Source: Superficieibacter sp. 1612_C1
GTDB taxonomy: Bacteria; Pseudomonadota; Gammaproteobacteria; Enterobacterales; Enterobacteriaceae
Assembly (NCBI RefSeq): GCF_015234305.1
Contig: NZ_JADGMI010000004.1
Location: 186,001-250,000 of the forward strand
DNA: 64,000 nt
Reading direction: 5' to 3'
Every line of letters begins with the position of its first letter. The first letter of the stretch is position 1. Below, one piece after another: positions 1 to 64,000 of this stretch. The translations under genes and the position numbers were made by a program. The notes beneath the pieces were generated by a model. It made no database searches and had not been told where the DNA came from. It saw nothing but the letters and a program-made list of their open reading frames with translations.

Positions 1-142
1 GTGATTCATTACTCACGATAACCCCCTGCCACAAGAAGCCCGAAATGGATAGAGCGCACAGCTAATTGTTTGCCATAGCGTGAATTAACGCCAGTGAATG
101 TAAGGAGTCAGACAGAGGAAAGGATTATGGTGGGGAGGCAGA
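1..142. other. Gene-free left edge
   Basis: No open reading frame with a ribosome binding site is visible here. In E. coli the gene beyond rpoH is livJ, so this is probably the control region of the next operon, but no livJ codons lie inside the window. This assignment rests on gene order alone. Confidence 0.4.
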
Positions 143-173
143 AAACAAAAACCCCCGGACGTGTCCAGGGGTT
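143..173 (-). terminator. rpoH intrinsic terminator
   Basis: On the minus strand, just after the rpoH stop codon, a GC-rich stem (CCCCTGGAC pairing with GTCCGGGGG) is followed by TTTTTGTTTTC. This is a standard Rho-independent terminator for the rpoH transcript. Confidence 0.85.
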
Positions 174-191
174 ATCGGGGTATGGCGCGGA

Positions 192-1046
192 TCACGCTTC
201 GATAGCGGCGCGCAGTTTCTTCATCGCGTTCTTTTCAAGCTGACGCACGCGTTCCGCAGAGACGCCGTAACGATCGGCCAGTTCCTGTAGCGTGGACTTA
301 TTATCGTCGTCCAGCCAGCGGGCGCGAATGATGGCCTGGCTACGCTCGTCGAGTCCCTGCATCGCATCGGTCAGCTTGTTCGCCGCCTGCTCTTCCCAGT
401 TGTCGTCTTCAATGCCATCGGCAAAGTTAGACGTTTTATCCTGGAGGTAGAGCACCGGTGCCATTGGCTGACTGTCGGACTCATCGTCGGAAGACATATC
501 AAAGGTCATGTCCTGCGCCGCCATCCGCGATTCCATCTCACGCACGTCTTTACTGGTAACGCCCAGCTCGCGCGCCACGATTTCCACTTCATCCTGGTTA
601 AACCAGCCCAGACGCTGCTTGTTTTTACGCAGGTTAAAGAACAGTTTACGCTGTGCTTTAGTGGTGGCGACCTTCACGATACGCCAGTTACGCAGCACAT
701 ATTCGTGAATTTCCGCTTTAATCCAGTGCACGGCAAAGGAGACCAGACGCACGCCCACTTCAGGGTTAAAGCGGCGCACGGCTTTCATCAGGCCGATGTT
801 ACCTTCCTGAATCAGGTCAGCCTGCGGCAGACCATAGCCCGAGTAGTTACGAGCAATATGAACAACAAAGCGCAGGTGTGACAGGATCAGCGTCTTAGCT
901 GCTTCCAGATCGCCCTGGTAATGCAGCTTTTCAGCGAGCGCCCGCTCTTCATCGGCCGTCAACATCGGCCATGCGTTCGCAGCCCGGATGTATGACTCCA
1001 GGTTACCAACAGGGGCTAAAGCTAAAGTTTGCATTTCTTTGGTCAT
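192..1046 (-). CDS. rpoH: RNA polymerase heat-shock sigma factor RpoH (sigma-32)
   Basis: Directs RNA polymerase to heat-shock promoters. The 284-residue product has the usual length: conserved region 2 lies around residues 55-125, the RpoH box QRKLFFNLR at 132-140, and region 4 with a helix-turn-helix at the C terminus. The start ATG has AGAGGA a few bases upstream. It is followed by its own terminator, and the upstream 270 bp carries a sigma-E-type promoter and a DnaA box as in E. coli. In E. coli the first part of the message folds into a thermosensor; that fold was not computed here. Identity is essentially certain from sequence and from synteny with ftsX. Confidence 0.98.
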
Positions 1047-1149
1047 TCAAATCCTCTCAATTTACAGCTTACCGGCAGCGGCTTGTTCTGGGGTACAGCA
1101 ACAAACGTGCCAGTGCGTATGAGCAACGAGAATATCATCCACTCTTTTA

Positions 1150-1176
1150 TCAGACCGTGATTTTATCCACAAGTTC
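1150..1176 (-). promoter_or_regulatory. Sigma-E-type rpoH promoter (P3-like) with DnaA box
   Basis: Reading the minus strand, GAACTT is followed after 16 bases by TCTGA, matching the sigma-E -35/-10 consensus and the known rpoH P3 promoter. The spacer contains a perfect DnaA box, TTATCCACA on the plus strand at 1163-1171, also known from E. coli rpoH. It lies about 105-130 bp before the rpoH start codon. This couples rpoH to envelope stress and possibly to replication, by analogy. Confidence 0.75.
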
Positions 1177-1262
1177 AATGCAACCGTGTGAATAGATTAC
1201 GCACAAAATGTGACATATCGCTGAAAGAGTCAGGCAAGGGAAGACGGGAATGGTCGGCTACG

Positions 1263-1299
1263 CTTCCCCTGCACAGGGAATATTGCATTGCAGGGGAAG
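1263..1299. other. Hairpin between ftsX and rpoH
   Basis: A perfect 10-bp inverted repeat (CTTCCCCTGC and GCAGGGGAAG) with a 17-base loop sits just downstream of the ftsX stop. There is no clear U-run in the direction of ftsX transcription, so it may be a processing or attenuation hairpin rather than a full terminator. rpoH can also be transcribed by read-through from ftsYEX. Confidence 0.5.
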
Positions 1300-1316
1300 A
1301 GTATATCAGAAATTTT

Positions 1317-2375
1317 TTAGTCAGGCGTAAAGTGACGTAAATGTTGCACTGTAGCCAGCCAGGCGGCTACCCAGCCAATCATCGAACACACCAGCAGCAG
1401 CAACAGGCACTCATCAAAAGAGAGGCCGCTGAGCGAAAACTGGGTGCCGAACACTTTCGCCACTTCGGTCACCGCTGAGGATAAGCGCATGACTAAAATT
1501 TCTGAGAGGATCAACGACAGTAACGCGCCGGAGAAGCCGAGTACCGCGCCGCCGTAGAGGAACGGGCGCAGAATGAAACCGTCCGTCGCACCGATCAGCT
1601 TTTGTACGTTAATGCTGTCGCGGCGCGCAAAGATGCTCAGGCGCACGCTGTTACCGATGACCAGGAATACCGCGGCAATCATCAGTATGCCAATCATCGC
1701 CGACACCCGGCCCACCAGCCCGGTGAGCGAAGCCAGACGCGCAAACCAGCTATCGTCCATGCGCACTTCATCTACGCCCTGCACGCGGCTGACGCGGTCG
1801 CGCAGGGTGTTAAGCGAGTCGGTGTTCTGGAAGTCCAGTTTCGGGATCACTACTGCCACAGCAGGAAGCGGATTCTCCTCCAGCATGTCCAGCGCGCCGC
1901 CAAAGCCTGACCAGTTACGGAACTCGCCCAGCGCTTCCTCACGCGACAGGTAGTTGACCTTATCGACGCCCTGCTCTGCCTGAAGCTGTCCCACGACGCG
2001 GGCTGCGGCATCGTCATCCAGCGCTTTATCCAGGTAGACGGTGATTTGCGGAGAAGGATAATACTGCGCCGCCGCCTCACTGACGTTCTTGTACACCATA
2101 TAGCAGACGCTTGGCAGCGTCAGGGAAATGGCGATCACCATCACGGTGAGAAAGGTCGCAAACGGCTTGCTTTTAAGATCCTGGACCGCGCCGTGCCAGG
2201 CATAACGCACCTGCTCGTTAAAGACGTTAGTCTTGCGCGAGGCAGCTTTTGGCGCGGGTTTATTACGTTTTGGCGCACCGCGATTGCCGTCCCCCGCTCC
2301 ACCCTGCGGCTTACGGAAGCGGTCGAAGCGATTACCGAACTGCCTGATGTGATTCACAGCGTCGCGTTTATTCAC
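1317..2375 (-). CDS. ftsX: Cell division ABC-type membrane protein FtsX
   Basis: FtsX is the membrane half of the FtsEX complex, which transmits ATP hydrolysis to periplasmic peptidoglycan hydrolase activators at the septum. A GTG start at 2375 is chosen because GGAGG lies 8 bases upstream and it gives 352 residues, exactly the E. coli length. The upstream in-frame ATG at 2390 overlaps the Shine-Dalgarno sequence. The cytoplasmic N-terminal tail is rich in Arg and Lys, followed by one membrane segment (about residues 75-95), a large periplasmic loop and three C-terminal membrane segments. The start overlaps the ftsE stop by 8 bp, which implies translational coupling. Confidence 0.96.
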
Positions 2376-3036
2376 CGTGATAGCCTCCATGCAAATGACC
2401 GTCGCTGAGGGTCAGCATCGGATACGTACGACGCGAAATCAGCCCGATATCGTGCGTCGCCATCAGTACCGTGACTCCAACGCGGTTAAACTCTTCAAAC
2501 AGGCGCAGGATCCCTTCAGACAGCGCGTCATCCAGGTTACCGGTCGGTTCATCCGCCAGCAACACGGCGGGTTTATTCACCACCGCACGGGCGATACCCA
2601 CGCGCTGCTGTTCACCGCCGGAGAGCTGAATAGGAAAGTTTCTCGCCTTATCAAGCAGTCCGACTTTATCCAGCGCCGCTGAAACGCGACGACGAATATC
2701 ATCGCCGCTGGCTCCCGCGATGATCAGCGGAATAGCCACGTTATCGAATACTGTGCGATCCATCAGCAAGTGGTGATCCTGAAAGATCATCCCGATTTGC
2801 CGGCGCAAAAACGGCACTTCGCGGTTTTTAAGCCGACTGATGTCGTGACCGCTGAAGTAAATTTTCCCGGCGCTGGGCCGCTCGATGCCACAGATCAGCT
2901 TAAGCAGCGTACTTTTCCCTGCGCCGGAATGCCCGGTCAGGAAGGCCATCTCGCCTTGTTGCAGGTGAAAAGTCACCCCCTGCAACGCTTGTCTCCCGCC
3001 GAGATAGGCTTTGCTGACGTGTTCAAAGCGAATCAT
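2368..3036 (-). CDS. ftsE: Cell division ATP-binding protein FtsE
   Basis: Cytoplasmic ATPase of the FtsEX divisome complex. The 222 residues form one ABC domain: Walker A GHSGAGKS at 35-42, signature LSGGEQQR at 138-145 and Walker B with ADEPTGNLD at 161-169. It is the middle gene of the ftsY-ftsE-ftsX operon, 2 bp after ftsY and overlapping ftsX. Length and motifs match E. coli FtsE. Confidence 0.97.
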
Positions 3037-3038
3037 TG

Positions 3039-4541
3039 TTAATCCTCTCGGGCAAAAAGTGCCTCAATAAAATCGCCCGCATTAAACGGACGCAAGTCCT
3101 CTATACGTTCGCCGACGCCGATGTAACGGATCGGAATTTCGAACTGATCGGCGACGGAGAAAATCACCCCGCCTTTCGCCGTGCCGTCCAGTTTGGTCAA
3201 TGTGATCCCGGTCAGCCCCACCGCCTCATGGAACAGTTTGGCCTGGCTTACCGCATTTTGCCCGGTGCTGGCGTCCAGCGTCAGCATGACTTCATGCGGC
3301 GCGTCGACGTCCAGCTTTTTCATCACGCGGACAATTTTCTTTAACTCTTCCATCAGGTGCGCTTTGTTCTGCAAACGCCCGGCGGTATCGGCAATCAGTA
3401 CGTCAATATGGCGCGCTTTCGCCGCCTGAATCGCATCGAAAATCACCGAGGCGGAATCGGCACCGGTATGCTGAGCGACCACCGGAATATTATTCCGCTG
3501 GCCCCATACCTGAAGCTGCTCAACCGCGGCGGCACGGAAGGTATCGCCCGCGGCCAGCATCACCGATTTACCCTGCTGCTCAAACTGGCGTGCCAGTTTG
3601 CCGATAGTGGTGGTTTTACCCACGCCGTTGACGCCAACCATCAAAATGACAAACGGGGTTTTGCCTTCAATATTAAGCGGTTCGTCCACTTTTGCGAGGA
3701 TTTCACCCATTTCGTCTTTTAACAGGCCATACAGCGCTTCGGCGTCGCGTAACTGCTTGCGGCTCGCGCCTTCGGTCAGATTAGCGATGATTTTGCGGGT
3801 GGTTTCGACGCCCACATCGGCAATCAGCAGCTGTTCTTCCAGCTCTTCAAACAGATCATCATCGATTTTCTTGCCGCGGAAAAGACTGATAAATCCGGAA
3901 CCGAGATTTTCTTTGGTTTTCAGCAGGCTGCGTTTGAGACGCGCGAAGAAACCTTCTTTGGTCGGTTTCTCCTGCTCCTGAACAACCTCTTCCTGCGCCG
4001 CATCTTCCTCAACCGGCACCACGATCACGGCCTCTTCCGCCGCTTCAGCGGCCAGCGCATCCAGCTCTTCGTCACTAATCGGGGCGTCTTCCGGCTCTGA
4101 CGGCTCTTGTTCGCTAACCCACTCTTCGGGTTCAACCGTGGCAGGCGTCAGCTCTTCCGCCAGCGGTAGTTCTTCATGTTCGACGACGGCAACCGGTTCG
4201 GGTTCCACGATCGGCTCAGGCTCGACGACTGGCTCAACCTCGATGATCACTTCAGGCTCAACGACCGGTTCGACCTCGATAACCACTTCGGGCTCGACAA
4301 CCAGCTCAGGCTCCGCAACCTCTTCCGGTGTGGTGCTTTCCGCGACCTGCTCCGTTACCTCAACGACTTCAGCAGCAAACGCGTCGGTTTCTGCTTCGCT
4401 GCGCGGCTCTGCTTCTGGCGTGGCCTCATCAGCAACGGGCAGTTGTTCATCGGGCTTTTGCTCCGCCTGTGCCGTTTGCTCGTCATCTTTTTGACCAAAG
4501 CCCAGCCAGGAAAAAAAGCCACGTTTTTTCTCTTTCGCCAT
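3039..4541 (-). CDS. ftsY: Signal recognition particle receptor FtsY
   Basis: SRP-GTPase receptor that docks ribosome-nascent chain complexes at the inner membrane. The start at 4541 (MAKEKKRG) is conserved; another ATG lies 12 bp upstream. The 500-residue protein has a basic N-terminal amphipathic stretch, a long acidic A domain to about residue 195, and the NG domain with G1 motif GVNGVGKT at 303-310, DTAGR and TKLDGTAKGG. The A domain is unusual: residues 79-118 contain reiterated V-E-P-E/E-V-E-P units, unlike the E. coli protein as remembered. It is first in the operon with ftsE and ftsX and divergent from rsmD. Confidence 0.97.
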   Translation of the reverse strand: MAKEKKRGFFSWLGFGQKDDEQTAQAEQKPDEQLPVADEATPEAEPRSEAETDAFAAEVVEVTEQVAESTTPEEVAEPELVVEPEVVIEVEPVVEPEVIIEVEPVVEPEPIVEPEPVAVVEHEELPLAEELTPATVEPEEWVSEQEPSEPEDAPISDEELDALAAEAAEEAVIVVPVEEDAAQEEVVQEQEKPTKEGFFARLKRSLLKTKENLGSGFISLFRGKKIDDDLFEELEEQLLIADVGVETTRKIIANLTEGASRKQLRDAEALYGLLKDEMGEILAKVDEPLNIEGKTPFVILMVGVNGVGKTTTIGKLARQFEQQGKSVMLAAGDTFRAAAVEQLQVWGQRNNIPVVAQHTGADSASVIFDAIQAAKARHIDVLIADTAGRLQNKAHLMEELKKIVRVMKKLDVDAPHEVMLTLDASTGQNAVSQAKLFHEAVGLTGITLTKLDGTAKGGVIFSVADQFEIPIRYIGVGERIEDLRPFNAGDFIEALFARED

Positions 4542-4736
4542 TTGCGACCACACTCCCCGCTGTTAATTCAAAGCTCAGCCCCGGAACCATACTGCCGGGC
4601 GCTGAAAATCAGGATGAAATTCGTAACCTAGTCTATCACTTAACTTAACTCGCATCACCGCTTGCGGAATAAGGTTTCACCTCAAGCGTCGCATCGTTAG
4701 AATAGCAGGCCGAAATAGTGACCAGAGCAGCATCAG

Positions 4737-5333
4737 ATGAAGAAACCAAATCACGCAGGCAGCGGCCAGATCCGCATTATCGGCGGGCAATGGCGTGGCC
4801 GTAAATTACCGGTTCCGGACAGTCCCGGCCTGCGCCCCACCACGGATCGGGTCAGAGAGACGTTATTTAACTGGCTAGCCCCGTCAATGGTCGATGCCCG
4901 CTGTCTCGACTGCTTCGCCGGAAGCGGCGCTCTGGGGCTGGAAGCGCTGTCACGCTATGCGGCTCAGGCCACGCTGCTTGAAATGGAACGCAGCGTCGCC
5001 CAGCAGCTACAGAAAAATCTTGCAACACTTAACGCGACTCACGGGCGGGTTGAGGCGGGTAATACGCTCGCGTTCCTTAACCGGCCAGGGACGCCTTACG
5101 ATATCGTGTTTGTCGATCCCCCTTTTCGAAAAGGCTTGCTGGAAGAGACATTGAACCTGCTGGAAAGTCACGGTTGGCTGGCGGATAACGCGCTTATCTA
5201 TGTAGAGAGTGAAGTGGAGAACGGCATGCCGCCGGTCCCGGCCAGCTGGCAATTATACCGTGAAAAAGTGGCGGGCCAGGTGGCTTACCGTCTGTATCAG
5301 CGCGATGCGCAAGGAGAACAACATGCTGATTAA
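4737..5333 (+). CDS. rsmD: 16S rRNA (guanine-966-N2)-methyltransferase RsmD
   Basis: Methylates G966 of 16S rRNA in the 30S subunit using S-adenosylmethionine. The 198-residue protein has the RsmD N terminus (IIGGQWRGRKL), a SAM-binding segment with LDCFAGSGALGLEALSR near residue 57, and the catalytic DPPF motif near residue 129. It is divergent from ftsY, as in E. coli, and its last 11 bases overlap yhhL. Confidence 0.96.
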   Translation: MKKPNHAGSGQIRIIGGQWRGRKLPVPDSPGLRPTTDRVRETLFNWLAPSMVDARCLDCFAGSGALGLEALSRYAAQATLLEMERSVAQQLQKNLATLNATHGRVEAGNTLAFLNRPGTPYDIVFVDPPFRKGLLEETLNLLESHGWLADNALIYVESEVENGMPPVPASWQLYREKVAGQVAYRLYQRDAQGEQHAD

Positions 5334-5595
5334 TCTTGGTCGTCTGCTCATGCTCTGCGTCTGGGCATTTTTGCTGCTGAATGTGGTTCATCCATTCAAA
5401 TTTCCGGCCAATATTTTCATCAATGTGGCGATGGTGTTTATGGTTCTGATGCACGGTCTGCAACTGGCGCTGCTCAAGGCTACCCAGCCGAAAGAGGGGC
5501 CGCCATTAACTACCGGCCAAAAGGTGCGCATTTTCTTGTTTGGCGTTTTTGAACTAGTCGCCTGGCAGAAAAAGCTGAAAGCGACAAAAAAATGA
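5323..5595 (+). CDS. yhhL: DUF1145 inner-membrane protein YhhL
   Basis: Small uncharacterised membrane protein of 90 residues with two to three hydrophobic segments and a basic C terminus (WQKKLKATKK). AAGGAG at 5311-5316 is well placed for the ATG at 5323; an ATG at 5305 is in frame but overlaps that site. It overlaps rsmD and is probably coupled to it. Function unknown. Confidence 0.9.
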   Translation: MLINLGRLLMLCVWAFLLLNVVHPFKFPANIFINVAMVFMVLMHGLQLALLKATQPKEGPPLTTGQKVRIFLFGVFELVAWQKKLKATKK

Positions 5596-5755
5596 GCCGG
5601 GATCTGGCGTTGTCATCTCCCTGCGCCAGACACTACACTGATTAACAGGGCTGTGGGCGTAAAGCCTGCGTAGTGACATACTCTGTGGATTTTGCGTTGC
5701 GGGAAGATTTCTGCAACCTGAAAGACGATGAGTATAACGAATTCAAGGAATTATG

Positions 5756-6382
5756 ATGCTCTGGTCATTTATCGCTGTCTGTTTTTCTGCCTGGCTGTAT
5801 GTCGATGCTTCTTATCGTGGACCCGTCTGGCAACGCTGGGTATTTAAGCCGGTTACGCTACTGCTTTTGCTGCTGCTTGCCTGGCAGGCCCCCATGTTTA
5901 ATGCCATCAGTTACCTGGTGCTGGCCGGGCTGTGCGCGACGCTGGTGGGCGATGCCTTAACCCTGCTGTCACGCCAGCGTCTGCTGTACGCCATCGGCGC
6001 GTTCTTTCTCTCGCATTTACTGTATACCATCTACTTTGCCAGCCAGATGACGCTGTCGTTCTTCTGGCCGCTGCCGCTGGTGCTGCTGGTGATTGGTGCG
6101 CTGCTGATCGCGACCGTCTGGACGCGGCTGGAAGAGTTACGCCTGCCGATTTGCACGTTTATCGCCATGACGCTGGTGATGGTCTGGCTGGCCGGGGAGC
6201 TGTGGTTCTTCCGCCCTACCGACACGGCACTTTCTGCTTTCGTGGGGGCAGCATTGCTGCTGCTCAGTAACATTGTCTGGCTGGGTAGCCATTATCGTCG
6301 CCGTTTCCGCGCCGATAGCGCCATTGCGGCCGCCTGCTACTTCGCCGGACATTTCTTGATCGTGCGTTCACTTTATCTCTGA
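5756..6382 (+). CDS. yhhN: YhhN family membrane protein
   Basis: Integral membrane protein of 208 residues with about eight hydrophobic segments and the conserved YhhN family pattern (GDALTLL near residue 63). The family includes eukaryotic lysoplasmalogenase TMEM86, but activity of the bacterial member is not established here. Two ATGs lie in tandem; 5756 is preferred because AAGGA lies 6 bases upstream and the length equals E. coli YhhN. In E. coli yhhM lies between yhhL and yhhN; here only about 160 bp separate them and yhhM is missing. Confidence 0.93.
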
Positions 6383-6388
6383 TTGCGC

Positions 6389-6420
6389 TTGACTCTGGAG
6401 TCGACTCCAGAGTGTATGCT
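6389..6420 (+). promoter_or_regulatory. zntA promoter with ZntR operator
   Basis: A -35 box TTGACT (6389-6394) and a -10 box TATGCT (6415-6420) are separated by 20 bp, the over-long spacing typical of MerR-family promoters. A perfect 22-bp palindrome (6392-6413, half-site ACTCTGGAGTC) fills the spacer. It is nearly identical to the E. coli zntA promoter, where zinc-bound ZntR untwists the DNA to activate transcription. Confidence 0.95.
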
Positions 6421-6458
6421 TCGGGTAATGAGAAAATTATCATTACCCGGAGGGTACA

Positions 6459-8654
6459 ATGTCGACTCCAGATGCTGATGGCAAAAAAGCCCCGCAATTC
6501 GCCACGCTTAAATTTACGCCCGCTGCGCCGGAACCAGCGTCCTGCTGCGCTGATGCCTCATGCTGTGCCGAAACTGCGCCTGCCGACGCCGTCGCTGACG
6601 CCCGCTACAGCTGGAAAGTCGAAGGAATGGACTGCGCCGCCTGTGCACGTAAGGTCGAAAACGCCGTGCGCCAGGTGGCGGGCGTGACCCAGGTTCAGGT
6701 GCTGTTCGCCACGGAAAAACTGGCGGTGAATGCCTCTGCCGATGTCAGTCAGCAAATCGAACAGGCGGTACAAAACGCAGGCTATACGCTGCGTCATGAG
6801 GCTGCCCCGCCGCCAGCAACCTCGCGCCTGCGGGAAAATCTGCCGCTACTTATCCTGATAGTCATGATGGCCGTAAGCTGGGGGTTTGAGCATGTTAACC
6901 ACCCGGCAGGTCAGGCCGCATTCATCCTCACCACCCTGGTGGGACTGTACCCTGTCCTGCGTCAGTCGCTAAGGCTGATCAAGAGCGGCAGCTACTTCGC
7001 CATTGAAACCCTGATGAGCGTCGCCGCCCTCGGCGCGCTGTTTATCGGTGCGACGGCAGAGGCGGCAATGGTACTGCTGCTGTTTTTGATCGGCGAACGG
7101 CTTGAAGGCTGGGCCGCCAGCCGTGCCCGCCAGGGCGTCAGCGCCCTTATGGCGTTAAAACCGGAAACCGCCGTGCGGCTGCGCGACGGTCAGCGGGAAA
7201 CCATCGCCCAGCGCGATCTCCGCCCCGGCGATACCATTGAGGTCGCCGCCGGTGGCCGACTGCCCGCCGATGGTCAGCTTTTGACGCCGTTTGCCAGCTT
7301 TGATGAAAGCGCGTTGACCGGGGAATCCGTCCCGGTAGAGCGTAGCGCAGGCGAGAGCGTGGCGGCAGGTGCCACCAGCGTCGATCGTCTGGTCCAGCTC
7401 ACCGTTACCTCTGAACCGGGCGACAGCGCGATCGACCGCATCCTGCGTTTGATTGAAGAAGCCGAGGAGCGGCGCGCACCTATTGAACGCTTTATCGATC
7501 GCTTCAGCCGCATTTACACCCCGGCGATTATGCTGGTGGCGCTGCTGGTCGCCCTGGTACCACCCCTGCTGTTTGCTGCCGCCTGGCAGGAGTGGATTTA
7601 TAAGGGGCTGACGCTGCTGCTGATTGGCTGCCCGTGCGCGCTGGTGATCTCCACGCCCGCCGCGATTACCTCCGGGCTGGCGGCGGCGGCACGATGCGGC
7701 GCACTGATTAAAGGCGGCGCGGCGCTGGAACAGCTCGGGCGTATCCAGCAAATCGCCTTTGATAAAACCGGCACCCTGACCGTGGGGAAACCGCAGGTGA
7801 CGGGCATTTATCCCTACGCGATGGACGAGCATGCGCTGCTGGCGCTTGCCGCTGCCGTTGAGCAGGGGTCGACGCATCCGCTGGCGCAGGCGGTGGTGCG
7901 GGAAGCACAATCCCGTGGGCTTACGCTGCCTGACGCTACAGAACAGCGCACGCTGCCGGGCGCGGGCATTGAAGCGCTCGTCGCGGGGAAAAAAATTCTG
8001 ATCTGCGCGGCGGAGAAGTTCCCCGGCGAGGCGTTTAGCGCGCAAATTCGCGCGCTGGAGCAGGAAGGTCAAACGGTGGTGATGGTAGCGCAGGAAGACA
8101 ACGCGCTGGGCCTGATTACGCTACGCGATACGTTACGGGAAGATGCCAGGGACGCAGTGGATGCGCTGTATCAGCTTGGCGTGCAGGGCGTGATGTTGAC
8201 CGGCGATAATCCGCGTGCCGCAGCGGCCATTGCGGGTGAACTGGGGCTGGATTTTAAGGCGGGGCTACTGCCCGCCGACAAAGTTCAGGCGGTAAGCGAG
8301 CTGAACCGTCAAATGCCGCTGGCGATGGTCGGCGACGGTATCAACGATGCACCCGCCATGAAAGCCGCAACGATTGGCATCGCGATGGGCAGCGGCACCG
8401 ACGTGGCGCTGGAAACGGCGGATGCCGCGCTGACCCATAACCGCCTGACGGGCCTGGCGCAGACGATCGCCCTTGCCCGCGCGACGCACGCCAATATCCG
8501 GCAGAACATCGCCATTGCGCTGGGCCTGAAGGGCATTTTCCTGGTGACGACCCTAATCGGTATCACCGGCCTGTGGCTGGCGGTACTGGCGGATACCGGC
8601 GCGACGGTGCTGGTGACGGCGAACGCGCTGCGGCTGCTGCGTAGAGGACGTTAA
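6459..8654 (+). CDS. zntA: Zn(II)/Cd(II)/Pb(II)-exporting P1B-type ATPase ZntA
   Basis: Pumps Zn2+, Cd2+ and Pb2+ out of the cytoplasm. The 731-residue protein has a Cys-rich N terminus (CC at 29-30 and 35-36), a heavy-metal-associated domain with GMDCAAC (Cys59, Cys62), eight predicted membrane helices with the CPC metal motif (GCPCALVIS) near residue 390, the phosphorylation motif DKTGTLT, and the hinge GDGINDAP. Expression should follow zinc through the ZntR promoter immediately upstream. Length matches E. coli ZntA (732). Confidence 0.98.
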   Translation: MSTPDADGKKAPQFATLKFTPAAPEPASCCADASCCAETAPADAVADARYSWKVEGMDCAACARKVENAVRQVAGVTQVQVLFATEKLAVNASADVSQQIEQAVQNAGYTLRHEAAPPPATSRLRENLPLLILIVMMAVSWGFEHVNHPAGQAAFILTTLVGLYPVLRQSLRLIKSGSYFAIETLMSVAALGALFIGATAEAAMVLLLFLIGERLEGWAASRARQGVSALMALKPETAVRLRDGQRETIAQRDLRPGDTIEVAAGGRLPADGQLLTPFASFDESALTGESVPVERSAGESVAAGATSVDRLVQLTVTSEPGDSAIDRILRLIEEAEERRAPIERFIDRFSRIYTPAIMLVALLVALVPPLLFAAAWQEWIYKGLTLLLIGCPCALVISTPAAITSGLAAAARCGALIKGGAALEQLGRIQQIAFDKTGTLTVGKPQVTGIYPYAMDEHALLALAAAVEQGSTHPLAQAVVREAQSRGLTLPDATEQRTLPGAGIEALVAGKKILICAAEKFPGEAFSAQIRALEQEGQTVVMVAQEDNALGLITLRDTLREDARDAVDALYQLGVQGVMLTGDNPRAAAAIAGELGLDFKAGLLPADKVQAVSELNRQMPLAMVGDGINDAPAMKAATIGIAMGSGTDVALETADAALTHNRLTGLAQTIALARATHANIRQNIAIALGLKGIFLVTTLIGITGLWLAVLADTGATVLVTANALRLLRRGR

Positions 8655-8659
8655 AACAG

Positions 8660-10276
8660 TTACTCTGTGCGGGCTGTTTTCTCCTCGCCCTCGGTCAGGG
8701 GGATCGCCCGCGTTGGCCACAAAAACAGCAGGGTTAGCAGCGCCATCGCATACAGCCCGGCACGCGTGACCTGCGCGCGCGATTGCCGGTAGGTTTTTGT
8801 TAATACCGGCAGATCGTTTTTCACCGCGCCCGCCTGCTGCATAAACAGGGTGAACTGCGGATCGTTCAGATAAGGCACCACCGCCAGATGCTGCAACGCG
8901 TCGCGCGTTTGCTGGCTGACGGGGGCATTAACGACCTTATCTTTCATGCCGATCGTCAACATCGTGAGCATCACCATACTCACCAGTGCCACCCCCATCG
9001 CCTGACCGACATCGCGGGCGGCGGCCTGAATACCGCCTGACTGCCGCGCTTCTTTATCCGGCAGGGCGCTGGTCACCAGAAACGGCGCATTACTCGCAAT
9101 CGTGCCCATACTCGCGCCGATAAAACAGAGCCCCAGCACCACCAGCGGCACGCTGAAATGCTCTTCAGAAATTCCCGACGCGGCCACCATCGCGCCAAGC
9201 ACGCCCAGCATCAGACCAACCCGGCATTGTCGACGCGGACGGCGCTGGCGAATCAGTACCGGCAATCCCAGAGAGCATCCCGCAAGGGTGATGGCAAACG
9301 GCACAATCAGCAGGCCGGTACCAATGGCGGTCAGCCCGGTGACGATCTGCACAAAGCTCACCACCACGAAAATACCGGCGCTGTAAGCAAAAAAGATATA
9401 GCCCGTCAGATACAGGCCGGTGCTTACCTGCGGCGTATGAAGGAACGCCTTCGGGATCATAGCGCTGCCGGTTTTACGCTCGCAGACGCGCTCCCAGCGC
9501 AGCATAAAATGAATGACGATCAGACCGCTCAGAATAAGAAAAGGTGCCGGGCTCATCCCTAAAAAATGAATCGCCGGATCAAACGGCGTGATGAATCCCC
9601 AACTGGAGATTTGCAGCACGCCGAAGATAAGTAAAAAAAGGCCGGTGGTTGAGAGAATAAGGCCGGGAAAATCAAAGCGTACCGGCGCATTGTCTTTGGC
9701 AGGTTCGTTGATGATAAGGGAACAGCACAAAATGACGACCAGTACGCCGCCCAGCGCACCAAACGCCCAGCGCCAGCCGACCATATCCAGCAGCGCGCCG
9801 CAGACAATCGGCCCCAGCGCAAAGGAGATCCCGCTTGCCGCGCCCAGTGCCCCAAACGCGACGGCGCGCTGTTTGCCGTGGTATAAGCCAGTAAGCAAAC
9901 CAAATACCGATGGGATCATAAAACTCCCGCCCACGCCTGCCAGCAGGCGCGCGATCCAGATAAAAACCGTGATGGAGGGAGAGAGGGTGGCGCAGAGTTC
10001 CGCTACCAGGTAAATCAGGCAGCCAATACGAAACGTTTTTAGCCAGCCGATCACGCTGCCCAACATTCCCCCGGCGATCATAAAGGTTCCGGCGACCAGC
10101 GGATACAGCGTATTGGCCGTGCTGATTTGCGCCATACTGGCATTCAGTTCCCGCATCAAACTCCCCGTCGCGATACTTAACGTCACGTTGTCGGCAGAGG
10201 CCAGAAACTGCGCCAGGCAAAGGATAAAAAGCGGTAGCCAGAGCGTGCATGGGGTCTTGCTTGACGGCGTGCTCAT
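8660..10276 (-). CDS. DHA2-type MFS multidrug exporter
   Basis: Predicted proton-driven drug exporter of the 14-helix DHA2 family. The start at 10276 (MSTPSSKTP) has AGGAG upstream and gives 538 residues; an upstream in-frame ATG at 10342 lacks such support. Motifs include the first-helix segment ASADNVTLSIATGSL and the motif C-like stretch LGAASGISFALGPIVCG. It is convergent with zntA, leaving only 5 bp between the stops. It is clearly homologous to the truncated exporter at 10385-11770, so the pair arose by tandem duplication. E. coli K-12 has no gene here between zntA and tusA. Substrate unknown. Confidence 0.85.
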   Translation of the reverse strand: MSTPSSKTPCTLWLPLFILCLAQFLASADNVTLSIATGSLMRELNASMAQISTANTLYPLVAGTFMIAGGMLGSVIGWLKTFRIGCLIYLVAELCATLSPSITVFIWIARLLAGVGGSFMIPSVFGLLTGLYHGKQRAVAFGALGAASGISFALGPIVCGALLDMVGWRWAFGALGGVLVVILCCSLIINEPAKDNAPVRFDFPGLILSTTGLFLLIFGVLQISSWGFITPFDPAIHFLGMSPAPFLILSGLIVIHFMLRWERVCERKTGSAMIPKAFLHTPQVSTGLYLTGYIFFAYSAGIFVVVSFVQIVTGLTAIGTGLLIVPFAITLAGCSLGLPVLIRQRRPRRQCRVGLMLGVLGAMVAASGISEEHFSVPLVVLGLCFIGASMGTIASNAPFLVTSALPDKEARQSGGIQAAARDVGQAMGVALVSMVMLTMLTIGMKDKVVNAPVSQQTRDALQHLAVVPYLNDPQFTLFMQQAGAVKNDLPVLTKTYRQSRAQVTRAGLYAMALLTLLFLWPTRAIPLTEGEEKTARTE

Positions 10277-10384
10277 AGTCAATTCTCCTGGGAGATAAAA
10301 ACGCGAAACGCGCACCTCCTCAAAGAAGGTACGCATTGGCAAACTTAGCGCTGATAAGCTTTATGCAGTAAAGCCGGGGCTCGC

Positions 10385-11770
10385 TTAGCGAACGGCCATT
10401 TTTTTCTTATCGTCAGAAGCATCATCGTTCTGGTTTCCCTTTGTCCGGGTCGGCAGATTGCGCGTGCCGAACAGGAACAGCAGCGTCATGATCGCTGTCG
10501 CCACCATCCCCGCGCGGGTCGCATTTAAGCGCGCCGTTTTGTATACCGTGGTAAGAGGCGCAACGTCCGTCTGATTAATACCGTGATCCAGCATCAGCTT
10601 CGAGAAGGCGCTGTCGCTCAGATACGGAATCACGGTGATATCAGCAACTTTCGTGCGCGTGTCGCTGCTCAGTTGCGTATCGCTACGCGCCGCATCCTGC
10701 ACGCTCATGGTGATCGCCGTAAGCATCACCATGCCGCAGACCGCGACGCCAATCGCCTGGCCGACGTTACGCGATGTCGCCTGTACGCCGCCGGACTGCT
10801 GGGCATCACGTGAAGGCAGGCCGCTGGTAACAATATAGCTGGAGTAGGCTGAAACAATGCCCATACTCACGCCGATCAGGCACATCCCGACGGGCACAAT
10901 AAAGCTGAAATCCGACGGCTCAAAGCCGAAAATACAAAGCACCGATCCCAGCGTGCCAATCAGCAGCGCCAGCTGGCACATCCGTTTCGGGTTAGCGTTT
11001 TTATACACCACCGGCAGGCCCAGCGAGAAAATCACCACACCCAGCGCAAAAGGCAGAATTAACAGCCCGGTCTCGATGCCGTTAAGCCCGGCAACCACCT
11101 GGACAAAGCTGAAGGTAACAAAGATGCCGGAGCCGTATGCCAGGAAAATAAAGGCGGTCAGATACAGACCGTTACGCACCTGAGGCGTACGCAGGAACGA
11201 GAGCGGGATCAGCGCGCTTCCCACTTTCTCTTCCCGATAACGCTCCCACTTCAGCATAATGCCTAGCACGATCAGGCCGAACACTACCAGCACCGGCGCG
11301 GGTGAAATCCCCATCACGGTGAACGGCGCGTTAAACGGGGTGATAAGCCCCCAGCTTGAGACTTTCAGGAAGCCAAGGATCAGGCTGAACAGACCGATCA
11401 CCGTCAACAGGACGCCCGGCAGATCGAAGGTTACTTTACGCTCGGGCTTCGCAGGCGTCGGCACCAGGAAAGAGCCGGCGAAAATAACAATGCATAGCCC
11501 GGCAATGGCCGCGAAGGCGGCGCGCCATCCCAGATGATCCACCAGCAGCCCACAGATAATTGGCCCTGCGGCAAAAGAGACGCCGCTCGCCGCGCCAATC
11601 GCGCCAAACGCGACGGCCTGCTGCGGGCCTTTGTAGTTACTGGCGATAATCCCCAGCACCGACGGGATCATGAAGCTGCCGCCTACCCCGGAAAGCAGAC
11701 GCGCGCCGTAGGTAAACACTTCCATATTCGGTGAAAAATACGCGGTCAACTCCGCTAAAAACAGCAGCGC
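10385..11770 (-). pseudogene. 5'-truncated DHA2-type MFS exporter
   Basis: Homology to the neighbouring exporter begins only at LLFLAELTAYFSP, coded just below 11770. Roughly the first 90 residues (promoter, start codon and about three membrane helices) are missing. The reading frame stays open to an ATG at 11836, but those extra codons are antisense to the adjacent regulator fragment and are not exporter sequence. The remaining 460 residues keep the GAIGAASGVSFAAGPIICG motif and later helices without frameshifts, which suggests a recent loss. Expression and function are doubtful. Alternatively an unrelated promoter could drive a shortened protein. Confidence 0.8.
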
Positions 11771-11796
11771 CGCCGCTGATGCCGCTGGCGGCGCTG
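11765..11796. repeat. Inverted repeat at the deletion joint
   Basis: CAGCGCCGCC (11765-11774) and GGCGGCGCTG (11787-11796) form a perfect 10-bp inverted repeat with a 12-base loop. The junction between exporter and regulator homology falls within or beside the left arm. Such a hairpin could have promoted the deletion by slippage, or it may be chance in GC-rich coding DNA. Confidence 0.6.
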
Positions 11797-12375
11797 GATG
11801 AAAGCCACCGGGTGATGTATATCGGTTCGTTTTCAAAAGTTATGTACCCCGGCCTGCGCCTGGGCTATCTCATCGCTCCGCCGCAACTGGCGGATAAACT
11901 GACGTTATTACGCACCCTTTCAACGCGCCAGCCGCCGATGAACGACCAGCGCGTGATGGCTGATTTTATCGCCGAGGGGCATTTTCAGCCGCATATCCGT
12001 AAAATGCGCAAAGTGAGCCGGGCGCGCCGTGATGCGCTGCTCACCGCCTGGCGCACGCATCTGTCGCACATTGGCGAAATGCCGGAGGTCTCATCGGGAC
12101 TTCAGGTGACGGTGCGCCTCACGTCGGCTGAACAGGAGCAATTGCTGGTGGCGCATGCGCTTGCCGCCAATATCGAAATAACGCCGTTAAGCTCTCTCTG
12201 GTTGCCGCATGCCACCGGGGACGACAACCACTACGGGCTGATCCTGGGTTTTGCGGGCATTAGTGAAAACGATATTGTGACTGCCGTGCGGCGTCTGAAG
12301 GCGATCTGGCCGAGTGAGGAGCAGATGATTGCCGCCAGGCAACGTGGTAGACCGACGTGCCGGGGAAAAGCGTAG
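11776..12375 (+). pseudogene. 5'-truncated MocR/PdxR-type regulator (aminotransferase domain)
   Basis: The fragment matches the C-terminal part of MocR regulators, GntR-type proteins whose effector domain is a fold-type I aminotransferase. It keeps the pyridoxal-phosphate lysine motif GSFSKVMYPGLRLGYL and the small domain, but the winged helix and the first half of the aminotransferase domain are gone. The open frame begins at 11731, but those codons belong to the truncated exporter. Before the deletion the regulator and exporter were divergent, a common arrangement for a regulator and its target. About 200 codons remain. Confidence 0.8.
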
Positions 12376-12393
12376 TTTTGGGTGCATCGTTTT

Positions 12394-12474
12394 GCCGGGT
12401 GGCGGCTTCGCCTTACCCAGCCTACGGGTTATCCGCCATCTGTAGGCCTGCGCAAGCGAAGCGCCGCCAGGCAT
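12394..12474. repeat. REP pair (BIME-like)
   Basis: Two REP-type palindromic elements face each other: one at 12394-12426 (GCCGGGTGGCGGCTTCGCC... CCTACG) and an inverted one at 12442-12474. They lie between the MocR fragment and tusA, and could act as mRNA stabilisers or gyrase/IHF sites as described for enterobacterial BIMEs. Confidence 0.75.
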
Positions 12475-12505
12475 CACACGGTATAACGTGTATCCGCAGT
12501 CTGGA

Positions 12506-12751
12506 TTAATGCCCTTTGCGAATCAAATACCGATACGGCAACGAGCCGGTTTCCTGCGCCACCAGCTCATGCTCCATAAACGTACAAAACCCCGGAATAT
12601 CGCGGGTTGTTGCCGGATCGTCGGCGACAATCGCCAGCGTTTCACCCACCTGCATATTACGCACGGTTTTACGCACCATCATTACCGGCTCCGGGCAGCG
12701 CAGGCCCAGCGCATCAAGGGTATGGTCGGCAGTCGAAAACGAATCGGTCAT
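12506..12751 (-). CDS. tusA: Sulfur carrier protein TusA (SirA)
   Basis: Carries persulfide sulfur from IscS towards TusBCD-E and MnmA for 2-thiouridine in tRNA. The 81-residue protein has the active Cys19 in the LGLRCPEP motif. A second ATG 6 bp upstream is in frame, but GAGA spacing favours 12751, which gives the E. coli length. It stands alone on this strand. Confidence 0.95.
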
Positions 12752-12918
12752 GGTCATCTCGCATTATTTAAAACGGCGATAGTTTACGCCGCCTTTTTTG
12801 TGACGCAAGTCAGGTTAACGATTGCGTGAAAAACAACCGTTGCAAAGCGCGGCCAAAGCAGTATCATGCGGCGGTTTTCATTGGGTTCCCTCACCCCAAC
12901 CACTAAAAAGGTCACAAC

Positions 12919-13584
12919 ATGATGCATTTTACCTCTGCTCAGCGCATGAAAGCGCTGTTCTGGCTATCGCTCTTTCACCTGCTGGTGATCATCTCCAGTA
13001 ATTACCTGGTGCAATTGCCGATTTCGATTTTCGGTTTTCATACCACCTGGGGCGCGTTTAGCTTTCCGTTTATCTTCCTGGCAACCGACCTGACCGTGCG
13101 TATTTTCGGCGCACCGCTGGCGCGGCGTATCATCTTTGCCGTCATGGTTCCGGCGCTGCTGGCGTCGTATGTCATCTCCAGCCTGTTCTATATGGGCGAG
13201 TGGCAGGGATTCGGCGCGCTCGCACACTTTAACCTGTTCGTTGCCCGTATCGCCGCAGCAAGCTTTATGGCCTACGCATTGGGTCAGATCCTTGACGTAC
13301 ACGTCTTCAACCGCCTGCGGCAAAACCATCGCTGGTGGATGGCACCGACCGCCTCGACGCTGTTCGGCAACGTCAGCGATACCCTCGCCTTCTTCTTCAT
13401 CGCCTTCTGGCGCAGTTCCGATCCCTTTATGGCAACGCACTGGGTAGAAATTGCGCTGGTTGATTACAGTTTCAAAGTGCTCATCAGCCTGATCTTCTTC
13501 CTGCCGATGTACGGCGTGGTGCTGAATATCCTGTTGAAAAGGCTGACGGATAAATCTGATTTCTCCGCATTGCAGGCGGGTTAA
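12919..13584 (+). CDS. yhhQ: Queuosine precursor transporter YhhQ
   Basis: Inner-membrane importer of the queuosine precursors preQ0 and preQ1 (established for E. coli YhhQ). The 221 residues contain about six hydrophobic segments and family signatures such as NYLVQLP, GAFSFPFIFLATDLTVRIFG and FGNVSDTLAFF. Length equals the E. coli protein. The start is aligned to the first of two tandem ATGs. Confidence 0.94.
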   Translation: MMHFTSAQRMKALFWLSLFHLLVIISSNYLVQLPISIFGFHTTWGAFSFPFIFLATDLTVRIFGAPLARRIIFAVMVPALLASYVISSLFYMGEWQGFGALAHFNLFVARIAAASFMAYALGQILDVHVFNRLRQNHRWWMAPTASTLFGNVSDTLAFFFIAFWRSSDPFMATHWVEIALVDYSFKVLISLIFFLPMYGVVLNILLKRLTDKSDFSALQAG

Positions 13585-13659
13585 AGGTTCGGCGTTGCGG
13601 TTGTGTTAAGATAGGGTCATGAGCCATTCATGGCCGTTTATCGAATAAGGAAGAAGTCA

Positions 13660-14220
13660 ATGCGCAAGATGGTTAAATATGTCGGTATTGGCCTGCTGGT
13701 GATGGGGCTTGCGGCCTGTGACAACAGCGACTCGACGTCCTCGTCCGCTCAGGCGGCCTCGACGGAGAGCAATGCCACCGGGCAACCAATCAGTCTGCTG
13801 GATGGAAAAGTGACATTCTCATTACCGGCAGATATGTCTGACCAGAGCGGCAAGCTGGGAACGCAGGCTAACAACATGCACGTCTATTCCGACCCGACCG
13901 GGCAGAAAGCGGTGATTGTTATTGTTGGTGATGATACCAACGAAGGGCTGGATGTGCTGGCGAAGCGCCTTGAAGATCAGCAGCGCAATCGCGATCCGCA
14001 GCTTCAGGTAGTATCCAATAAGCCGCTGACGGTTAAAGGCCATGAAATGCAGCAGCTCGACAGCATCATTTCTGCGAAAGGCCAGACCGCGTGGTCTTCC
14101 GTCGTCCTGAGCAAAGTCGACAACAAACTGCTGACCCTGCAAGTGACGCTGCCTGCCGATAATCAGCAGAAAGCGCAAACTGCCGCAGAAAACATCATCA
14201 ATACGGTCGTGATCAAATAA
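13660..14220 (+). CDS. dcrB: Lipoprotein DcrB
   Basis: Envelope lipoprotein required in E. coli for phage C1/C6 adsorption and linked to lipoprotein maturation. The ATG at 13660 has AAGGAAG upstream. The 186-residue product has a signal peptide ending in lipobox LAAC with Cys20, then a Ser/Thr-rich linker and a conserved DcrB domain. An upstream in-frame start at 13630 would bury the signal peptide. Its stop codon abuts the yhhS stop with no bases between, a tight convergent pair. Confidence 0.94.
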
Positions 14221-15432
14221 TCACGCTGCGGCTTCCGGTGGCAACATCGGAGGCCGTGTTTTTAACCGCCATCCCAGTAATAACGCGACTGCCACCAGCC
14301 CCGCCGACGCCAGATAAATCACCGGCACGCCCGCCCAGGTCATCAGGAGTCCGGCCAGCGGTCCCGTTACCCCCAGCGACATATCCATAAATACCGTATA
14401 GGTCGCCAGCGCCGATCCCTGATTCTCCTGCGGTACCGCCTTCACAGCCACGACGCCCAGCGCCGGGAAAACCAGCGAGAAGCCCGCGCCCGCGAGCAGT
14501 GTACCCACTTTCGCCAGCAGCGGCGTTTCCGCGAACCCCACCAGCAACAGCCCGGCGATTTCGACTATAAAGCAGATCATCGCCACATTCAGGCCGCCCA
14601 GCCGGTTAATCGCGTTCGGAAACAGCAGGCGCGTGCCGACAAAGGCGCAGCTAAACAGCGTCAGGGCGAACGCCGCGCCGTCCCAGCCTTTCGCGTCATA
14701 AAAAAGGGTGATAAACGTGGCGATCACGCCGAAGCCTGACGAGGCCAGCGCCAGCGCCATGCCGTACAGCCATACCCGGCCCAGTACAGCGCGAAACGAC
14801 ATCGGTTTTCCCCGGCTGGCTTTCACCGCCGTTCTTGGCAACGCACAGAGCAACGCGACCAGCGCCACCCCCATAATAATCAGCGACAGTCCGCGTAGTC
14901 CCACCCAGTGATAACACAACACGCCCAGCGGTGCGCCCATCGCCATCGCGCCGTAGGTCACAATGCCGTTCCAGGAAATCACCCGTCCGATATGCAACGA
15001 TCCGACGACACCAACCCCCCACAGCGTCGAACCGGTGCCGGCAAAACTCTGCCCGAAGCCGAGGATCACCCTCCCCAGACACAATAGCGCCAGGCTTAAG
15101 GCTGGCCAGTCGCTACCGGACGCGGCCAGCAGATAACTGACGCCGCTGAGGAAACAGCCGCAAAGACCAAAGACAACGATTTTTTTTGGCCCCAGCAGGT
15201 CAGCGTAGCGCCCGGCATGCGGACGACTGAGCAGGGTGGCAAAATATTGCAGGCTGATAACCAGCCCCGCCCAGAAGGCACTAAATCCCATCACATCATG
15301 CACATAGCCAGGAAGGACCGCCAGCGGCAGACCGATAGTGAGGTAGCTTGCGAAGTTAAAAATAGCGACAGACAGGATCCGCAGATTCAGACGTAAGCCG
15401 CTCGGCTCCGGCCCGGCGACGGGTTCAGGCAT
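14221..15432 (-). CDS. yhhS: MFS transporter YhhS
   Basis: Twelve-helix major facilitator of the DHA1-like group; E. coli YhhS has been linked to export of arabinose and some toxic compounds. The start at 15432 (MPEPVAG) gives 403 residues and is preceded by GGTGA; an ATG 33 bp further upstream is in frame. Motif A-like DLLGPKK follows helix 2. Convergent with dcrB. Confidence 0.92.
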   Translation of the reverse strand: MPEPVAGPEPSGLRLNLRILSVAIFNFASYLTIGLPLAVLPGYVHDVMGFSAFWAGLVISLQYFATLLSRPHAGRYADLLGPKKIVVFGLCGCFLSGVSYLLAASGSDWPALSLALLCLGRVILGFGQSFAGTGSTLWGVGVVGSLHIGRVISWNGIVTYGAMAMGAPLGVLCYHWVGLRGLSLIIMGVALVALLCALPRTAVKASRGKPMSFRAVLGRVWLYGMALALASSGFGVIATFITLFYDAKGWDGAAFALTLFSCAFVGTRLLFPNAINRLGGLNVAMICFIVEIAGLLLVGFAETPLLAKVGTLLAGAGFSLVFPALGVVAVKAVPQENQGSALATYTVFMDMSLGVTGPLAGLLMTWAGVPVIYLASAGLVAVALLLGWRLKTRPPMLPPEAAA

Positions 15433-15674
15433 AACAATCACCATATTTTTACAACAATGTTTCAATATTACACGTCATGACATGGAATGTTGCAGCCCTT
15501 TTCAGATTTTGTGTCTCCGGCGGATATCAAACAAAGCGCTATACTCAACTCAATTACGTTGTACAAGGCGGCGACTCAGAGGCAGGTGACTGAGGCGAGT
15601 AAGTGCGGCCCGGACAGCGCGACTGGCAGAATGAAGGACATACACGCAGTGCATTCTCGAACAAGGAACCATTC

Positions 15675-16724
15675 ATGATTACCCCACATCCCGATAAAGC
15701 GGGCCTGCATATTTTGTTAAAACTGGCCTCGCTGGTGATTATCCTGGCGGGTATTCATGCGGCGGCAGATATTATTGTTCAGCTTCTGCTGGCGATCTTT
15801 TTTGCTATTGTGCTGAACCCGCTGGTGACCTGGTTTATCCGCCGGGGTGTTAAGCGCCCCGTGGCGATCACGATTGTAGTCATTGTGATGATGATCGTAC
15901 TGACCGCCCTGTTTGCGGTACTGGCCTCCTCGCTCAATGACTTCGTCGCGCTGCTACCGAAATATAATAAAGAGCTGACCGGTAAAGTGATCTATTTACA
16001 GCGGCAAATTCCCCTGCTTAACCTGCACCTCTCACCTGAATTAATGCTCAGACGGATGGATTCTGAGAAGGTGATGGCCTTTGCCACCACGCTGATGACC
16101 CAACTTTCCGGCGCAATGGCAAGCGTGGTACTGCTGGTGATGACCGTGGTGTTCATGCTGTTTGAAGTACGCCACGTGCCTTACAAACTGCGTTTTGCGC
16201 TTTCTAATCCGCAGATCCACATTGCCGGTCTGCACCGTGCGTTAAAGGGCGTTTCACATTACCTGGCACTGAAAACGTTGATCAGCTTATGGACCGGCGT
16301 GATTGTCTGGCTCGGGCTGCTGCTGCTGGATGTCCAGTTCGCGCTGATGTGGGGCGTGCTGGCCTTCCTGCTGAACTACATTCCCAATATCGGCTCCGTG
16401 CTTTCGGCGGTGCCACCAATGTTTCAGGCGCTACTGTTTAACGGCGTGTATGAGTTTGTAATGGTCGGCGCGCTGTTCCTCGTGGTGCATATGGTGCTGG
16501 GTAATATGGTCGAACCGCGCATGATGGGGCACCGGCTGGGGATGTCGACGCTGGTGGTATTCCTGTCGTTACTGGTCTGGGGCTGGCTGCTCGGCCCGGT
16601 CGGCATGCTGCTTTCCGTGCCGCTCACCAGCGTCTGTAAGATCTGGATGGAAACCACCAACGGCGGCAGCAAACTGGCGATTTTACTGGGGCCAGGAAGA
16701 CCGAAAAGCCGGTTGCCAGGGTAA
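15675..16724 (+). CDS. yhhT: AI-2E family membrane protein YhhT
   Basis: Polytopic inner-membrane protein of the AI-2 exporter (PerM/TqsA) family, 349 residues as in E. coli. AAGGA precedes ATG 15675. It has about eight hydrophobic segments and the conserved C-terminal block with GNMVEPRMMGHRLGMS. Its last 97 bp are the left copy of a direct repeat whose degraded partner lies after acpT at 32601-32688. Substrate unknown. Confidence 0.95.
   Translation: MITPHPDKAGLHILLKLASLVIILAGIHAAADIIVQLLLAIFFAIVLNPLVTWFIRRGVKRPVAITIVVIVMMIVLTALFAVLASSLNDFVALLPKYNKELTGKVIYLQRQIPLLNLHLSPELMLRRMDSEKVMAFATTLMTQLSGAMASVVLLVMTVVFMLFEVRHVPYKLRFALSNPQIHIAGLHRALKGVSHYLALKTLISLWTGVIVWLGLLLLDVQFALMWGVLAFLLNYIPNIGSVLSAVPPMFQALLFNGVYEFVMVGALFLVVHMVLGNMVEPRMMGHRLGMSTLVVFLSLLVWGWLLGPVGMLLSVPLTSVCKIWMETTNGGSKLAILLGPGRPKSRLPG
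16628..16724 (+). repeat. Left copy of direct repeat flanking the APE island (yhhT 3' end)
   Basis: This 97-bp tail of yhhT aligns with 32601-32688. By hand alignment 77 of 88 shared positions match, all 11 mismatches are transitions, and one 9-base gap keeps the reading frame. The two copies are 15,973 bp apart and enclose the aryl polyene genes and acpT. Confidence 0.9.
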
Positions 16725-16938
16725 CGTGTCATCTGACAGCGGCATTTTATCCTATTCCATACCTGTCAGACTTTTTCATTGATCTGTCTTAACAGTAAGC
16801 TTACGATTTATAGATAATATTTCAGAAGCGCATTGAATATTACAACATCGTTAAATCTGTCACTTGCCGCCATCAGGCGGAATGAGCGCCATTTTAACTT
16901 AAAAAACGCAGCTTATTTTGACAGAGAGCACTTAGCTT

Positions 16939-16966
16939 TTGAAACAAGGTCGTTCATTTGTATTTA
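16939..16966 (+). promoter_or_regulatory. Candidate promoter of apeA
   Basis: TTGAAA (16939-16944) and TATTTA (16961-16966) with a 16-bp spacer lie just before the apeA ribosome binding site, in an AT-rich 265-bp stretch between yhhT and apeA that holds no gene. TTGACA at 16918-16923 is another possible -35. The assignment is by eye only. Confidence 0.3.
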
Positions 16967-16989
16967 CGGTTCTTTGATAGGGTACTTAC

Positions 16990-17379
16990 ATGAAACAATA
17001 CGTTAAATGGTTTGCGGTTATTGCAGTTGTTGGTGCTCTGGGGGGTTGCGCACGTACAGCGCCGATTGATCAGGTACATTCTACCGTTACTGCGGGCCAC
17101 ACGCAGGATCAGGTCAAAAATGCGATCCTGAAAGCAGGTGCCCAACGTGAATGGATCATGAGCGAAGCAGGTCCAGGCGTCATCAAAGCACGTCAACAAT
17201 CTCGCGATCACGTCGCCGAAGTCCGCATTACCTACACAGCGAGCAGCTACGATATCCAGTATGACAGCAGCCTCAACCTGCAAGCTTCTGGTGGCAAAAT
17301 TCATAAAAATTACAACCGCTGGGTGCGGAATCTCGACAAAGACATTCAGTTAAACCTGTCTGCCGGTGCCGGTCTGTAA
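16990..17379 (+). CDS. apeA: Aryl polyene cluster lipoprotein ApeA
   Basis: First gene of the APE cluster. The 129-residue product has a signal peptide with lipobox LGGC (Cys20), so it is a probable lipoprotein; the mature part has no recognised catalytic motif. A role in envelope handling of the pigment is inferred from position only. It is separated from apeB by a terminator-like hairpin, so it may be expressed at a higher level than the rest of the cluster. Confidence 0.8.
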   Translation: MKQYVKWFAVIAVVGALGGCARTAPIDQVHSTVTAGHTQDQVKNAILKAGAQREWIMSEAGPGVIKARQQSRDHVAEVRITYTASSYDIQYDSSLNLQASGGKIHKNYNRWVRNLDKDIQLNLSAGAGL

Positions 17380-17390
17380 TTTTGCCTGAA

Positions 17391-17424
17391 GTCGGGCTGT
17401 CTTCGGCCCGACATTTTCTTTTTA
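17391..17424 (+). terminator. Terminator-like hairpin between apeA and apeB
   Basis: GTCGGGC (17391-17397) pairs with GCCCGAC (17406-17412), followed by ATTTTCTTTTT. It lies in the only sizeable gap near the head of the cluster. It may be a partial terminator that sets apeA apart from apeB onwards. Confidence 0.7.
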
Positions 17425-17446
17425 CCTTTAATAAGTTGCTTTTAAT

Positions 17447-18508
17447 ATGTACGAAAAGGACGCCCTCAACGCATTGGATGCGATCACTGAAGCGCAACGT
17501 ATCGCCTTCGCCCCTATGCTGTTCCAAACCTCACTTTGTCTGCGCAATACTGGTGTACTGGCCTACCTTGACCGCCAGGGTAATCAGGGCGCAACGCTGG
17601 AAGAAATAACAGAAAATAGTCGCGTTAATGAATATGCGGCTGGCGTACTGCTGGATATGGGATTAAGCGGACGCATTATCACGCATAACGCGGGGCGTTA
17701 TTATCTGGCAAAAATCGGACATTTTCTTCTGCATGACACCATGACCCGCGTGAATATGGATTTCACTCAGGACGTTTGCTACCAGGGATTGTTCTTTTTA
17801 GAGAATGCCCTACAGGAAGGAAAACCCTCCGGGTTAAACGTTTTCGGCGACTGGCCAACGATTTATCCGGCGTTATCGCAGTTACCGCCGTCCGCGCGCG
17901 AAAGCTGGTTCGCCTTCGATCACTACTATTCCGACGGCGCTTTCGACGCCGCATTGCCTCATGTATTCGCCAGTCGCCCTGCAATCCTGTACGATGTCGG
18001 CGGAAATACCGGGAAATGGGCGATACGCTGTAGCCAGTACGACGAAAATATCACGGTGACGGTATTAGATTTACCACAACAAATTGTACTCGCCCGCGAA
18101 AACATCGAAAATGCAGGTTTATCTCATCGCATTAATTTTCATGCAGTGGATATGCTAAGCGATATGCCTTTACCCGTAGAGGCTGATATCTGGTGGATGA
18201 GCCAATTCCTTGACTGTTTCTCGCCGGAACAAATTGTTGCCATGCTCACTAAAATTGCACGCGTAATGAAACCGGGTGCAAAGCTGTGCATTATGGAGTT
18301 GTTCTGGGATGCTCAGCGCTTTGAAGCCGCCGCTTTCAGTCTGAATGCAACTTCGCTCTATTTTACCTGTATGGCGAATGGCAACAGTCGTTTCTACAGC
18401 GCAGAGAAGTTTTATGGCTATCTGGACATGGCAGGATTTCAGGTAGAAAAACGCCATGATAATTTAGGCATTGGGCATACTTTATTGATATGCCAGAAAA
18501 AAAAATAA
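17447..18508 (+). CDS. apeB: APE cluster methyltransferase ApeB
   Basis: S-adenosylmethionine-dependent methyltransferase of 353 residues. It has an N-terminal winged-helix/dimerisation-like part and a Rossmann methyltransferase domain with SAM motif YDVGGNTG at 182-189. In characterised APE pathways ApeB is assigned to methylation of the aryl head group; that is inferred here by cluster homology. It follows the terminator-like hairpin, and no strong Shine-Dalgarno sequence is seen before its ATG. Confidence 0.82.
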   Translation: MYEKDALNALDAITEAQRIAFAPMLFQTSLCLRNTGVLAYLDRQGNQGATLEEITENSRVNEYAAGVLLDMGLSGRIITHNAGRYYLAKIGHFLLHDTMTRVNMDFTQDVCYQGLFFLENALQEGKPSGLNVFGDWPTIYPALSQLPPSARESWFAFDHYYSDGAFDAALPHVFASRPAILYDVGGNTGKWAIRCSQYDENITVTVLDLPQQIVLARENIENAGLSHRINFHAVDMLSDMPLPVEADIWWMSQFLDCFSPEQIVAMLTKIARVMKPGAKLCIMELFWDAQRFEAAAFSLNATSLYFTCMANGNSRFYSAEKFYGYLDMAGFQVEKRHDNLGIGHTLLICQKKK

Positions 18509-18548
18509 CAAACTACTAAGATCACCGATTTATCGCGGACGCGCGTGG

Positions 18549-19271
18549 ATGAAATTTGCATTAAACATTACCGACTGGCGGGCGATGGCACCAGGACTCA
18601 ATGAATCGATACAGTGGCACCAGTGGTCACGGCATCCGCATGCTATCGATCCGGCGGCACCGCAAGGAAAGTTAAGCGAGTTGCCGATGATGACTGCCCG
18701 TCGTCTTAGTTCCGGCAGCAAACTTGCCGTAGAGTGCGGCCTGGCGATGCTGCGTCGCCACGCTATTGACGCGGTATTGTACACCAGCCGTCACGGCGAA
18801 CTTGAACGCAATTACCGTATTCTGCACGCGTTGGCAACCGAGCAGGCGCTTTCGCCCACCGATTTCGCCCTGTCTGTCCACAATTCAGCCGTGGGAAACC
18901 TGACCATCGCCGCAAAGCAGCCGGTGGTGGCGTCTTCTCTCTCGGCGGGGCGTGACACCTTCCAGCAAGGATTATGCGAAGTCATCGGCCTGTTACACGC
19001 AGGCTACCAGCGCGTTTTGCTGGTTGATTTCGATGGTTTTCTGCCTGATTTTTACCACCCGCAGCTTCCTCCAGCTATGCCGACATGGCCGTATGCAATG
19101 GCGCTGGTGTGTGAAGCTGGCAGCGACTGGCAATGTCAGACCCAGACCGCTCACGCCAGCGCTGAGACTACGCTCCCGCAAAGCCTGCTGTTTCTACAGA
19201 ACTACTTACAGAATGCCGATGCCTTTACCCTCCCTGGCGAGCGTGTGCAGTGGCACTGGAGCCGGGCATGA
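18549..19271 (+). CDS. apeC: Ketosynthase-like partner protein ApeC
   Basis: A 240-residue protein resembling only the N-terminal half of beta-ketoacyl synthases. Where active ketosynthases have the nucleophile segment A-C-T/S-S-G, this protein reads S-L-S-A-G (near residue 133), so the catalytic Cys is absent. It probably acts as a chain-length-factor-like partner of ApeO or ApeR, as proposed for the family. It ends in an ATGA overlap with apeD. Confidence 0.78.
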   Translation: MKFALNITDWRAMAPGLNESIQWHQWSRHPHAIDPAAPQGKLSELPMMTARRLSSGSKLAVECGLAMLRRHAIDAVLYTSRHGELERNYRILHALATEQALSPTDFALSVHNSAVGNLTIAAKQPVVASSLSAGRDTFQQGLCEVIGLLHAGYQRVLLVDFDGFLPDFYHPQLPPAMPTWPYAMALVCEAGSDWQCQTQTAHASAETTLPQSLLFLQNYLQNADAFTLPGERVQWHWSRA

Positions 19272-20083
19272 GCACGTTCTTCTCATTCCTGAACCGCCTA
19301 TGGCGGATCGCAATGACCGGCTTCTGTTTTGCGCTCTTCGGTATCGGCGGACTGTTGTTGTCCGTGGTCTGGTTTAACATATTGCTGGTTTTCGTCTGGA
19401 ACCCTGCCCGTCGCCGCCGTATCGCCCGGCGCAGCATTGCAGCCAGCTTCCGCTTCTTTTTAGCAGTCACGCGCGTAGTGGGCGTGCTGGATTACCGCAT
19501 TTCAGGCGGCGACATTTTGCGCCAGGAGCGAGGCTGCCTGGTGGTCGCTAATCATCCAACCCTGATTGATTACGTGCTTCTGGCGTCAGTGATGCCTGAA
19601 ACAGACTGTCTGGTGAAAAGCGCCCTGCTGAAGAACCCTTTCCTCTGCGGCGTTGTGCGGGCTGCGGATTATCTAATCAACAGCCAGGCAGATGCTCTTT
19701 TGCCCGCCAGCCAGCAACGCCTGGCCCAGGGCGACACGATTTTAATCTTTCCTGAAGGTACCCGAACAACCCCCGGCGAGGCTATGACGTTGCAGCGTGG
19801 CGCGGCCAATATCGCCGTGCGCTGTAACAGTGATTTACGCATTGTGACCATCCACTGTAGCGAACGCATGCTGGATAAAGAAAGCAAATGGTATCAGGTG
19901 CCTCCAACGAAACCGCTGTTTACGATCAACGTCGGCGAACGGGTCAGGATTAGCAAAATTTACGACGCAAAATCACAAGAACCTGCGCTGGCGGCAAGAC
20001 AGCTAAATCGGCATCTATTGCTTCAATTACAACCAGGTAATTTACCTCTCTCAGGAATTAATGATGCAAACGCTTTATCTTGA
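19268..20083 (+). CDS. apeD: PlsC-like acyltransferase ApeD
   Basis: Membrane-associated 1-acyl-glycerophosphate acyltransferase-type protein of 271 residues. It has an N-terminal hydrophobic segment (about 15-45), the HX4D motif in NHPTLIDY and the FPEGTR motif. It is thought to help attach the polyene to a lipid-like anchor. The ATG at 19268 overlaps the apeC stop (ATGA); a start 18 bp upstream is possible but less likely. Its end overlaps apeE. Confidence 0.82.
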   Translation: MSTFFSFLNRLWRIAMTGFCFALFGIGGLLLSVVWFNILLVFVWNPARRRRIARRSIAASFRFFLAVTRVVGVLDYRISGGDILRQERGCLVVANHPTLIDYVLLASVMPETDCLVKSALLKNPFLCGVVRAADYLINSQADALLPASQQRLAQGDTILIFPEGTRTTPGEAMTLQRGAANIAVRCNSDLRIVTIHCSERMLDKESKWYQVPPTKPLFTINVGERVRISKIYDAKSQEPALAARQLNRHLLLQLQPGNLPLSGINDANALS

Positions 20084-20321
20084 AATTAAAAAACTCATCA
20101 TAACAACATTGAATCTGGACGAACTGTCGACAGATGACATTGAAACCGAAGCAGCGCTGTTTGGCGATGGTCTGGGTCTCGACTCAATCGATGCTCTGGA
20201 GCTGGGTCTGGCGGTAAAAAACCAGTATGGCGTAGTACTGTCGGCTGAGAGCGAAGAGATGCGCAAGCACTTCTTCTCCGTCGCCACGCTGGCCTCTTTC
20301 ATTCACGCGCAACGGGCCTGA
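20064..20321 (+). CDS. apeE: Acyl carrier protein ApeE
   Basis: Acyl carrier protein of 85 residues with the phosphopantetheine site LGLDSIDALEL (Ser41). Two ATGs occur in tandem; 20064 is favoured because AGGA lies 7 bases upstream. In the characterised pathway the starter 4-hydroxybenzoyl unit is loaded on such a carrier by the cluster ligase. The holo form is probably made by AcpT encoded at the end of the cluster. Overlaps the end of apeD. Confidence 0.85.
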   Translation: MQTLYLEIKKLIITTLNLDELSTDDIETEAALFGDGLGLDSIDALELGLAVKNQYGVVLSAESEEMRKHFFSVATLASFIHAQRA

Positions 20322-20333
20322 GGGTAGTTCGTT

Positions 20334-20585
20334 ATGACCGAACAAAAAGCCATTTACGAAGAAGTCTCCGCGCTGCTGGTGAAGCTGTTTGAAGTGGACC
20401 CGCAGGAGATAAAACCTGAGGCGCGCCTGTACGAAGATCTGGAGCTGGACAGCATCGACGCCGTCGACATGATCGTGCATCTGCAAAAGAAAACCGGCAA
20501 GAAAATCAAGCCGGAGGAGTTTAAAGCAGTGCGTACCGTACAGGATGTGGTTGATGCGGTAGAACGTCTGCTTAACGAGGCGTAA
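20334..20585 (+). CDS. apeF: Acyl carrier protein ApeF
   Basis: Second acyl carrier protein of the cluster, 83 residues, with the site LELDSIDAVDM (Ser40) and an acidic helix II typical of ACPs. It is believed to carry the elongating chain. It lies 12 bp after apeE. Confidence 0.87.
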   Translation: MTEQKAIYEEVSALLVKLFEVDPQEIKPEARLYEDLELDSIDAVDMIVHLQKKTGKKIKPEEFKAVRTVQDVVDAVERLLNEA

Positions 20586-20591
20586 TTCAAC

Positions 20592-21173
20592 GTGTCGGGC
20601 GCACGTTCACTACCGGTCGTACCATTGTTGACGGGGTTATTGCTACTGGCCTGGCCATTTTTAATCTGGTTTGGTCTCGCGCATAACAGCCTGCGCTGGT
20701 TGTTGCCGCTGATGGCGCTACTGCTGTTTTTGCGCTTTCATCAGAGCCGGGGGCAGGCGGGACCACTGCGCGTCGTCACTCAGGTGGTGGCGGCGGCGGG
20801 CATCACGCTGTGCATTGCCAGTTATCTGCTCAAAACGCACCAGCTGCTGCTGTTTTACCCGGTAGTGGTTAACAGCGTCATGCTCGCGGTTTTTGGCGGT
20901 TCGCTGTGGTCAACAATGCCGATTATTGAGCGTCTGGCACGCCTGCGCGAACGTGAACTTCCGGAGACGGCGGTGCGTTATACCCGTCGCGTGACGCAAA
21001 TATGGTGTGCCTTTTTCATCATCAACGGTGGCATTGCGCTTTTTACCGCCCTGTATGGCGATATGCCCCTGTGGACGCTCTGGAACGGGATGATCTCCTA
21101 TCTTCTGATGGGAACGTTGATGGCTGGCGAGTGGTTAGTGCGCCGACAGGTGATAAAACGAGATACCCAATGA
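20592..21173 (+). CDS. apeG: APE cluster membrane protein ApeG
   Basis: Integral membrane protein of 193 residues with about five or six hydrophobic helices. It starts with GTG (20592); no ATG fits the conserved start region. Its stop overlaps the apeH start. It belongs to the uncharacterised membrane family found in APE clusters; its function is unknown. Confidence 0.78.
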   Translation: MSGARSLPVVPLLTGLLLLAWPFLIWFGLAHNSLRWLLPLMALLLFLRFHQSRGQAGPLRVVTQVVAAAGITLCIASYLLKTHQLLLFYPVVVNSVMLAVFGGSLWSTMPIIERLARLRERELPETAVRYTRRVTQIWCAFFIINGGIALFTALYGDMPLWTLWNGMISYLLMGTLMAGEWLVRRQVIKRDTQ

Positions 21174-22519
21174 AGCAGACCCTCACCCTTGCCCAGTGGC
21201 TCAGCGCCCCACGTCCGGCCGAAATGCCGATCGCCTGGCAGGAGGAGCACATCTGGACGCTCGGGCATTTGCGCCATGATGTTGCCTGTCTGATCGCGCA
21301 CCTGCAACAGCAGGAGGGCGACCGTTGGGCGCTGTGCTTTGAAAACAGCTACCTGTTTATCGTCGCACTGCTGGCAACGCTGCATGCGGGTAAAACGCCG
21401 GTGATCCCCGGCCACTGCCGCGTGTCATTACTCAACGAGCAGTCTGCGCTGTTCGACGGCGTACTGAGCGACAACACGCTGAGCTGGCAGGGGCCGCTGC
21501 GGGTGGTCAGTTCCACAATGGCGATCGCCACGCACGATATCCCGTTCCCGGCGATACGTGATGACGCCTTTGTCGAACTGTTTACGTCCGGCTCTACCGG
21601 GAAGCCGAAGCGGGTCATCAAACCGATCGATTGCCTCGATAGCGAAGCCGCGCTGCTGGCGACGCGCTTTGCCGACCGTCTGGCAGGCTGCCGGATAGTG
21701 GCCTCGGTGGTCCCCCAGCATCTGTATGGCCTGACGTTTCGTATTTTCCTGCCGATGGCCTTAGGTTTGCCACTCCACGCGGCGATGCTGTGGTACGCCG
21801 AACAGCTGGCGGCCCTGAGTCATGAGCACCGGTATGCGTTTATCAGCAGTCCGGCGTTTCTCAAACGCCTCGACCACCAGCTCACTCCGCCGCCGGTCAG
21901 GATGATTCTGTCTGCGGGCGGTGTATTACCCTGGCAGGTCGTTACGCATGCCGCCGACTGGCTGAACATCTGGCCGGATGAAATCTACGGCAGTACCGAA
22001 ACCGGCGTCATCGCCTGGCGCTATCGTCAGCAGGAAGAGACCACATGGCAGCCCTTCCCCGACGTCAGTTTCCGTCAGGAAGAACACGCCTTTCGCGTAT
22101 TTTCGCCGCTAATCGCGGACGTTGAGGGCCTGGTGCTCGACGATATTCTGCAATTTGCAGAAAACGGCCGCTTCCACCTGACAGGACGCCGGGGTCGGGT
22201 CGTCAAAATTGAGGAGAATCGCATTTCGCTGAGCGAAGTGGAGCAACGGCTGCTGGAACTGGACGGTATCCTTGATGCGGCAGTATTACCGGTTAACCGC
22301 GGCAATCGTCAAAGCGTGGGCGCATTGCTGGTACTGGATGACGATATGCGCAAGCGCTGGGGTAAAAATCAGGAGATGGCGTGGCGAAAAGCGCTACGTC
22401 CGTTGCTGGAGCCGGTCGCCATTCCCCGCCACTGGCGCGTGATTGACGAGATCCCGGTCAACAGTATGAACAAGCGTGTCTATGCGCAATTACAGGAGTT
22501 GTTTCATGAAGCCCCATGA
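21170..22519 (+). CDS. apeH: AMP-dependent aryl/acyl-ACP ligase ApeH
   Basis: Adenylate-forming enzyme of 449 residues, expected to activate the aryl starter (4-hydroxybenzoate in studied systems) and load it on ApeE. Motifs are TSGSTGKPK at 139-147, YGSTETG at 273-279 and TGRRGRVVKI. The ATG at 21170 overlaps the apeG stop (ATGA) and apeI begins inside its 3' end. No aromatic ammonia lyase is in the cluster, so the aryl acid probably comes from chorismate metabolism (inference). Confidence 0.85.
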   Translation: MKQTLTLAQWLSAPRPAEMPIAWQEEHIWTLGHLRHDVACLIAHLQQQEGDRWALCFENSYLFIVALLATLHAGKTPVIPGHCRVSLLNEQSALFDGVLSDNTLSWQGPLRVVSSTMAIATHDIPFPAIRDDAFVELFTSGSTGKPKRVIKPIDCLDSEAALLATRFADRLAGCRIVASVVPQHLYGLTFRIFLPMALGLPLHAAMLWYAEQLAALSHEHRYAFISSPAFLKRLDHQLTPPPVRMILSAGGVLPWQVVTHAADWLNIWPDEIYGSTETGVIAWRYRQQEETTWQPFPDVSFRQEEHAFRVFSPLIADVEGLVLDDILQFAENGRFHLTGRRGRVVKIEENRISLSEVEQRLLELDGILDAAVLPVNRGNRQSVGALLVLDDDMRKRWGKNQEMAWRKALRPLLEPVAIPRHWRVIDEIPVNSMNKRVYAQLQELFHEAP

Positions 22520-22859
22520 AATTGAGCGCCATCAGGCACAGCGTCATCAGGCTGAGATCGTTTTGTATCTTGACCCTTCTCTGTTCTGGTTTCGCGGGCA
22601 TTTTGCCGTACAGCCGCTGCTGCCCGGCGTCGCGCAGATGGACTGGGTGATGCACTACGCCACCACCCTGCTCGCCCCCGGCTGGCGTTTTCACAGCATT
22701 CAGAACGTGAAGTTCCAGTCGCCGTTACTGCCGGAGACGACCGTCACGCTCACCCTGAACTGGCAGGAAGCGCGCCAGATGCTCACGTTTAGCTATCAGC
22801 GCCACGACGGTGAAGCGCGGCATACCGCCAGCAGCGGGAAGATTCGGTTATGCCGATAA
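22506..22859 (+). CDS. apeI: Hotdog-fold 3-hydroxyacyl-ACP dehydratase ApeI
   Basis: FabA/FabZ-like dehydratase of 117 residues. The catalytic His32 lies in FRGHFAVQPLLPGVAQ. In the pathway it pairs with ApeP to remove water each cycle, leaving the conjugated double bonds. The start at 22506 has GGAG upstream and overlaps the end of apeH; its stop overlaps apeJ. Confidence 0.83.
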   Translation: MKPHEIERHQAQRHQAEIVLYLDPSLFWFRGHFAVQPLLPGVAQMDWVMHYATTLLAPGWRFHSIQNVKFQSPLLPETTVTLTLNWQEARQMLTFSYQRHDGEARHTASSGKIRLCR

Positions 22860-24541
22860 CCTTTTCCCCCTGCGTGCTGATCCCCTGTTATAACCACGGC
22901 GCGATGATGTCGCGCGTGCTGGCACGCCTTCAGCCGTTTGGTCTGCCCTGCATTGTGGTGGACGATGGCAGCGACACCGCCACACGGCAAGAACTGGATC
23001 GACTGGCGGCGGAAACCGCAAATCTGACCCTGATTCGTCTGTCAGCAAATGCCGGAAAAGGCGCGGCGGTGATCTGCGGTATGCAGGCGGCGGCAGAGGC
23101 CGGGTTCAGCCACGCCGTGCAGGTGGACGCCGACGGCCAGCACGCCATTGAAGATATTCCGCAGCTTCTCGCGCTGGCGCAAGAACACCCAACCGCGCTG
23201 ATTTCCGGACAGCCGATTTACGATGACTCCATCCCCCGCTCGCGCCTGTACGGGCGCTGGGTGACCCACGTCTGGGTATGGATTGAAACCCTCTCGCTAC
23301 AGCTGAAAGACAGCATGTGCGGATTCCGGGTTTATCCCGTTGGGCCGACGCTGCAACTGGCGCAGCGCGTCACGCTCGGCAAGCGGATGGATTTCGACAC
23401 CGAAGTGATGGTGCGTCTCTGGTGGCAGGGCAATACCAGCTATTTTGTCCCGACCCGGGTGACCTACCCGCTGGACGGGCTGTCCCACTTCGACGCGCTC
23501 AAAGACAACCTGCGCATTTCACGAATGCACGCGCGACTCTTTTTCGGCATGCTGCCGCGCATCCCGTCGCTGCTGTTTCGCCGCTCCTCGCCACACTGGG
23601 CACGTCAGCAGGAGGTCAAAGGGCTGTGGGGAATGCGCCTGATGTTGCTGGTATGGCGCTTACTGGGGCGCAGGGCGTTCTCGCTGCTGCTGTACCCGGT
23701 GGTGGGCGCATACTGGCTAACGGCAACCACGGCGCGCCATGCTTCGCAAAACTGGATAACCCGCGTTCGTGAACAGTTGGCCGTGCGCCAGATGCCGGTG
23801 CCATCAAGGCTCACCAGCTATCAACACTTCCTGCGCTTCGGGAATGCGATGTTCAATAAAATCGCCAGCTGGCGCGGCGAAGTACAGTTTGGCCGCGACG
23901 TGGTGTTTGCCGCCGGTGCCGAGGAGGCGCTTAACGTCAGCGATCCGCGAGGAAAACTCCTGCTGGCCTCGCATCTGGGCGATATTGAAGCCTGCCGCGC
24001 GCTGGCGCAATTGCAGGGCAGTAAAATCATTAACGCACTGGTATTCAGCGATAACGCCCGGCGCTTTCAGCAAATCATGCAGGAGATGGCCCCGCAGGCC
24101 GGGCTCAATCTGATCCCGGTCACTGACATTGGTCCGGAGACCGCCATCCTGCTCAAAGAAAAACTGGAGCGCGGCGAATGGATTGCCATTGTTGGCGATC
24201 GCATTGCGGTAAACCCGCAGCGCGGCGGCGAATGGCGGGTCTGCTGAAGCCGTTTTATGGGGCAAGCCGCCCCGTTCCCTCAGGGTCCGTTTATTCTCGC
24301 CTCCATTTTACGCTGCCCGGTGGCGCTCATTTTTGCCTTACACCAGCAGGAGAAGCTACGCATTCACTGCGAGCCGTTCGCCGATCCGCTGTTATTGCCG
24401 CGTGCCGAACGTCAGGACGCCTTACAGAAAACCATCGACCGCTACGCCGAACGCCTTGAGCACTACGCGCTACAGTCACCGCTCGACTGGTTTAACTTTT
24501 TCGATTTCTGGCACCTGCCGGATACCAAAAACAAGGAGTAA
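22850..24541 (+). pseudogene. apeJ: Glycosyltransferase-acyltransferase fusion ApeJ, interrupted by an in-frame TGA
   Basis: The N-terminal part is a family 2 glycosyltransferase (VVDDGSD near 37-43, DADGQ at 93-97). The C-terminal part is a lauroyl-acyltransferase-like domain (SHLGDIE, HX4E, near residue 375; VGDR near 448). Codon 466 is TGA (24245-24247), inside GGEWRVC-stop-SRFMGQ. Both halves are in the same frame and would form a 563-residue protein if that codon were TGG (Trp), as family alignment from memory suggests. An ATG at 24257, nine bases after the stop, could allow re-initiation. Possible explanations are a sequencing error, a strain-specific nonsense mutation or a functional split protein. 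Confidence 0.8.
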
Positions 24542-24544
24542 AGG

Positions 24545-24967
24545 GTGCTTAACGATCCCCGTTTTACTGCTGAAGTAGAGCTGACCATTCCGTTTCATGA
24601 TGTCGATATGATGGGCGTGGCGTGGCACGGCAACTATTTCCGCTACTTCGAAATTGCCCGTGAGGCACTGCTTAACCAGTTCGACTACGGCTATCGCCAG
24701 ATGAAAGCCTCCGGCTATGTGTGGCCGGTGGTCGATACTCGCGTGAAATACCGCAATGCATTGACCTTTGAACAACGTATTCGTGTTCGCGCCCGCATCG
24801 AGGAGTTTGAAAACCGCCTGCGCATCGGCTACGAAATTTTTGATGCCGAAAGCGGCAAACGCGCCACTACCGGTTACACCATCCAGGTTGCAGTGGAAGA
24901 GAAGAGTCGCGAGATGTGCTTCATCTGCCCGGATATCCTGTTCGAACGTATGGGAGTCACACCATGA
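24545..24967 (+). CDS. apeK: 4-hydroxybenzoyl-CoA-type thioesterase ApeK
   Basis: Hotdog thioesterase of 140 residues with the HBT motif FHDVDMMGVAWHGNYFRYFE at 17-36. It starts with GTG at 24545, preceded by GGAG. Probably releases or edits acyl chains on the carrier proteins. Its stop overlaps apeL (ATGA). Confidence 0.83.
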   Translation: MLNDPRFTAEVELTIPFHDVDMMGVAWHGNYFRYFEIAREALLNQFDYGYRQMKASGYVWPVVDTRVKYRNALTFEQRIRVRARIEEFENRLRIGYEIFDAESGKRATTGYTIQVAVEEKSREMCFICPDILFERMGVTP

Positions 24968-25569
24968 GATTCTTACCGCTACTGGCGCTGCTCATCACGC
25001 CTTTCGTCAGCGCCCTGACGCTTGATGACCTGCAACAGCGTTTTACCGAACAGCCGGTGGTTCGGGCGCATTTCGATCAAACCCGCACCATTAAGGATCT
25101 GCCGCAGCCGCTGCGTTCTCAGGGTAATATGCTGATCGCCCGCGATCGGGGTCTGTTGTGGGATCAAACCACCCCCTTCCCGATGCAGCTTTTGCTGGAT
25201 GATAAGCGGATGGTACAGGTGATTAACGGTCAGCCGCCGCAGACCATTACCGCCGAAAACAACCCGCAGATGTTCCAGTTTAACCACCTGCTGCGCGCGC
25301 TGTTCCAGGCCGATCGTAACGTGCTGGAAGAGAATTTCCGCGTGGCGTTTGCCGATCAGGGCGAAGGCCGCTGGACGCTGCGTCTCACACCGATCACAAC
25401 GCCGCTGGATAAGATTTTTGCCAGCATTGATCTCGCCGGAAAGACCTACCTTGAGAGCATCCAGCTCAACGATAAACAGGGCGATCGTACCGATATCACG
25501 CTTTCCCAACATCAACTGACGCCAGCGCAACTGACCGATGACGAACGCCAACGCTTTGCCGCCCAGTAA
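24964..25569 (+). CDS. apeL: LolA-like outer-membrane lipid carrier ApeL
   Basis: Periplasmic carrier of 201 residues with an N-terminal signal peptide (residues 1 to about 17) and a LolA-type fold suggested by the pattern VRAHFDQTRTIKDL. It would ferry the lipidated polyene through the periplasm. The ATG overlaps the apeK stop. Its 3' end overlaps apeM by 32 bp. Confidence 0.82.
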   Translation: MRFLPLLALLITPFVSALTLDDLQQRFTEQPVVRAHFDQTRTIKDLPQPLRSQGNMLIARDRGLLWDQTTPFPMQLLLDDKRMVQVINGQPPQTITAENNPQMFQFNHLLRALFQADRNVLEENFRVAFADQGEGRWTLRLTPITTPLDKIFASIDLAGKTYLESIQLNDKQGDRTDITLSQHQLTPAQLTDDERQRFAAQ

Positions 25570-27856
25570 ACGCCCTGCGCTGTTATGGGGAGTGGTCTGC
25601 CTGATACTGCTGGGCGTTTTGCTGGCGCTGCTGCCTCAGGCCAGTCTCAACAGCAGCGTACTGGCGATGCTGCCAAAGCAGACGCTGGGGGCCATCCCGC
25701 CGGGCCTGAACGACGGTTTTATGCAACGCCTTGACCGTCAGCTGGTCTGGCTGGTCAGTCCCGGTAAAAAGGCTGACCCACAGGCCGCCCGCGACTGGCT
25801 GGCGCTATTACAAAAATCGCATGCTTTGGCAGAGGTAAAAGGCCCGATGGACGCCGACAGCCAGCAGGCATGGGGAGCGTTCTTCTGGCAACACCGCAAT
25901 GGCCTGATCGATAGCGACACCCGCGCGCGCCTGCAAAACGGCGGCGAGGCGCAGGCGCAATGGATCCTCTCTCAGCTCTATTCGGCCTTCTCCGGCGTCA
26001 GCGGCAAAGAACTGCAAAACGATCCGCTGATGCTGATGCGCGGCTCCCAGCTGGCAATGGCCAAAAACGGGCAACGCCTGCGGCTGATGGACGGCTGGCT
26101 GGTGACTCAGGATGAACAGGGCAACTACTGGTATCTGCTGCACGGCGAACTGGCCGGTTCGTCGTTCGATATGCAGCAAACGCATAAACTGGTGACGACC
26201 CTCGGCACGCTTGAGAGCGAGCTGAAGGCACGTTATCCGCAGGCGCAGCTATTATCGCGCGGGACCATGTTCTACAGCGATTACGCCAGTCAGCAGGCGA
26301 AGCAGGATGTCTCTACCCTCGGCGTGGCAACAGTTATTGGCGTGCTCCTGCTGATTATCGCCGTCTTCCGCTCGCTGCGCCCGCTGCTGCTGTGCCTGCT
26401 GTCCATCGCCACTGGCGCGCTGGCGGGCACCGTTGTCACGCTGCTGCTTTTTGGCGAGCTGCATCTGATGACGCTGGTGATGAGCATGAGCGTCATCGGG
26501 ATTTCCGCTGACTATACGCTCTACTATCTGACCGAGCGGATGGTGCACGGCGCAGAAAGCTCTCCCTGGCAAAGCCTCGCCAAAGTACGTAATGCCCTGC
26601 TACTGGCGCTCTTCACCACCGTGGCGGCGTACCTGATTATGATGCTCGCCCCCTTCCCCGGCATTCGTCAAATGGCGGTGTTCGCGGCGGTTGGCCTGAG
26701 TGCCTCCTGTCTGACGGTGATTTTCTGGCATCCGTGGCTCTGCCGCGGGCAGCCCGTGCGCCCGGTTCCGGCAATGGTGCTGATGCTGCGCTGGCTGGCT
26801 GCCTGGCGACGCAATAAAAAACTCGCTATCGGTCTGCCGGTTGCGCTGGCACTCTTCTCGCTGGCAGGGATCTCAACGCTGCGCGTGGATGATGATATCT
26901 CGCAGCTACAGGCGCTACCGCAGCCTATCCTGGCGCAGGAAAAAGCGATTACCGCGCTCACCGGGCAAAGCGTCGATCAGAAGTGGTTTGTGGTTTACGG
27001 GACGTCCGCGCAGCAGACGCTGGAACGGCTGGAAGCCTTTGCTCCCGCGCTGGAGCAGGCTAAAGCGGCAGGGTGGCTCGGCGGCTATCGTACCCTTCCG
27101 CTAAATTCCCTCGCCCGGCAGCAGGAGGATCTCAGCCTGCTGAAAAACGCCGCGCCCGCCGTGAGCAAAGCCCTGAACAACGCCGGACTGGCGACAGTCA
27201 ACCCCGATCTTAACGCCATGCCGGTGACGGTCGATAACTGGCTTGCCAGCCCGGCGAGCGAAGGCTGGCGGCTACTGTGGCTGACGCTGGAAAATGGCGA
27301 AAGCGGCGTGCTGGTCCCGGTTGAGGGCGTGAAAAATAGCGCGGCGCTGAAGGCGCTGAGCACAAGATATACCGGCATCGCGTGGGTGGATCGTAAAAGC
27401 ACTTTTGACGAACTGTTCGCGCATTATCGCCACATATTAACCGGCCTGCTGTGCGTTGCGCTGGCGGTGATTGCCTGCGGCGCGGTAGCTCGCCTTGGCT
27501 GGCGGAAGGGTCTAATCAGCCTGGTGCCTTCCGTAGTATCGCTGGGCTGCGGCCTGGCGGTACTGTCACTCAACGGCCATGCGGTGAACCTGTTTTCGCT
27601 GCTGGCGCTGGTGCTGGTACTCGGGATCGGCATTAACTACACGCTGTTTTTCAGTAATCCGCGCGGCACGCCGCTGACCTCGCTGCTGGCGATTACGCTG
27701 GCAATGTTGACCACGCTGCTGACGCTCGGCATGCTGGTCTTTAGCGCTACCCAGGCTATCAGCAGCTTTGGCATTGTGCTGGTGAGCGGCATTTTCACCG
27801 CGTTCCTGCTTTCACCACTGGCGATGCCGACGAAAAAAGAGAAAAAAAGAAGATGA
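25538..27856 (+). CDS. apeM: MMPL/RND-type exporter ApeM
   Basis: Inner-membrane exporter of 772 residues with two repeats, each of one helix, a large periplasmic loop and a five-helix bundle. The first bundle lies around residues 265-400 and the second around 630-765. It resembles MmpL-type lipid exporters and is the probable exporter of the polyene-lipid to ApeL. It overlaps both neighbours, so it is translationally coupled. Confidence 0.84.
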   Translation: MTNANALPPSKRPALLWGVVCLILLGVLLALLPQASLNSSVLAMLPKQTLGAIPPGLNDGFMQRLDRQLVWLVSPGKKADPQAARDWLALLQKSHALAEVKGPMDADSQQAWGAFFWQHRNGLIDSDTRARLQNGGEAQAQWILSQLYSAFSGVSGKELQNDPLMLMRGSQLAMAKNGQRLRLMDGWLVTQDEQGNYWYLLHGELAGSSFDMQQTHKLVTTLGTLESELKARYPQAQLLSRGTMFYSDYASQQAKQDVSTLGVATVIGVLLLIIAVFRSLRPLLLCLLSIATGALAGTVVTLLLFGELHLMTLVMSMSVIGISADYTLYYLTERMVHGAESSPWQSLAKVRNALLLALFTTVAAYLIMMLAPFPGIRQMAVFAAVGLSASCLTVIFWHPWLCRGQPVRPVPAMVLMLRWLAAWRRNKKLAIGLPVALALFSLAGISTLRVDDDISQLQALPQPILAQEKAITALTGQSVDQKWFVVYGTSAQQTLERLEAFAPALEQAKAAGWLGGYRTLPLNSLARQQEDLSLLKNAAPAVSKALNNAGLATVNPDLNAMPVTVDNWLASPASEGWRLLWLTLENGESGVLVPVEGVKNSAALKALSTRYTGIAWVDRKSTFDELFAHYRHILTGLLCVALAVIACGAVARLGWRKGLISLVPSVVSLGCGLAVLSLNGHAVNLFSLLALVLVLGIGINYTLFFSNPRGTPLTSLLAITLAMLTTLLTLGMLVFSATQAISSFGIVLVSGIFTAFLLSPLAMPTKKEKKRR

Positions 27857-28437
27857 TTAAACCGACACTCTGGCGTACCGCCGCGCTGGTCGCCACGCTG
27901 ATTCTGGCCGGGTGCAGCCACTCACAGCAGGAACAGGAAGGCCGACCACAGGCGTGGCTGGAGCCGGGCACCCGCGTCACGCTGCCAGCACCCGGCATCT
28001 CTCCGGCGGTCAGCTCACAGCAGCTACTTACCGGTAGCTTTAACGGTAAAACCCAGTCGCTGCTGGTAATGCTCAATGCCGATGATAAAAAACTCACGCT
28101 GGCAGGACTGTCGTCCGTCGGCATTCGCCTGTTCCTCGTGACCTACGATGAAAAAGGGCTGCATAGCGAACAATCGATCGTGGTACCGCAGTTACCGCCC
28201 GCCAGTCAGGTACTGGCCGACGTAATGCTCAGCTACTGGCCGATTCGCGCCTGGGAGCCGCAGTTGCCAAAAGGCTGGACGTTAACCGACAGTGGCGACA
28301 AGCGCGAGCTACATAACGCCAGCGGTGAATTGGTGACGGAAATCACCTATCTGAACCGCAAAGGCCAACGCGAGCCGATCAGCATCGAACAGCACGTCTT
28401 TAAATACCACATCACCATTCAATATCTGGGTGACTGA
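27853..28437 (+). CDS. apeN: DUF3261 lipoprotein ApeN
   Basis: Predicted lipoprotein of 194 residues: signal peptide with lipobox LAGC (Cys21), then a LolB-like-size domain (DUF3261). By position after the exporter and carrier it may be the outer-membrane acceptor, an inference. It overlaps apeM (ATGA). Confidence 0.8.
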   Translation: MIKPTLWRTAALVATLILAGCSHSQQEQEGRPQAWLEPGTRVTLPAPGISPAVSSQQLLTGSFNGKTQSLLVMLNADDKKLTLAGLSSVGIRLFLVTYDEKGLHSEQSIVVPQLPPASQVLADVMLSYWPIRAWEPQLPKGWTLTDSGDKRELHNASGELVTEITYLNRKGQREPISIEQHVFKYHITIQYLGD

Positions 28438-28438
28438 G

Positions 28439-29608
28439 ATGATCTACATTTCTGCGGCTGGCATGATTAACGCGCTGGGTAACGATAACAATGAAATCGC
28501 CGCCAATCTGGTACGCGGTACAGCGCCCGGTATGCGCTCTCGCTCAGGCTGGCTACAGGGGCATCCGCATGTGGTATTAGCCGGCGTAGACGGCGAGCTG
28601 CCGGATATTCCCGATGGGTTCAGCGCCCATCGCTCGCGCAATAATCAGCTGCTGCTGGCGGTACTCGAACAGATTCAGCCGCAGGTCAATGAGGCCATCG
28701 CGCAGTTCGGAAACGACCGGGTTGCGGTGGTACTCGGCACCAGTACATCCGGACTGAATGAAGGTGATGCCCACGTCAATCTGAGGCTTAACGGGCAGGA
28801 AAGCACCGCCTGGCAATATCCGCAGCAGGAGCTGGGCGACCCGGCGCGCTTTCTCAGCCACTGGCTGTCGCTGGACGGCCCGGCGTTCACGCTTTCAACC
28901 GCCTGCTCCTCCAGCGCCCGCGCCATCATTAGCGGACGCCGCCTGATCGAAGCCGGACTCGCAGATGTGGCGATTGTCGGCGGTGCGGACACCCTGAGCC
29001 GGATGCCCGTTAACGGCTTTCGCAGCCTGGAATCGCTGTCCCTGACGCGGTGTCAGCCGTTCGGTCGCGACCGCTGCGGGATCACTATTGGCGAAGGCGC
29101 GGCGCTGATGTTACTGACCCGCGAACCACGGCCCATCGCCCTGCTGGGCGTCGGCGAGTCGAGCGATGCGTACCATATTTCGGCCCCGCATCCGCAAGGT
29201 GAAGGGGCGATTCGCGCGATCCGCCAGGCGCTGAACGACGCGAACCTCGCGCCGGAGCAGGTGGGCTATATCAACCTCCACGGCACCGCCACGACGCTTA
29301 ACGACCAGATTGAGTCCAGAGTGGTAAACGAACTGTTTGGCGAAACCGTGCCATGCAGCTCCACCAAGCACCTGACCGGGCACACGCTGGGCGCGGCGGG
29401 CATTACCGAAGCGGCCATCAGTATGCTGATTTTGCAACGCGACCTGCCGCTGCCGCCGCAGGATTTCAGCCAGTCGCCGCGCGATGAAACGCTGCCGCCC
29501 TGCGGCATCATCGGGCAGCCGCAGCCGCTTGAGCGCCCGGTTATCCTGTCGAATTCGTTCGCTTTTGGCGGCAATAACGCCAGCATTCTGCTCGGGAGGA
29601 TCTCATGA
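28439..29608 (+). CDS. apeO: Beta-ketoacyl-ACP synthase ApeO
   Basis: Chain-extending ketosynthase of 389 residues. Catalytic residues from the chosen start are Cys156 (STACSSS), His281 (LHGTATT) and His315 (TGHTLGAAG). The ATG at 28439 overlaps nothing and is preceded by GGTGA; a GTG nine bases upstream would add three residues. It condenses malonyl units with the growing polyene, probably with ApeC as partner. Confidence 0.86.
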   Translation: MIYISAAGMINALGNDNNEIAANLVRGTAPGMRSRSGWLQGHPHVVLAGVDGELPDIPDGFSAHRSRNNQLLLAVLEQIQPQVNEAIAQFGNDRVAVVLGTSTSGLNEGDAHVNLRLNGQESTAWQYPQQELGDPARFLSHWLSLDGPAFTLSTACSSSARAIISGRRLIEAGLADVAIVGGADTLSRMPVNGFRSLESLSLTRCQPFGRDRCGITIGEGAALMLLTREPRPIALLGVGESSDAYHISAPHPQGEGAIRAIRQALNDANLAPEQVGYINLHGTATTLNDQIESRVVNELFGETVPCSSTKHLTGHTLGAAGITEAAISMLILQRDLPLPPQDFSQSPRDETLPPCGIIGQPQPLERPVILSNSFAFGGNNASILLGRIS

Positions 29609-30081
29609 GCCGTTATTTATCGCCCGGCGACTATCTGCCGCACGATGCGCCAATGCTGCTGCTCGACGAGGTTATCAGTGTGAGCGAGGAAACGGCGATT
29701 TGCCGCGTGGCCGTCGCCCGCGACGGCGCACTGGGGCCGTTTCTTGATCCACAGGGCAATATCCCCGGCTGGTTCGCCCTGGAACTGATGGCACAAACCG
29801 TTGGCGTCTGGTCAGGCTGGCATCGTCATCAACAAGGTCAGGACTGTATCTCGCTAGGCATGGTACTCGGCGCTCGTGAGCTGGTCTGCGCGGCGGGGAT
29901 CCTGCCCGCCGGATTAACGCTGGATATCACCGTCACGCTACTGATGCAGGACGCGCGCTTCGGCAGCTTTGAATGCGCGATCGCCGCTGGCGAAGAGACG
30001 CTGGCTACTGGCCGGGTTAACACCTTCCAGCCAACATCTGAAGAACTTCATTCTCTATTTCAACAAGGAGCGTCCGCATGA
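29605..30081 (+). CDS. apeP: Hotdog-fold dehydratase ApeP
   Basis: Dehydratase-like protein of 158 residues from the FabZ-related group (HDAPMLLLDEV near 13-23; WFALELMAQTVGVW near 56-69). It lacks the H-x5-P-G motif in canonical form, consistent with working as a pair with ApeI. ATGA overlaps on both sides tie it to apeO and apeQ. Confidence 0.8.
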   Translation: MSRYLSPGDYLPHDAPMLLLDEVISVSEETAICRVAVARDGALGPFLDPQGNIPGWFALELMAQTVGVWSGWHRHQQGQDCISLGMVLGARELVCAAGILPAGLTLDITVTLLMQDARFGSFECAIAAGEETLATGRVNTFQPTSEELHSLFQQGASA

Positions 30082-30809
30082 GTCGTTCAGTTCTGGTTAC
30101 CGGTGCCAGCAAGGGCATCGGTCGCGCCATCGCCCGCCAGCTGGCGGCGGACGGCTTTACGGTCGGCGTCCACTATCATCGCGATGCGCAGGGAGCGCAG
30201 GAGACGCTGGATGCCATTCTCGCCGCTGGCGGTACCGGCCGTCTGCTGACGTTTGACGTCGCCAACCGCGAGCAGTGCCGCGAGGTGCTGGAGCAGGATA
30301 TTGAAGCGCATGGCGCATGGTATGGCGTGGTCAGCAACGCCGGAATAACCCGCGACGCGGCGTTTCCGGCACTGAGCGACAACGACTGGGATGCGGTGAT
30401 CCACACCAATCTCGACAGCTTTTACAACGTGATCCAACCATGCATCATGCCGATGATTAGCGCGCGCCAGGGTGGTCGCATCATCACCCTCTCCTCGGTT
30501 TCCGGCGTAATGGGCAACCGTGGACAGGTTAACTACAGCGCTGCCAAAGCAGGGATTATCGGGGCGACGAAAGCGCTGGCGATTGAGCTGGCAAAGCGCA
30601 AAATTACCGTCAACTGTATTGCGCCGGGGCTTATCGACACCGGGATGATCGAAATGGAAGAGGCCGCGCTGAAAGAGGCGATGTCTATGATCCCCATGAA
30701 GCGCATGGGTCAGGCGGACGAAGTGGCCGGGCTTGCCAGCTATTTAATGTCGGATGTGGCGGGTTATGTGACCCGTCAGGTGATTTCCATCAATGGAGGG
30801 ATGCTATGA
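30078..30809 (+). CDS. apeQ: 3-ketoacyl-ACP reductase ApeQ
   Basis: FabG-like short-chain dehydrogenase of 243 residues: nucleotide motif GASKGIG at 9-15, NAG at 87-89 and catalytic Ser140, Tyr153 and Lys157. It reduces the beta-keto group in each cycle before dehydration. There is no enoyl reductase in the cluster, as expected for a product that keeps its double bonds. Confidence 0.87.
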   Translation: MSRSVLVTGASKGIGRAIARQLAADGFTVGVHYHRDAQGAQETLDAILAAGGTGRLLTFDVANREQCREVLEQDIEAHGAWYGVVSNAGITRDAAFPALSDNDWDAVIHTNLDSFYNVIQPCIMPMISARQGGRIITLSSVSGVMGNRGQVNYSAAKAGIIGATKALAIELAKRKITVNCIAPGLIDTGMIEMEEAALKEAMSMIPMKRMGQADEVAGLASYLMSDVAGYVTRQVISINGGML

Positions 30810-32035
30810 CACGTCGTGTGGTCATTACAGGCATGGGCGGCGTCACCGCCTTTGGAGAAAACTGGCAGGATGTCTCCGCCAGGCTGCTGGCCTATGAAAA
30901 TGCAGTGCGCAAAATGCCGGAGTGGCAGGTATATGACGGGCTGCATACGCTGCTGGGCGCGCCGATCGACGATTTCACCCTTCCGGAGCACTATACCCGC
31001 AAACGTATTCGCTCAATGGGCCGCGTATCGCTGATGTCCACCCGCGCGACCGAACTGGCGCTGGAGCAGGCCGGGCTGCCTGGCGATCCGGTGCTGACTA
31101 ACGGCGAAACCGGCATCGCCTACGGCTCATCAACCGGTAGCACCGGTCCGGTAAGCGAATTCGCTACCATGCTGACCGAAAAGCACACCAACAATATTAC
31201 CGGCACCACCTACGTACAGATGATGCCGCACACCACCGCCGTCAACACCGGGCTGTTTTTCGGCCTGCGCGGGCGCGTTATCCCGACCTCCAGCGCCTGC
31301 ACCTCCGGCAGCCAGGCAATTGGCTACGCATGGGAAGCTATTCGTCACGGTTATCAGACGGTGATGGTGGCAGGTGGCGCGGAGGAACTATGCCCGTCGG
31401 AAGCGGCGGTGTTTGATACGCTGTTCGCCACCAGCCAGCGCAATGATGAACCAAAAACTACCCCTTCGCCGTTCGATGAAAAACGCGACGGCCTGGTGAT
31501 TGGCGAAGGTGCCGGCACCCTGATTCTGGAAGAGCTGGAGCATGCCAAAGCGCGCGGCGCGACGATCTACGGCGAGATTATTGGTTTTGCCACCAACTGC
31601 GACGCAGCGCATATTACCCAGCCGCAGCGCGAAACGATGCAGATTTGCATGGAACAGTCGCTGAAAATGGCGGGCCTGAGCGCCCGGGACATTGGCTATA
31701 TTTCTGCCCACGGCACGGCGACCGACCGCGGCGATATTGCGGAAAGTCTGGCAACGGCGGCCATTTACGGCGACAGCGTACCGATCTCTTCGCTGAAAAG
31801 TTATTTTGGTCATACCCTGGGTGCCTGCGGTGCGCTGGAGGCCTGGATGAGTCTGCAAATGATGCGCGAAGGCTGGTTTGCGCCAACGCTGAATCTGCAT
31901 CAGCCGGATGCCAACTGCGGCGCGCTGGATTACATCATGGGTGAAGCCCGCAAAATTGACTGTGAGTTCCTGCAAAGCAATAACTTTGCCTTCGGCGGTA
32001 TTAACACCTCCATCATCATTCAACGCTGGCCCTGA
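30806..32035 (+). CDS. apeR: Beta-ketoacyl-ACP synthase ApeR
   Basis: FabF-like ketosynthase of 409 residues with catalytic Cys165 (SSACTSG), His302 (AHGTATD) and His336 (FGHTLGACG). It is thought to start or extend polyene chains. It overlaps apeQ by ATGA and is followed one base later by acpT. Confidence 0.87.
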   Translation: MTRRVVITGMGGVTAFGENWQDVSARLLAYENAVRKMPEWQVYDGLHTLLGAPIDDFTLPEHYTRKRIRSMGRVSLMSTRATELALEQAGLPGDPVLTNGETGIAYGSSTGSTGPVSEFATMLTEKHTNNITGTTYVQMMPHTTAVNTGLFFGLRGRVIPTSSACTSGSQAIGYAWEAIRHGYQTVMVAGGAEELCPSEAAVFDTLFATSQRNDEPKTTPSPFDEKRDGLVIGEGAGTLILEELEHAKARGATIYGEIIGFATNCDAAHITQPQRETMQICMEQSLKMAGLSARDIGYISAHGTATDRGDIAESLATAAIYGDSVPISSLKSYFGHTLGACGALEAWMSLQMMREGWFAPTLNLHQPDANCGALDYIMGEARKIDCEFLQSNNFAFGGINTSIIIQRWP

Positions 32036-32036
32036 G

Positions 32037-32612
32037 ATGTACCGGCTCGTGCTGGGGAGCGTATCAACATTAAGCGCGGACAAGCTGCCGTCCGCGTTAA
32101 TCGAGCGTGCGCCACAGGGCGCGCGACGGGCACGCTGGCTGGCCGGGCGCGCCCTGCTTTCCCGCGCCCTTTCGCCGCTGCCGGAAATTATCTACGGTGA
32201 ACAGGGTAAACCCGCCTTCACGGCGGATACGCCGCTGTGGTTCAATCTGAGCCACAGCGGTGATGACATCGCCCTGCTGCTGAGCGACGAAGGGGAAGTC
32301 GGTTGCGATATCGAGGTGGTACGTCCGCGTAACAACTGGCGTATGCTGGCGAATGCGCTCTTCAGCCCCGGCGAACTGGCTGAGGTTGAGACCGAACGGC
32401 CGGAGCAACAGCTGGCAGCCTTCTGGCGAATATGGACCCGCAAAGAGGCTATTATCAAACAGCGCGGCGGCAGCGCCTGGCAAATCGTCAGCACAGACAG
32501 CACACTGAACTCTGCGCTATCCATCAGCCACTGCCAGCTTGGTGCTCTGAGCCTGGCCGTCTGCACCCCGACGCCGTTTATTCTGTCCGCTGACGCCGTG
32601 CAGCGTCTGTAA
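32037..32612 (+). CDS. acpT: 4'-phosphopantetheinyl transferase AcpT
   Basis: Transfers phosphopantetheine from CoA to acyl carrier proteins. The 191-residue product has Sfp/AcpT motifs GCDIE and WTRKEAIIK. It is immediately downstream of apeR, so the likely substrates are ApeE and ApeF; in E. coli K-12 acpT stands without an APE cluster. The C terminus (AVQRL) is a few residues shorter than K-12 AcpT because its final codons run into the yhhT-derived repeat beginning at 32601. Confidence 0.93.
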   Translation: MYRLVLGSVSTLSADKLPSALIERAPQGARRARWLAGRALLSRALSPLPEIIYGEQGKPAFTADTPLWFNLSHSGDDIALLLSDEGEVGCDIEVVRPRNNWRMLANALFSPGELAEVETERPEQQLAAFWRIWTRKEAIIKQRGGSAWQIVSTDSTLNSALSISHCQLGALSLAVCTPTPFILSADAVQRL

Positions 32613-32688
32613 AATCCGGATGGAAACCATCAACAGCGGCGGCAAACTGGCGATCCTGCCGGGGCCGAAAAGCCGGTTGCCGGGATAA
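32601..32688 (+). pseudogene. Remnant of the yhhT 3' end (right copy of the island-flanking repeat)
   Basis: In the yhhT frame this segment reads KIRMETINSGGK, a variant of KIWMETTNGGSK, then continues to a TAA at the equivalent place. Eleven transitions and one in-frame 9-base deletion separate it from 16628-16724. There is no start codon, so it is not expressed as a protein. It begins inside the last codons of acpT. Confidence 0.88.
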
Positions 32689-32746
32689 GTTTTTATTTTC
32701 CACCCGGCGCTACGCATAGCACTTTCTTATCGTTACCGGGCATACC

Positions 32747-32760
32747 TTGATTCAGAACAA
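32747..32760 (+). promoter_or_regulatory. FNR-like site upstream of nikA
   Basis: TTGAT-TCAG-AACAA matches the FNR consensus TTGAT-N4-ATCAA at nine of ten positions. Anaerobic FNR activation of nikABCDE is established in E. coli, and this site sits just upstream of the NikR operator as there. Confidence 0.65.
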
Positions 32761-32767
32761 CGTAAAA

Positions 32768-32795
32768 GTATGATGAATCCCTAAAATCATCATAC
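32768..32795 (+). promoter_or_regulatory. NikR operator
   Basis: GTATGA and TCATAC are separated by exactly 16 bases, the defining NikR palindrome. It lies between the FNR-like site and nikA, so nickel-bound NikR would block nik transcription. Confidence 0.93.
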
Positions 32796-32830
32796 TTTAA
32801 TCGATTCTCTCATCATTTGAGGCAATAACG

Positions 32831-34402
32831 TTGTCCAGATTACGCTACGTGCTGCTGGCGGTGCTTGCCTGCGCGCCGCTGCTCACGCGCGCCGCAGCGC
32901 CAGACGACATCACCACCGCCTGGCCGGTTAACGTGGGTCCACTTAATCCACATCTTTATACCCCCAACCAGATGTTCGCTCAGAGCATGGTTTATGAGCC
33001 GCTGGTAAAATACCAGGCCGATGGCTCGGTGAAGCCATGGCTGGCGAAAAGCTGGAGCCACTCGGCGGACGGTAAAACCTGGACCTTTATCCTCCGCGAT
33101 GACGTGACATTTTCCAACGGCGAAGTATTTGACGCGCAGGCTGCGGCAGAGAACTTCCGCGCGGTGCTGGATAACCGCCAGCGTCACGCCTGGCTGGAGC
33201 TGACTAACCAAATCACCGGCGTCAAAGCGCTCGATAAAACCACCCTGCAAATCACCCTTAAAGATGCCTATTACCCTTTCCTGCAAGAGCTGGCCCTGCC
33301 GCGCCCGTTCCGCTTTATCGCGCCGTCGCAGTTCAAAGACAATGAGACTATGCACGGCATAAAAGCCCCGATTGGCACCGGGCCGTGGGTGCTGAAAGAG
33401 TCGAAGCTGAATCAGTATGACGTGCTGGTGCGTAACGAGCATTACTGGGGTGAAAAGCCGAAGATTCAAAAGATTACCGTGAAGGTGATCCCCGACCCCA
33501 CCACCCGGGCGGTCGCCTTTGAAACCGGCGATATCGATCTGCTGTACGGCAATGAAGGGCTGCTACCGCTCGATACCTTCGCGCGTTTTAGCCATGACCC
33601 GCATTATCACACGCAGCTTTCCGCGCCCGCCGAAACCGTGATGCTGGCGCTGAATTCCGCCAAAGCGCCCACCAATGAGCTGGCGGTGCGAGAAGCGCTG
33701 AATCACGCGGTGGATAAAAAATCGCTGATTGAGAATGCGCTGTACAACACCCAACAGGTGGCCGACACCTTATTCGCGCCCACCGTGCCCTACGCCAATA
33801 TCGGCCTGAAACCGCGCCTCTACGATCCGCAGCAGGCCATTACGCTGCTGGAAAAAGCAGGCTGGACGCTGCCCGCCGGGCAGACTGTCCGTGAAAAGAA
33901 CGGTCAGCCACTACACATCGAACTGGCTTACGTTGGCACCGACGCGCTGAGCAAATCGATGGCCGAGATTATCCAGGCCGATATGCGTAAAATCGGCGTG
34001 GATGTCGCGCTAATCGGCGAAGAAGAGAGCAGTATTTTCGCCCGCATGCGCGATGGCCGCTTCGGTATGATTTTCTCCCGCACCTGGGGCGCGCCGTACG
34101 ATCCGCACGCCTTTATGAGTTCCATGCGCGTCCCCTCCCACGCGGATTACCAGGCACAACTCGGCCTGCCGGACAAAGCACAAATCGACAAAGAGATTGG
34201 TGACGTGCTTACGACCACCGATGAAACGCAGCGTAAGTCATTGTATCGCGACATCCTTACCCGTCTGCACAACGAGGCGGTGTATCTCCCCATCAGCTAT
34301 ATGTCGATGATGGTGGTGGCTAAGCCCGAACTTGGCGTCATTCCTTACGCACCGATTACCTCTGAAATTCCCTTTGAACAGATTACCCCGGTGGCTCCCT
34401 GA
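32831..34402 (+). CDS. nikA: Nickel ABC transporter periplasmic binding protein NikA
   Basis: Binds nickel-ligand complexes in the periplasm and delivers them to NikBC. The 523-residue product has a signal peptide (about 22 residues, ending RAAA) and keeps residues known to hold the nickel complex: the DNRQRH and LPRPFRF arginines, TWGAPYDP and the VPSHAD His. The start is unusual. The codon aligned with the E. coli ATG reads ACG (32828-32830), and the next codon TTG (32831) is the best initiator, 8 bases after GAGG. The stop overlaps nikB. Confidence 0.95.
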
Positions 34403-35346
34403 TGTTGCGTTATGCTTTGCGGCGCATGCTGCTGCTGATCCCGATGATCTTCGCTGCCTCGGTGGTGATCTTTTTGATGCTGCGCCTGGGCACTGGCGAT
34501 CCGGCGCTGGACTATTTGCGTTTATCGAACCTGCCGCCGACGCCGGAGATGGTGGCCTCCACGCGCGCGATGCTGGGGCTGGATCAGCCGCTTGTCGCGC
34601 AGTACGGCGACTGGCTGTGGAAGGCGCTGCATCTCGATTTCGGTATCTCGTTCGCGACGCAGCGTCCGGTGCTCAATGATGTACTGCATTTCCTGCCCGC
34701 CACGCTGCAACTGGCGGGGGCCGCGCTGGTACTGATTCTGCTGACCTCCGTACCACTGGGGATCTGGGCGGCGCGCCATCGCGATCGCCTGCCGGATTTT
34801 ATCGTCCGGCTGATCGCCTTTCTCGGCGTGTCGATGCCCAATTTCTGGCTCGCCTTTCTGCTGGTGACGTTTTTCTCGGTGTATTTAAAATGGCTGCCCG
34901 CTATGGGCTACGGCGGCTGGCAGCATCTTATTCTGCCAGCGGTGTCGATTGCCTTTATGTCGCTGGCGATTAACGCCCGTCTGCTGCGCGCCAGTATGCT
35001 GGACGTCGCCGGGCAGCGGCATGTCACCTGGGCGCGGCTGCGCGGTCTGAGCGAGAAACACACCGAGCGTCATCACATCCTGCGCAACGCCTCGCTGCCG
35101 ATGATCACCGCCGTCGGGATGCATATCGGCGAACTGATCGGCGGAACGATGATCATCGAGAATATCTTTGCCTGGCCGGGCGTCGGGCGCTATGCCGTCT
35201 CGGCGATTTTTAACCGCGACTACCCGGTCATTCAGTGCTTTACGCTGATGATGGTGGTGGTTTTTGTAGTCTGTAACCTGATTGTCGATCTGCTGAACGC
35301 CGCGCTGGACCCGCGTATTCGTCGCCATGAAGGAGCGCATTCGTGA
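34402..35346 (+). CDS. nikB: Nickel ABC transporter permease NikB
   Basis: Inner-membrane permease of 314 residues with six predicted helices and the DppB-type EAA loop. It is coupled to nikA through a TGATG overlap and to nikC through a GTGA overlap. Length equals the E. coli protein. Confidence 0.96.
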
Positions 35347-36176
35347 ACTTTTTTCTCTCTTCGCGCTGGTCGGTACGCCTGGCGCTCATCGTCATCCTTC
35401 TGCTGGCGGTAATCGCGCTCACCAGTCAGTGGTGGCTACCCTGGGATCCGCAGGCCATTGATCTGCCGTCGCGTCTGCTGGCACCGGATAGCCAGCACTG
35501 GCTCGGCACCGATCATCTGGGGCGGGATATCTTCTCTCGCCTGCTGGCGGCGACCCGGGTCTCGCTCGGTTCGGTGATAGCCTGTCTGCTGCTGGTACTG
35601 GCGCTGGGGCTGGTTGTCGGCGGCAGCGCCGGGCTGATCGGTGGCCGTATCGATCAGGTGACCATGCGCGTCGCCGATATTTTTATGACCTTTCCGACCT
35701 CGATCCTCTCCTTTTTCCTGGTGGGCGTGCTGGGGACCGGGCTGACCAACGTGATCATCGCCATCGCGCTGTCGCACTGGGCCTGGTATGCGCGCATGGT
35801 ACGAACGTTAGTCATCTCCCTGCGCCAGCGTGAGTTTGTGCTGGCTGCACGGTTATCCGGCGCGGGGCATATGCGGGTGTTTATCGATCATCTGGCAGGC
35901 GCGGCGATACCGTCGCTGCTGGTGCTGGCGACGCTGGATATCGGCCATATGATGCTGCATGTCGCCGGGATGTCATTCCTCGGCCTCGGCGTGACCGCGC
36001 CGACACCGGAATGGGGCGTGATGATCAACGACGCGCGCCAGTATATCTGGACCCAGCCGCTGCAAATGGTCTGGCCGGGGCTGGCGCTGTTTATCAGCGT
36101 CATGGCTTTTAACCTGGTCGGTGACGCACTGCGCGATCACCTCGACCCCCATCTGGAAACGGAGCATGCCCACTGA
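35343..36176 (+). CDS. nikC: Nickel ABC transporter permease NikC
   Basis: Second permease subunit, 277 residues, six helices, with the DppC-type N terminus and [15 protein letters not shown]. It begins with GTG inside the nikB stop; a GTG start is supported by exact alignment with E. coli NikC (MNFFLSSRW). The stop overlaps nikD (TGATG). Confidence 0.95.
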
Positions 36177-36940
36177 TGCCGCAATCCATCGAACTGCAAA
36201 ATATTGCGCTTGAAGCGGACAAACCGCTGGTGCAGGGTGTGTCGCTGACCCTTAAACGCGGCCGCGTGCTGGCGCTGGTCGGCGGCAGCGGCAGCGGGAA
36301 ATCCCTGACCTGTGCGGCGGCGTTGGGCGTACTGCCCGCGGGCGTGCGCCAGACGGCGGGAATGCTGCTGGCAGATGGCCACCCCGTCACCTGCGCTGCG
36401 CTGCGCGGGCTGAAGGTGGCGACCATTATGCAAAACCCGCGTAGCGCCTTTAACCCACTGCATACCATGGCGACGCACGCGCGCGAGACCTGCCTGGCGC
36501 TCGGCAAACCGGCGGATGACGCCACGCTTATTGACGCGCTGGAGGCCATCGGGCTGGAGAACGCGGAGCGTGTACTGCGGCTCTATCCGTTTGAGATGAG
36601 CGGCGGCATGCTACAGCGAATGATGATCGCGATGTCGGTGCTGGCCGACGCGCCGTTTATCATTGCCGACGAGCCGACCACCGATCTGGACGCCGTCGCC
36701 CAGGCGCGGATTCTGGATCTGCTGGACGCTATCATTCAGCGCCGCGCGCCGGGGATGCTGATCGTCACGCACGATATGGGCGTGGTGGCGCGACTGGCGG
36801 ACGAGGTGGCGGTAATGGATCAGGGGCGGATTGTCGAACACAACAGCGTAGAGGCCATATTTCACGCTCCGCAGCATCCCGTCACGCGCGGCCTGCTGGC
36901 CGCACATCTGGCGCTTTATGGCATGGAGTTACCCGCATGA
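36176..36940 (+). CDS. nikD: Nickel ABC transporter ATPase NikD
   Basis: Cytoplasmic ATPase, 254 residues. Walker A is GGSGSGKS near residue 38, the signature is MSGGMLQR near 140 and Walker B has ADEPTTDLD near 161. Works with NikE to power import. It overlaps nikE by ATGA. Confidence 0.95.
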
Positions 36941-37713
36941 CGCTGCTTTCCGTTTCCGGCCTGGGGCACCGCTACCCCCACCAGCCTGCGGTGCTACGCG
37001 ATATTTCGCTAACGCTACAGGCAGGCGAAAGCGTGGCCCTGCTGGGCCGTAGCGGCTGTGGCAAAAGTACCCTGGCGCGGCTGCTGGTGGGGCTGGAGCG
37101 CCCGGAATCAGGCGATATCGTCTGGCGCGGCAAAACCCTGGCGCGCTTAGACCGGGCGTCCCGAAAGGCATTTCGCCGCGATATCCAGCTCGTGTTTCAG
37201 GATGCTATCAGCGCGGTGAACCCGCGCAAAACTGTCGGCGATATTATTGCCGAGCCGATGCGCCACCTGATGACGCTGGCGAAAAAAGAGCGGCGGGAGC
37301 GCATTGAGGAGATGCTTCGCGCTGTAGAACTGGATATTGATATCATAGACAAGCGGCCGTCTCAGTTGAGCGGCGGCCAGCTCCAGCGCGTTTGCCTGGC
37401 GCGCGCGCTGGTTGTCAGGCCCGCCCTGTTGATTCTGGATGAAGCGGTCTCAAGCCTGGACCTGGTATTACAGGCGGGCATCATCCAGCTTCTTAAGCGT
37501 TTACAGCAGCAGTTCGGCACTGCCTGCCTGTTCATTACTCACGATCTGCGTCTGGTCGAGCGTTTTTGCCAGCGAGTGATGGTGATGGATCGGGGGGAAA
37601 TTATCGAAACCGCTCCCGTGCAATCCCCATTACAGTTACAGACGCCGGAAGGTCAGGCGCTACAGCAGGCGGTGCTTCCCGCCTTCCCCTCTGCGCGACG
37701 CACGCAACCCTAA
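36937..37713 (+). CDS. nikE: Nickel ABC transporter ATPase NikE
   Basis: Second ATPase, 258 residues. Walker A is GRSGCGKS near residue 37, the signature is LSGGQLQR and Walker [12 protein letters not shown]. It is about ten residues shorter than the E. coli protein, mostly in the loop after HRYPH near the N terminus. nikR follows 12 bp later. Confidence 0.94.
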
Positions 37714-37725
37714 GGACTCATCCCA

Positions 37726-38124
37726 ATGCAACGAATCACCATTACGCTTGACGACGATCTTCTCGTTACGCTGGACGCGCTAAGCCAGCAGCGGGGCTAC
37801 AACAACCGGTCAGAAGCGATTCGCGATATCCTGCGTAATACGCTGACGCATGAACACACTCAGCACGGCGGGCAGAACGGCTATGCGGTGTTGTCGTATG
37901 TTTATGAACATGAGAAGCGCGATCTCGCCAGCCGTATCGTCTCGGCGCAGCATCATCACCATGATTTATCTGTCTCCACGCTGCATGTGCATATTAATCA
38001 TGACGACTGCCTGGAAGTCGCGGTACTGAAGGGCAATATGCATGAAATCCAGCATTTCGCCGACGATGTGATCGCCCAGCGCGGCGTGCGTCACGGGCAT
38101 TTGCAGTGTCTGACGGAAGAGTGA
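37726..38124 (+). CDS. nikR: Nickel-responsive repressor NikR
   Basis: Ribbon-helix-helix repressor of the nik operon, 132 residues. The N-terminal DNA-binding strand begins [12 protein letters not shown]. The metal-binding domain keeps the square-planar nickel ligands, equivalent to His76, His87, His89 and Cys95, in [20 protein letters not shown]. Its operator lies at 32768-32795. Confidence 0.96.
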
Positions 38125-38130
38125 GGCCGG

Positions 38131-38310
38131 TTATGCGTCTGCGATAACCGAGTGCACAAAACCGAAGTGTTTGTAGAACCTCTGGGCATCTTCGTTGATG
38201 GCTTTCACCCCAATTTGCTCCGCGATATTAATGACGCGGTTTATAGCATCAATAAGGTGCTTCAAACTTTGCTCCAGGCGTTCCTCAACCCCATTACCCT
38301 TCGCCTGCTA
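38131..38310 (-). pseudogene. C-terminal remnant of a GNAT acetyltransferase
   Basis: On the minus strand the codons ending at the TAA at 38131-38133 read AEQIGVKAINEDAQRFYKHF then GFVHS. This is the characteristic C-terminal acetyltransferase segment of TacT-like GNAT proteins, in which a residue run such as V-V-D-A normally sits between VKA and INED. No start codon, acetyl-CoA loop or antitoxin gene is present and a stop precedes the fragment. It is a decayed gene, possibly once a toxin of a GNAT/RHH module; that role is inference. Confidence 0.6.
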
Positions 38311-38351
38311 CGCTTAATGATCCGAACATTCATCACAATCCGGAGCGAAGC

Positions 38352-39146
38352 ATGAAAATCGATTTTATGGGAAAAGTGGCGCTGGTGACCGCCTCCACCG
38401 GGGGGATTGGCTTAGGGATCGCCAAAGGGCTGGCGGAAAGTGGCGCAGAAGTGATTATCAACGGGCGCAGCGAAAGCAGCGTGAATCAGGGCATCCAGCA
38501 TCTTCAGCAGGCGGTGCCAGGCGCGCAGCTTCGCGCGGCGATTGCCGATCTCAGTACGCCGGAAGGCGTGCAGTCGCTACTTAAAGTGGCACCAGATGTC
38601 GATATTCTGGTTAATAATGCCGGGATTTTCGGGCCACAGGCTTTCTATTCCACTGATGACGATACCTGGGATAACTACTGGCAGACGAACGTGATGTCGG
38701 GCGTGCGCCTGTCGCGCGCGCTGCTGCCGGGCATGGTGCGCAAAGGCTGGGGACGCGTGGTGTTTATTTCATCAGAATCGGCACGCAATATTCCGGCTGA
38801 TATGATCCACTACGGCGTAACCAAAACGGCACTGCTTTCCCTCTCGCGCGGGCTGGCGAAATTCGTCGCGGGCAGCGGGGTGACGGTGAACAGCGTCCTG
38901 CCGGGACCAACCTTATCCGATGGTTTTGCCGCCATGATGAAGGATGAAGTAGAGAAAACCGGCAAATCGCTGGAGACGGTAGCGAAAGAGTTCGTGATGC
39001 AAAACCGCCCCAGTTCGGTGATCCAGCGCGCCGCCACGGTCGAAGAGGTGGCGAATATGGTGGTTTATGTCTGTTCAGAGCAGGCTTCCGCCACGTCGGG
39101 CGCGGCGCTGCGCGTGGATGGCGGTGTGGTGGACGATATTGTTTGA
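38352..39146 (+). CDS. Short-chain dehydrogenase/reductase of unknown substrate
   Basis: Classical SDR of 264 residues: TASTGGIG near 13-20, NNAG near 87-90 and the catalytic YGVTK motif. The start ATG has GGAGCGAAGC upstream. The gene stands alone between the GNAT remnant and REP elements; E. coli K-12 has rhsB-related DNA in this interval. Substrate cannot be told from sequence. Confidence 0.85.
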   Translation: MKIDFMGKVALVTASTGGIGLGIAKGLAESGAEVIINGRSESSVNQGIQHLQQAVPGAQLRAAIADLSTPEGVQSLLKVAPDVDILVNNAGIFGPQAFYSTDDDTWDNYWQTNVMSGVRLSRALLPGMVRKGWGRVVFISSESARNIPADMIHYGVTKTALLSLSRGLAKFVAGSGVTVNSVLPGPTLSDGFAAMMKDEVEKTGKSLETVAKEFVMQNRPSSVIQRAATVEEVANMVVYVCSEQASATSGAALRVDGGVVDDIV

Positions 39147-39204
39147 CGTGAGCCGCAGCCAGGGCTGATGAGCGCAACCATTCGGCCAGGCATGTACCTC
39201 ATAA

Positions 39205-39320
39205 TGCCTGGCGGCGCTGCGCTTGCACAGGCCTACAAATTACGTTAACCCTACACCAAAGGCAGAGTCAATCGGCAACCCAACACCGTAGGCCGGGCAA
39301 GGCGCAGCCGCCGCCCGGCA
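39205..39320. repeat. REP pair
   Basis: A REP element at 39205-39237 (GCCTGGCGGCGCTGCGCTTG... GGCCTAC) and an inverted, related one at 39287-39320 (GTAGGCCGGGCAAGGCGC...). They separate the SDR gene from the yeaR-like cassette on the other strand. Confidence 0.78.
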
Positions 39321-39362
39321 AACCACCAGCACAAGCCAGCAATACGCCTTTCGTGACCGGCG

Positions 39363-39719
39363 TTAACCGCGGTGCGTATTCACCACCTGGCCAATCCCCT
39401 TACCTTCCAGCGCTTCGTCCGGATCGGCAAAGAAATCAATATTGAAATACGTGTCGTCGGTCAACAGCTCAATACGATGCCAGTACTGCGGCGGACTAAT
39501 ACCGAAATGCCCGGCCTCAATCACGACCTCAATTTCCGCCGTGGTGTCATTTTCGCTGGCAAAGCCGAAATATTTCACCGCCCCTTCCATCACCGAAAGG
39601 CGGCCATAGACGCCTTTTTTGGTGTTGTGGTGAGTTAACAACGCCTGAGGAACCGTCTGTTTATCCCAGAACGGCGTGGAACGGGTGTGACGAAAATGAG
39701 CAGGGATTTGAAACGCCAT
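39363..39719 (-). CDS. YeaR-like DUF1971 cupin-type protein (copy B)
   Basis: A 118-residue member of the TehB/YeaR-like DUF1971 family, with HTRSTPFW-like N terminus (RHTRSTPFWDKQ), GRLSVMEGAVKY and PPQYWHRIELLTDDTYF. GGAGG lies 7 bases before ATG 39719. E. coli YeaR is encoded with YoaG in a nitrate/NO-responsive operon. This is the third gene of a yeaR-yoaG-yeaR cassette. It diverges from copy A mainly between residues 25 and 35 and at the C terminus. Biochemical role unknown. Confidence 0.82.
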   Translation of the reverse strand: MAFQIPAHFRHTRSTPFWDKQTVPQALLTHHNTKKGVYGRLSVMEGAVKYFGFASENDTTAEIEVVIEAGHFGISPPQYWHRIELLTDDTYFNIDFFADPDEALEGKGIGQVVNTHRG

Positions 39720-39743
39720 AATCAATCCTCCAGAGGGGTGAAA

Positions 39744-40085
39744 TTACCAGCCGCACACGTTAGTTTCTTCGTCAGACTCATAGCCGCGAACGATATTAAT
39801 CAAATCTTTTACGCTATCCGCCGCATTCAGCGGGTCCTGCAACTCACTCAGGCTGGCAAAATTTTTATCTACCGAGATACCGTTATTGTTATTCGTCACC
39901 GTCAGGACAAATTCATCCGCATTTTCCTTTGCCGCTGACAAACCAGAAACCAACTCCGTCACCGCCTGCACGGCAAGATCCGGCACATACAGGGACATTG
40001 GTTTCAAATACACTTTATCTTCGGTTTCATTATTGCTGCTATTCGTTACTGCCAGAGAATAACCTCTATTTTCTGTCGTCATCAT
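39744..40085 (-). CDS. YoaG-like DUF1869 protein with two repeats
   Basis: E. coli YoaG is about 60 residues and ends in VCGW. Here a 113-residue protein ends VRGYESDEETNVCGW and appears to hold two copies of the family domain. The N-terminal half starts GYSLAVTNSSNN and has YLKPMSLYVPDLAVQAVTELV; the C-terminal half starts FVLTVTNNNNGISVDKNF and has DSVKDLINIV. GAGG lies before two tandem ATGs (40085 or 40082). It sits between two yeaR-like genes. Function unknown. Confidence 0.78.
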   Translation of the reverse strand: MMTTENRGYSLAVTNSSNNETEDKVYLKPMSLYVPDLAVQAVTELVSGLSAAKENADEFVLTVTNNNNGISVDKNFASLSELQDPLNAADSVKDLINIVRGYESDEETNVCGW

Positions 40086-40092
40086 GAACACC

Positions 40093-40425
40093 TCAGCCTT
40101 CAATCAAAATTTTCGGGTCTACATAAAAATCTACGCAAAATAGCGTATCGTCCGTTAAAGCTTCTATGTTGTGCCATTTCTCCGGTGGGAAAACGCCAAA
40201 TTCTCCGGTGTTAATCGTCAGCGTTTCCACCGGCTCAGGGCTGGTCTCATCTGCATAACCGTAATAGCGGATCGCGCCGCGCATTACGCTTAAGCGGGGA
40301 TAAACGCCCTGCCGCGTACCGGCGTCGAGGTGACGTTTCCAGATAGATGCAGGCGCGGTCTCATTATTCCAGAACGGCGTAGAACGGGTGTGAACATAGT
40401 GAGCGGGGATAGCGATACGTTGCAT
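40093..40425 (-). CDS. yeaR: YeaR-like DUF1971 cupin-type protein (copy A)
   Basis: A 110-residue protein much like E. coli YeaR: HYVHTRSTPFWNNETAP, GVYPRLSVMRGAIRYYGYAD and FPPEKWHNIEALTDDTLF. AGAGG precedes the ATG. First gene of the cassette; the DUF1869 gene follows within 8 bp. In E. coli yeaR-yoaG is induced by nitrate via NarL and by NO via NsrR. The symbol is by family; orthology was not tested. Confidence 0.8.
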   Translation of the reverse strand: MQRIAIPAHYVHTRSTPFWNNETAPASIWKRHLDAGTRQGVYPRLSVMRGAIRYYGYADETSPEPVETLTINTGEFGVFPPEKWHNIEALTDDTLFCVDFYVDPKILIEG

Positions 40426-40636
40426 ATTTCAGCCTCTTGCGGCTCCCTGAAGCGTGCTCAGAGAAAAAGGAAATCATATGTTGCATATCATATACCTGTT
40501 TTTGAATTTTTGCGGTGCTTTTTTTGGTGGGTATTTTTACACTATTTTATCTACTGCGGGAATAATCCATGATGGGCTTCAACAATAATATCGATCTGCC
40601 ACCTGTGCCTGAGCAACCAATGAGAATTAATAATTG

Positions 40637-40652
40637 TACTCCCTAAGGATTA
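40637..40652 (-). promoter_or_regulatory. Candidate NarL/NarP 7-2-7 site
   Basis: TACTCCC-TA-AGGATTA fits the NarL inverted heptamer pattern (TACYYMT-N2-AKRRGTA) at 12 of 14 positions. It lies about 210 bp before the yeaR-like start codon, farther than expected unless the leader is long. The surrounding 40426-40710 stretch has no convincing gene. Confidence 0.3.
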
Positions 40653-40710
40653 ATTAAAATGCCGCACATTTCATGCACGGCGGGAATAATAAATAAGGAC
40701 GAACATTACT

Positions 40711-41925
40711 TTATGACGACGTCTCAGCGCGTTGCGACATGATTAACGCCTGGGCGCACGCCCAGGCACTCGACCACGCCCACTGGAAGTTATATCCCCC
40801 CAGCCAGCCGGTCACATCCATCACTTCGCCGATAAAATAGAGCCCCGGCACATTACGTGCTTCCATCGTGCGCGATGAAAGCTCATGGGTATCGACCCCG
40901 CCGAGGGTCACTTCCGCCGTGCGGTAGCCTTCCGTCCCGTTGGGCTGTACGCGCCAGGCCGTTAATACCTCTACCAGTGCCTGCTGATCGCGCGCGTTAA
41001 GCTGTTTCAGCGTAACGTCCGGGATTTGCCCTAACTGCTGTAAACACTCGACCAGCCGTTTAGGAAGGTGCATCGCGAGCGTATTTTTCAGGCTTTGATT
41101 AGGATGCGCCGCACGTTGTTCATTCAGGAAGCTCTCCAGGTCGCAATCCGGCAACAGATTAATACTGACAAACTCGCCGGGTTGCCAGTAGCTGGAGATT
41201 TGCAGCACCGCCGGGCCTGAAAGCCCCCGGTGGGTAAACAGCAGGCTTTCGCGGAACAGCGTGCCGTCCTGCGCGGTAATGACTGACGGCACCGAGACGC
41301 CGGAAAGCGTCTGTAACGGCTCCAGCAGCGGTTTATGCAGGGTAAAGGGAACCAGCCCGGCGCGCGTCGGCAGCACCTTCAGACCGAACTGCTCCGCGAT
41401 TTTATAGCCAAAAGGAGACGCGCCCAGTCCCGGCATCGAAAGGCCGCCGCTGGCGATAACCAGTTGTCTGGTCGCAACCGCATCGCCGTTGAGTTGCAGG
41501 ATATACCCGTCGTCATCGCGTTCGACGCTCAGCACCTCGCTGCGCAGTCGCGTTGTCACCTGTCCCTTTTCACACTCCTTCACCAGCATATCGACGATTT
41601 GCTGCGCGGAATCGTCACAAAAGAGCTGGCCCAGCGCCTTTTCATGCCAGGCAATGTTGTACTTCCCTACCAGCTCGATAAAATCCCACTGGGTATAGCG
41701 TGCCAGTGCTGACTTACAAAAATGCGGGTTCTGACTCAGATAGGCGGCAGGTTCGACGTAGAGGTTGGTAAAATTACAGCGTCCTCCACCCGACATCAGA
41801 ATTTTGCGGCCCGGTTTTTTGCCGTTATCAAGCAGCAGTACACGGCTTCCGGCCTGGCCTGCCGTGGCCGCACAAAACATTCCTGCGGCACCCGCACCGA
41901 TAACAATGGCATCAAACCTTTCCAC
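40711..41925 (-). CDS. yhiN: HI0933-family flavoprotein YhiN
   Basis: Predicted FAD-dependent oxidoreductase of 404 residues with dinucleotide motif IGAGAAGM near residue 9, GRKILMSGGGRCNFTN and the C-terminal GEVMDVTGWLGGYNFQWAW. A GTG at 41925 is the start, 8 bases after GAGG. The in-frame ATG at 41982 would add a 19-residue tail not seen in E. coli YhiN. Function not established. Divergent from pitA. Confidence 0.92.
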   Translation of the reverse strand: MERFDAIVIGAGAAGMFCAATAGQAGSRVLLLDNGKKPGRKILMSGGGRCNFTNLYVEPAAYLSQNPHFCKSALARYTQWDFIELVGKYNIAWHEKALGQLFCDDSAQQIVDMLVKECEKGQVTTRLRSEVLSVERDDDGYILQLNGDAVATRQLVIASGGLSMPGLGASPFGYKIAEQFGLKVLPTRAGLVPFTLHKPLLEPLQTLSGVSVPSVITAQDGTLFRESLLFTHRGLSGPAVLQISSYWQPGEFVSINLLPDCDLESFLNEQRAAHPNQSLKNTLAMHLPKRLVECLQQLGQIPDVTLKQLNARDQQALVEVLTAWRVQPNGTEGYRTAEVTLGGVDTHELSSRTMEARNVPGLYFIGEVMDVTGWLGGYNFQWAWSSAWACAQALIMSQRAETSS

Positions 41926-42155
41926 AGCAACATCCTCTCTCAAATCAGGGCGTGAATTGTAAAGATTACCCAGTGGTCGCACCAGCGTAAAAATGCGCTG
42001 TATCCATCATTTCATTGAAATCTATAAGATAAATCTTTAGCACGATCTGACAAAGCACGACTAATATCAAAAAAAGGCTATATTTCACTTTGCCCGCGCC
42101 GCCAAAGTCACTGATAATGCGCCGCGTTCATGTCCTCAAAATGGCGTAACGTCCT

Positions 42156-43652
42156 ATGCTACATTTGTTTGCTGGTCTTGATTTCCATACGGGCCTTTTG
42201 TTATTGCTTGCTCTGGTTTTTGTGCTGTTTTACGAAGCCATCAACGGCTTCCATGACACTGCGAATGCTGTTGCAACCGTGATTTATACCCGTGCAATGC
42301 GCTCGCAACTCGCGGTGGTCATGGCTGCGGTATTTAACTTTTTCGGCGTTCTGCTCGGCGGATTGAGCGTGGCCTATGCGATTGTGCATATGCTGCCAAC
42401 CGATCTGCTACTGAATGTCAGCTCCGCTCACGGCCTGGCGATGGTTTTCTCCATGCTGCTGGCGGCTATCATCTGGAACCTGGGGACCTGGTATTTTGGT
42501 TTGCCGGCCTCCAGTTCTCATACCCTGATTGGCGCAATCATCGGCATTGGTTTAACCAACGCATTGATGAGCGGTACATCGGTGGTCGATGCGCTCAACA
42601 TTCCCAAAGTTATCAACATCTTTGCCTCGTTGATTGTGTCTCCCATCGTTGGCCTGATCTTCGCAGGGGGCCTGGTGTTTATTTTGCGTCGCTACTGGAG
42701 CGGCACCAAAAAACGCGCCCGTATCCACCTGACGCCAGCCGAACGTGAAAAGAAAGACGGGAAGAAAAAACCGCCGTTCTGGACGCGTATCGCGCTGATC
42801 CTGTCCGCCATTGGCGTGAGTTTTTCTCACGGTGCGAATGACGGACAGAAAGGGATTGGCCTGATTATGCTGGTACTGATTGGCGTTGCGCCTGCGGGAT
42901 TCGTAGTTAACATGAATGCCTCTGGCTACGACATTACCCGTACTCGCGACGCGATCAATAACGTAGAAGTCTATTTCCAGCAGCATCCGGACTTCCTGCA
43001 AAAAGCGATCGAAAAAGAGCCGGCGATTCCGACGCCGGAACAAACCGGTAACAAGCCGGCCGAGTTTCATTGCCATCCTGGCCTGGCGATTAACGCGCTA
43101 AACCGCGCTAAAACGATGCTGGGCGACATTGATAACTACGATAAGCTTCCGGTAGAGCAACGTAGCCAGCTGCGCCGCATCATGCTGTGTATTGCGGATA
43201 CAACCGATAAAGTCGCTAAGATGCCGAATGTCAGCGCTGACGATCAGCGTCTGCTCAAAAAGCTGAAAGGCGATATGCTCAGCACCATTGAGTATGCCCC
43301 TATCTGGATCATCATGGCCGTCGCGTTAGCGCTGGGTATTGGTACCATGATTGGCTGGCGACGTGTTGCCACCACTATCGGTGAAAAAATCGGTAAAAAA
43401 GGCATGACCTATGCACAGGGCATGTCCGCTCAGATGACGGCAGCGGTCTCCATCGGGCTTGCCAGCTATACCGGCATGCCGGTTTCCACCACCCACGTTC
43501 TCTCATCCTCCGTGGCGGGGACGATGATCGTAGACGGTGGCGGTCTGCAACGCAAAACCGTGACCAGCATATTGATGGCGTGGGTCTTTACGCTTCCAGC
43601 CTCAATCCTGCTGTCGGGCGTACTGTACTGGCTGGCCTTGCATATCATTTAA
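42156..43652 (+). CDS. pitA: Low-affinity phosphate/metal-phosphate transporter PitA
   Basis: Proton-coupled importer of phosphate as metal-phosphate complexes, 498 residues with about ten helices in two inverted repeats. The PiT signatures are [11 protein letters not shown] near the N terminus and [12 protein letters not shown] near the C terminus, with [10 protein letters not shown] in the middle. Followed by an intrinsic terminator. Confidence 0.97.
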
Positions 43653-43676
43653 CGGCGGGTATTGCAGAAAACAGAA

Positions 43677-43706
43677 GCGGGTCAGGAAACTGGCCCGCTT
43701 TTTTTT
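43677..43706 (+). terminator. pitA terminator
   Basis: Stem GCGGGTCAG pairing with CTGGCCCGC around a GAAA loop (one T-G wobble), then eight T residues. It lies between the convergent pitA and uspB genes; the opposite side has only a weak T-rich run, so it works mainly for pitA. Confidence 0.9.
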
Positions 43707-44041
43707 CAGTGCCAAATCATCAACGCGATCAGACTGACCACCACCAGCCCACACAAAAAGCTGGTCAAAATAAACTGTCCGCGCACGCGTTCACAGCGGC
43801 GGATAAACTCATCATCATGATGATCAAGGTAGCGTTGAGCATAGATATACCACACCAGTCGCACCTGCTTGCCGGGCTGACCGTGAGACGTAAAGAAACC
43901 GCCACCATCGACGTACTGGTAAAGCAAAGGGTCACAGCCGCGTAATACCACTAACAGCGCACGCAGGGATGAAAAATAGCGTGCCATGTTAACAACACAA
44001 ACAACACATAGAGCCCAAAAAAGCGCGATGGTGCTGATCAT
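43706..44041 (-). CDS. uspB: Universal stress protein B (UspB)
   Basis: Small inner-membrane protein of 111 residues with two hydrophobic helices, one at each end, and the conserved [15 protein letters not shown] segment. In E. coli it is sigma-S dependent and needed for ethanol resistance in stationary phase. The start at 44041 gives the E. coli length; an ATG 57 bp upstream is in frame. Divergent from uspA. Confidence 0.94.
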
Positions 44042-44433
44042 ACCGCCTCCCCGGCAATTACCCACCGTTAAAGCCTGCGGGCAATCGCTCCCCAACATAC
44101 GGACAAAGAGTTCATTGAAAGAGTGAGAAACCGATCACGTTTATTTATCCGACCGGCTCATTAAATAGTGTAGGAGATCAGTTAATTTTTTTACCATAAC
44201 GTTAACCATTATCAATGCAATTGTCTGAAAATTTTGTTCAACTTTGAGTTGAGCAAGCGACATTGACGAAGGACCTGGTGCGCTATAAGGTAGGATCATC
44301 CTCTACACCAGGCTTCTAAAGGCAGGGCTTATTCATCCCGCGCGTGTAGTACGCAGGACGCGGAACAAGACAGCCAGCGACAGCAGGCGGTCCGGCCCAC
44401 TGGTCATCGACAACTTATGGAAGGAGTAACACT
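44042..44433. other. uspB-uspA divergent control region
   Basis: 392 bp without a gene. It is AT-rich around 44160-44240 and contains a candidate uspA promoter at 44263-44289. The remaining part should hold the uspB promoter and the uspA leader; no further elements could be defined by eye. Confidence 0.6.
44263..44289 (+). promoter_or_regulatory. Candidate uspA promoter
   Basis: TTGACG (44263-44268) and TATAAG (44284-44289) with a 15-bp spacer lie about 145 bp before the uspA start. The short spacer suggests activator or ppGpp dependence, known for E. coli uspA. By-eye call. Confidence 0.4.
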
Positions 44434-44871
44434 ATGGCTTACAAACACATTCTCATTGCGGTTGACCTGTCTCCAGAAAGCAAAGTGCTGGTAGACAAAG
44501 CGGTATCCATGGCGCGTCCTTACGATGCAAAAATTTCCCTGATCCATGTGGATGTTAACTACTCCGATCTATACACCGGTCTGATTGATGTGAACCTCGG
44601 CGATATGCAAAAACGCATCTCTGAAGAAACGCATCATGCCCTGAGTGAACTCTCCGCCAATGCCAACTACCCTATCACCGAAACCCTGAGCGGCAGCGGC
44701 GATCTGGGTCAGGTGCTGGTTGATGCGATTAAAAAATATGACATGGACCTGGTCGTTTGCGGCCATCATCAGGATTTCTGGAGCAAACTCATGTCATCTG
44801 CTCGCCAATTGATTAATACCGTGCATGTCGACATGCTGATCGTCCCGCTGCGCGACGAAGAAGACGAATAA
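44434..44871 (+). CDS. uspA: Universal stress protein A
   Basis: Cytoplasmic stress protein of 145 residues, the UspA fold from [16 protein letters not shown] to [12 protein letters not shown]. It lacks the ATP-binding G-2x-G-9x-G pattern, as does E. coli UspA. AAGGAG precedes the ATG. Induced by growth arrest in E. coli. Followed by a strong terminator. Confidence 0.96.
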
Positions 44872-44889
44872 AACTGCACTTTGCCAACA

Positions 44890-44918
44890 AAAAACTGCGG
44901 CGGGTCCGCAGTTTTTTT
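44890..44918 (+). terminator. uspA terminator
   Basis: ACTGCGG pairs with CCGCAGT (44894-44911) and seven T residues follow; an A-rich run precedes the stem. Typical Rho-independent terminator. Confidence 0.9.
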
Positions 44919-45037
44919 ATGCCTGCCTTTCCCCCGTTTCTCCTGCTAACGCCTTAATTTTCTCTTCGCCACCACGCCTTCGCATTGCTTATTTCACCAT
45001 TAAATAACAATCATCAAACACACTAAAAACACAAACA

Positions 45038-45082
45038 TGCACGTAAATGCATTAAAAATATTAATAAACGCATTTACGCGCA
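45038..45082. repeat. Upstream inverted repeat of the hexitol operon
   Basis: TGCACGTAAATGC (45038-45050) and GCATTTACGCGCA (45070-45082) are inverted repeats matching at 12 of 13 positions across a 19-bp AT-rich loop. Its half-site shares ATGC and CGCG elements with the two larger palindromes in the island but in a different order. A regulator-binding site is plausible. Confidence 0.55.
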
Positions 45083-45185
45083 CTATTAATTGATTAATTA
45101 ACCATCAACCCCGAAGTGCGATCCTCTACGCAAAATAAATGAAAAAATGTAATTCATTGAATTATAAAGAATAATACATTTATGA

Positions 45186-45201
45186 TGTGATTTACCTCGC
45201 A
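45186..45201 (+). promoter_or_regulatory. CRP-like site upstream of the hexitol operon
   Basis: TGTGA-TTTACC-TCGCA matches the CRP consensus TGTGA-N6-TCACA with one mismatch. It lies about 150 bp before the first gene, suiting catabolite control of a PTS operon. Confidence 0.45.
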
Positions 45202-45223
45202 TATTAAGATCCTCTTCGTAGTC

Positions 45224-45270
45224 AATGCGTTTTTCTGCGCATAAATTACAAACGCGCACAAAAACGCATT
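45224..45270. promoter_or_regulatory. Long palindrome, probable operator of the hexitol operon
   Basis: Arms AATGCGTTTTTCTGCGC (45224-45240) and GCGCACAAAAACGCATT (45254-45270) match at 16 of 17 positions around a 13-bp centre. A palindrome of the same design and nearly the same span precedes the opposing operon at 52401-52447. The DeoR-type regulator in between is the natural candidate to bind both. Confidence 0.65.
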
Positions 45271-45350
45271 TATTCCTGGCAAGCATGCCACGTTACGTAC
45301 CCGCGCCGTGGCATGTGCAAACCAACGTAAAAACAGTGAGAGAAAGAAAA

Positions 45351-46160
45351 ATGGATCAAGCAATAAAGTGGTTGGATCTTTCCGGAAAAGTGGTGATTGT
45401 GACCGGCGGCAGCATGGGTCTTGGCGAAAAGATGGTTGAAAACCTGCATGCCAATGGCGCAATCGTGGTGTATGCCGACCTCGCACCTAACGCCGCGTTT
45501 AGTCAGATTGACGGTATCACCTATATCAAATGCGATGTGACCAAAAAAGCAGAAGTCGAGCAGCTTGCCGCTAGCGTGGTCAAGAAATTTGGTCATATTG
45601 ACGGACTGGTCAACAACGCAGGCGTCAGCCGCCCGCGCCTGCTGGTGGATGTCTTCAAACAAAAACCGGAATATGAGCTGAGCGAAGATGACTTCGACTT
45701 TATGGTGAATGTTAACCAGAAAGCGGTCTATCTCGTCTCCCAGGCCGTCGCCCGTCAAATGGTCGAACAGGAGTCCGGCGTGATTATCAATATGACCTCT
45801 GAGGCTGGCGTTCAGGGTTCACGCGGCCAGAGCTGCTACTCTGCAACCAAAGCCGCCGTTAACGCCTTTACCTTCGCCTGGGCAAAAGAGCTGGGGCCGT
45901 ACAATATCCGCATCGTTAGCGTTGAACCCGGCATTAACGTCCCTACCCCGATGAACAGCGAAGCGAATTTCCGTGCGCTGGCCTATACCCGCGGCACCGA
46001 TCCTTCCCACGTGCATAAAGACTACAAAGGCATTATTCCACTGGGACGCCCTGGCAAGCTGGAAGAGATTGCCGATCTTATTTCTTACCTGGTCTCTGAT
46101 CACTCTTCTTATATCACGGGCTCGGTCGTCAATATCACTGGCGGTAAATCACATCATTAA
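45351..46160 (+). CDS. Sorbitol-6-phosphate dehydrogenase-like SDR
   Basis: Short-chain dehydrogenase of 269 residues: TGGSMGLGE near 19-27, NNAG near 87 and the catalytic CYSATKAA motif. It resembles Klebsiella SorD (sorbitol-6-phosphate 2-dehydrogenase) in details such as VNNAGVSRPRLLVDVF and SYITGSVVNITGGK. First gene of the operon; GAGAGAAAG precedes ATG 45351. An upstream in-frame ATG at 45225 lies inside the palindrome and is rejected. Likely oxidises an imported polyol phosphate to a ketose phosphate. The exact substrate is unknown. Confidence 0.8.
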   Translation: MDQAIKWLDLSGKVVIVTGGSMGLGEKMVENLHANGAIVVYADLAPNAAFSQIDGITYIKCDVTKKAEVEQLAASVVKKFGHIDGLVNNAGVSRPRLLVDVFKQKPEYELSEDDFDFMVNVNQKAVYLVSQAVARQMVEQESGVIINMTSEAGVQGSRGQSCYSATKAAVNAFTFAWAKELGPYNIRIVSVEPGINVPTPMNSEANFRALAYTRGTDPSHVHKDYKGIIPLGRPGKLEEIADLISYLVSDHSSYITGSVVNITGGKSHH

Positions 46161-46191
46161 TCACTCATTATCATAAGAAATGGAGCCGACC

Positions 46192-47661
46192 ATGGGGAAC
46201 AATCGAATTGCCAATAGCCCTACGTTAGCGAAAATTAGAAAGTTCGGTGGAGTTATGAGCGGCATGGTTATGCCGAATCTGGGTGCATTTGTCGGATGGG
46301 GATTAATGGCCGCCATTTTTATTCCAAATGGCTGGTTCCCCAATGAAAAATTAGGAGAGATGGTCGGCCCAATCCTGAATTATCTTTTTCCATTATTGAT
46401 TGGCTACACAGCAGGATACAACATTCACGGTCAGCGTGGCGGGGTCATTGCCGCCTTCGCCACCATGGGCGTCATTGTGGGCTCTAACATTACGATGATC
46501 AGTGGTGCGATGGTCATGGGGCCGCTCTCCTCCTGGCTGTTGAAGAAATTCGATCAGAAAGTGCAGCCCAAAATTAAACCCGGCTTTGAAATGTTCGTGA
46601 ATAATTTCAGCCTGGGGATCATAGGTCTGCTGTGCGCGATTTTTGCTTACATGACCGTTGGGCCAGTGATCCGTCTGCTGATCGTGATTATTACATCAGG
46701 CGTTAACTGGTGTACTACCCATAACCTCCTGCCGCTGCTGTCTGTCTTTATGGCTCCGGCCCAGGTGCTGTTCCTTAACAACGTCGTTAACCACGGTATC
46801 CTTGCCCCGATCGGTTTTGCGCAGGTTCCTGAACTGGGTAAATCGATCATGTTCCTGGTGGATACCAACAACGGTCCATTGCTGGGAACGCTGATGGCTA
46901 TCGCCCTTTTCGGACGTGGACGCGCTAAAAAGACCGCACCGATGGCAATGTTCATTGCCGGGATTGCCGGGATTGGTGAAGTTTACTTCCCCTTCGTGCT
47001 GGCAAACCCGCTGTTGGTCTTCGCCACCATGGGTGGGCTGGCGGTCTCGCTGTTCCTGCAAGTGATTATGGGTGGCGGCCTGATTGGCGTAGCGTCTCCG
47101 GGCAGCTTGATCGCTATCGCGATGATGACACCGAAAAGCGCTATTATCGCCAACCTGGTTTCGATTAGCGCGGGCTTTATCGTCTCCTGCACGCTTGGCT
47201 GGCTGCTGTTGAAAATCAGCCCCGGCTCAGAAGATGGCGAAGAAGAGGATCCTGTTATTGTCGGTGGTCGTCAGGTGAAATCCGTCACGGATTTTGTACC
47301 GGGCATGGCAACACCGACTTCTGCACCTGCGACGGTAAGGAAAAGCATCCAGCGAATACTTGTCGCCTGCGATTCCGGCATGGGTTCCAGCGCCATGGGA
47401 GCATCGGTACTGCGAAAACGGCTGAAGGAAGAAAATCTCGACACCATCACCGTTGTTAATGATTCCGCTAATCGGGTGGGCAAAGATTACGACATTGTTA
47501 TTACCCTCTCCGGGTTGCTCGAACGCGCGAAACTTAGCTGCGAAAATGCGAATACGGCGTTTATCACTGTTAATAACTTTATTAAGTTAAGTGATTACGA
47601 TGAAACCGTTGCATTTATCAAGCAACGCAATCAGGCGGCGAATCAGGAAGCAACAACATGA
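46192..47661 (+). CDS. Mannitol-type PTS permease, IIC-IIB domains
   Basis: Membrane permease of 489 residues homologous to MtlA/CmtA. The IIC domain has family motifs NNVVNHGI and ASPGS. The IIB domain has the phosphorylated Cys393 in VACDSGMGSSAMG. Unlike MtlA there is no fused IIA; that domain is the next gene. The MtlA motif G-I-H-E reads G-I-G-E at 260-263, so the substrate site differs. ATG 46192 follows GGAG by 6 bases; an ATG 12 bp upstream overlaps that site. Imports and phosphorylates a hexitol, probably not mannitol. Confidence 0.85.
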   Translation: MGNNRIANSPTLAKIRKFGGVMSGMVMPNLGAFVGWGLMAAIFIPNGWFPNEKLGEMVGPILNYLFPLLIGYTAGYNIHGQRGGVIAAFATMGVIVGSNITMISGAMVMGPLSSWLLKKFDQKVQPKIKPGFEMFVNNFSLGIIGLLCAIFAYMTVGPVIRLLIVIITSGVNWCTTHNLLPLLSVFMAPAQVLFLNNVVNHGILAPIGFAQVPELGKSIMFLVDTNNGPLLGTLMAIALFGRGRAKKTAPMAMFIAGIAGIGEVYFPFVLANPLLVFATMGGLAVSLFLQVIMGGGLIGVASPGSLIAIAMMTPKSAIIANLVSISAGFIVSCTLGWLLLKISPGSEDGEEEDPVIVGGRQVKSVTDFVPGMATPTSAPATVRKSIQRILVACDSGMGSSAMGASVLRKRLKEENLDTITVVNDSANRVGKDYDIVITLSGLLERAKLSCENANTAFITVNNFIKLSDYDETVAFIKQRNQAANQEATT

Positions 47662-48086
47662 ATGAAATTTTCTCTCTAAAAAACATTGTCCTCAATGCCA
47701 AAGCTGACGATAAATTTGCCGCAATAACGTTAACCGGGGAAGTTTTAAAACAGAATGGTTATATCACTGAGCGATACATTGAAAGAATGAAGCTCAGGGA
47801 GGAAATAGTTTCAACGTATCTGGGGAATGGATTAGCGATCCCTCACGGTACGGATGGCTCAGACTGTGAAATCATTAAAACCGGGATCTCGTTAGTGCAG
47901 TTTCCTGATGGCGTCGACTTTGGTGATGGAAATACTGCATATATAACCATTGGTATTGCTGGCAAGGAGGGTGAACATATGGACTTACTGAATAAAATCG
48001 CCCTTATATGTATTGAAGAAGAGAATGTTATGGCGTTACGTAATGCCACATCATCAGAACAAATTTTACAAGTCCTGAACTTATAA
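47658..48086 (+). CDS. Mannitol-type PTS IIA protein
   Basis: Cytoplasmic phosphotransfer protein of 142 residues of the fructose/mannitol IIA family. The active His63 lies in GLAIPHGTDG. It overlaps the IICB gene by ATGA. It takes phosphate from an HPr, possibly the one encoded at 50012, and gives it to IIB. Confidence 0.88.
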   Translation: MNEIFSLKNIVLNAKADDKFAAITLTGEVLKQNGYITERYIERMKLREEIVSTYLGNGLAIPHGTDGSDCEIIKTGISLVQFPDGVDFGDGNTAYITIGIAGKEGEHMDLLNKIALICIEEENVMALRNATSSEQILQVLNL

Positions 48087-48123
48087 GATATACTCGTTAT
48101 TCTTTGAATAACATGAGTATGTA

Positions 48124-48825
48124 ATGATGAAGGCAGCCAGACAAGACATTATTCTTCAGATACTTGAAAAAGAAAAAAAGATCGTTGCCAGTAAATTAAG
48201 TGAGCGCCTGAAGGTTTCTGAAGATACCGTAAGGCGCGACTTAAATGAACTTGCAAACCAGGGATTAATTCGACGCGTACACAGTGGCGCAATACGCGTT
48301 GGCCCGGCAGTCACTGACTTTAATGTCAGGCAGGATCTCAACATTAATGAAAAGGTTAAACTTGCAAAGAAAGCAGTGCATTTAATCAAAGAGAATAGTG
48401 TCATTCTGATTGATGGAGGAACAACCAATTACGAATTAGTTAAACAAATACCTAAAGATATAAAATGTACAGTTGTCTCCAACAACATTCCTATTTTGCA
48501 CTTACTCAGTGATTATCAAAATGTGGAAGTTATCGGTTTAGGCGGCAGGCTTTACAAAAACTCTTTAGTATTAATTGGTGCAGAAACCATCCGTGAACTG
48601 GCCGCTATTCGTCCCGATATCTATTTTATGGGCGTCGCCCATGTTGATAGCGAAGTCGGCGTAACCATTCCAGGACTGGATGAGTGCTACACCAAACAAA
48701 AAATGGCTGAGGTCTCGAATGAAGTTGCCATCCTTGTAACTGAAGAAAAACTTGAGACCAGGTCTAATTTCGTTGTGTCCTCACTCAAGGATATCACTCA
48801 TATATTCACGAGTAAGGACATCTAA
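48124..48825 (+). CDS. DeoR/GlpR-family transcriptional regulator
   Basis: A 233-residue repressor-type protein. The N-terminal winged helix contains KLSERLKVSEDTVRRDLNEL near 19-38; the sugar-phosphate-sensing domain has IDGGTTNYELV and the GGRLY segment. More AT-rich by eye than its neighbours. It sits inside the operon between PTS and dehydrogenase genes. The palindromes at 45224-45270 and 52401-52447 are candidate targets. The start is one of two tandem ATGs (48124 or 48127). Confidence 0.85.
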   Translation: MMKAARQDIILQILEKEKKIVASKLSERLKVSEDTVRRDLNELANQGLIRRVHSGAIRVGPAVTDFNVRQDLNINEKVKLAKKAVHLIKENSVILIDGGTTNYELVKQIPKDIKCTVVSNNIPILHLLSDYQNVEVIGLGGRLYKNSLVLIGAETIRELAAIRPDIYFMGVAHVDSEVGVTIPGLDECYTKQKMAEVSNEVAILVTEEKLETRSNFVVSSLKDITHIFTSKDI

Positions 48826-48843
48826 ATATTATGAGGTATGTTA

Positions 48844-50022
48844 ATGAAACGCGTATTAATTGTAGGCGCTGGCCGCCTTGGTAAAGGCTTTGTTGGCGAA
48901 ACGTTTGATAATGCAGGCTGGAATATTTCGTTCCTGGATAAAGACCCCCGAGTCATCGACGAATTAAAAAAACATAACAAATATACCGTTCAGGTATTTC
49001 GTACCGATGACATCATCATGCATGATATCACCAACTTTAATGCATTTCTGACTGATGATAACTATTCCGTAATGGATGATTTCCTCGAATCTTCCGTTAT
49101 TATGTGCCCGCTCTACCCGGAAGATTTTCCGGCCTCCGCAGAATATCTGTCAGCCTGTTTTGAAAAGCAGTATGAAGTCGATCCTGACAAAAAAATGACG
49201 CTGATCTGCTTAACCAACAAAAACCATATTATTAAAGATATTGAAGGCTATTACCGCGACGCAATTTCTTCGCCGGAAGCCCGCGCCTGGTTTGATACCC
49301 ACGTTGCCATCCGTGACTCCATCGTTCGCCGCTCCACGGATGCCGAAACCAACTATGCCACTAACATTGACAGCACCGCCGTCGCGTCACTGCTGATTCA
49401 GACCCCGCTGTACAACGACATCAGCGATGTCGAATGGCTGGAGCCGAGAGAGCACCTTGAAATGTTGAAAGACATCAAAGTGTTCACCATTAACGGTCCG
49501 CATGCCACCACCGCCTACTTTGGCTTCCTGAAAGGTTATAAAACGATTCCTGACGCCTCTGCCGACCCGGAAATCGCCGAGCTGGTGAATGCGGTTCACG
49601 ATGTCACCATTAAAGCTGTGATGCTGGAATATCCGCAAATCACCCGTGAAGCGCTGACGGATCTTGAATATCTGCCGAAAGCGAAAAACGAACTGCCGGA
49701 TTCTATCCATCGCGTTGCCTGGGACCCCATCCGTAAACTGGCCAATCGCGACCGTCTGATGGGTGTGGCGCATCTGTGCCTGAAATTTGGCCTGGATTAC
49801 ACGCCGATTGCCAAAGCCATCGCCTGCGGTCTGGCGTATTACGCACCTGACGATAAAGCCTCAGTGGCTATTCAGCAATCGCTGCAAAGCCAGGGTCTTC
49901 TGGCGACCGCCGCAACGATTATTGGCCTGCCTCAGGATCATGAAATTACACGCTGCGTGGCGAAGCACTATACCGATGCGGCTTATTCCATCCAGCAATC
50001 TGTAAGTCACTATGGTCAATAA
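48844..50022 (+). CDS. Mannitol-1-phosphate 5-dehydrogenase-like polyol phosphate dehydrogenase
   Basis: NAD-dependent long-chain polyol dehydrogenase of 392 residues. It has an N-terminal nucleotide motif GAGRLGKGFVGE near 8-19 and the family catalytic K-x4-N-x2-H pattern in KVFTINGPH. ATG 48844 is 7 bases after GAGG. Two dehydrogenases of different families in one operon suggest two oxidation positions or two polyols. The stop overlaps the HPr gene by 11 bp. Substrate inferred only to be a hexitol phosphate. Confidence 0.82.
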   Translation: MKRVLIVGAGRLGKGFVGETFDNAGWNISFLDKDPRVIDELKKHNKYTVQVFRTDDIIMHDITNFNAFLTDDNYSVMDDFLESSVIMCPLYPEDFPASAEYLSACFEKQYEVDPDKKMTLICLTNKNHIIKDIEGYYRDAISSPEARAWFDTHVAIRDSIVRRSTDAETNYATNIDSTAVASLLIQTPLYNDISDVEWLEPREHLEMLKDIKVFTINGPHATTAYFGFLKGYKTIPDASADPEIAELVNAVHDVTIKAVMLEYPQITREALTDLEYLPKAKNELPDSIHRVAWDPIRKLANRDRLMGVAHLCLKFGLDYTPIAKAIACGLAYYAPDDKASVAIQQSLQSQGLLATAATIIGLPQDHEITRCVAKHYTDAAYSIQQSVSHYGQ

Positions 50023-50296
50023 ACACTGTCACGCACAATTTATTATCCGTAATGAAAATGGGCTGCATGCCCGGCCCGGGGCGACGTTCGTCTCGACCCT
50101 GAAGCCTTTTGCCTGTTCAGTTACGGTCGCTAACCTGTCGCGCAGCGATAAGTTTGTTAACGCCAAAAGCCTGATGGCACTGATGTCTTTAGGTATTAAA
50201 AAAGGTCATGAAATACGGGTGGAGTTTGAAGGTGATGACGCCACCGCCGCTATGGAAAGTTTGACGAGTGAAATAGAGAAAGGTTTAGGCGAATAA
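50012..50296 (+). CDS. HPr-family phosphocarrier private to the operon
   Basis: A 94-residue HPr-like protein with active His19 in NENGLHARPGATFV and a Ser53 in VNAKSLMALMSLGI, like the Ser46 region of HPr. It is a paralogue of the general ptsH product and resembles the FPr domain, so it may act as a dedicated donor to the operon's IIA. The operon ends with a strong terminator. Confidence 0.85.
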   Translation: MVNKHCHAQFIIRNENGLHARPGATFVSTLKPFACSVTVANLSRSDKFVNAKSLMALMSLGIKKGHEIRVEFEGDDATAAMESLTSEIEKGLGE

Positions 50297-50315
50297 TAAT
50301 CCCTTTTCGCCTTTT

Positions 50316-50353
50316 AACAGGTTTACCTGACAGTCGGTAAACCTGTTTTTTTT
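50316..50353 (+). terminator. Terminator of the hexitol operon
   Basis: AACAGGTTTACC (50316-50327) and GGTAAACCTGTT (50336-50347) form a perfect 12-bp stem followed by a run of T. It separates this operon from the convergent HAD gene. Confidence 0.93.
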
Positions 50354-50360
50354 GCGTTTT

Positions 50361-51017
50361 TTACCACGAATTCAGAATGAAAGGTAAGACCTCATCATGA
50401 TGATCGATAATCTGGTCCGCTAACGTAAAACGGGGATCGTGACGCTGATGCGGTGCCGGCAGTGCCAGGGCACGCATTCCGGCAGCTTTGGCGGCGATCA
50501 GGCCGTTAAGCGAATCTTCAATCACCAGACAATATTGCGGATCGGCGTCCATCATGGCCGCAGCATTGAGGAAGATTTCCGGATGCGGCTTACAATGCGC
50601 CAGCGTCTCTGCCGAGATAGCGGCCTGGAAATAATGGCGAATATTGAGCGTATCGAGGACGTTATCGATCTGACGCAGCGGTGAAGAAGAGGCCACCGAC
50701 ATGGGAATATTACGCTGGCGCAGCGCATCAAGGAGTTCGAAGATGCCGGGCACAGGTCGGGGCTGCTGGCGTATTTTGTCCGCCACCTGCCCGACGATAA
50801 GGTCGTGAACGAAAGAGAGATCGTGCGCGGGTAGCCGGTGTCTTTCATGCAGTTTGCGCAAAAACACCATTACCGGCATTCCCGTGAAAGCATCAAAATC
50901 ATCATCGACCAGCGTCAGCCCGTGACGCAGTAAATAGAACTCTTTTTCGACATCGCGCCATACTGGCTCCGAGTCGATAAGTACGCCATCCATATCAAAA
51001 ATAACGGTTATCGCCAT
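50361..51017 (-). CDS. HAD-family sugar phosphatase (YniC-like)
   Basis: Haloacid dehalogenase subfamily IA phosphatase of 218 residues. Motif I is FDMDGVLIDSEP near 7-18, motif II SVASSSP, motif III in CKPHPE and motif IV IEDSLNG. It resembles E. coli YniC (HxpB), which hydrolyses 2-deoxyglucose-6-phosphate, mannitol- and sorbitol-phosphates. Last gene of the opposing arm; it may relieve sugar-phosphate stress from dead-end intermediates (inference). Confidence 0.83.
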   Translation of the reverse strand: MAITVIFDMDGVLIDSEPVWRDVEKEFYLLRHGLTLVDDDFDAFTGMPVMVFLRKLHERHRLPAHDLSFVHDLIVGQVADKIRQQPRPVPGIFELLDALRQRNIPMSVASSSPLRQIDNVLDTLNIRHYFQAAISAETLAHCKPHPEIFLNAAAMMDADPQYCLVIEDSLNGLIAAKAAGMRALALPAPHQRHDPRFTLADQIIDHHDEVLPFILNSW

Positions 51018-51099
51018 TTCTATTCCTTACAGATAAAGAAAATGCGCCATTGTGCAGTTTGAGCACAATGGCGCAAAGAGAAGCACCGGAACGCGAACC

Positions 51100-51657
51100 T
51101 TATTCAAGATTGGCGTGAAACTGCCAAAGCGCGTCCATGTTTATTTGTCGCTTTTCGATCAGCAGGAGCGCGAGGATATCGCCCAGCAAAAGCAAGGACT
51201 GTTCAAAAAGCGAGGTCATCGGCTGGATGGAGGGCGTTTCCGAAGGCAGGTTAAGTTTGGTTTTTACCGGAATGCGAATAAACAAATCGCTGACCTCTTT
51301 CATGCTGCTTTGCGGGTTAGCGCCAATATGCGCAACTTTGGCATGAAAGGTTTTCGCTTTTCGCGCAATCCCTAACGGGAACATGCTTTCACCGCTACCG
51401 GAGCCGACAATAAGCAGATCGTTAGCGGTAATCGCCGGTTCCGTTATTTGCCCGACAATGCAGGTCTGGATACCGAGATGCGCCAGGCGCTTGGCTATCG
51501 CCTGCAAGGAGAGCAGCACCCGGCCCACGCCGACAAAAAAGACCCGGTCTGCGGATTCGATCATCTCCAGCAATTGCTCGACGCTCTGCGAAGAGACGTT
51601 GTCGAGGGTAGCGTTGAGTTCATTAATGACATGGCTTTTATTAAGTTGATAATTCAT
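51100..51657 (-). CDS. SIS-domain isomerase, 6-phospho-3-hexuloisomerase-like
   Basis: A 185-residue protein made of one SIS domain: VGVGRVLLSLQAIAKRLAHLG near 43-63 and IVGSGSGES near 83-91, like HxlB-type hexuloisomerases. It lacks an HPS partner; its neighbour is instead epimerase-like. It would interconvert 3-ulose and 2-ulose or aldose phosphates. GGAG lies 8 bases before ATG. Confidence 0.75.
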   Translation of the reverse strand: MNYQLNKSHVINELNATLDNVSSQSVEQLLEMIESADRVFFVGVGRVLLSLQAIAKRLAHLGIQTCIVGQITEPAITANDLLIVGSGSGESMFPLGIARKAKTFHAKVAHIGANPQSSMKEVSDLFIRIPVKTKLNLPSETPSIQPMTSLFEQSLLLLGDILALLLIEKRQINMDALWQFHANLE

Positions 51658-51661
51658 GCGT

Positions 51662-52372
51662 TCACTCCCTGATTTCTACCCGTGCCAGACCTTCTGCCAC
51701 CGTCTGATCGAGCGTGCGCTTGTTCTCTTTAAGCGTATGTCCGGCAACAAACAACCCCGTACTGCCGAGTACCAGATTGGTGGCACCGGCAGCAATCAGC
51801 CCAGGAATAGTGGCAAACGAGACGCGGCCATCAACCTGTATCGCGGTATCAGCCTCAGCCGCTGAAATTTTTGCACGAAGTTGCCGGACTTTTTCTTCTG
51901 CATAGGGAACCTGCTGCTCGCTTTTATCGCCAGCAAAGCCCGGATTGATAAGCATCAATAATGCGTAATCAAGTGAAGGTAAAAGGTAGTCGAGCGTGGT
52001 CAGACTGGTGGCTGGATTTAGCGCGATTCCCGCTTCCACATTCTCTTTTTTGATAAGGTTAACCAGCCTGTCGGGATGCAAAGAGGTCTCATAGTGAAAG
52101 GCAATACGTTGCACGCCGATATCCAGTACCTGTTTGATAAACCACTCATTATTGACAGACATAATATGGATATCGAAATCCAGACGGGTCTGTTTACGTA
52201 GCTGCTTAATCGTCTCCAGCCCCAGCGGCATGCTGGGACTAAAGGCGCTGTCGATAAGGTCGATATGCAACGCATCGACACCCGCCTCTTCAAGCTCCCT
52301 GACGGCATGACTTAAGTTAAGTAAATCAGCACACATCAGAGAAGGCGATAAAATGACCGATTTAAACGCCAT
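51662..52372 (-). CDS. Ribulose-phosphate 3-epimerase family protein
   Basis: TIM-barrel epimerase of 236 residues. Conserved elements are LSPSLMCADLL, the metal/catalytic strand HIDLID, DIHIMS, NPGFAG and the late acid in IQVDGR. Related to Rpe and AlsE (allulose-6-phosphate 3-epimerase). The general rpe gene lies elsewhere in enterobacteria, so this copy probably serves a hexulose phosphate of the island. ATG 52372 is chosen; a TTG nine bases upstream sits on the Shine-Dalgarno sequence. First gene of the opposing arm. Confidence 0.82.
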   Translation of the reverse strand: MAFKSVILSPSLMCADLLNLSHAVRELEEAGVDALHIDLIDSAFSPSMPLGLETIKQLRKQTRLDFDIHIMSVNNEWFIKQVLDIGVQRIAFHYETSLHPDRLVNLIKKENVEAGIALNPATSLTTLDYLLPSLDYALLMLINPGFAGDKSEQQVPYAEEKVRQLRAKISAAEADTAIQVDGRVSFATIPGLIAAGATNLVLGSTGLFVAGHTLKENKRTLDQTVAEGLARVEIRE

Positions 52373-52400
52373 TTCATTCAATCCTTAGCATTGTTACATA

Positions 52401-52447
52401 ATGCATTATTTTGCGTGTTTAATAATATTACGCGCAAAATAATGCAT
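52401..52447. promoter_or_regulatory. Long palindrome, probable operator of the epimerase operon
   Basis: ATGCATTATTTTGCG (52401-52415) and CGCAAAATAATGCAT (52433-52447) form a perfect 15-bp inverted repeat around 17 bp. The outer ATGC and inner TGCG blocks and the span closely match the palindrome at 45224-45270 in front of the PTS operon. It lies just upstream of the epimerase gene. Confidence 0.7.
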
Positions 52448-52543
52448 ATCCTATGCAGCCCGAAGTGAACTGTGATCGCGATCGAAAACAATTCTGGACG
52501 AGATTAAAATTCAATGGGTTAACGGCAGGATAAGCAGGACGCG

Positions 52544-53047
52544 TTATCCTTTTCTGGCGGCGATCCACTCCTGCACTTCAATAACAAATTCATCCGGGGC
52601 TTTACGGTACATTTTCCGCGTGAGATCGAGGATCGTGTGCTGCGACAGCGCCTCTTCCATCCGCTGCTGCGCCATGTCCATAACCGACCGCACGCCGCAG
52701 ATCCCTTCGCAGGCCCAGGCGGGAGCCTGCTCATCAAAAACAGCCAGTCGTTGACGGATTTCGCGGCACTCAAAAATCGACTTATCGCCGTCAATGGCCG
52801 TGACCACATCCAGCACCGTAATATGTTCTGCGGGCTTCGCCAGTTTAAAACCGCCGCCTTTACCTTCGGTGCTGCTCACCAGCCCGGCCTTTGAAAGCCG
52901 GGTAAAGATTTTTGCCAGATAGTCGTAAGGGACGCTTTGCAGCGCAGCAATTTCCCGGACGCTCATTTCGCGCGCGTCTCCTTTGCTGTCGACCATGCAC
53001 ATCAGGCTATGGATGCCGTATTCAACGCCTGAACTGTAAAACGCCAT
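52544..53047 (-). CDS. Rrf2-family transcriptional regulator
   Basis: A 167-residue IscR/NsrR relative: winged helix with SVREIAALQSVPYDYLAKIF near 29-48 and wing GGGFKLA near 64-70. Cysteines at 94, 113 and 117 (FECRE, WACEGIC) have spacing unlike IscR or NsrR and may bind a cluster or sense thiol stress. It is divergent from the flavoprotein at 53279 and probably controls it. Confidence 0.8.
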   Translation of the reverse strand: MAFYSSGVEYGIHSLMCMVDSKGDAREMSVREIAALQSVPYDYLAKIFTRLSKAGLVSSTEGKGGGFKLAKPAEHITVLDVVTAIDGDKSIFECREIRQRLAVFDEQAPAWACEGICGVRSVMDMAQQRMEEALSQHTILDLTRKMYRKAPDEFVIEVQEWIAARKG

Positions 53048-53278
53048 GCTTTATTCTCAGCCAAAAATTATCTTAGTTAGTGTAACGTTTTCCCGTTTAT
53101 TACGCTATAGAGGCCAGTATCACGAATGGGAGAACTATTTTTTATTTTATTAATATCAATGGGTTATTTAAATGAGATCATAATTTATCGTGAAGATCCA
53201 CGTCAGCGCTTGCGCTTTAAAACTAAGACTAATAAAATCCGAGTTAAGATTCCTCTCTAACGGTTAAGTAAAAAAGAA

Positions 53279-54481
53279 ATGCGTAAACACATTGTTATCC
53301 TCGGCGCAGGTTTTTCCGGTATGTGGTCAGCCCTTAGCGCGGCCCGACTCATTGATCTTCATCAGCAGGAAGGTATCGACGTAACGGTGATCGCGCCGCA
53401 GCCGGAACTGCGCGTTCGTCCGCGCTTTTATGAAACGCAGGTTGCCGGCCTGACGGCACCGCTTCAGCCGCTATTTGACGTAACCGGCGTAACCTTTATT
53501 CAGGGAGTGGTATCGCAAATTGCTGTTGAAAATAAAGAGGTTATTTTCAGCAACGCGGCCAGCGAAACACAATGTATTCATTACGATAAGCTGATTCTGG
53601 CGACCGGTAGCCACCTTAATCGTTCCTTTGTCGCGGGCGTTGAGCAGCATGCCTTCGACCTGGATCAAATTGAAAGCGCTGCCGTTCTGGAACAGCACCT
53701 CAACGGGCTGGCGCAGTTTGAGGAGAGCGCGGCGCGTAATACCGTTGTCGTCTGCGGCGGTGGCTTTACCGGGATTGAGATGGCGATGGAGCTACCGGCC
53801 CGTTTACGCGGTATTGTTGGCGAGAAAGCTAAGACCAGAGTAGTCGTAGTTGAACGGGGGCCAGAGCCAGGTGGACGTTACAGCCAGGCGTTGCGCGAGG
53901 TGATTAAGCAGGCGTCCGAAGAACTGGGCGTTGAGTGGATGATTAACGCAGAAGTTGAACAGATTGATGCCGACGGCGTTACCTTAAAAGACGGGCAGAA
54001 AATCGCGTCTAAGACGGTGATCTGGACCGTCGGCGTGCAGGCCAATGCGCTCACCGCGCAGATTACCGCACCGCGAGACGCTCAGGGACGCCTGCATGTA
54101 AATCGTCTCCTCCAGGTCGAAGGGTATGATGATATTTATGCCACCGGCGATGTGGCTTATGCCGCAACCGACGATAAGGGCAACCATGCGCTGATGACCT
54201 GCCAGCACGCCATTCTGCTCGGTAAGTTTGCCGGTAATAACGCCGCCGCCAGCCTGCTTGCGGTCGAGCCGCTGCCTTATCGCCAGGAAAATTACGTGAC
54301 CTGTCTGGATCTGGGCGCATGGGGCGCGGTGTATACCGAGGGCTGGGATCAGCAGGTGAAACTGACGCGAGCCGACGCTAAAAAGCTGAAGCTTTCGATT
54401 ACCAGCGAGTTGATTTACCCGCCGAAGGCGGAAAAAGCGGCGGCGTTTAAGATTGCCGATCCGTTAGCGCCGTTTGTGTAG
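53279..54481 (+). CDS. NDH-2-like FAD/NAD(P)H oxidoreductase
   Basis: A 400-residue pyridine nucleotide-disulfide-type flavoprotein with FAD motif GAGFSG at 9-14, LATGSH near 112, second dinucleotide motif CGGGFTGIEMA near 160 and the ATGDVA motif near 283. It has no redox CxxC, so it is more like a type II NADH dehydrogenase or other quinone/ferredoxin reductase. Divergent from the Rrf2 regulator across 231 bp. Substrate unknown. Confidence 0.8.
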   Translation: MRKHIVILGAGFSGMWSALSAARLIDLHQQEGIDVTVIAPQPELRVRPRFYETQVAGLTAPLQPLFDVTGVTFIQGVVSQIAVENKEVIFSNAASETQCIHYDKLILATGSHLNRSFVAGVEQHAFDLDQIESAAVLEQHLNGLAQFEESAARNTVVVCGGGFTGIEMAMELPARLRGIVGEKAKTRVVVVERGPEPGGRYSQALREVIKQASEELGVEWMINAEVEQIDADGVTLKDGQKIASKTVIWTVGVQANALTAQITAPRDAQGRLHVNRLLQVEGYDDIYATGDVAYAATDDKGNHALMTCQHAILLGKFAGNNAAASLLAVEPLPYRQENYVTCLDLGAWGAVYTEGWDQQVKLTRADAKKLKLSITSELIYPPKAEKAAAFKIADPLAPFV

Positions 54482-54742
54482 ATGTCACCTTTTTGCCTGA
54501 CGCATAGTACGGTGGAATACTGCCCGGTGGCGCTGCGCTTACCGGGCCTACAACAAGCAAAACCAGAAATCAGACACCAAACCGGATGCATGGGTAACAC
54601 GTCAAACCGGACGTATCGGTAACACCCAAACCGGACACATCGGTAACAGATTACGCCAATGAGCCGTAGGCCGGGTAAGGCGAAACCGCCACCCGGCACC
54701 GCGACAACGCGGTGGCTTGCGACAACGCGGTGGCCTGCCCCG
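54482..54742. repeat. Repeat-rich intergenic region
   Basis: Holds a REP element (54521-54552), three tandem 24-25-bp units (54578-54649, core CAAACCGGAC...ATCGGTAACA), an inverted REP (54665-54697) and two 18-bp units (54701-54718 and 54719-54736, GCGACAACGCGGTGGCTT/CT). No gene fits. Confidence 0.85.
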
Positions 54743-55492
54743 CTACGCCGTCCCCGCATAAATATCAAACCGGTGCCCTTTGGTCACGATCGCGTTCTGG
54801 GTGGCGATATTGCCCAGCGGCGGCGCATAATCCGGACGTTTGACTACCACGCGCTTGCTCGCCAGCTGACGTGCTGGCTCCAGCAGACCATCGGCGTCTA
54901 AATCCGGCCCCACCAGCGACTGAAATACCCGCATCTCCTTTTTCACCAGCGCACTTTTCTGCTTATGCGGAAACATCGGATCGAGGTACACCACCTGCGG
55001 ACGTGGCGTAATCTCCGCCAGCCCGGTCAGGCTGGAAGCATGGATCAGCTGCAAGCGCTGCTGTAACCAGCCGCCGATTTCCGCATCGGCATAGCCACGC
55101 GTCAGACCGTCGTCCAGCAACGCCGCGACCACCGGGTTACGTTCCAGCATTCGCACCCGACACCCCACCGAGGCCAGCACAAAGGCATCGCGTCCCAGTC
55201 CCGCCGTGGCATCGACTACATCCGGCAGATAATCACCCTTAACGCCGACCGCTTTCGCCACCGCCTCGCCGCGACCGCCGCCGAATTTACGCCGGTGCGC
55301 CATCGCCCCGCCGACGAAATCGACAAAAATGCCGCCAAGCTTCGGCTCATCCCGCTTGCGCAGTTCCAGGTGCTCCGGCGTCAGCACCAGCGCCATCAGG
55401 TTATCGTCATCCTGTTGCAGCCCCCAGCGGGCCGCAAGAACAGATAAGGCACCGTCTCCGGTGCCCGTTTCATCAATCAAGCAGATTTGCAC
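54743..55492 (-). CDS. rsmJ: 16S rRNA (guanine-1516-N2)-methyltransferase RsmJ
   Basis: SAM-dependent methyltransferase for G1516 of 16S rRNA, 249 residues. Motifs are [15 protein letters not shown] near 92-106 and the catalytic-site LDPMFP near 170. It lies 6 bp after prlC in the same direction, as in E. coli, and is probably cotranscribed. Confidence 0.95.
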
Positions 55493-55498
55493 GTAAAA

Positions 55499-57541
55499 TC
55501 AGCCTTTGATGCCGTAATGATCCAGCATTGCATCCAGCTGCGGCTCACGCCCGCGGAAGCGTTTGAACAGCTCCATCGGCTCTTCGGAACCACCGCGCGT
55601 CAGAATGTTATCCAGGAACGACTGCCCGGTTTCGCGGTTGAAAATGCCCTCTTCCTCGAAGCGGGAGTACGCGTCCGCCGCCAGTACGTCAGCCCACAGA
55701 TAGCTGTAGTAACCCGCCGCATAGCCGCCCGCGAAGATGTGGCTGAACGCGTGCGGGAAGCGGCCCCAGGCCGGAGACGGCACCACGGCAACCTGCTTTT
55801 TAATCTCCGCCAGCGTCTCAAGGATTTTCGCCCCCTGCTCCGGGCTAAACTCAGCGTGCAGGCGGAAATCGAACAGGCCGAACTCCAGCTGACGCAGAAT
55901 AAACAGCGCCGCCTGGTAATTTTTCGCCGCCAGCATTTTATCCAGCAGTTCTTTTGGCAGCGGCTCGCCGGTTTCGTAATGACCGGAGATAAATGCCAGC
56001 GCGTCAGGCTCCCAGCACCAGTTCTCCATAAACTGACTTGGCAGTTCGACTGCATCCCACGGCACGCCGCTGATACCAGAAACGCCTGCGGTTTCGATGC
56101 GGGTCAGCATATGGTGCAAGCCGTGACCGAATTCATGGAACAGGGTGATCACTTCATCATGGGTAAACAGCGCGGGTTTGCCGTTGACCGGACGGTTGAA
56201 GTTACAGGTCAGATAGGCAACTGGTTTTTGCAGCGTGCCGTCCGCTTTACGCATCTGGCCTACGCAGTCGTCCATCCACGCGCCGCCGCGCTTGTGCTCA
56301 CGCGCATAGAGGTCGAGATAGAAGCTGCCGCGCAGTTCGTTTTTGTCATCATACAGCTCGAAGAAACGCACGTCCGGATGCCAGACGTCGATATCTTTGC
56401 GCTCTTTAGCGGTGATGCCATAAATGCGTTTCACCACTTCAAACAGACCGTTAACCGCTTTCTCTTCCGGGAAATAGGGGCGCAGCTGCTCATCGCTGAT
56501 GCTGTACAGATGCTGTTTTTGTTTTTCGCTGTAGTACGCGATATCCCACGGCTGTAGCTCCTCTACGCCATACTCCGCTTTCGCAAAGGCGCGCAACTGA
56601 GCCAGCTCTTTCTCACCCTGCGGACGGGCGCGTTTGGCGAGATCGGTCAGAAAGTCCAGCACCTGCTGCGGGTTTTCCGCCATCTTGGTCGCCAGCGATT
56701 TATAGGCGTAGTTTTCGAAGCCCAGCAGCTGCGCCAGCTCGTGACGCAGGGCGAGGATTTCCGCCATGATGGGGCCGTTATCCCACTTACCGGCATTCGG
56801 TCCCTGATCGGAGGCACGAGTGCCGTAGGCGCGGTACATCTCTTCACGCAGCGCCTGATTGTCGCAGTAGGTCAGAACCGGCAGATAGCTCGGGATATCC
56901 AGCGTTAACAGATAACCTTCCTGCTCTTTGGCTTCGGCCTGGGCTTTTGCTGCGGCCAGCGCGCTCTCCGGCATTCCGGCGAGTTCAGATTCATCGGTGA
57001 TGAGCTTCGTCCAGCCCATCGTCGCATCCAGCACGTTATTGCTGTAGATATTCCCCAGTTCAGATTTGCGGGTCGCGATCTCGCCGTAGCGTTTCTGCTT
57101 CTCTTTCGGCAGCCCGATCCCGGACAGTTCAAAATCACGCAGCGCGTTATCGACCGCTTTCTTCTCCGGTGCCGTCAGTGAAGCATAGTGTTCACCATCG
57201 CGCAGGTCGCGGTATGCCTTGTAAAGCCCTTCGTGCTGCCCGACCCAGGTACTGTACTCAGAGAGCAGCGGCAGGGTTTGTTCGTAAGCTTCGCGCAGTT
57301 CCGGGCTATTTTTTACCGAATTCAGGTGGCTGATGGGCGAAAAGATCCGCCCCAGCACGTCATCCGTCTCCGCCAGCGGCTGACACAAATTCTCCCACGT
57401 ATACGGCGCACCGTGCGCCACCACGCTTTCGACCGTGGCGCGGCAGTCATCCAGCGCTTTGGTGACAGCAGGAACCACATGTTCAGGTTTGATCGCAGAG
57501 AAAGGCGGGAGATCGAAAGGCGTCAATAAAGGGTTGGTCAT
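55499..57541 (-). CDS. prlC: Oligopeptidase A (PrlC)
   Basis: Cytoplasmic M3 zinc metallopeptidase of 680 residues that degrades signal peptides and other oligopeptides. The zinc motif HEFGH lies in TLFHEFGHGLHHM near residue 469, with the third ligand Glu downstream in the helix. A heat-shock promoter lies 60-90 bp upstream. rsmJ follows. Confidence 0.97.
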   Translation of the reverse strand: MTNPLLTPFDLPPFSAIKPEHVVPAVTKALDDCRATVESVVAHGAPYTWENLCQPLAETDDVLGRIFSPISHLNSVKNSPELREAYEQTLPLLSEYSTWVGQHEGLYKAYRDLRDGEHYASLTAPEKKAVDNALRDFELSGIGLPKEKQKRYGEIATRKSELGNIYSNNVLDATMGWTKLITDESELAGMPESALAAAKAQAEAKEQEGYLLTLDIPSYLPVLTYCDNQALREEMYRAYGTRASDQGPNAGKWDNGPIMAEILALRHELAQLLGFENYAYKSLATKMAENPQQVLDFLTDLAKRARPQGEKELAQLRAFAKAEYGVEELQPWDIAYYSEKQKQHLYSISDEQLRPYFPEEKAVNGLFEVVKRIYGITAKERKDIDVWHPDVRFFELYDDKNELRGSFYLDLYAREHKRGGAWMDDCVGQMRKADGTLQKPVAYLTCNFNRPVNGKPALFTHDEVITLFHEFGHGLHHMLTRIETAGVSGISGVPWDAVELPSQFMENWCWEPDALAFISGHYETGEPLPKELLDKMLAAKNYQAALFILRQLEFGLFDFRLHAEFSPEQGAKILETLAEIKKQVAVVPSPAWGRFPHAFSHIFAGGYAAGYYSYLWADVLAADAYSRFEEEGIFNRETGQSFLDNILTRGGSEEPMELFKRFRGREPQLDAMLDHYGIKG

Positions 57542-57602
57542 ATGCGCAGTCCTGTTGGATAGGGTAAATGAAGCGCACGTTCCGGCGCTTATCTGTTAGA
57601 TC

Positions 57603-57632
57603 TAGCATGGGGCTAAGTGTAGAGAATTTCAA
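57603..57632 (-). promoter_or_regulatory. Sigma-32-type promoter of prlC
   Basis: On the minus strand, TTGAAA (57627-57632) is followed after 14 bases by CCCCATGCTA (57603-57612). This matches the heat-shock consensus CTTGAAA-N13-15-CCCCATNT closely. prlC is a known heat-shock gene in E. coli. Confidence 0.85.
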
Positions 57633-57694
57633 TGGCGAGCGTGGCGGGAAGCTCACTATAATGTCACTCTCGCACCTTGATACAGGAAGTGCTC

Positions 57695-58141
57695 ATGGCA
57701 GCGTTTTTACCGCTTATTGTTTTGCTCGTCATCCTCTATCTGGTGACCAAAAAACTGTCGCATACCCGGCCTGCGGATGCTCCTGATGGCCCGGGCGATC
57801 GCAAATTAATTTCTTCATCGTCGTTTCTGCTGCGCATCTTCGGCAGTTCTCGCAGCTATAAGGCGAGTTATTACTTTGATACTGAGAACTTTTATGAAGT
57901 CACCGACGCGAACACCACAACCATTCCACTGGCCGCTATCACCGGGGTAAAACGCGAATCGACGGAAGTTAATAACCGCTCTGTCTGGTCGGTGAACTGG
58001 TCACTTAACGGCCAGCAGAAGCAGGCGCGCTTTCTGCATAATTACACCCTGTTCAACCGCAGCTTTGCGGTATTTCTGGAGGCAGTGAAGCAGGCCAACC
58101 CGCACGCCAGCGTCAGCGTGCTCACGCTTTTTACGTTATGA
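57695..58141 (+). CDS. Membrane-anchored protein of unknown function
   Basis: Not recognised. The 148-residue product has one N-terminal hydrophobic helix (about residues 2-20) with a basic flank (TKKLSH), a Ser-rich linker and a soluble domain that could be PH-like (YKASYYFDTENFYEVTD; TIPLAAITGVKRESTEV). AGGAAG lies 5 bases before ATG 57695. It is divergent from prlC and upstream of rlmJ; in E. coli no gene is remembered here. Confidence 0.72.
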   Translation: MAAFLPLIVLLVILYLVTKKLSHTRPADAPDGPGDRKLISSSSFLLRIFGSSRSYKASYYFDTENFYEVTDANTTTIPLAAITGVKRESTEVNNRSVWSVNWSLNGQQKQARFLHNYTLFNRSFAVFLEAVKQANPHASVSVLTLFTL

Positions 58142-58238
58142 CCTGTTTGCGCAGAATTAAAAGTACCAGGGCGGTAATCATGACGGATCTACGGTAAACT
58201 GTCCGTCATTGTGTTCACTTCCCGGAATTCGCTTTTTT

Positions 58239-59081
58239 ATGCTCAGTTATCGCCACAGCTTTCACGCTGGCAACCATGCCGACGTCCTCAAACATACCGT
58301 TCAGACTCTGATCATTGAATCGCTGAAAGAGAAAGATAAACCGTTTCTCTATCTGGACACCCATGCGGGCGCAGGCCGTTATCAGTTAAGTGGCGAATAC
58401 GCCGAGCGCACTGGCGAGTATCTCGAAGGCATCGCGCGCATCTGGCTACAGGACGACCTGCCTGCCGAGATGGAGCCGTACATCAACGTGGTTGAACACT
58501 TCAACCGTAGCGGCCAGCTGCGTTACTACCCTGGTTCGCCGCTGATCGCCCGCCAGCTGCTGCGCGAACATGACAGTCTGCACATGACCGAGCTGCATCC
58601 GAGCGATTTCCCGCTGCTGCGCGGCGAGTTCCAGAAAGATAACCGCGCCCGCGTGGAACGCGCCGACGGCTATCAGCAGTTAAAATCCAAACTGCCACCC
58701 GCATCACGTCGCGGCCTGATCCTCATCGACCCGCCGTATGAAATTAAATCCGACTATCAGGCGGTCGTAAGTGGTATCCACGAAGGCTACAAACGTTTTG
58801 CCACCGGTACTTATGCGCTGTGGTATCCGGTGGTGCTGCGCCAGCAAATCAAGCGCATGCTTAAAGAGCTGGAAGCGACCGGGATTCGCCGCATTCTGCA
58901 AATCGAACTGGCGGTACGTCCGGACAGCGACAGGCATGGCATGACCGCCTCCGGCATGATTGTGATTAACCCGCCGTGGAAGCTGGAGCAGCAGATGAAT
59001 AACGTGCTGCCGTGGCTGCACAGCAAACTGGTGCCGACCGGTATTGGACACGCTACCGTAAGCTGGGTCGTCCCGGAGTAA
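58239..59081 (+). CDS. rlmJ: 23S rRNA (adenine-2030-N6)-methyltransferase RlmJ
   Basis: SAM-dependent methyltransferase for A2030 of 23S rRNA, 280 residues, equal to E. coli. It begins MLSYRHSFHAGNHADVLKH. The SAM site is LDTHAGAGRY near 48-57 and the catalytic motif is DPPYE near 164-168. An in-frame ATG 30 bp upstream is not conserved. Confidence 0.96.
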   Translation: MLSYRHSFHAGNHADVLKHTVQTLIIESLKEKDKPFLYLDTHAGAGRYQLSGEYAERTGEYLEGIARIWLQDDLPAEMEPYINVVEHFNRSGQLRYYPGSPLIARQLLREHDSLHMTELHPSDFPLLRGEFQKDNRARVERADGYQQLKSKLPPASRRGLILIDPPYEIKSDYQAVVSGIHEGYKRFATGTYALWYPVVLRQQIKRMLKELEATGIRRILQIELAVRPDSDRHGMTASGMIVINPPWKLEQQMNNVLPWLHSKLVPTGIGHATVSWVVPE

Positions 59082-59183
59082 TCGCAGCCATCGGTGGACG
59101 CTAACCCATCGCGCGCTACAATCCACTTATTTCTGCGGATGCGCCTGGCGTATCCGCTCTCTTTTCAGGTGTAAGGAACAGTC

Positions 59184-60536
59184 ATGACGAAACATTACGA
59201 CTACGTTGCCATCGGCGGCGGCAGCGGTGGCATTGCCTCCATCAACCGTGCGGCCATGTACGGCCAGAAATGCGCGCTGATTGAAGCAAAAGCGCTGGGC
59301 GGCACCTGCGTAAATGTTGGCTGTGTGCCGAAGAAAGTGATGTGGCATGCGGCGCAGATCCGCGAAGCGATCCATCTGTACGGCCCGGATTATGGTTTTG
59401 ATACCACGATTAACCACTTTAACTGGGACACGCTCATCGCCAGCCGGACGGCCTACATCGATCGTATTCATACCTCGTACGATAACGTGCTGGGTAAAAA
59501 TCAGGTCGACGTGATTAAGGGCTTCGCCCGTTTTGTCGATGCAAAAACACTGGAAGTGAACGGTGAAACGATCACCGCCGATCACATCCTGATCGCTACC
59601 GGCGGCCGTCCGATCCATCCGGATATCCCGGGTGCGGAATACGGCATCGACTCCGATGGTTTCTTTGAACTGCCTGCACTGCCTGAACGTGTCGCGGTCG
59701 TCGGCGCAGGCTATATCGCCGTCGAACTGGCTGGGGTCATTAACGGTCTCGGCGCAGAAGCGCATCTTTTTGTGCGTAAACACGCGCCGCTGCGTAGCTT
59801 TGATAACATGCTGTCCGAAACACTGGTGGAAGTTATGAACGCCGAAGGCCCGGCCCTGCACACCCATGCGGTACCGAAAGCGGTGGTGAAAAATGCCGAC
59901 GGCAGTCTGACGCTTGAACTGGAAGATGGCCGCTCGCAGACGGTGGACTGCCTGATTTGGGCGGTGGGACGCGAACCTGCCACTGACAATTTCAACCTGG
60001 CCGCAACAGGCGTGCGCACCAGTGAAAAAGGCTATATTGAGGTCGATAAATACCAGAACACCAGCGTGGAAGGTATTTACGCTGTAGGCGATGTCACCGG
60101 CGCGATTGAACTAACGCCCGTCGCCGTCGCCGCAGGCCGCCGCCTCTCCGAGCGCCTGTTTAACAATAAGCCGGATGAGCATCTCGACTACAGCAATGTA
60201 CCGACCGTGGTGTTCAGCCATCCGCCGATCGGCACCGTCGGGCTGAGCGAAGAGCAGGCGCGTGAAGAGTACGGCGACGATGCGGTTAAGGTGTATAAAT
60301 CGTCCTTTACGGCGATGTATACCGCCGTCACCTCTCACCGTCAGCCGTGCCGCATGAAGCTGGTCTGCATCGGGCCAGAGGAAAAAATCGTCGGTATCCA
60401 CGGTATTGGCTACGGCATGGATGAAATGCTGCAAGGCTTTGCGGTGGCGCTGAAGATGGGCGCAACCAAGAAAGATTTTGATAATACCGTTGCCATTCAC
60501 CCGACCGGAGCGGAAGAGTTTGTGACGATGCGGTAA
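59184..60536 (+). CDS. gor: Glutathione reductase
   Basis: NADPH-dependent flavoenzyme reducing glutathione disulfide, 450 residues. It has an FAD motif GGGSGG near 11-16, redox-active Cys42 and Cys47 in [13 protein letters not shown], an NADPH motif [11 protein letters not shown], and the catalytic HPTGAEE near the C terminus contributed across the dimer. OxyR control is known in E. coli but no site was looked up. Confidence 0.97.
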
Positions 60537-60543
60537 ATCTCAG

Positions 60544-60562
60544 GCCCCGTATTTTACGGGGC
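60544..60562 (+). terminator. Hairpin after gor
   Basis: GCCCCGTA and TACGGGGC form a perfect 8-bp stem with a 3-base loop immediately after the gor stop. No T-run follows, so it is either a weak terminator or a 3'-end stabiliser. Confidence 0.45.
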
Positions 60563-60597
60563 TCAGACTGCTGATAACCGTTATATCGTGGAGTTAT

Positions 60598-60691
60598 GCC
60601 TGGCGGCGCTGCGCTTGCACAGGCCTACGATCAGAGCTAACCATTTGATAATAATGCTTTTATAGGCCGGGCAAGGCGAAGCCGCCACCCC
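60598..60691. repeat. REP pair
   Basis: A REP element at 60598-60629, nearly identical to the one at 39205-39237, and an inverted partner at 60662-60691 (TAGGCCGGGCAAGGCGAAGC). They lie between the convergent gor and GatD-like genes. Confidence 0.77.
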
Positions 60692-60701
60692 CTAATACGC
60701 T

Positions 60702-61757
60702 TTATTCCTGCCCACCGATATCAATCAGCACTTTTACAAAAAAAGTCTCCCGCTTATACAAGGCCGGAAAAAGTGCAGGAGCCTCCTCAAGGGAGACGTA
60801 GCGGGTAATAAGCGGCTTGATATTAATTTTCCCGGCGCTCAGATAGTCAATGGATGTCTTCCATTCCTGGCCGGGAAATGGCGCTGAAATAGAATTCCAC
60901 GATCCGCAGACCTTAAGTTCGTTACGCACAATTTTCTCGAAATTGAGCCTCGGGAATGCAACGTCCCCATAGGGAATACCTAACAGGACGATACTTCCGC
61001 CTTTCGCCGCCAGCAGCAGAGAACTGGCGATGCCTGCGGCGTTACCGGAGGACTCAATCACAATATCCACGCCGCAGCCTGCGGTAAGCGCGTTAAATTG
61101 CGAAAGGTGGTCGTCGTCCCGCACGCAGAACGTACGATCGGCCCCGGTCGCTTTGGCAATACTCAGCTTCTGCGGATCGACATCAAAGGCAAATACCTCT
61201 CCAGCACCACAGATTTTTGCCCACTGCACCGCCAGAAGCCCGATGGTGCCGCAGCCAACAATGGCCATCCGACAGCCTGCTTTTATATCCACCTGACGTA
61301 ATCCGTGGACAACCACGCTGGAAGGCTCAATAAAACTGGCGGTCGCAAAATCCATGGTATCCGGGAGTTTTAGTACGTTGCGGGCAGGCAGCCGAATATA
61401 ATCTGCAAACGCACCGTTTTTATGTCCGCCAAGCACTTTCAGATCAACGCAATGCGCGTAGCGGCCCTGCTGACAATATTGACACTCAAAGCAGGGGAAG
61501 CAGTTGCAGGCGGTGACGCGGTCGCCTTTATTTAATCCTTTAACCGCCGCGCCGGTCTCTGCCACTACGCCAGAAAATTCATGGCCCCAGGTCAGCCCCG
61601 GCTGATAAGAGCCGAGTTTGCCAAAGCGCGAAATATCCGAACCGCAAATACCCGCGACCTGCACGCTAATGATGACATCGTCATCCGCGGTTATCACTGG
61701 TCGTGGCGTTTCTTCATATCTTACATCCTGGACCGAATAAAGATTTAACGCTTTCAT
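60702..61757 (-). CDS. GatD-like zinc-dependent polyol (phosphate) dehydrogenase
   Basis: Medium-chain dehydrogenase of 351 residues. Catalytic zinc ligands are Cys38 (GICGSD) and His59-Glu60; structural zinc ligands are Cys89, Cys92, Cys95 and Cys103. The nucleotide motif is VGCGTIGLLAVQ. It shares GatD features such as GHEFSG, CFPCFEC and GSWNS.SAPFPGQEW, so galactitol-1-phosphate or a related polyol phosphate is a likely substrate. GGGAG precedes the start. It is separated from the HPr gene by 156 bp with nested inverted repeats. Confidence 0.82.
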   Translation of the reverse strand: MKALNLYSVQDVRYEETPRPVITADDDVIISVQVAGICGSDISRFGKLGSYQPGLTWGHEFSGVVAETGAAVKGLNKGDRVTACNCFPCFECQYCQQGRYAHCVDLKVLGGHKNGAFADYIRLPARNVLKLPDTMDFATASFIEPSSVVVHGLRQVDIKAGCRMAIVGCGTIGLLAVQWAKICGAGEVFAFDVDPQKLSIAKATGADRTFCVRDDDHLSQFNALTAGCGVDIVIESSGNAAGIASSLLLAAKGGSIVLLGIPYGDVAFPRLNFEKIVRNELKVCGSWNSISAPFPGQEWKTSIDYLSAGKINIKPLITRYVSLEEAPALFPALYKRETFFVKVLIDIGGQE

Positions 61758-61804
61758 ATCATGACTCCCGGGTCATTAAAGGAAACGAGCAACAAATAAT
61801 TATC

Positions 61805-61879
61805 GGGTGAGAAAAGACAATAGAAATGCCTTGAGAAATGCAGATAAATTTCTCAGCTTTCTGAATGTATATCTCACCC
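61805..61879. repeat. Nested inverted repeats between HPr and dehydrogenase genes
   Basis: An outer pair GGGTGAGA (61805-61812) and TCTCACCC (61872-61879) encloses an inner hairpin TGAGAAAT (61832-61839) and ATTTCTCA (61848-61855). No T-run follows on the minus strand, so an RNA stability element or regulator site is more likely than a terminator. Confidence 0.5.
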
Positions 61880-61913
61880 TGACGGCGAGGAAAATTAGAA
61901 TTATTTAATCACG

Positions 61914-62183
61914 CTACTCTTTTTCACCGAAACCGTCGGCAAAGGCTGTTTTTAGCGCTTTCATTAACTCATGCTCATCGTCACCATTACAGATAAGGTC
62001 AATCATCGTATTGCCTTTGACGCCAGCACCCAGAATACTCATCATGCCTTTGATGTGGATCTCTTTACCATTATTAACCAGCGTTAATGAAGAAGAATAT
62101 TGTTTCACAAGTTTAGCAAGAGACGCTGCTGGCCTGGCATGAAGTCCGGTGCTGTTTACTACTCTGACGCTTTGTCTAATCAT
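61914..62183 (-). CDS. HPr-family phosphocarrier of the second polyol cluster
   Basis: An 89-residue HPr-like protein with active His15 in NSTGLHARPAAS. The position of HPr regulatory Ser46 reads Gly (HIKGMMSILG). It lies between an aldolase and a dehydrogenase gene; no PTS enzyme II is in the window, although one may lie beyond the right edge. Dedicated phosphate donor by inference. Confidence 0.83.
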   Translation of the reverse strand: MIRQSVRVVNSTGLHARPAASLAKLVKQYSSSLTLVNNGKEIHIKGMMSILGAGVKGNTMIDLICNGDDEHELMKALKTAFADGFGEKE

Positions 62184-62206
62184 CTTTCTTTCCGCTATAC
62201 TGATTT

Positions 62207-63067
62207 TCAGGAGGCTTGACGTAAATGCTGATGTCCTTTATTCATCATGAGGATCTTAGAATAAACATCATCCTCGACAGCCCGCTTCGCCGATGCCATG
62301 ACGCGCGCCAGGTTCGCTTCATTATTATTCTGCTCATAGGCTTTGCCGACTGAGGTAATAAAGGCTTTGCGAAGATCGCTGGCAATATTAACTTTCACGA
62401 CATTATAATTCACAAAGCTGCGCAAAATATCTTCTGCAATCCCGGAGCCACCGTGGATCACCAGCGGCACCGGCGAGACTTCGGCAATTTTTGCCAGTAG
62501 AGGAATATCAATCCGTGGAATATCATCCAGACCGTGAACGTTGCCGATGGAAATTGCCAGCATGTCGCAGCCGGTTTGCTCGACAAAGGTGCGTACTTTT
62601 TCAGGCTCTGTTTTACAGTCTGCTTCGCTGATGTGATCGTCCTCTTTCCCCAGGATTGCGCCCAGCTCGGCTTCTACCGGTACGCCATACGATTTACAGA
62701 AATCTACGGCGGCGGCGGTAAAAGCAATATTTTCTTCGAAGGAGAATGCTGCGCCATCAATCATGACGGAAGTAAAACCTGCACGTACCGCCTGCTTAAC
62801 ATCATCAAAGGTCTTGCCGTGATCCAGATGAAGACTTACCGGCACATCCATTTTATCGGCGTGGCGTTTTACGATCTCATAAATATAATCGTAGCCTGAC
62901 AGCTGCGCATTGGTAGGCGCAATCTGAATAAAATTGGGCAGGCCTGAGCGTTCAATGGCATTAAGAATTGAAATCGTGGTTTCCAGATTCGTGGTGTTGA
63001 ACGCACCGGCAAGGACACGTTTCTCACGAATACGGTCCAGCAAGATTTTACCGTTAACTAATGGCAT
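62207..63067 (-). CDS. Class II ketose-bisphosphate aldolase (GatY/KbaY/Fba-like)
   Basis: Zinc aldolase of 286 residues. Catalytic Asp82 and zinc ligand His83 lie in LHLDHG, further ligands are His178 (GNVHGLDD) and His205 (VIHGGSG). It resembles tagatose/fructose-1,6-bisphosphate aldolases of polyol pathways, giving DHAP and glyceraldehyde-3-phosphate. GAGG precedes the ATG. The exact bisphosphate is not decided by sequence. Confidence 0.85.
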   Translation of the reverse strand: MPLVNGKILLDRIREKRVLAGAFNTTNLETTISILNAIERSGLPNFIQIAPTNAQLSGYDYIYEIVKRHADKMDVPVSLHLDHGKTFDDVKQAVRAGFTSVMIDGAAFSFEENIAFTAAAVDFCKSYGVPVEAELGAILGKEDDHISEADCKTEPEKVRTFVEQTGCDMLAISIGNVHGLDDIPRIDIPLLAKIAEVSPVPLVIHGGSGIAEDILRSFVNYNVVKVNIASDLRKAFITSVGKAYEQNNNEANLARVMASAKRAVEDDVYSKILMMNKGHQHLRQAS

Positions 63068-63078
63068 AGCATTATCCT

Positions 63079-63816
63079 CTATCTTCGTTGCAGAATAGTA
63101 CCTAAATAATATTTATCTGATTTAAGCCAGACATTGCCTAAATCAAATGGCATTTTATTTTCGAGAAAAACCAACTGTTCCAGATGCAAAACCGGAGCAT
63201 CTTCATTCACTTCGAGGTAATGTCCTCGCTCACTGCCAACTATTTTTGCTGCATAGCGGCTTTCGGAATAAACAATCTTCTGTCCGGACAACGCTTCAAC
63301 CGTCGGAAAAAGATTTTGCTTATTAAAATCAACGTCGGTAATACCTGGACACTGGGCAATATTGATTCGGTTTTCAATCAACATGACTCTTTCACCTTCG
63401 ACACTGCGAATGCGTTTAAGATAAAGAATGGGCGCGCCCGTCTCTATTCTTAATTTTTCAGCGACACTTTTCGATGCTTTCTCAATATAAGAATCAATGA
63501 CCTCGGTGGTAAATGATAAATGCTGGCTCTCCAGCGACTCAGCAAAAGACAACAAACCTTCCCCAAGCGCGTAAGAAATGTTTTCTTTCTTAACGAATGT
63601 GCCCTTTCCCTGGACCTGAACCAACAAACCTTCTTTAACCAGCATGGTCACGGCTTTTTTAACCGTCCCCCGACTGACATGGAGAATTTCCATGATCTGA
63701 TTTTCAGACGGAATGCGATCGCCTTTACCCAGTTCTCCCTTATAAATGTTTTCGCGGATCCATTCAGAAACCTGCATGTATAACGGGATTTCTGAATCTT
63801 TTAGTACGGTACTCAT
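63079..63816 (-). CDS. GntR-family (UTRA) transcriptional regulator
   Basis: HutC-type regulator of 245 residues: N-terminal winged helix (PLYMQVSEWIRENIYKGEL, then GDRIPSENQIMEILHVSRGTV) and a C-terminal UTRA effector domain. The start at 63816 follows GGAG; an in-frame ATG at 63843 lies upstream of it. First gene of the cluster, so probably autoregulated with the genes behind it. Confidence 0.87.
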   Translation of the reverse strand: MSTVLKDSEIPLYMQVSEWIRENIYKGELGKGDRIPSENQIMEILHVSRGTVKKAVTMLVKEGLLVQVQGKGTFVKKENISYALGEGLLSFAESLESQHLSFTTEVIDSYIEKASKSVAEKLRIETGAPILYLKRIRSVEGERVMLIENRINIAQCPGITDVDFNKQNLFPTVEALSGQKIVYSESRYAAKIVGSERGHYLEVNEDAPVLHLEQLVFLENKMPFDLGNVWLKSDKYYLGTILQRR

Positions 63817-63844
63817 GTTGTGCTTCTCCTGTGTGCAGATCATC

Positions 63845-63852
63845 TGTATACA
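63845..63852. promoter_or_regulatory. Candidate GntR/HutC-type operator core
   Basis: The perfect palindrome TGTATACA lies 29 bp upstream of the regulator start and resembles the HutC-subfamily consensus core (GTATA-C). One short palindrome alone is weak evidence. Confidence 0.35.
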
Positions 63853-63898
63853 ACTATGAACAAGTTACGATAATACAGGTTTTTTGAACATCTAACTA

Positions 63899-63914
63899 TA
63901 TGATCAACATCACA
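63899..63914 (-). promoter_or_regulatory. CRP-like site of the second polyol cluster
   Basis: On the minus strand TGTGA-TGTTGA-TCATA matches the CRP consensus with one mismatch, about 85 bp before the regulator start codon. It would give catabolite control. The rest of 63915-64000 shows no gene. Confidence 0.4.
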
Positions 63915-64000
63915 CTCTCAGCGCAACAACCCGATTCTCGCAGGGAAAACCATCGGCCGTCCTGCGATTATGGCCTCAACCGATTATTCGTCAGCTTTGA

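Follow-up and report, generated by a model that had tools for sequence, protein, structure and literature searches.

A conserved phosphotransferase gene set with an isomerase–epimerase pair: a candidate route from a rare sugar alcohol to fructose 6-phosphate

The genes between positions 44919 and 52447 of the window (the whole 64,000-nucleotide stretch of Superficieibacter sp. 1612_C1 DNA analysed here) form a real, conserved gene set that, judging from its sequence, is apparently co-regulated. Most likely, gut bacteria use it to import a rare sugar alcohol and convert it to fructose 6-phosphate (F6P) via an isomerase–epimerase pair. Our fuller reading, which we hold tentatively, is that the set would constitute a catabolic regulon, driven by a PTS and ending in F6P, whose substrate is neither mannitol nor sorbitol but another hexitol or a near analogue.

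All nine genes are intact and convergently arranged, with six genes on the (+) arm and three on the (-) arm. Every gene named in the preliminary description is in place, including the private HPr, whose nearest match is indeed the HPr part of FruB; the DeoR-family regulator was omitted from that description, though it is part of the set. The genes, with their scores against curated models, are as follows.

45351-46160 (+), SDR polyol-phosphate dehydrogenase, 'sorbitol-6-phosphate dehydrogenase subunit' subfamily (NF004817/PRK06171), 360.5 bits against a cut-off of 304
46180-47661 (+), PTS IICB of mannitol type, 507 bits against 589 (PRK15083) and 388 against 468 (mtlA), under the mannitol-model cut-offs
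47658-48086 (+), PTS IIA (PF00359), nearest to the IIA end of FruB, 130 bits with PRK11109 and 107 with PRK15083
48124-48825 (+), DeoR-family regulator (PF00455 and PF08220)
48838-50022 (+), MtlD-like long-chain polyol dehydrogenase, distinct from MtlD, 139.6 bits against a cut-off of 404
50012-50296 (+), private HPr of FruB type, 105.7 bits with PRK11109 against 48 for the E. coli HPr model PRK10850
50361-51017 (-), HAD phosphatase, barely over the hexitol phosphatase HxpB cut-off, 191.8 bits against 191
51100-51657 (-), HxlB-like SIS isomerase of a GVGRV clade, 175.9 bits against the TIGR03127 cut-off of 160; separate clade (100/99)
51662-52372 (-), Rpe-like epimerase of an FSPSMP(L/I)G/DGR clade (100/99), under the RPE and AlsE cut-offs

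The set is more than a chance assembly, because two congeners, Salmonella diarizonae and the E. coli copies read have the genes in the same order, and much of the set recurs in other phyla. It is thus not private to this genome, as the search proposed in the preliminary description has established. The E. coli and S. diarizonae copies read occupy the same chromosomal region and carry one extra gene, the SDR being cut by the stretch end in one E. coli copy. A whole-cluster search matched 5375 of 5426 E. coli genomes, but at least 80% of the query was covered in 14 only, and 24 of the 25 E. coli matches listed comprise just a short intergenic stretch, taken to be a dispersed repeat. Comparison of eight genes (HPr left out) with the S. 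diarizonae copy gave dN/dS of 0.02-0.08 for three, values that are rough at a dS of 1.2-2.8; the other five have a dN of 0.08-0.30 and a non-estimable dS, which we take as saturation. The host itself is a near relative of Superficieibacter electus. With either the isomerase or the MtlD-like protein as query, related sets were also found in Bacilli, Lachnospiraceae and Enterococcus raffinosus. Picking genes from open frames hides those beneath longer overlapping frames, and a tblastn recheck located the epimerase beside the isomerase in loci L081 and L086 and an HxlA in L088.

Scores and gene content set the locus apart from the systems it resembles, and a mannitol, sorbitol, galactitol or allose operon was rejected on these grounds. 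With mtlA-mtlD it shares the IIC family, the long-chain dehydrogenase fold and polyol uptake by a PTS, but its IICB and dehydrogenase score under the curated cut-offs and a DeoR regulator, SDR, isomerase, epimerase and own HPr are added. Lack of a IIA portion costs the IICB query some score against the IICBA model, but the IIC-only model was missed as well. The sorbitol operon srl/gut likewise has an SDR that would yield a ketose phosphate, a phosphosugar isomerase gene (gutQ) and, in SrlR, a DeoR-family repressor; here, however, the PTS is of mannitol rather than glucitol type, the isomerase is of HxlB type and an Rpe-like epimerase is added. The D-allose/allulose genes alsBACEK also direct an Rpe-superfamily epimerase toward F6P, but in our set there is no kinase, a PTS replaces ABC uptake and the epimerase is not AlsE by score or clade. 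Oxidation of a hexitol phosphate to a ketose phosphate other than F6P recalls the galactitol/tagatose route (GatD, GatY/GatZ, KbaZ), whereas this cluster belongs to other enzyme families and has no gat-type PTS, kinase or aldolase. The literature searched yielded no description of the gene set, which is also absent from the portions of PMC7716342, PMC7702098 and PMC12503163 available to us; the earlier statement that no known pathway matches therefore stands within what was searchable.

The isomerase passes the TIGR03127 (6-phospho-3-hexuloisomerase, HxlB) cut-off, aligns with YckF (1m3s) and is 18% identical to GutQ, but it is not a typical HxlB as the preliminary description had labelled it. 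Its phosphate loop reads GVGRV in place of GAGRS, with Val replacing Ser in 27/27 clade members, and these 27 rows stand apart from the GAGRS members in the tree (100/99). That tree omits the GVGRV protein of genome G694 (L075/L086), the truncated G819 copy (L107/L120), weaker matches in G464 and G466 (such as L059 and L060) and GutQ, which is in the alignment. Similarly, the epimerase, described earlier as Rpe/AlsE-like, is neither RPE nor AlsE: it scores 176.1 bits against 212.6 for ribulose-phosphate 3-epimerase and 142.6 against 271 for D-allulose-6-phosphate 3-epimerase, with identities of 34% and 30%, respectively, and is separate from K-12 Rpe and from the AlsE clade. The His-Asp-His-Asp positions, presumably the metal ligands, are kept in alignment with K-12 Rpe and AlsE. 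FSPSMP(L/I)G and DGR are found in 16/16 rows of its clade, and also in L081 and L086, which lie outside the tree. Both trees have long branches (a tool warning); L121 and SgcE are of unsure placement, and L119 is represented by a partial and interrupted gene. Database records annotate the two clades as 'hxlB' and 'ribulose-phosphate 3-epimerase', and they probably do neither job. A formaldehyde/ribulose monophosphate (RuMP) reading was rejected on the different phosphate loop and the lack of a nearby HxlA (no match at E 1e-4 in window 41000-56000).

Of the two dehydrogenases, the SDR falls within its curated subfamily and the MtlD-like enzyme falls short of mannitol-1-phosphate 5-dehydrogenase, with 27% identity to its best match outside the genus (99 relatives); its K-N-H stretch, which we take to be catalytic, aligns with 3h2z. 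We compared 14 loci, including the window and two close congeners, that were selected for a mannitol-type PTS and the isomerase–epimerase pair, so that only the counts of other genes are informative. An SDR is present in 13/14 and an MtlD-type enzyme in 7/14; in the stretches read, the SDR stands alone in seven and the MtlD-type enzyme in one. The two dehydrogenases of the preliminary description are therefore not a general need, and one oxidation together with the pair seems to suffice. Other loci of the same isomerase clade have, in that place, zinc-type MDR dehydrogenases, labelled by eye (L061, L078, L118, L119, L121).

Regulatory features of the two arms are listed below.

45225-45244 (+) and 45250-45269 (-), half-sites of a palindromic putative operator of the PTS arm, 0 and 2 mismatches
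52401-52420 (+) and 52428-52447 (-), half-sites of a palindromic putative operator of the epimerase arm, 3 and 0 mismatches; fold z -4.5
45186-45201 (+), weak CRP-like site upstream of the SDR operon, one mismatch to TGTGA-N6-TCACA
52471-52486 (+), weak CRP-like site upstream of the epimerase arm, two mismatches
50316-50347 (+), terminator-like hairpin between the convergent arms, 12-pair stem and T tail
51043-51075 (-), terminator-like hairpin between the isomerase and HAD genes, 13-pair stem

The degenerate operator pattern was derived from the two sites themselves, and its zero-mismatch matches are therefore by construction; it has four matches in the window where 0.15 are expected and, at two mismatches or fewer, occurs at this locus only in the whole 5.05 Mb genome. 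In an independent one-arm test on five genomes, three of them from one genus, 3, 0, 0, 3 and 0 of 2000 shuffles were equally good; on the epimerase arm, the inverted second half-site is a poor match (5-8 mismatches). The DeoR regulator, which reaches no cut-off among the 20 NCBIfam models listed, is the likely owner of this operator. The preliminary description held that its pathway would fall if the epimerase arm were not co-induced with the PTS arm; the presence of similar, locus-specific operator-like palindromes on both arms leans in its favour. The CRP-like sites, one per promoter, are given no weight because their number in the window is at chance level (18 found, mean of 20 in shuffles). 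Promoter and terminator scans gave counts in the region near those of shuffled sequence; the hairpin at 51043-51075 may lower HAD expression.

We propose that the IICB/IIA, with phosphate supplied by the dedicated FruB-type HPr, would import and phosphorylate the polyol; the altritol, allitol, iditol and talitol suggested earlier are at most candidate substrates. Oxidation of the polyol phosphate would fall to the SDR and the MtlD-like enzyme, its probable site being the future C2. SrlD and MtlD act on opposite C2 epimers, and the two enzymes could thus feed one common ketohexose 6-phosphate, expected to differ from F6P. A carbonyl shift between C2 and C3 by the GVGRV isomerase and inversion of the adjacent carbon by the Rpe-like enzyme would then give F6P, perhaps through a 3-ketose. 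Viewed from the phosphate end, C3=O/C4-OH of a 3-hexulose 6-phosphate has exactly the position of C2=O/C3-OH in ribulose 5-phosphate. Inversion of C4 is therefore conceivable for an RPE-like enzyme and would lead from ketose phosphates of tagatose or sorbose type to the fructose type with no need of a kinase and aldolase. The HAD phosphatase probably serves as a relief valve for surplus hexitol phosphate, and the DeoR repressor would bind the shared palindrome to switch both arms. Known members of the SDR, MtlD-type and zinc-type MDR families make 2-ketose phosphates, which argues for such a compound as the entry point. In the ABC-type loci L081 and L087 a gene of the D-lyxose-isomerase family (PF07385; under the NCBIfam cut-off) accompanies the pair, joined in L087 by a sugar kinase, which is consistent with a free ketose entering by way of the same two enzymes. 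The earlier logic of a ketose phosphate other than F6P is supported, the reaction being one that we infer.

It is possible, though doubtful, that the GVGRV isomerase and FSPSMP(L/I)G epimerase are a portable module that would take tagatose- or sorbose-series ketohexose 6-phosphates to F6P via 3-ketohexose 6-phosphates, in PTS polyol and ABC-type sugar operons of Pseudomonadota and Bacillota. The carbonyl would be moved to C3, C4 inverted with RPE geometry and the carbonyl moved back.

Several observations count against the proposed pathway. The C4 route requires the isomerase to act twice and, were the ketose phosphate allulose 6-phosphate, the epimerase alone would be enough and the isomerase unexplained. 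The stretches read of GVGRV loci L078, L080, L082, L084, L085 and L118 have no epimerase gene, and L088 has just a 33-residue match at the far end of its stretch; L061 and L119 have AlsE-like partners instead, interrupted in L119. L050 of Anaerostipes hominis, of mannitol type and outside the 14-locus set, has an SDR, IICBA and MtlD-like gene without the pair in its stretch, the isomerase being on another contig. The host genome also encodes a GatZ/KbaZ-family protein, which would make a second tagatose 6-phosphate route redundant; tagatose-6-phosphate/F6P C4-epimerase activity is described for this family, in vivo for GatZ and KbaZ, in the part of PMC11907403 available.

Alternatively, allitol or D-altritol could be imported and oxidised to D-allulose 6-phosphate, with the Rpe-like enzyme an AlsE-type C3 epimerase forming F6P; we consider this rather unlikely, a judgement that includes the variant in which 3-hexulose 6-phosphate arises first and the isomerase yields allulose 6-phosphate. 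The AlsE-like epimerases paired with the isomerase clade in L061 (50%) and L119 (64% and 49%, two pieces), which form one clade with AlsE, agree with it, as do the AlsA/AlsC-like ABC genes between IIA and epimerase in L117 and the single action per enzyme if oxidation is at C3. However, oxidation at C2 leaves the isomerase without a role, the window epimerase is closer to RPE than to AlsE (176.1 against 142.6 bits; 34% against 30%), and D-lyxose-isomerase-type genes adjoin the pair in L081 and L087. To our knowledge, allose and altrose are not substrates of such enzymes.

That RPEs are the best structural matches of the epimerase would suit a pentitol pathway, in which arabitol, ribitol or xylitol phosphate gives ribulose or xylulose 5-phosphate and the pair acts as a second RPE and a pentose-phosphate isomerase. 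This is improbable given the sub-threshold RPE score, the substrate-loop changes in 16/16 and the redundancy of both genes with housekeeping enzymes. The atlABCD arabitol cluster of Bacillus methanolicus likewise combines a PTS with two polyol-phosphate dehydrogenases, but its PTS is of galactitol rather than mannitol type and the cluster table, in the part of PMC6685057 available, has no HxlB/Rpe pair. An L-sorbose-like pattern, with PTS formation of a ketose 1-phosphate, reduction by the MtlD-like enzyme to a hexitol phosphate, reoxidation of the other end by the SDR and conversion to F6P by the pair, is quite improbable. The sor pathway does work by a reductase and an SDR dehydrogenase, and L115 has a mannose-type PTS in the same operon, but the IIC here is of the mannitol family and the seven loci with an SDR and no MtlD-type enzyme would lack the reductive step. 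Least credible, and very improbable, is a redundant mannitol/sorbitol system into which a genuine formaldehyde-type HxlB was recruited from a RuMP cluster: the SDR and isomerase do pass the corresponding cut-offs, but the missing HxlA, the Val in 27/27 and the sub-threshold IICB and MtlD-like scores speak against it, as does another MtlD-type match already on the same contig.

Our results place two enzyme clades in a testable pathway that gut Clostridia and Enterococcus raffinosus share with some E. coli and Salmonella. Should the C4 route prove correct, it would provide a kinase- and aldolase-free path from rare hexitols or ketoses into glycolysis, and would bear on the gut fermentation of rare sweeteners and on enzymatic rare-sugar production.

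Two converging arms hold nine intact genes between window positions 45351 and 52372:

Genes of the cluster, with strand and profile assignment
+ strand: SDR of the plus-strand arm, scoring 360.5 bits (cut-off 304) with the NF004817 'sorbitol-6-phosphate dehydrogenase subunit' subfamily
+ strand: PTS IICB of the mannitol type
+ strand: PTS IIA, top score with the FruB model, above mannitol IIA
+ strand: DeoR-family regulator
+ strand: MtlD-like long-chain dehydrogenase
+ strand: HPr, top score with the FruB model, above general HPr
minus strand: Rpe-superfamily epimerase, below both the RPE and AlsE cut-offs
minus strand: HxlB-like SIS protein, above the RuMP_HxlB cut-off
minus strand: HAD protein, marginally over the HxpB cut-off

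That both the IIA and the HPr are nearest to FruB suggests that the cluster probably has a phosphate relay of its own. HPr-domain matches number nine in the whole genome, and a further HPr-domain gene is found ~12 kb away on the opposite strand (window 61938-62177, minus strand).

A 20-base half-site is present at 45225-45244 and, inverted, at 45250-45269 on the side of the SDR arm, and the same half-site recurs at the epimerase arm at 52428-52447, with a weaker copy at 52401-52420. Four matches with up to three mismatches were observed in the window against 0.15 expected, and all three matches with up to two mismatches in the genome lie at this locus. When the SDR-arm half-site was compared with the epimerase arm, the best match was equalled by 3 of 2000 shuffles for the window, by none for either E. 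coli or S. diarizonae, and by 3 and 0 for the two congeners. From these sequence matches, the two arms apparently form one regulon with a common putative operator, which we infer to be bound by the cluster's own DeoR protein. The preliminary description, which proposed a hexitol pathway, had held that a failure of the arms to be co-induced would speak against it; the operator-like half-sites common to both arms make such separate induction unlikely.

The host is an enterobacterial genome of 5.05 Mb in 17 contigs. The complete set was found in two of the three other searchable genomes of the genus, and the epimerase in three of four when the host itself is included. In E. coli the set is present in 14 of 5426 complete genomes, counted where one place covers at least 80% of the query. 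The three E. coli copies that were read all end adjoining rsmJ, with dtpB at the opposite side in one, and all have an additional glycerol-dehydrogenase-like gene, broken in one. The Salmonella diarizonae set is flanked by an NADH-dehydrogenase-like gene and rsmJ, while that of the window has uspA on one side and an Rrf2-type gene on the other, with rsmJ two genes further. The sets in the window and in E. coli/Salmonella share a region and differ in exact point, and the cluster flanks are a variable site. The Rrf2/NADH-dehydrogenase-like gene pair (window 52544-54481) is on the opposite side of the cluster from that in S. diarizonae (L047), where a dtpB-like gene, labelled by eye, lies between uspA and this pair; no such gene is among the frames listed for window 44434-45351, and one is annotated beside the cluster in one E. 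coli.

Of 369 genomes surveyed in the class, one had an MtlD-like relative (E<=1e-40), and this was the genome of the window itself; close relatives were found in 3 of 99 related genomes, all within the genus, which implies a patchy spread. In isomerase surveys (E<=1e-38), the window's family had matches in 11 of 392 genomes (own genome and congeners counted; one match truncated), the family of Anaerostipes hominis in 12 of 348 and the phylum of a Bacilli genome in 2 of 392, the starting genome being counted in the latter two. Five plasmid records carry the isomerase at 60-80% identity, all from Enterococcus raffinosus. Compared with the Salmonella copy, three of eight genes gave dN/dS of 0.02-0.08, and dS was inestimable in the other five.

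Neighbourhoods of further loci were read and 14 were tabulated, in all of which the mannitol-type IICB, isomerase and epimerase are present by selection. The SDR occurs in 13 of these (split over two frames in locus L116), as does a IIA of the window type, HPr in 8, the HAD in 6 (one weak at 28%) and a GldA-like gene in 2. An MtlD-type enzyme is found in only 7, six of the window type and one, in E. raffinosus, nearer K-12 MtlD. On these counts, a single polyol-phosphate dehydrogenase seems to suffice, and its family seems exchangeable. Five further loci (L061, L078, L118, L119 and L121) have zinc-type dehydrogenases (labelled by eye) in the dehydrogenase's place, with a mannose-type PTS.

Other arrangements were also seen. 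In an enterobacterial genome (L117:1873-9613), the stretch between the IIA and epimerase genes holds AlsA/AlsC-like genes for an ABC transporter as well as a second SDR. A second related cluster in S. electus (L062:7568-14931; G468:C22) comprises a mannose-type PTS, SDR and MtlD-like relatives, DhaK/DhaL-like proteins, an HxlA-like protein and a GAGRS-type HxlB, all labelled by eye. A Lachnospiraceae locus (L048:223-9360) has an MtlD-like gene downstream of a UlaABC-type PTS, a class II aldolase, a PfkB-type kinase and a DeoC-like aldolase (by eye); neither an SDR nor the isomerase-epimerase pair was found in this stretch.

The window isomerase groups with 26 other sequences in a single clade (100/99), separate from the 7 remaining rows of the tree. 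The first phosphate loop reads GVGRV in 27/27 clade rows, with FEQ and a C-terminal HANLE also kept. The clade's valine aligns to the phosphate-binding serine of YckF (1m3s). The epimerase falls within a clade of 16 rows (100/99), all of which show FSPSMP(L/I)G and DGR; these motifs are also found in two loci outside the tree (L081 and L086). Alignment indicates that the metal-ligand positions of the epimerase are retained.

SrlD-, MtlD- and GatD-type enzymes yield 2-ketose phosphates. If all three kinds of dehydrogenase can feed the pair, it would begin from a 2-ketose 6-phosphate. Fructose 6-phosphate would require neither enzyme and allulose 6-phosphate the epimerase alone, while a tagatose- or sorbose-type entry compound would require inversion at C4, feasible once the carbonyl has moved to C3. 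The distance between the reacting atoms and the phosphate would then match that in ribulose 5-phosphate, a geometry that would suit an epimerase nearer RPE than AlsE. On this boldest reading, the pair may act on tagatose- or sorbose-type ketose phosphates by C4 inversion at the 3-ketose stage. A D-lyxose-isomerase family gene adjoins the pair in L081 and L087, the latter also with a sugar kinase, and in L083 a ribokinase-like gene lies at greater distance from the pair.

However, several observations stand against this C4 route: the GVGRV isomerase has AlsE-like partners in L061 and L119, a full epimerase gene was not found in the stretches read of L078, L080, L082, L084, L085, L088 and L118, and the host genome encodes a GatZ/KbaZ homologue. 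In three of these seven loci (L080, L082 and L088) the GVGRV isomerase occurs alongside HxlA and GAGRS-type or related isomerases, and two isomerases could alternatively have a 3-ketose in common there. These three are ABC/kinase loci of the Lachnospiraceae family without a full epimerase gene; L080 and L082 both carry an iron-type alcohol dehydrogenase and an RpiB-/MtnA-like pair (by eye in L080).

No description of the gene set was recognised in open-access full text, mostly judged from listings, subscription literature being largely outside this scope. Altritol and talitol were among the substrates proposed in the preliminary description. D-altritol turned 180 degrees is reported to have the configuration of D-talitol, and an altritol dehydrogenase to have given tagatose, with psicose in smaller amount (PMC12193009); on this basis the choice between the two hexitols is beyond what sequence can settle. 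The locus itself is real and conserved, a PTS polyol regulon that is apparently co-regulated and includes an isomerase-epimerase module.
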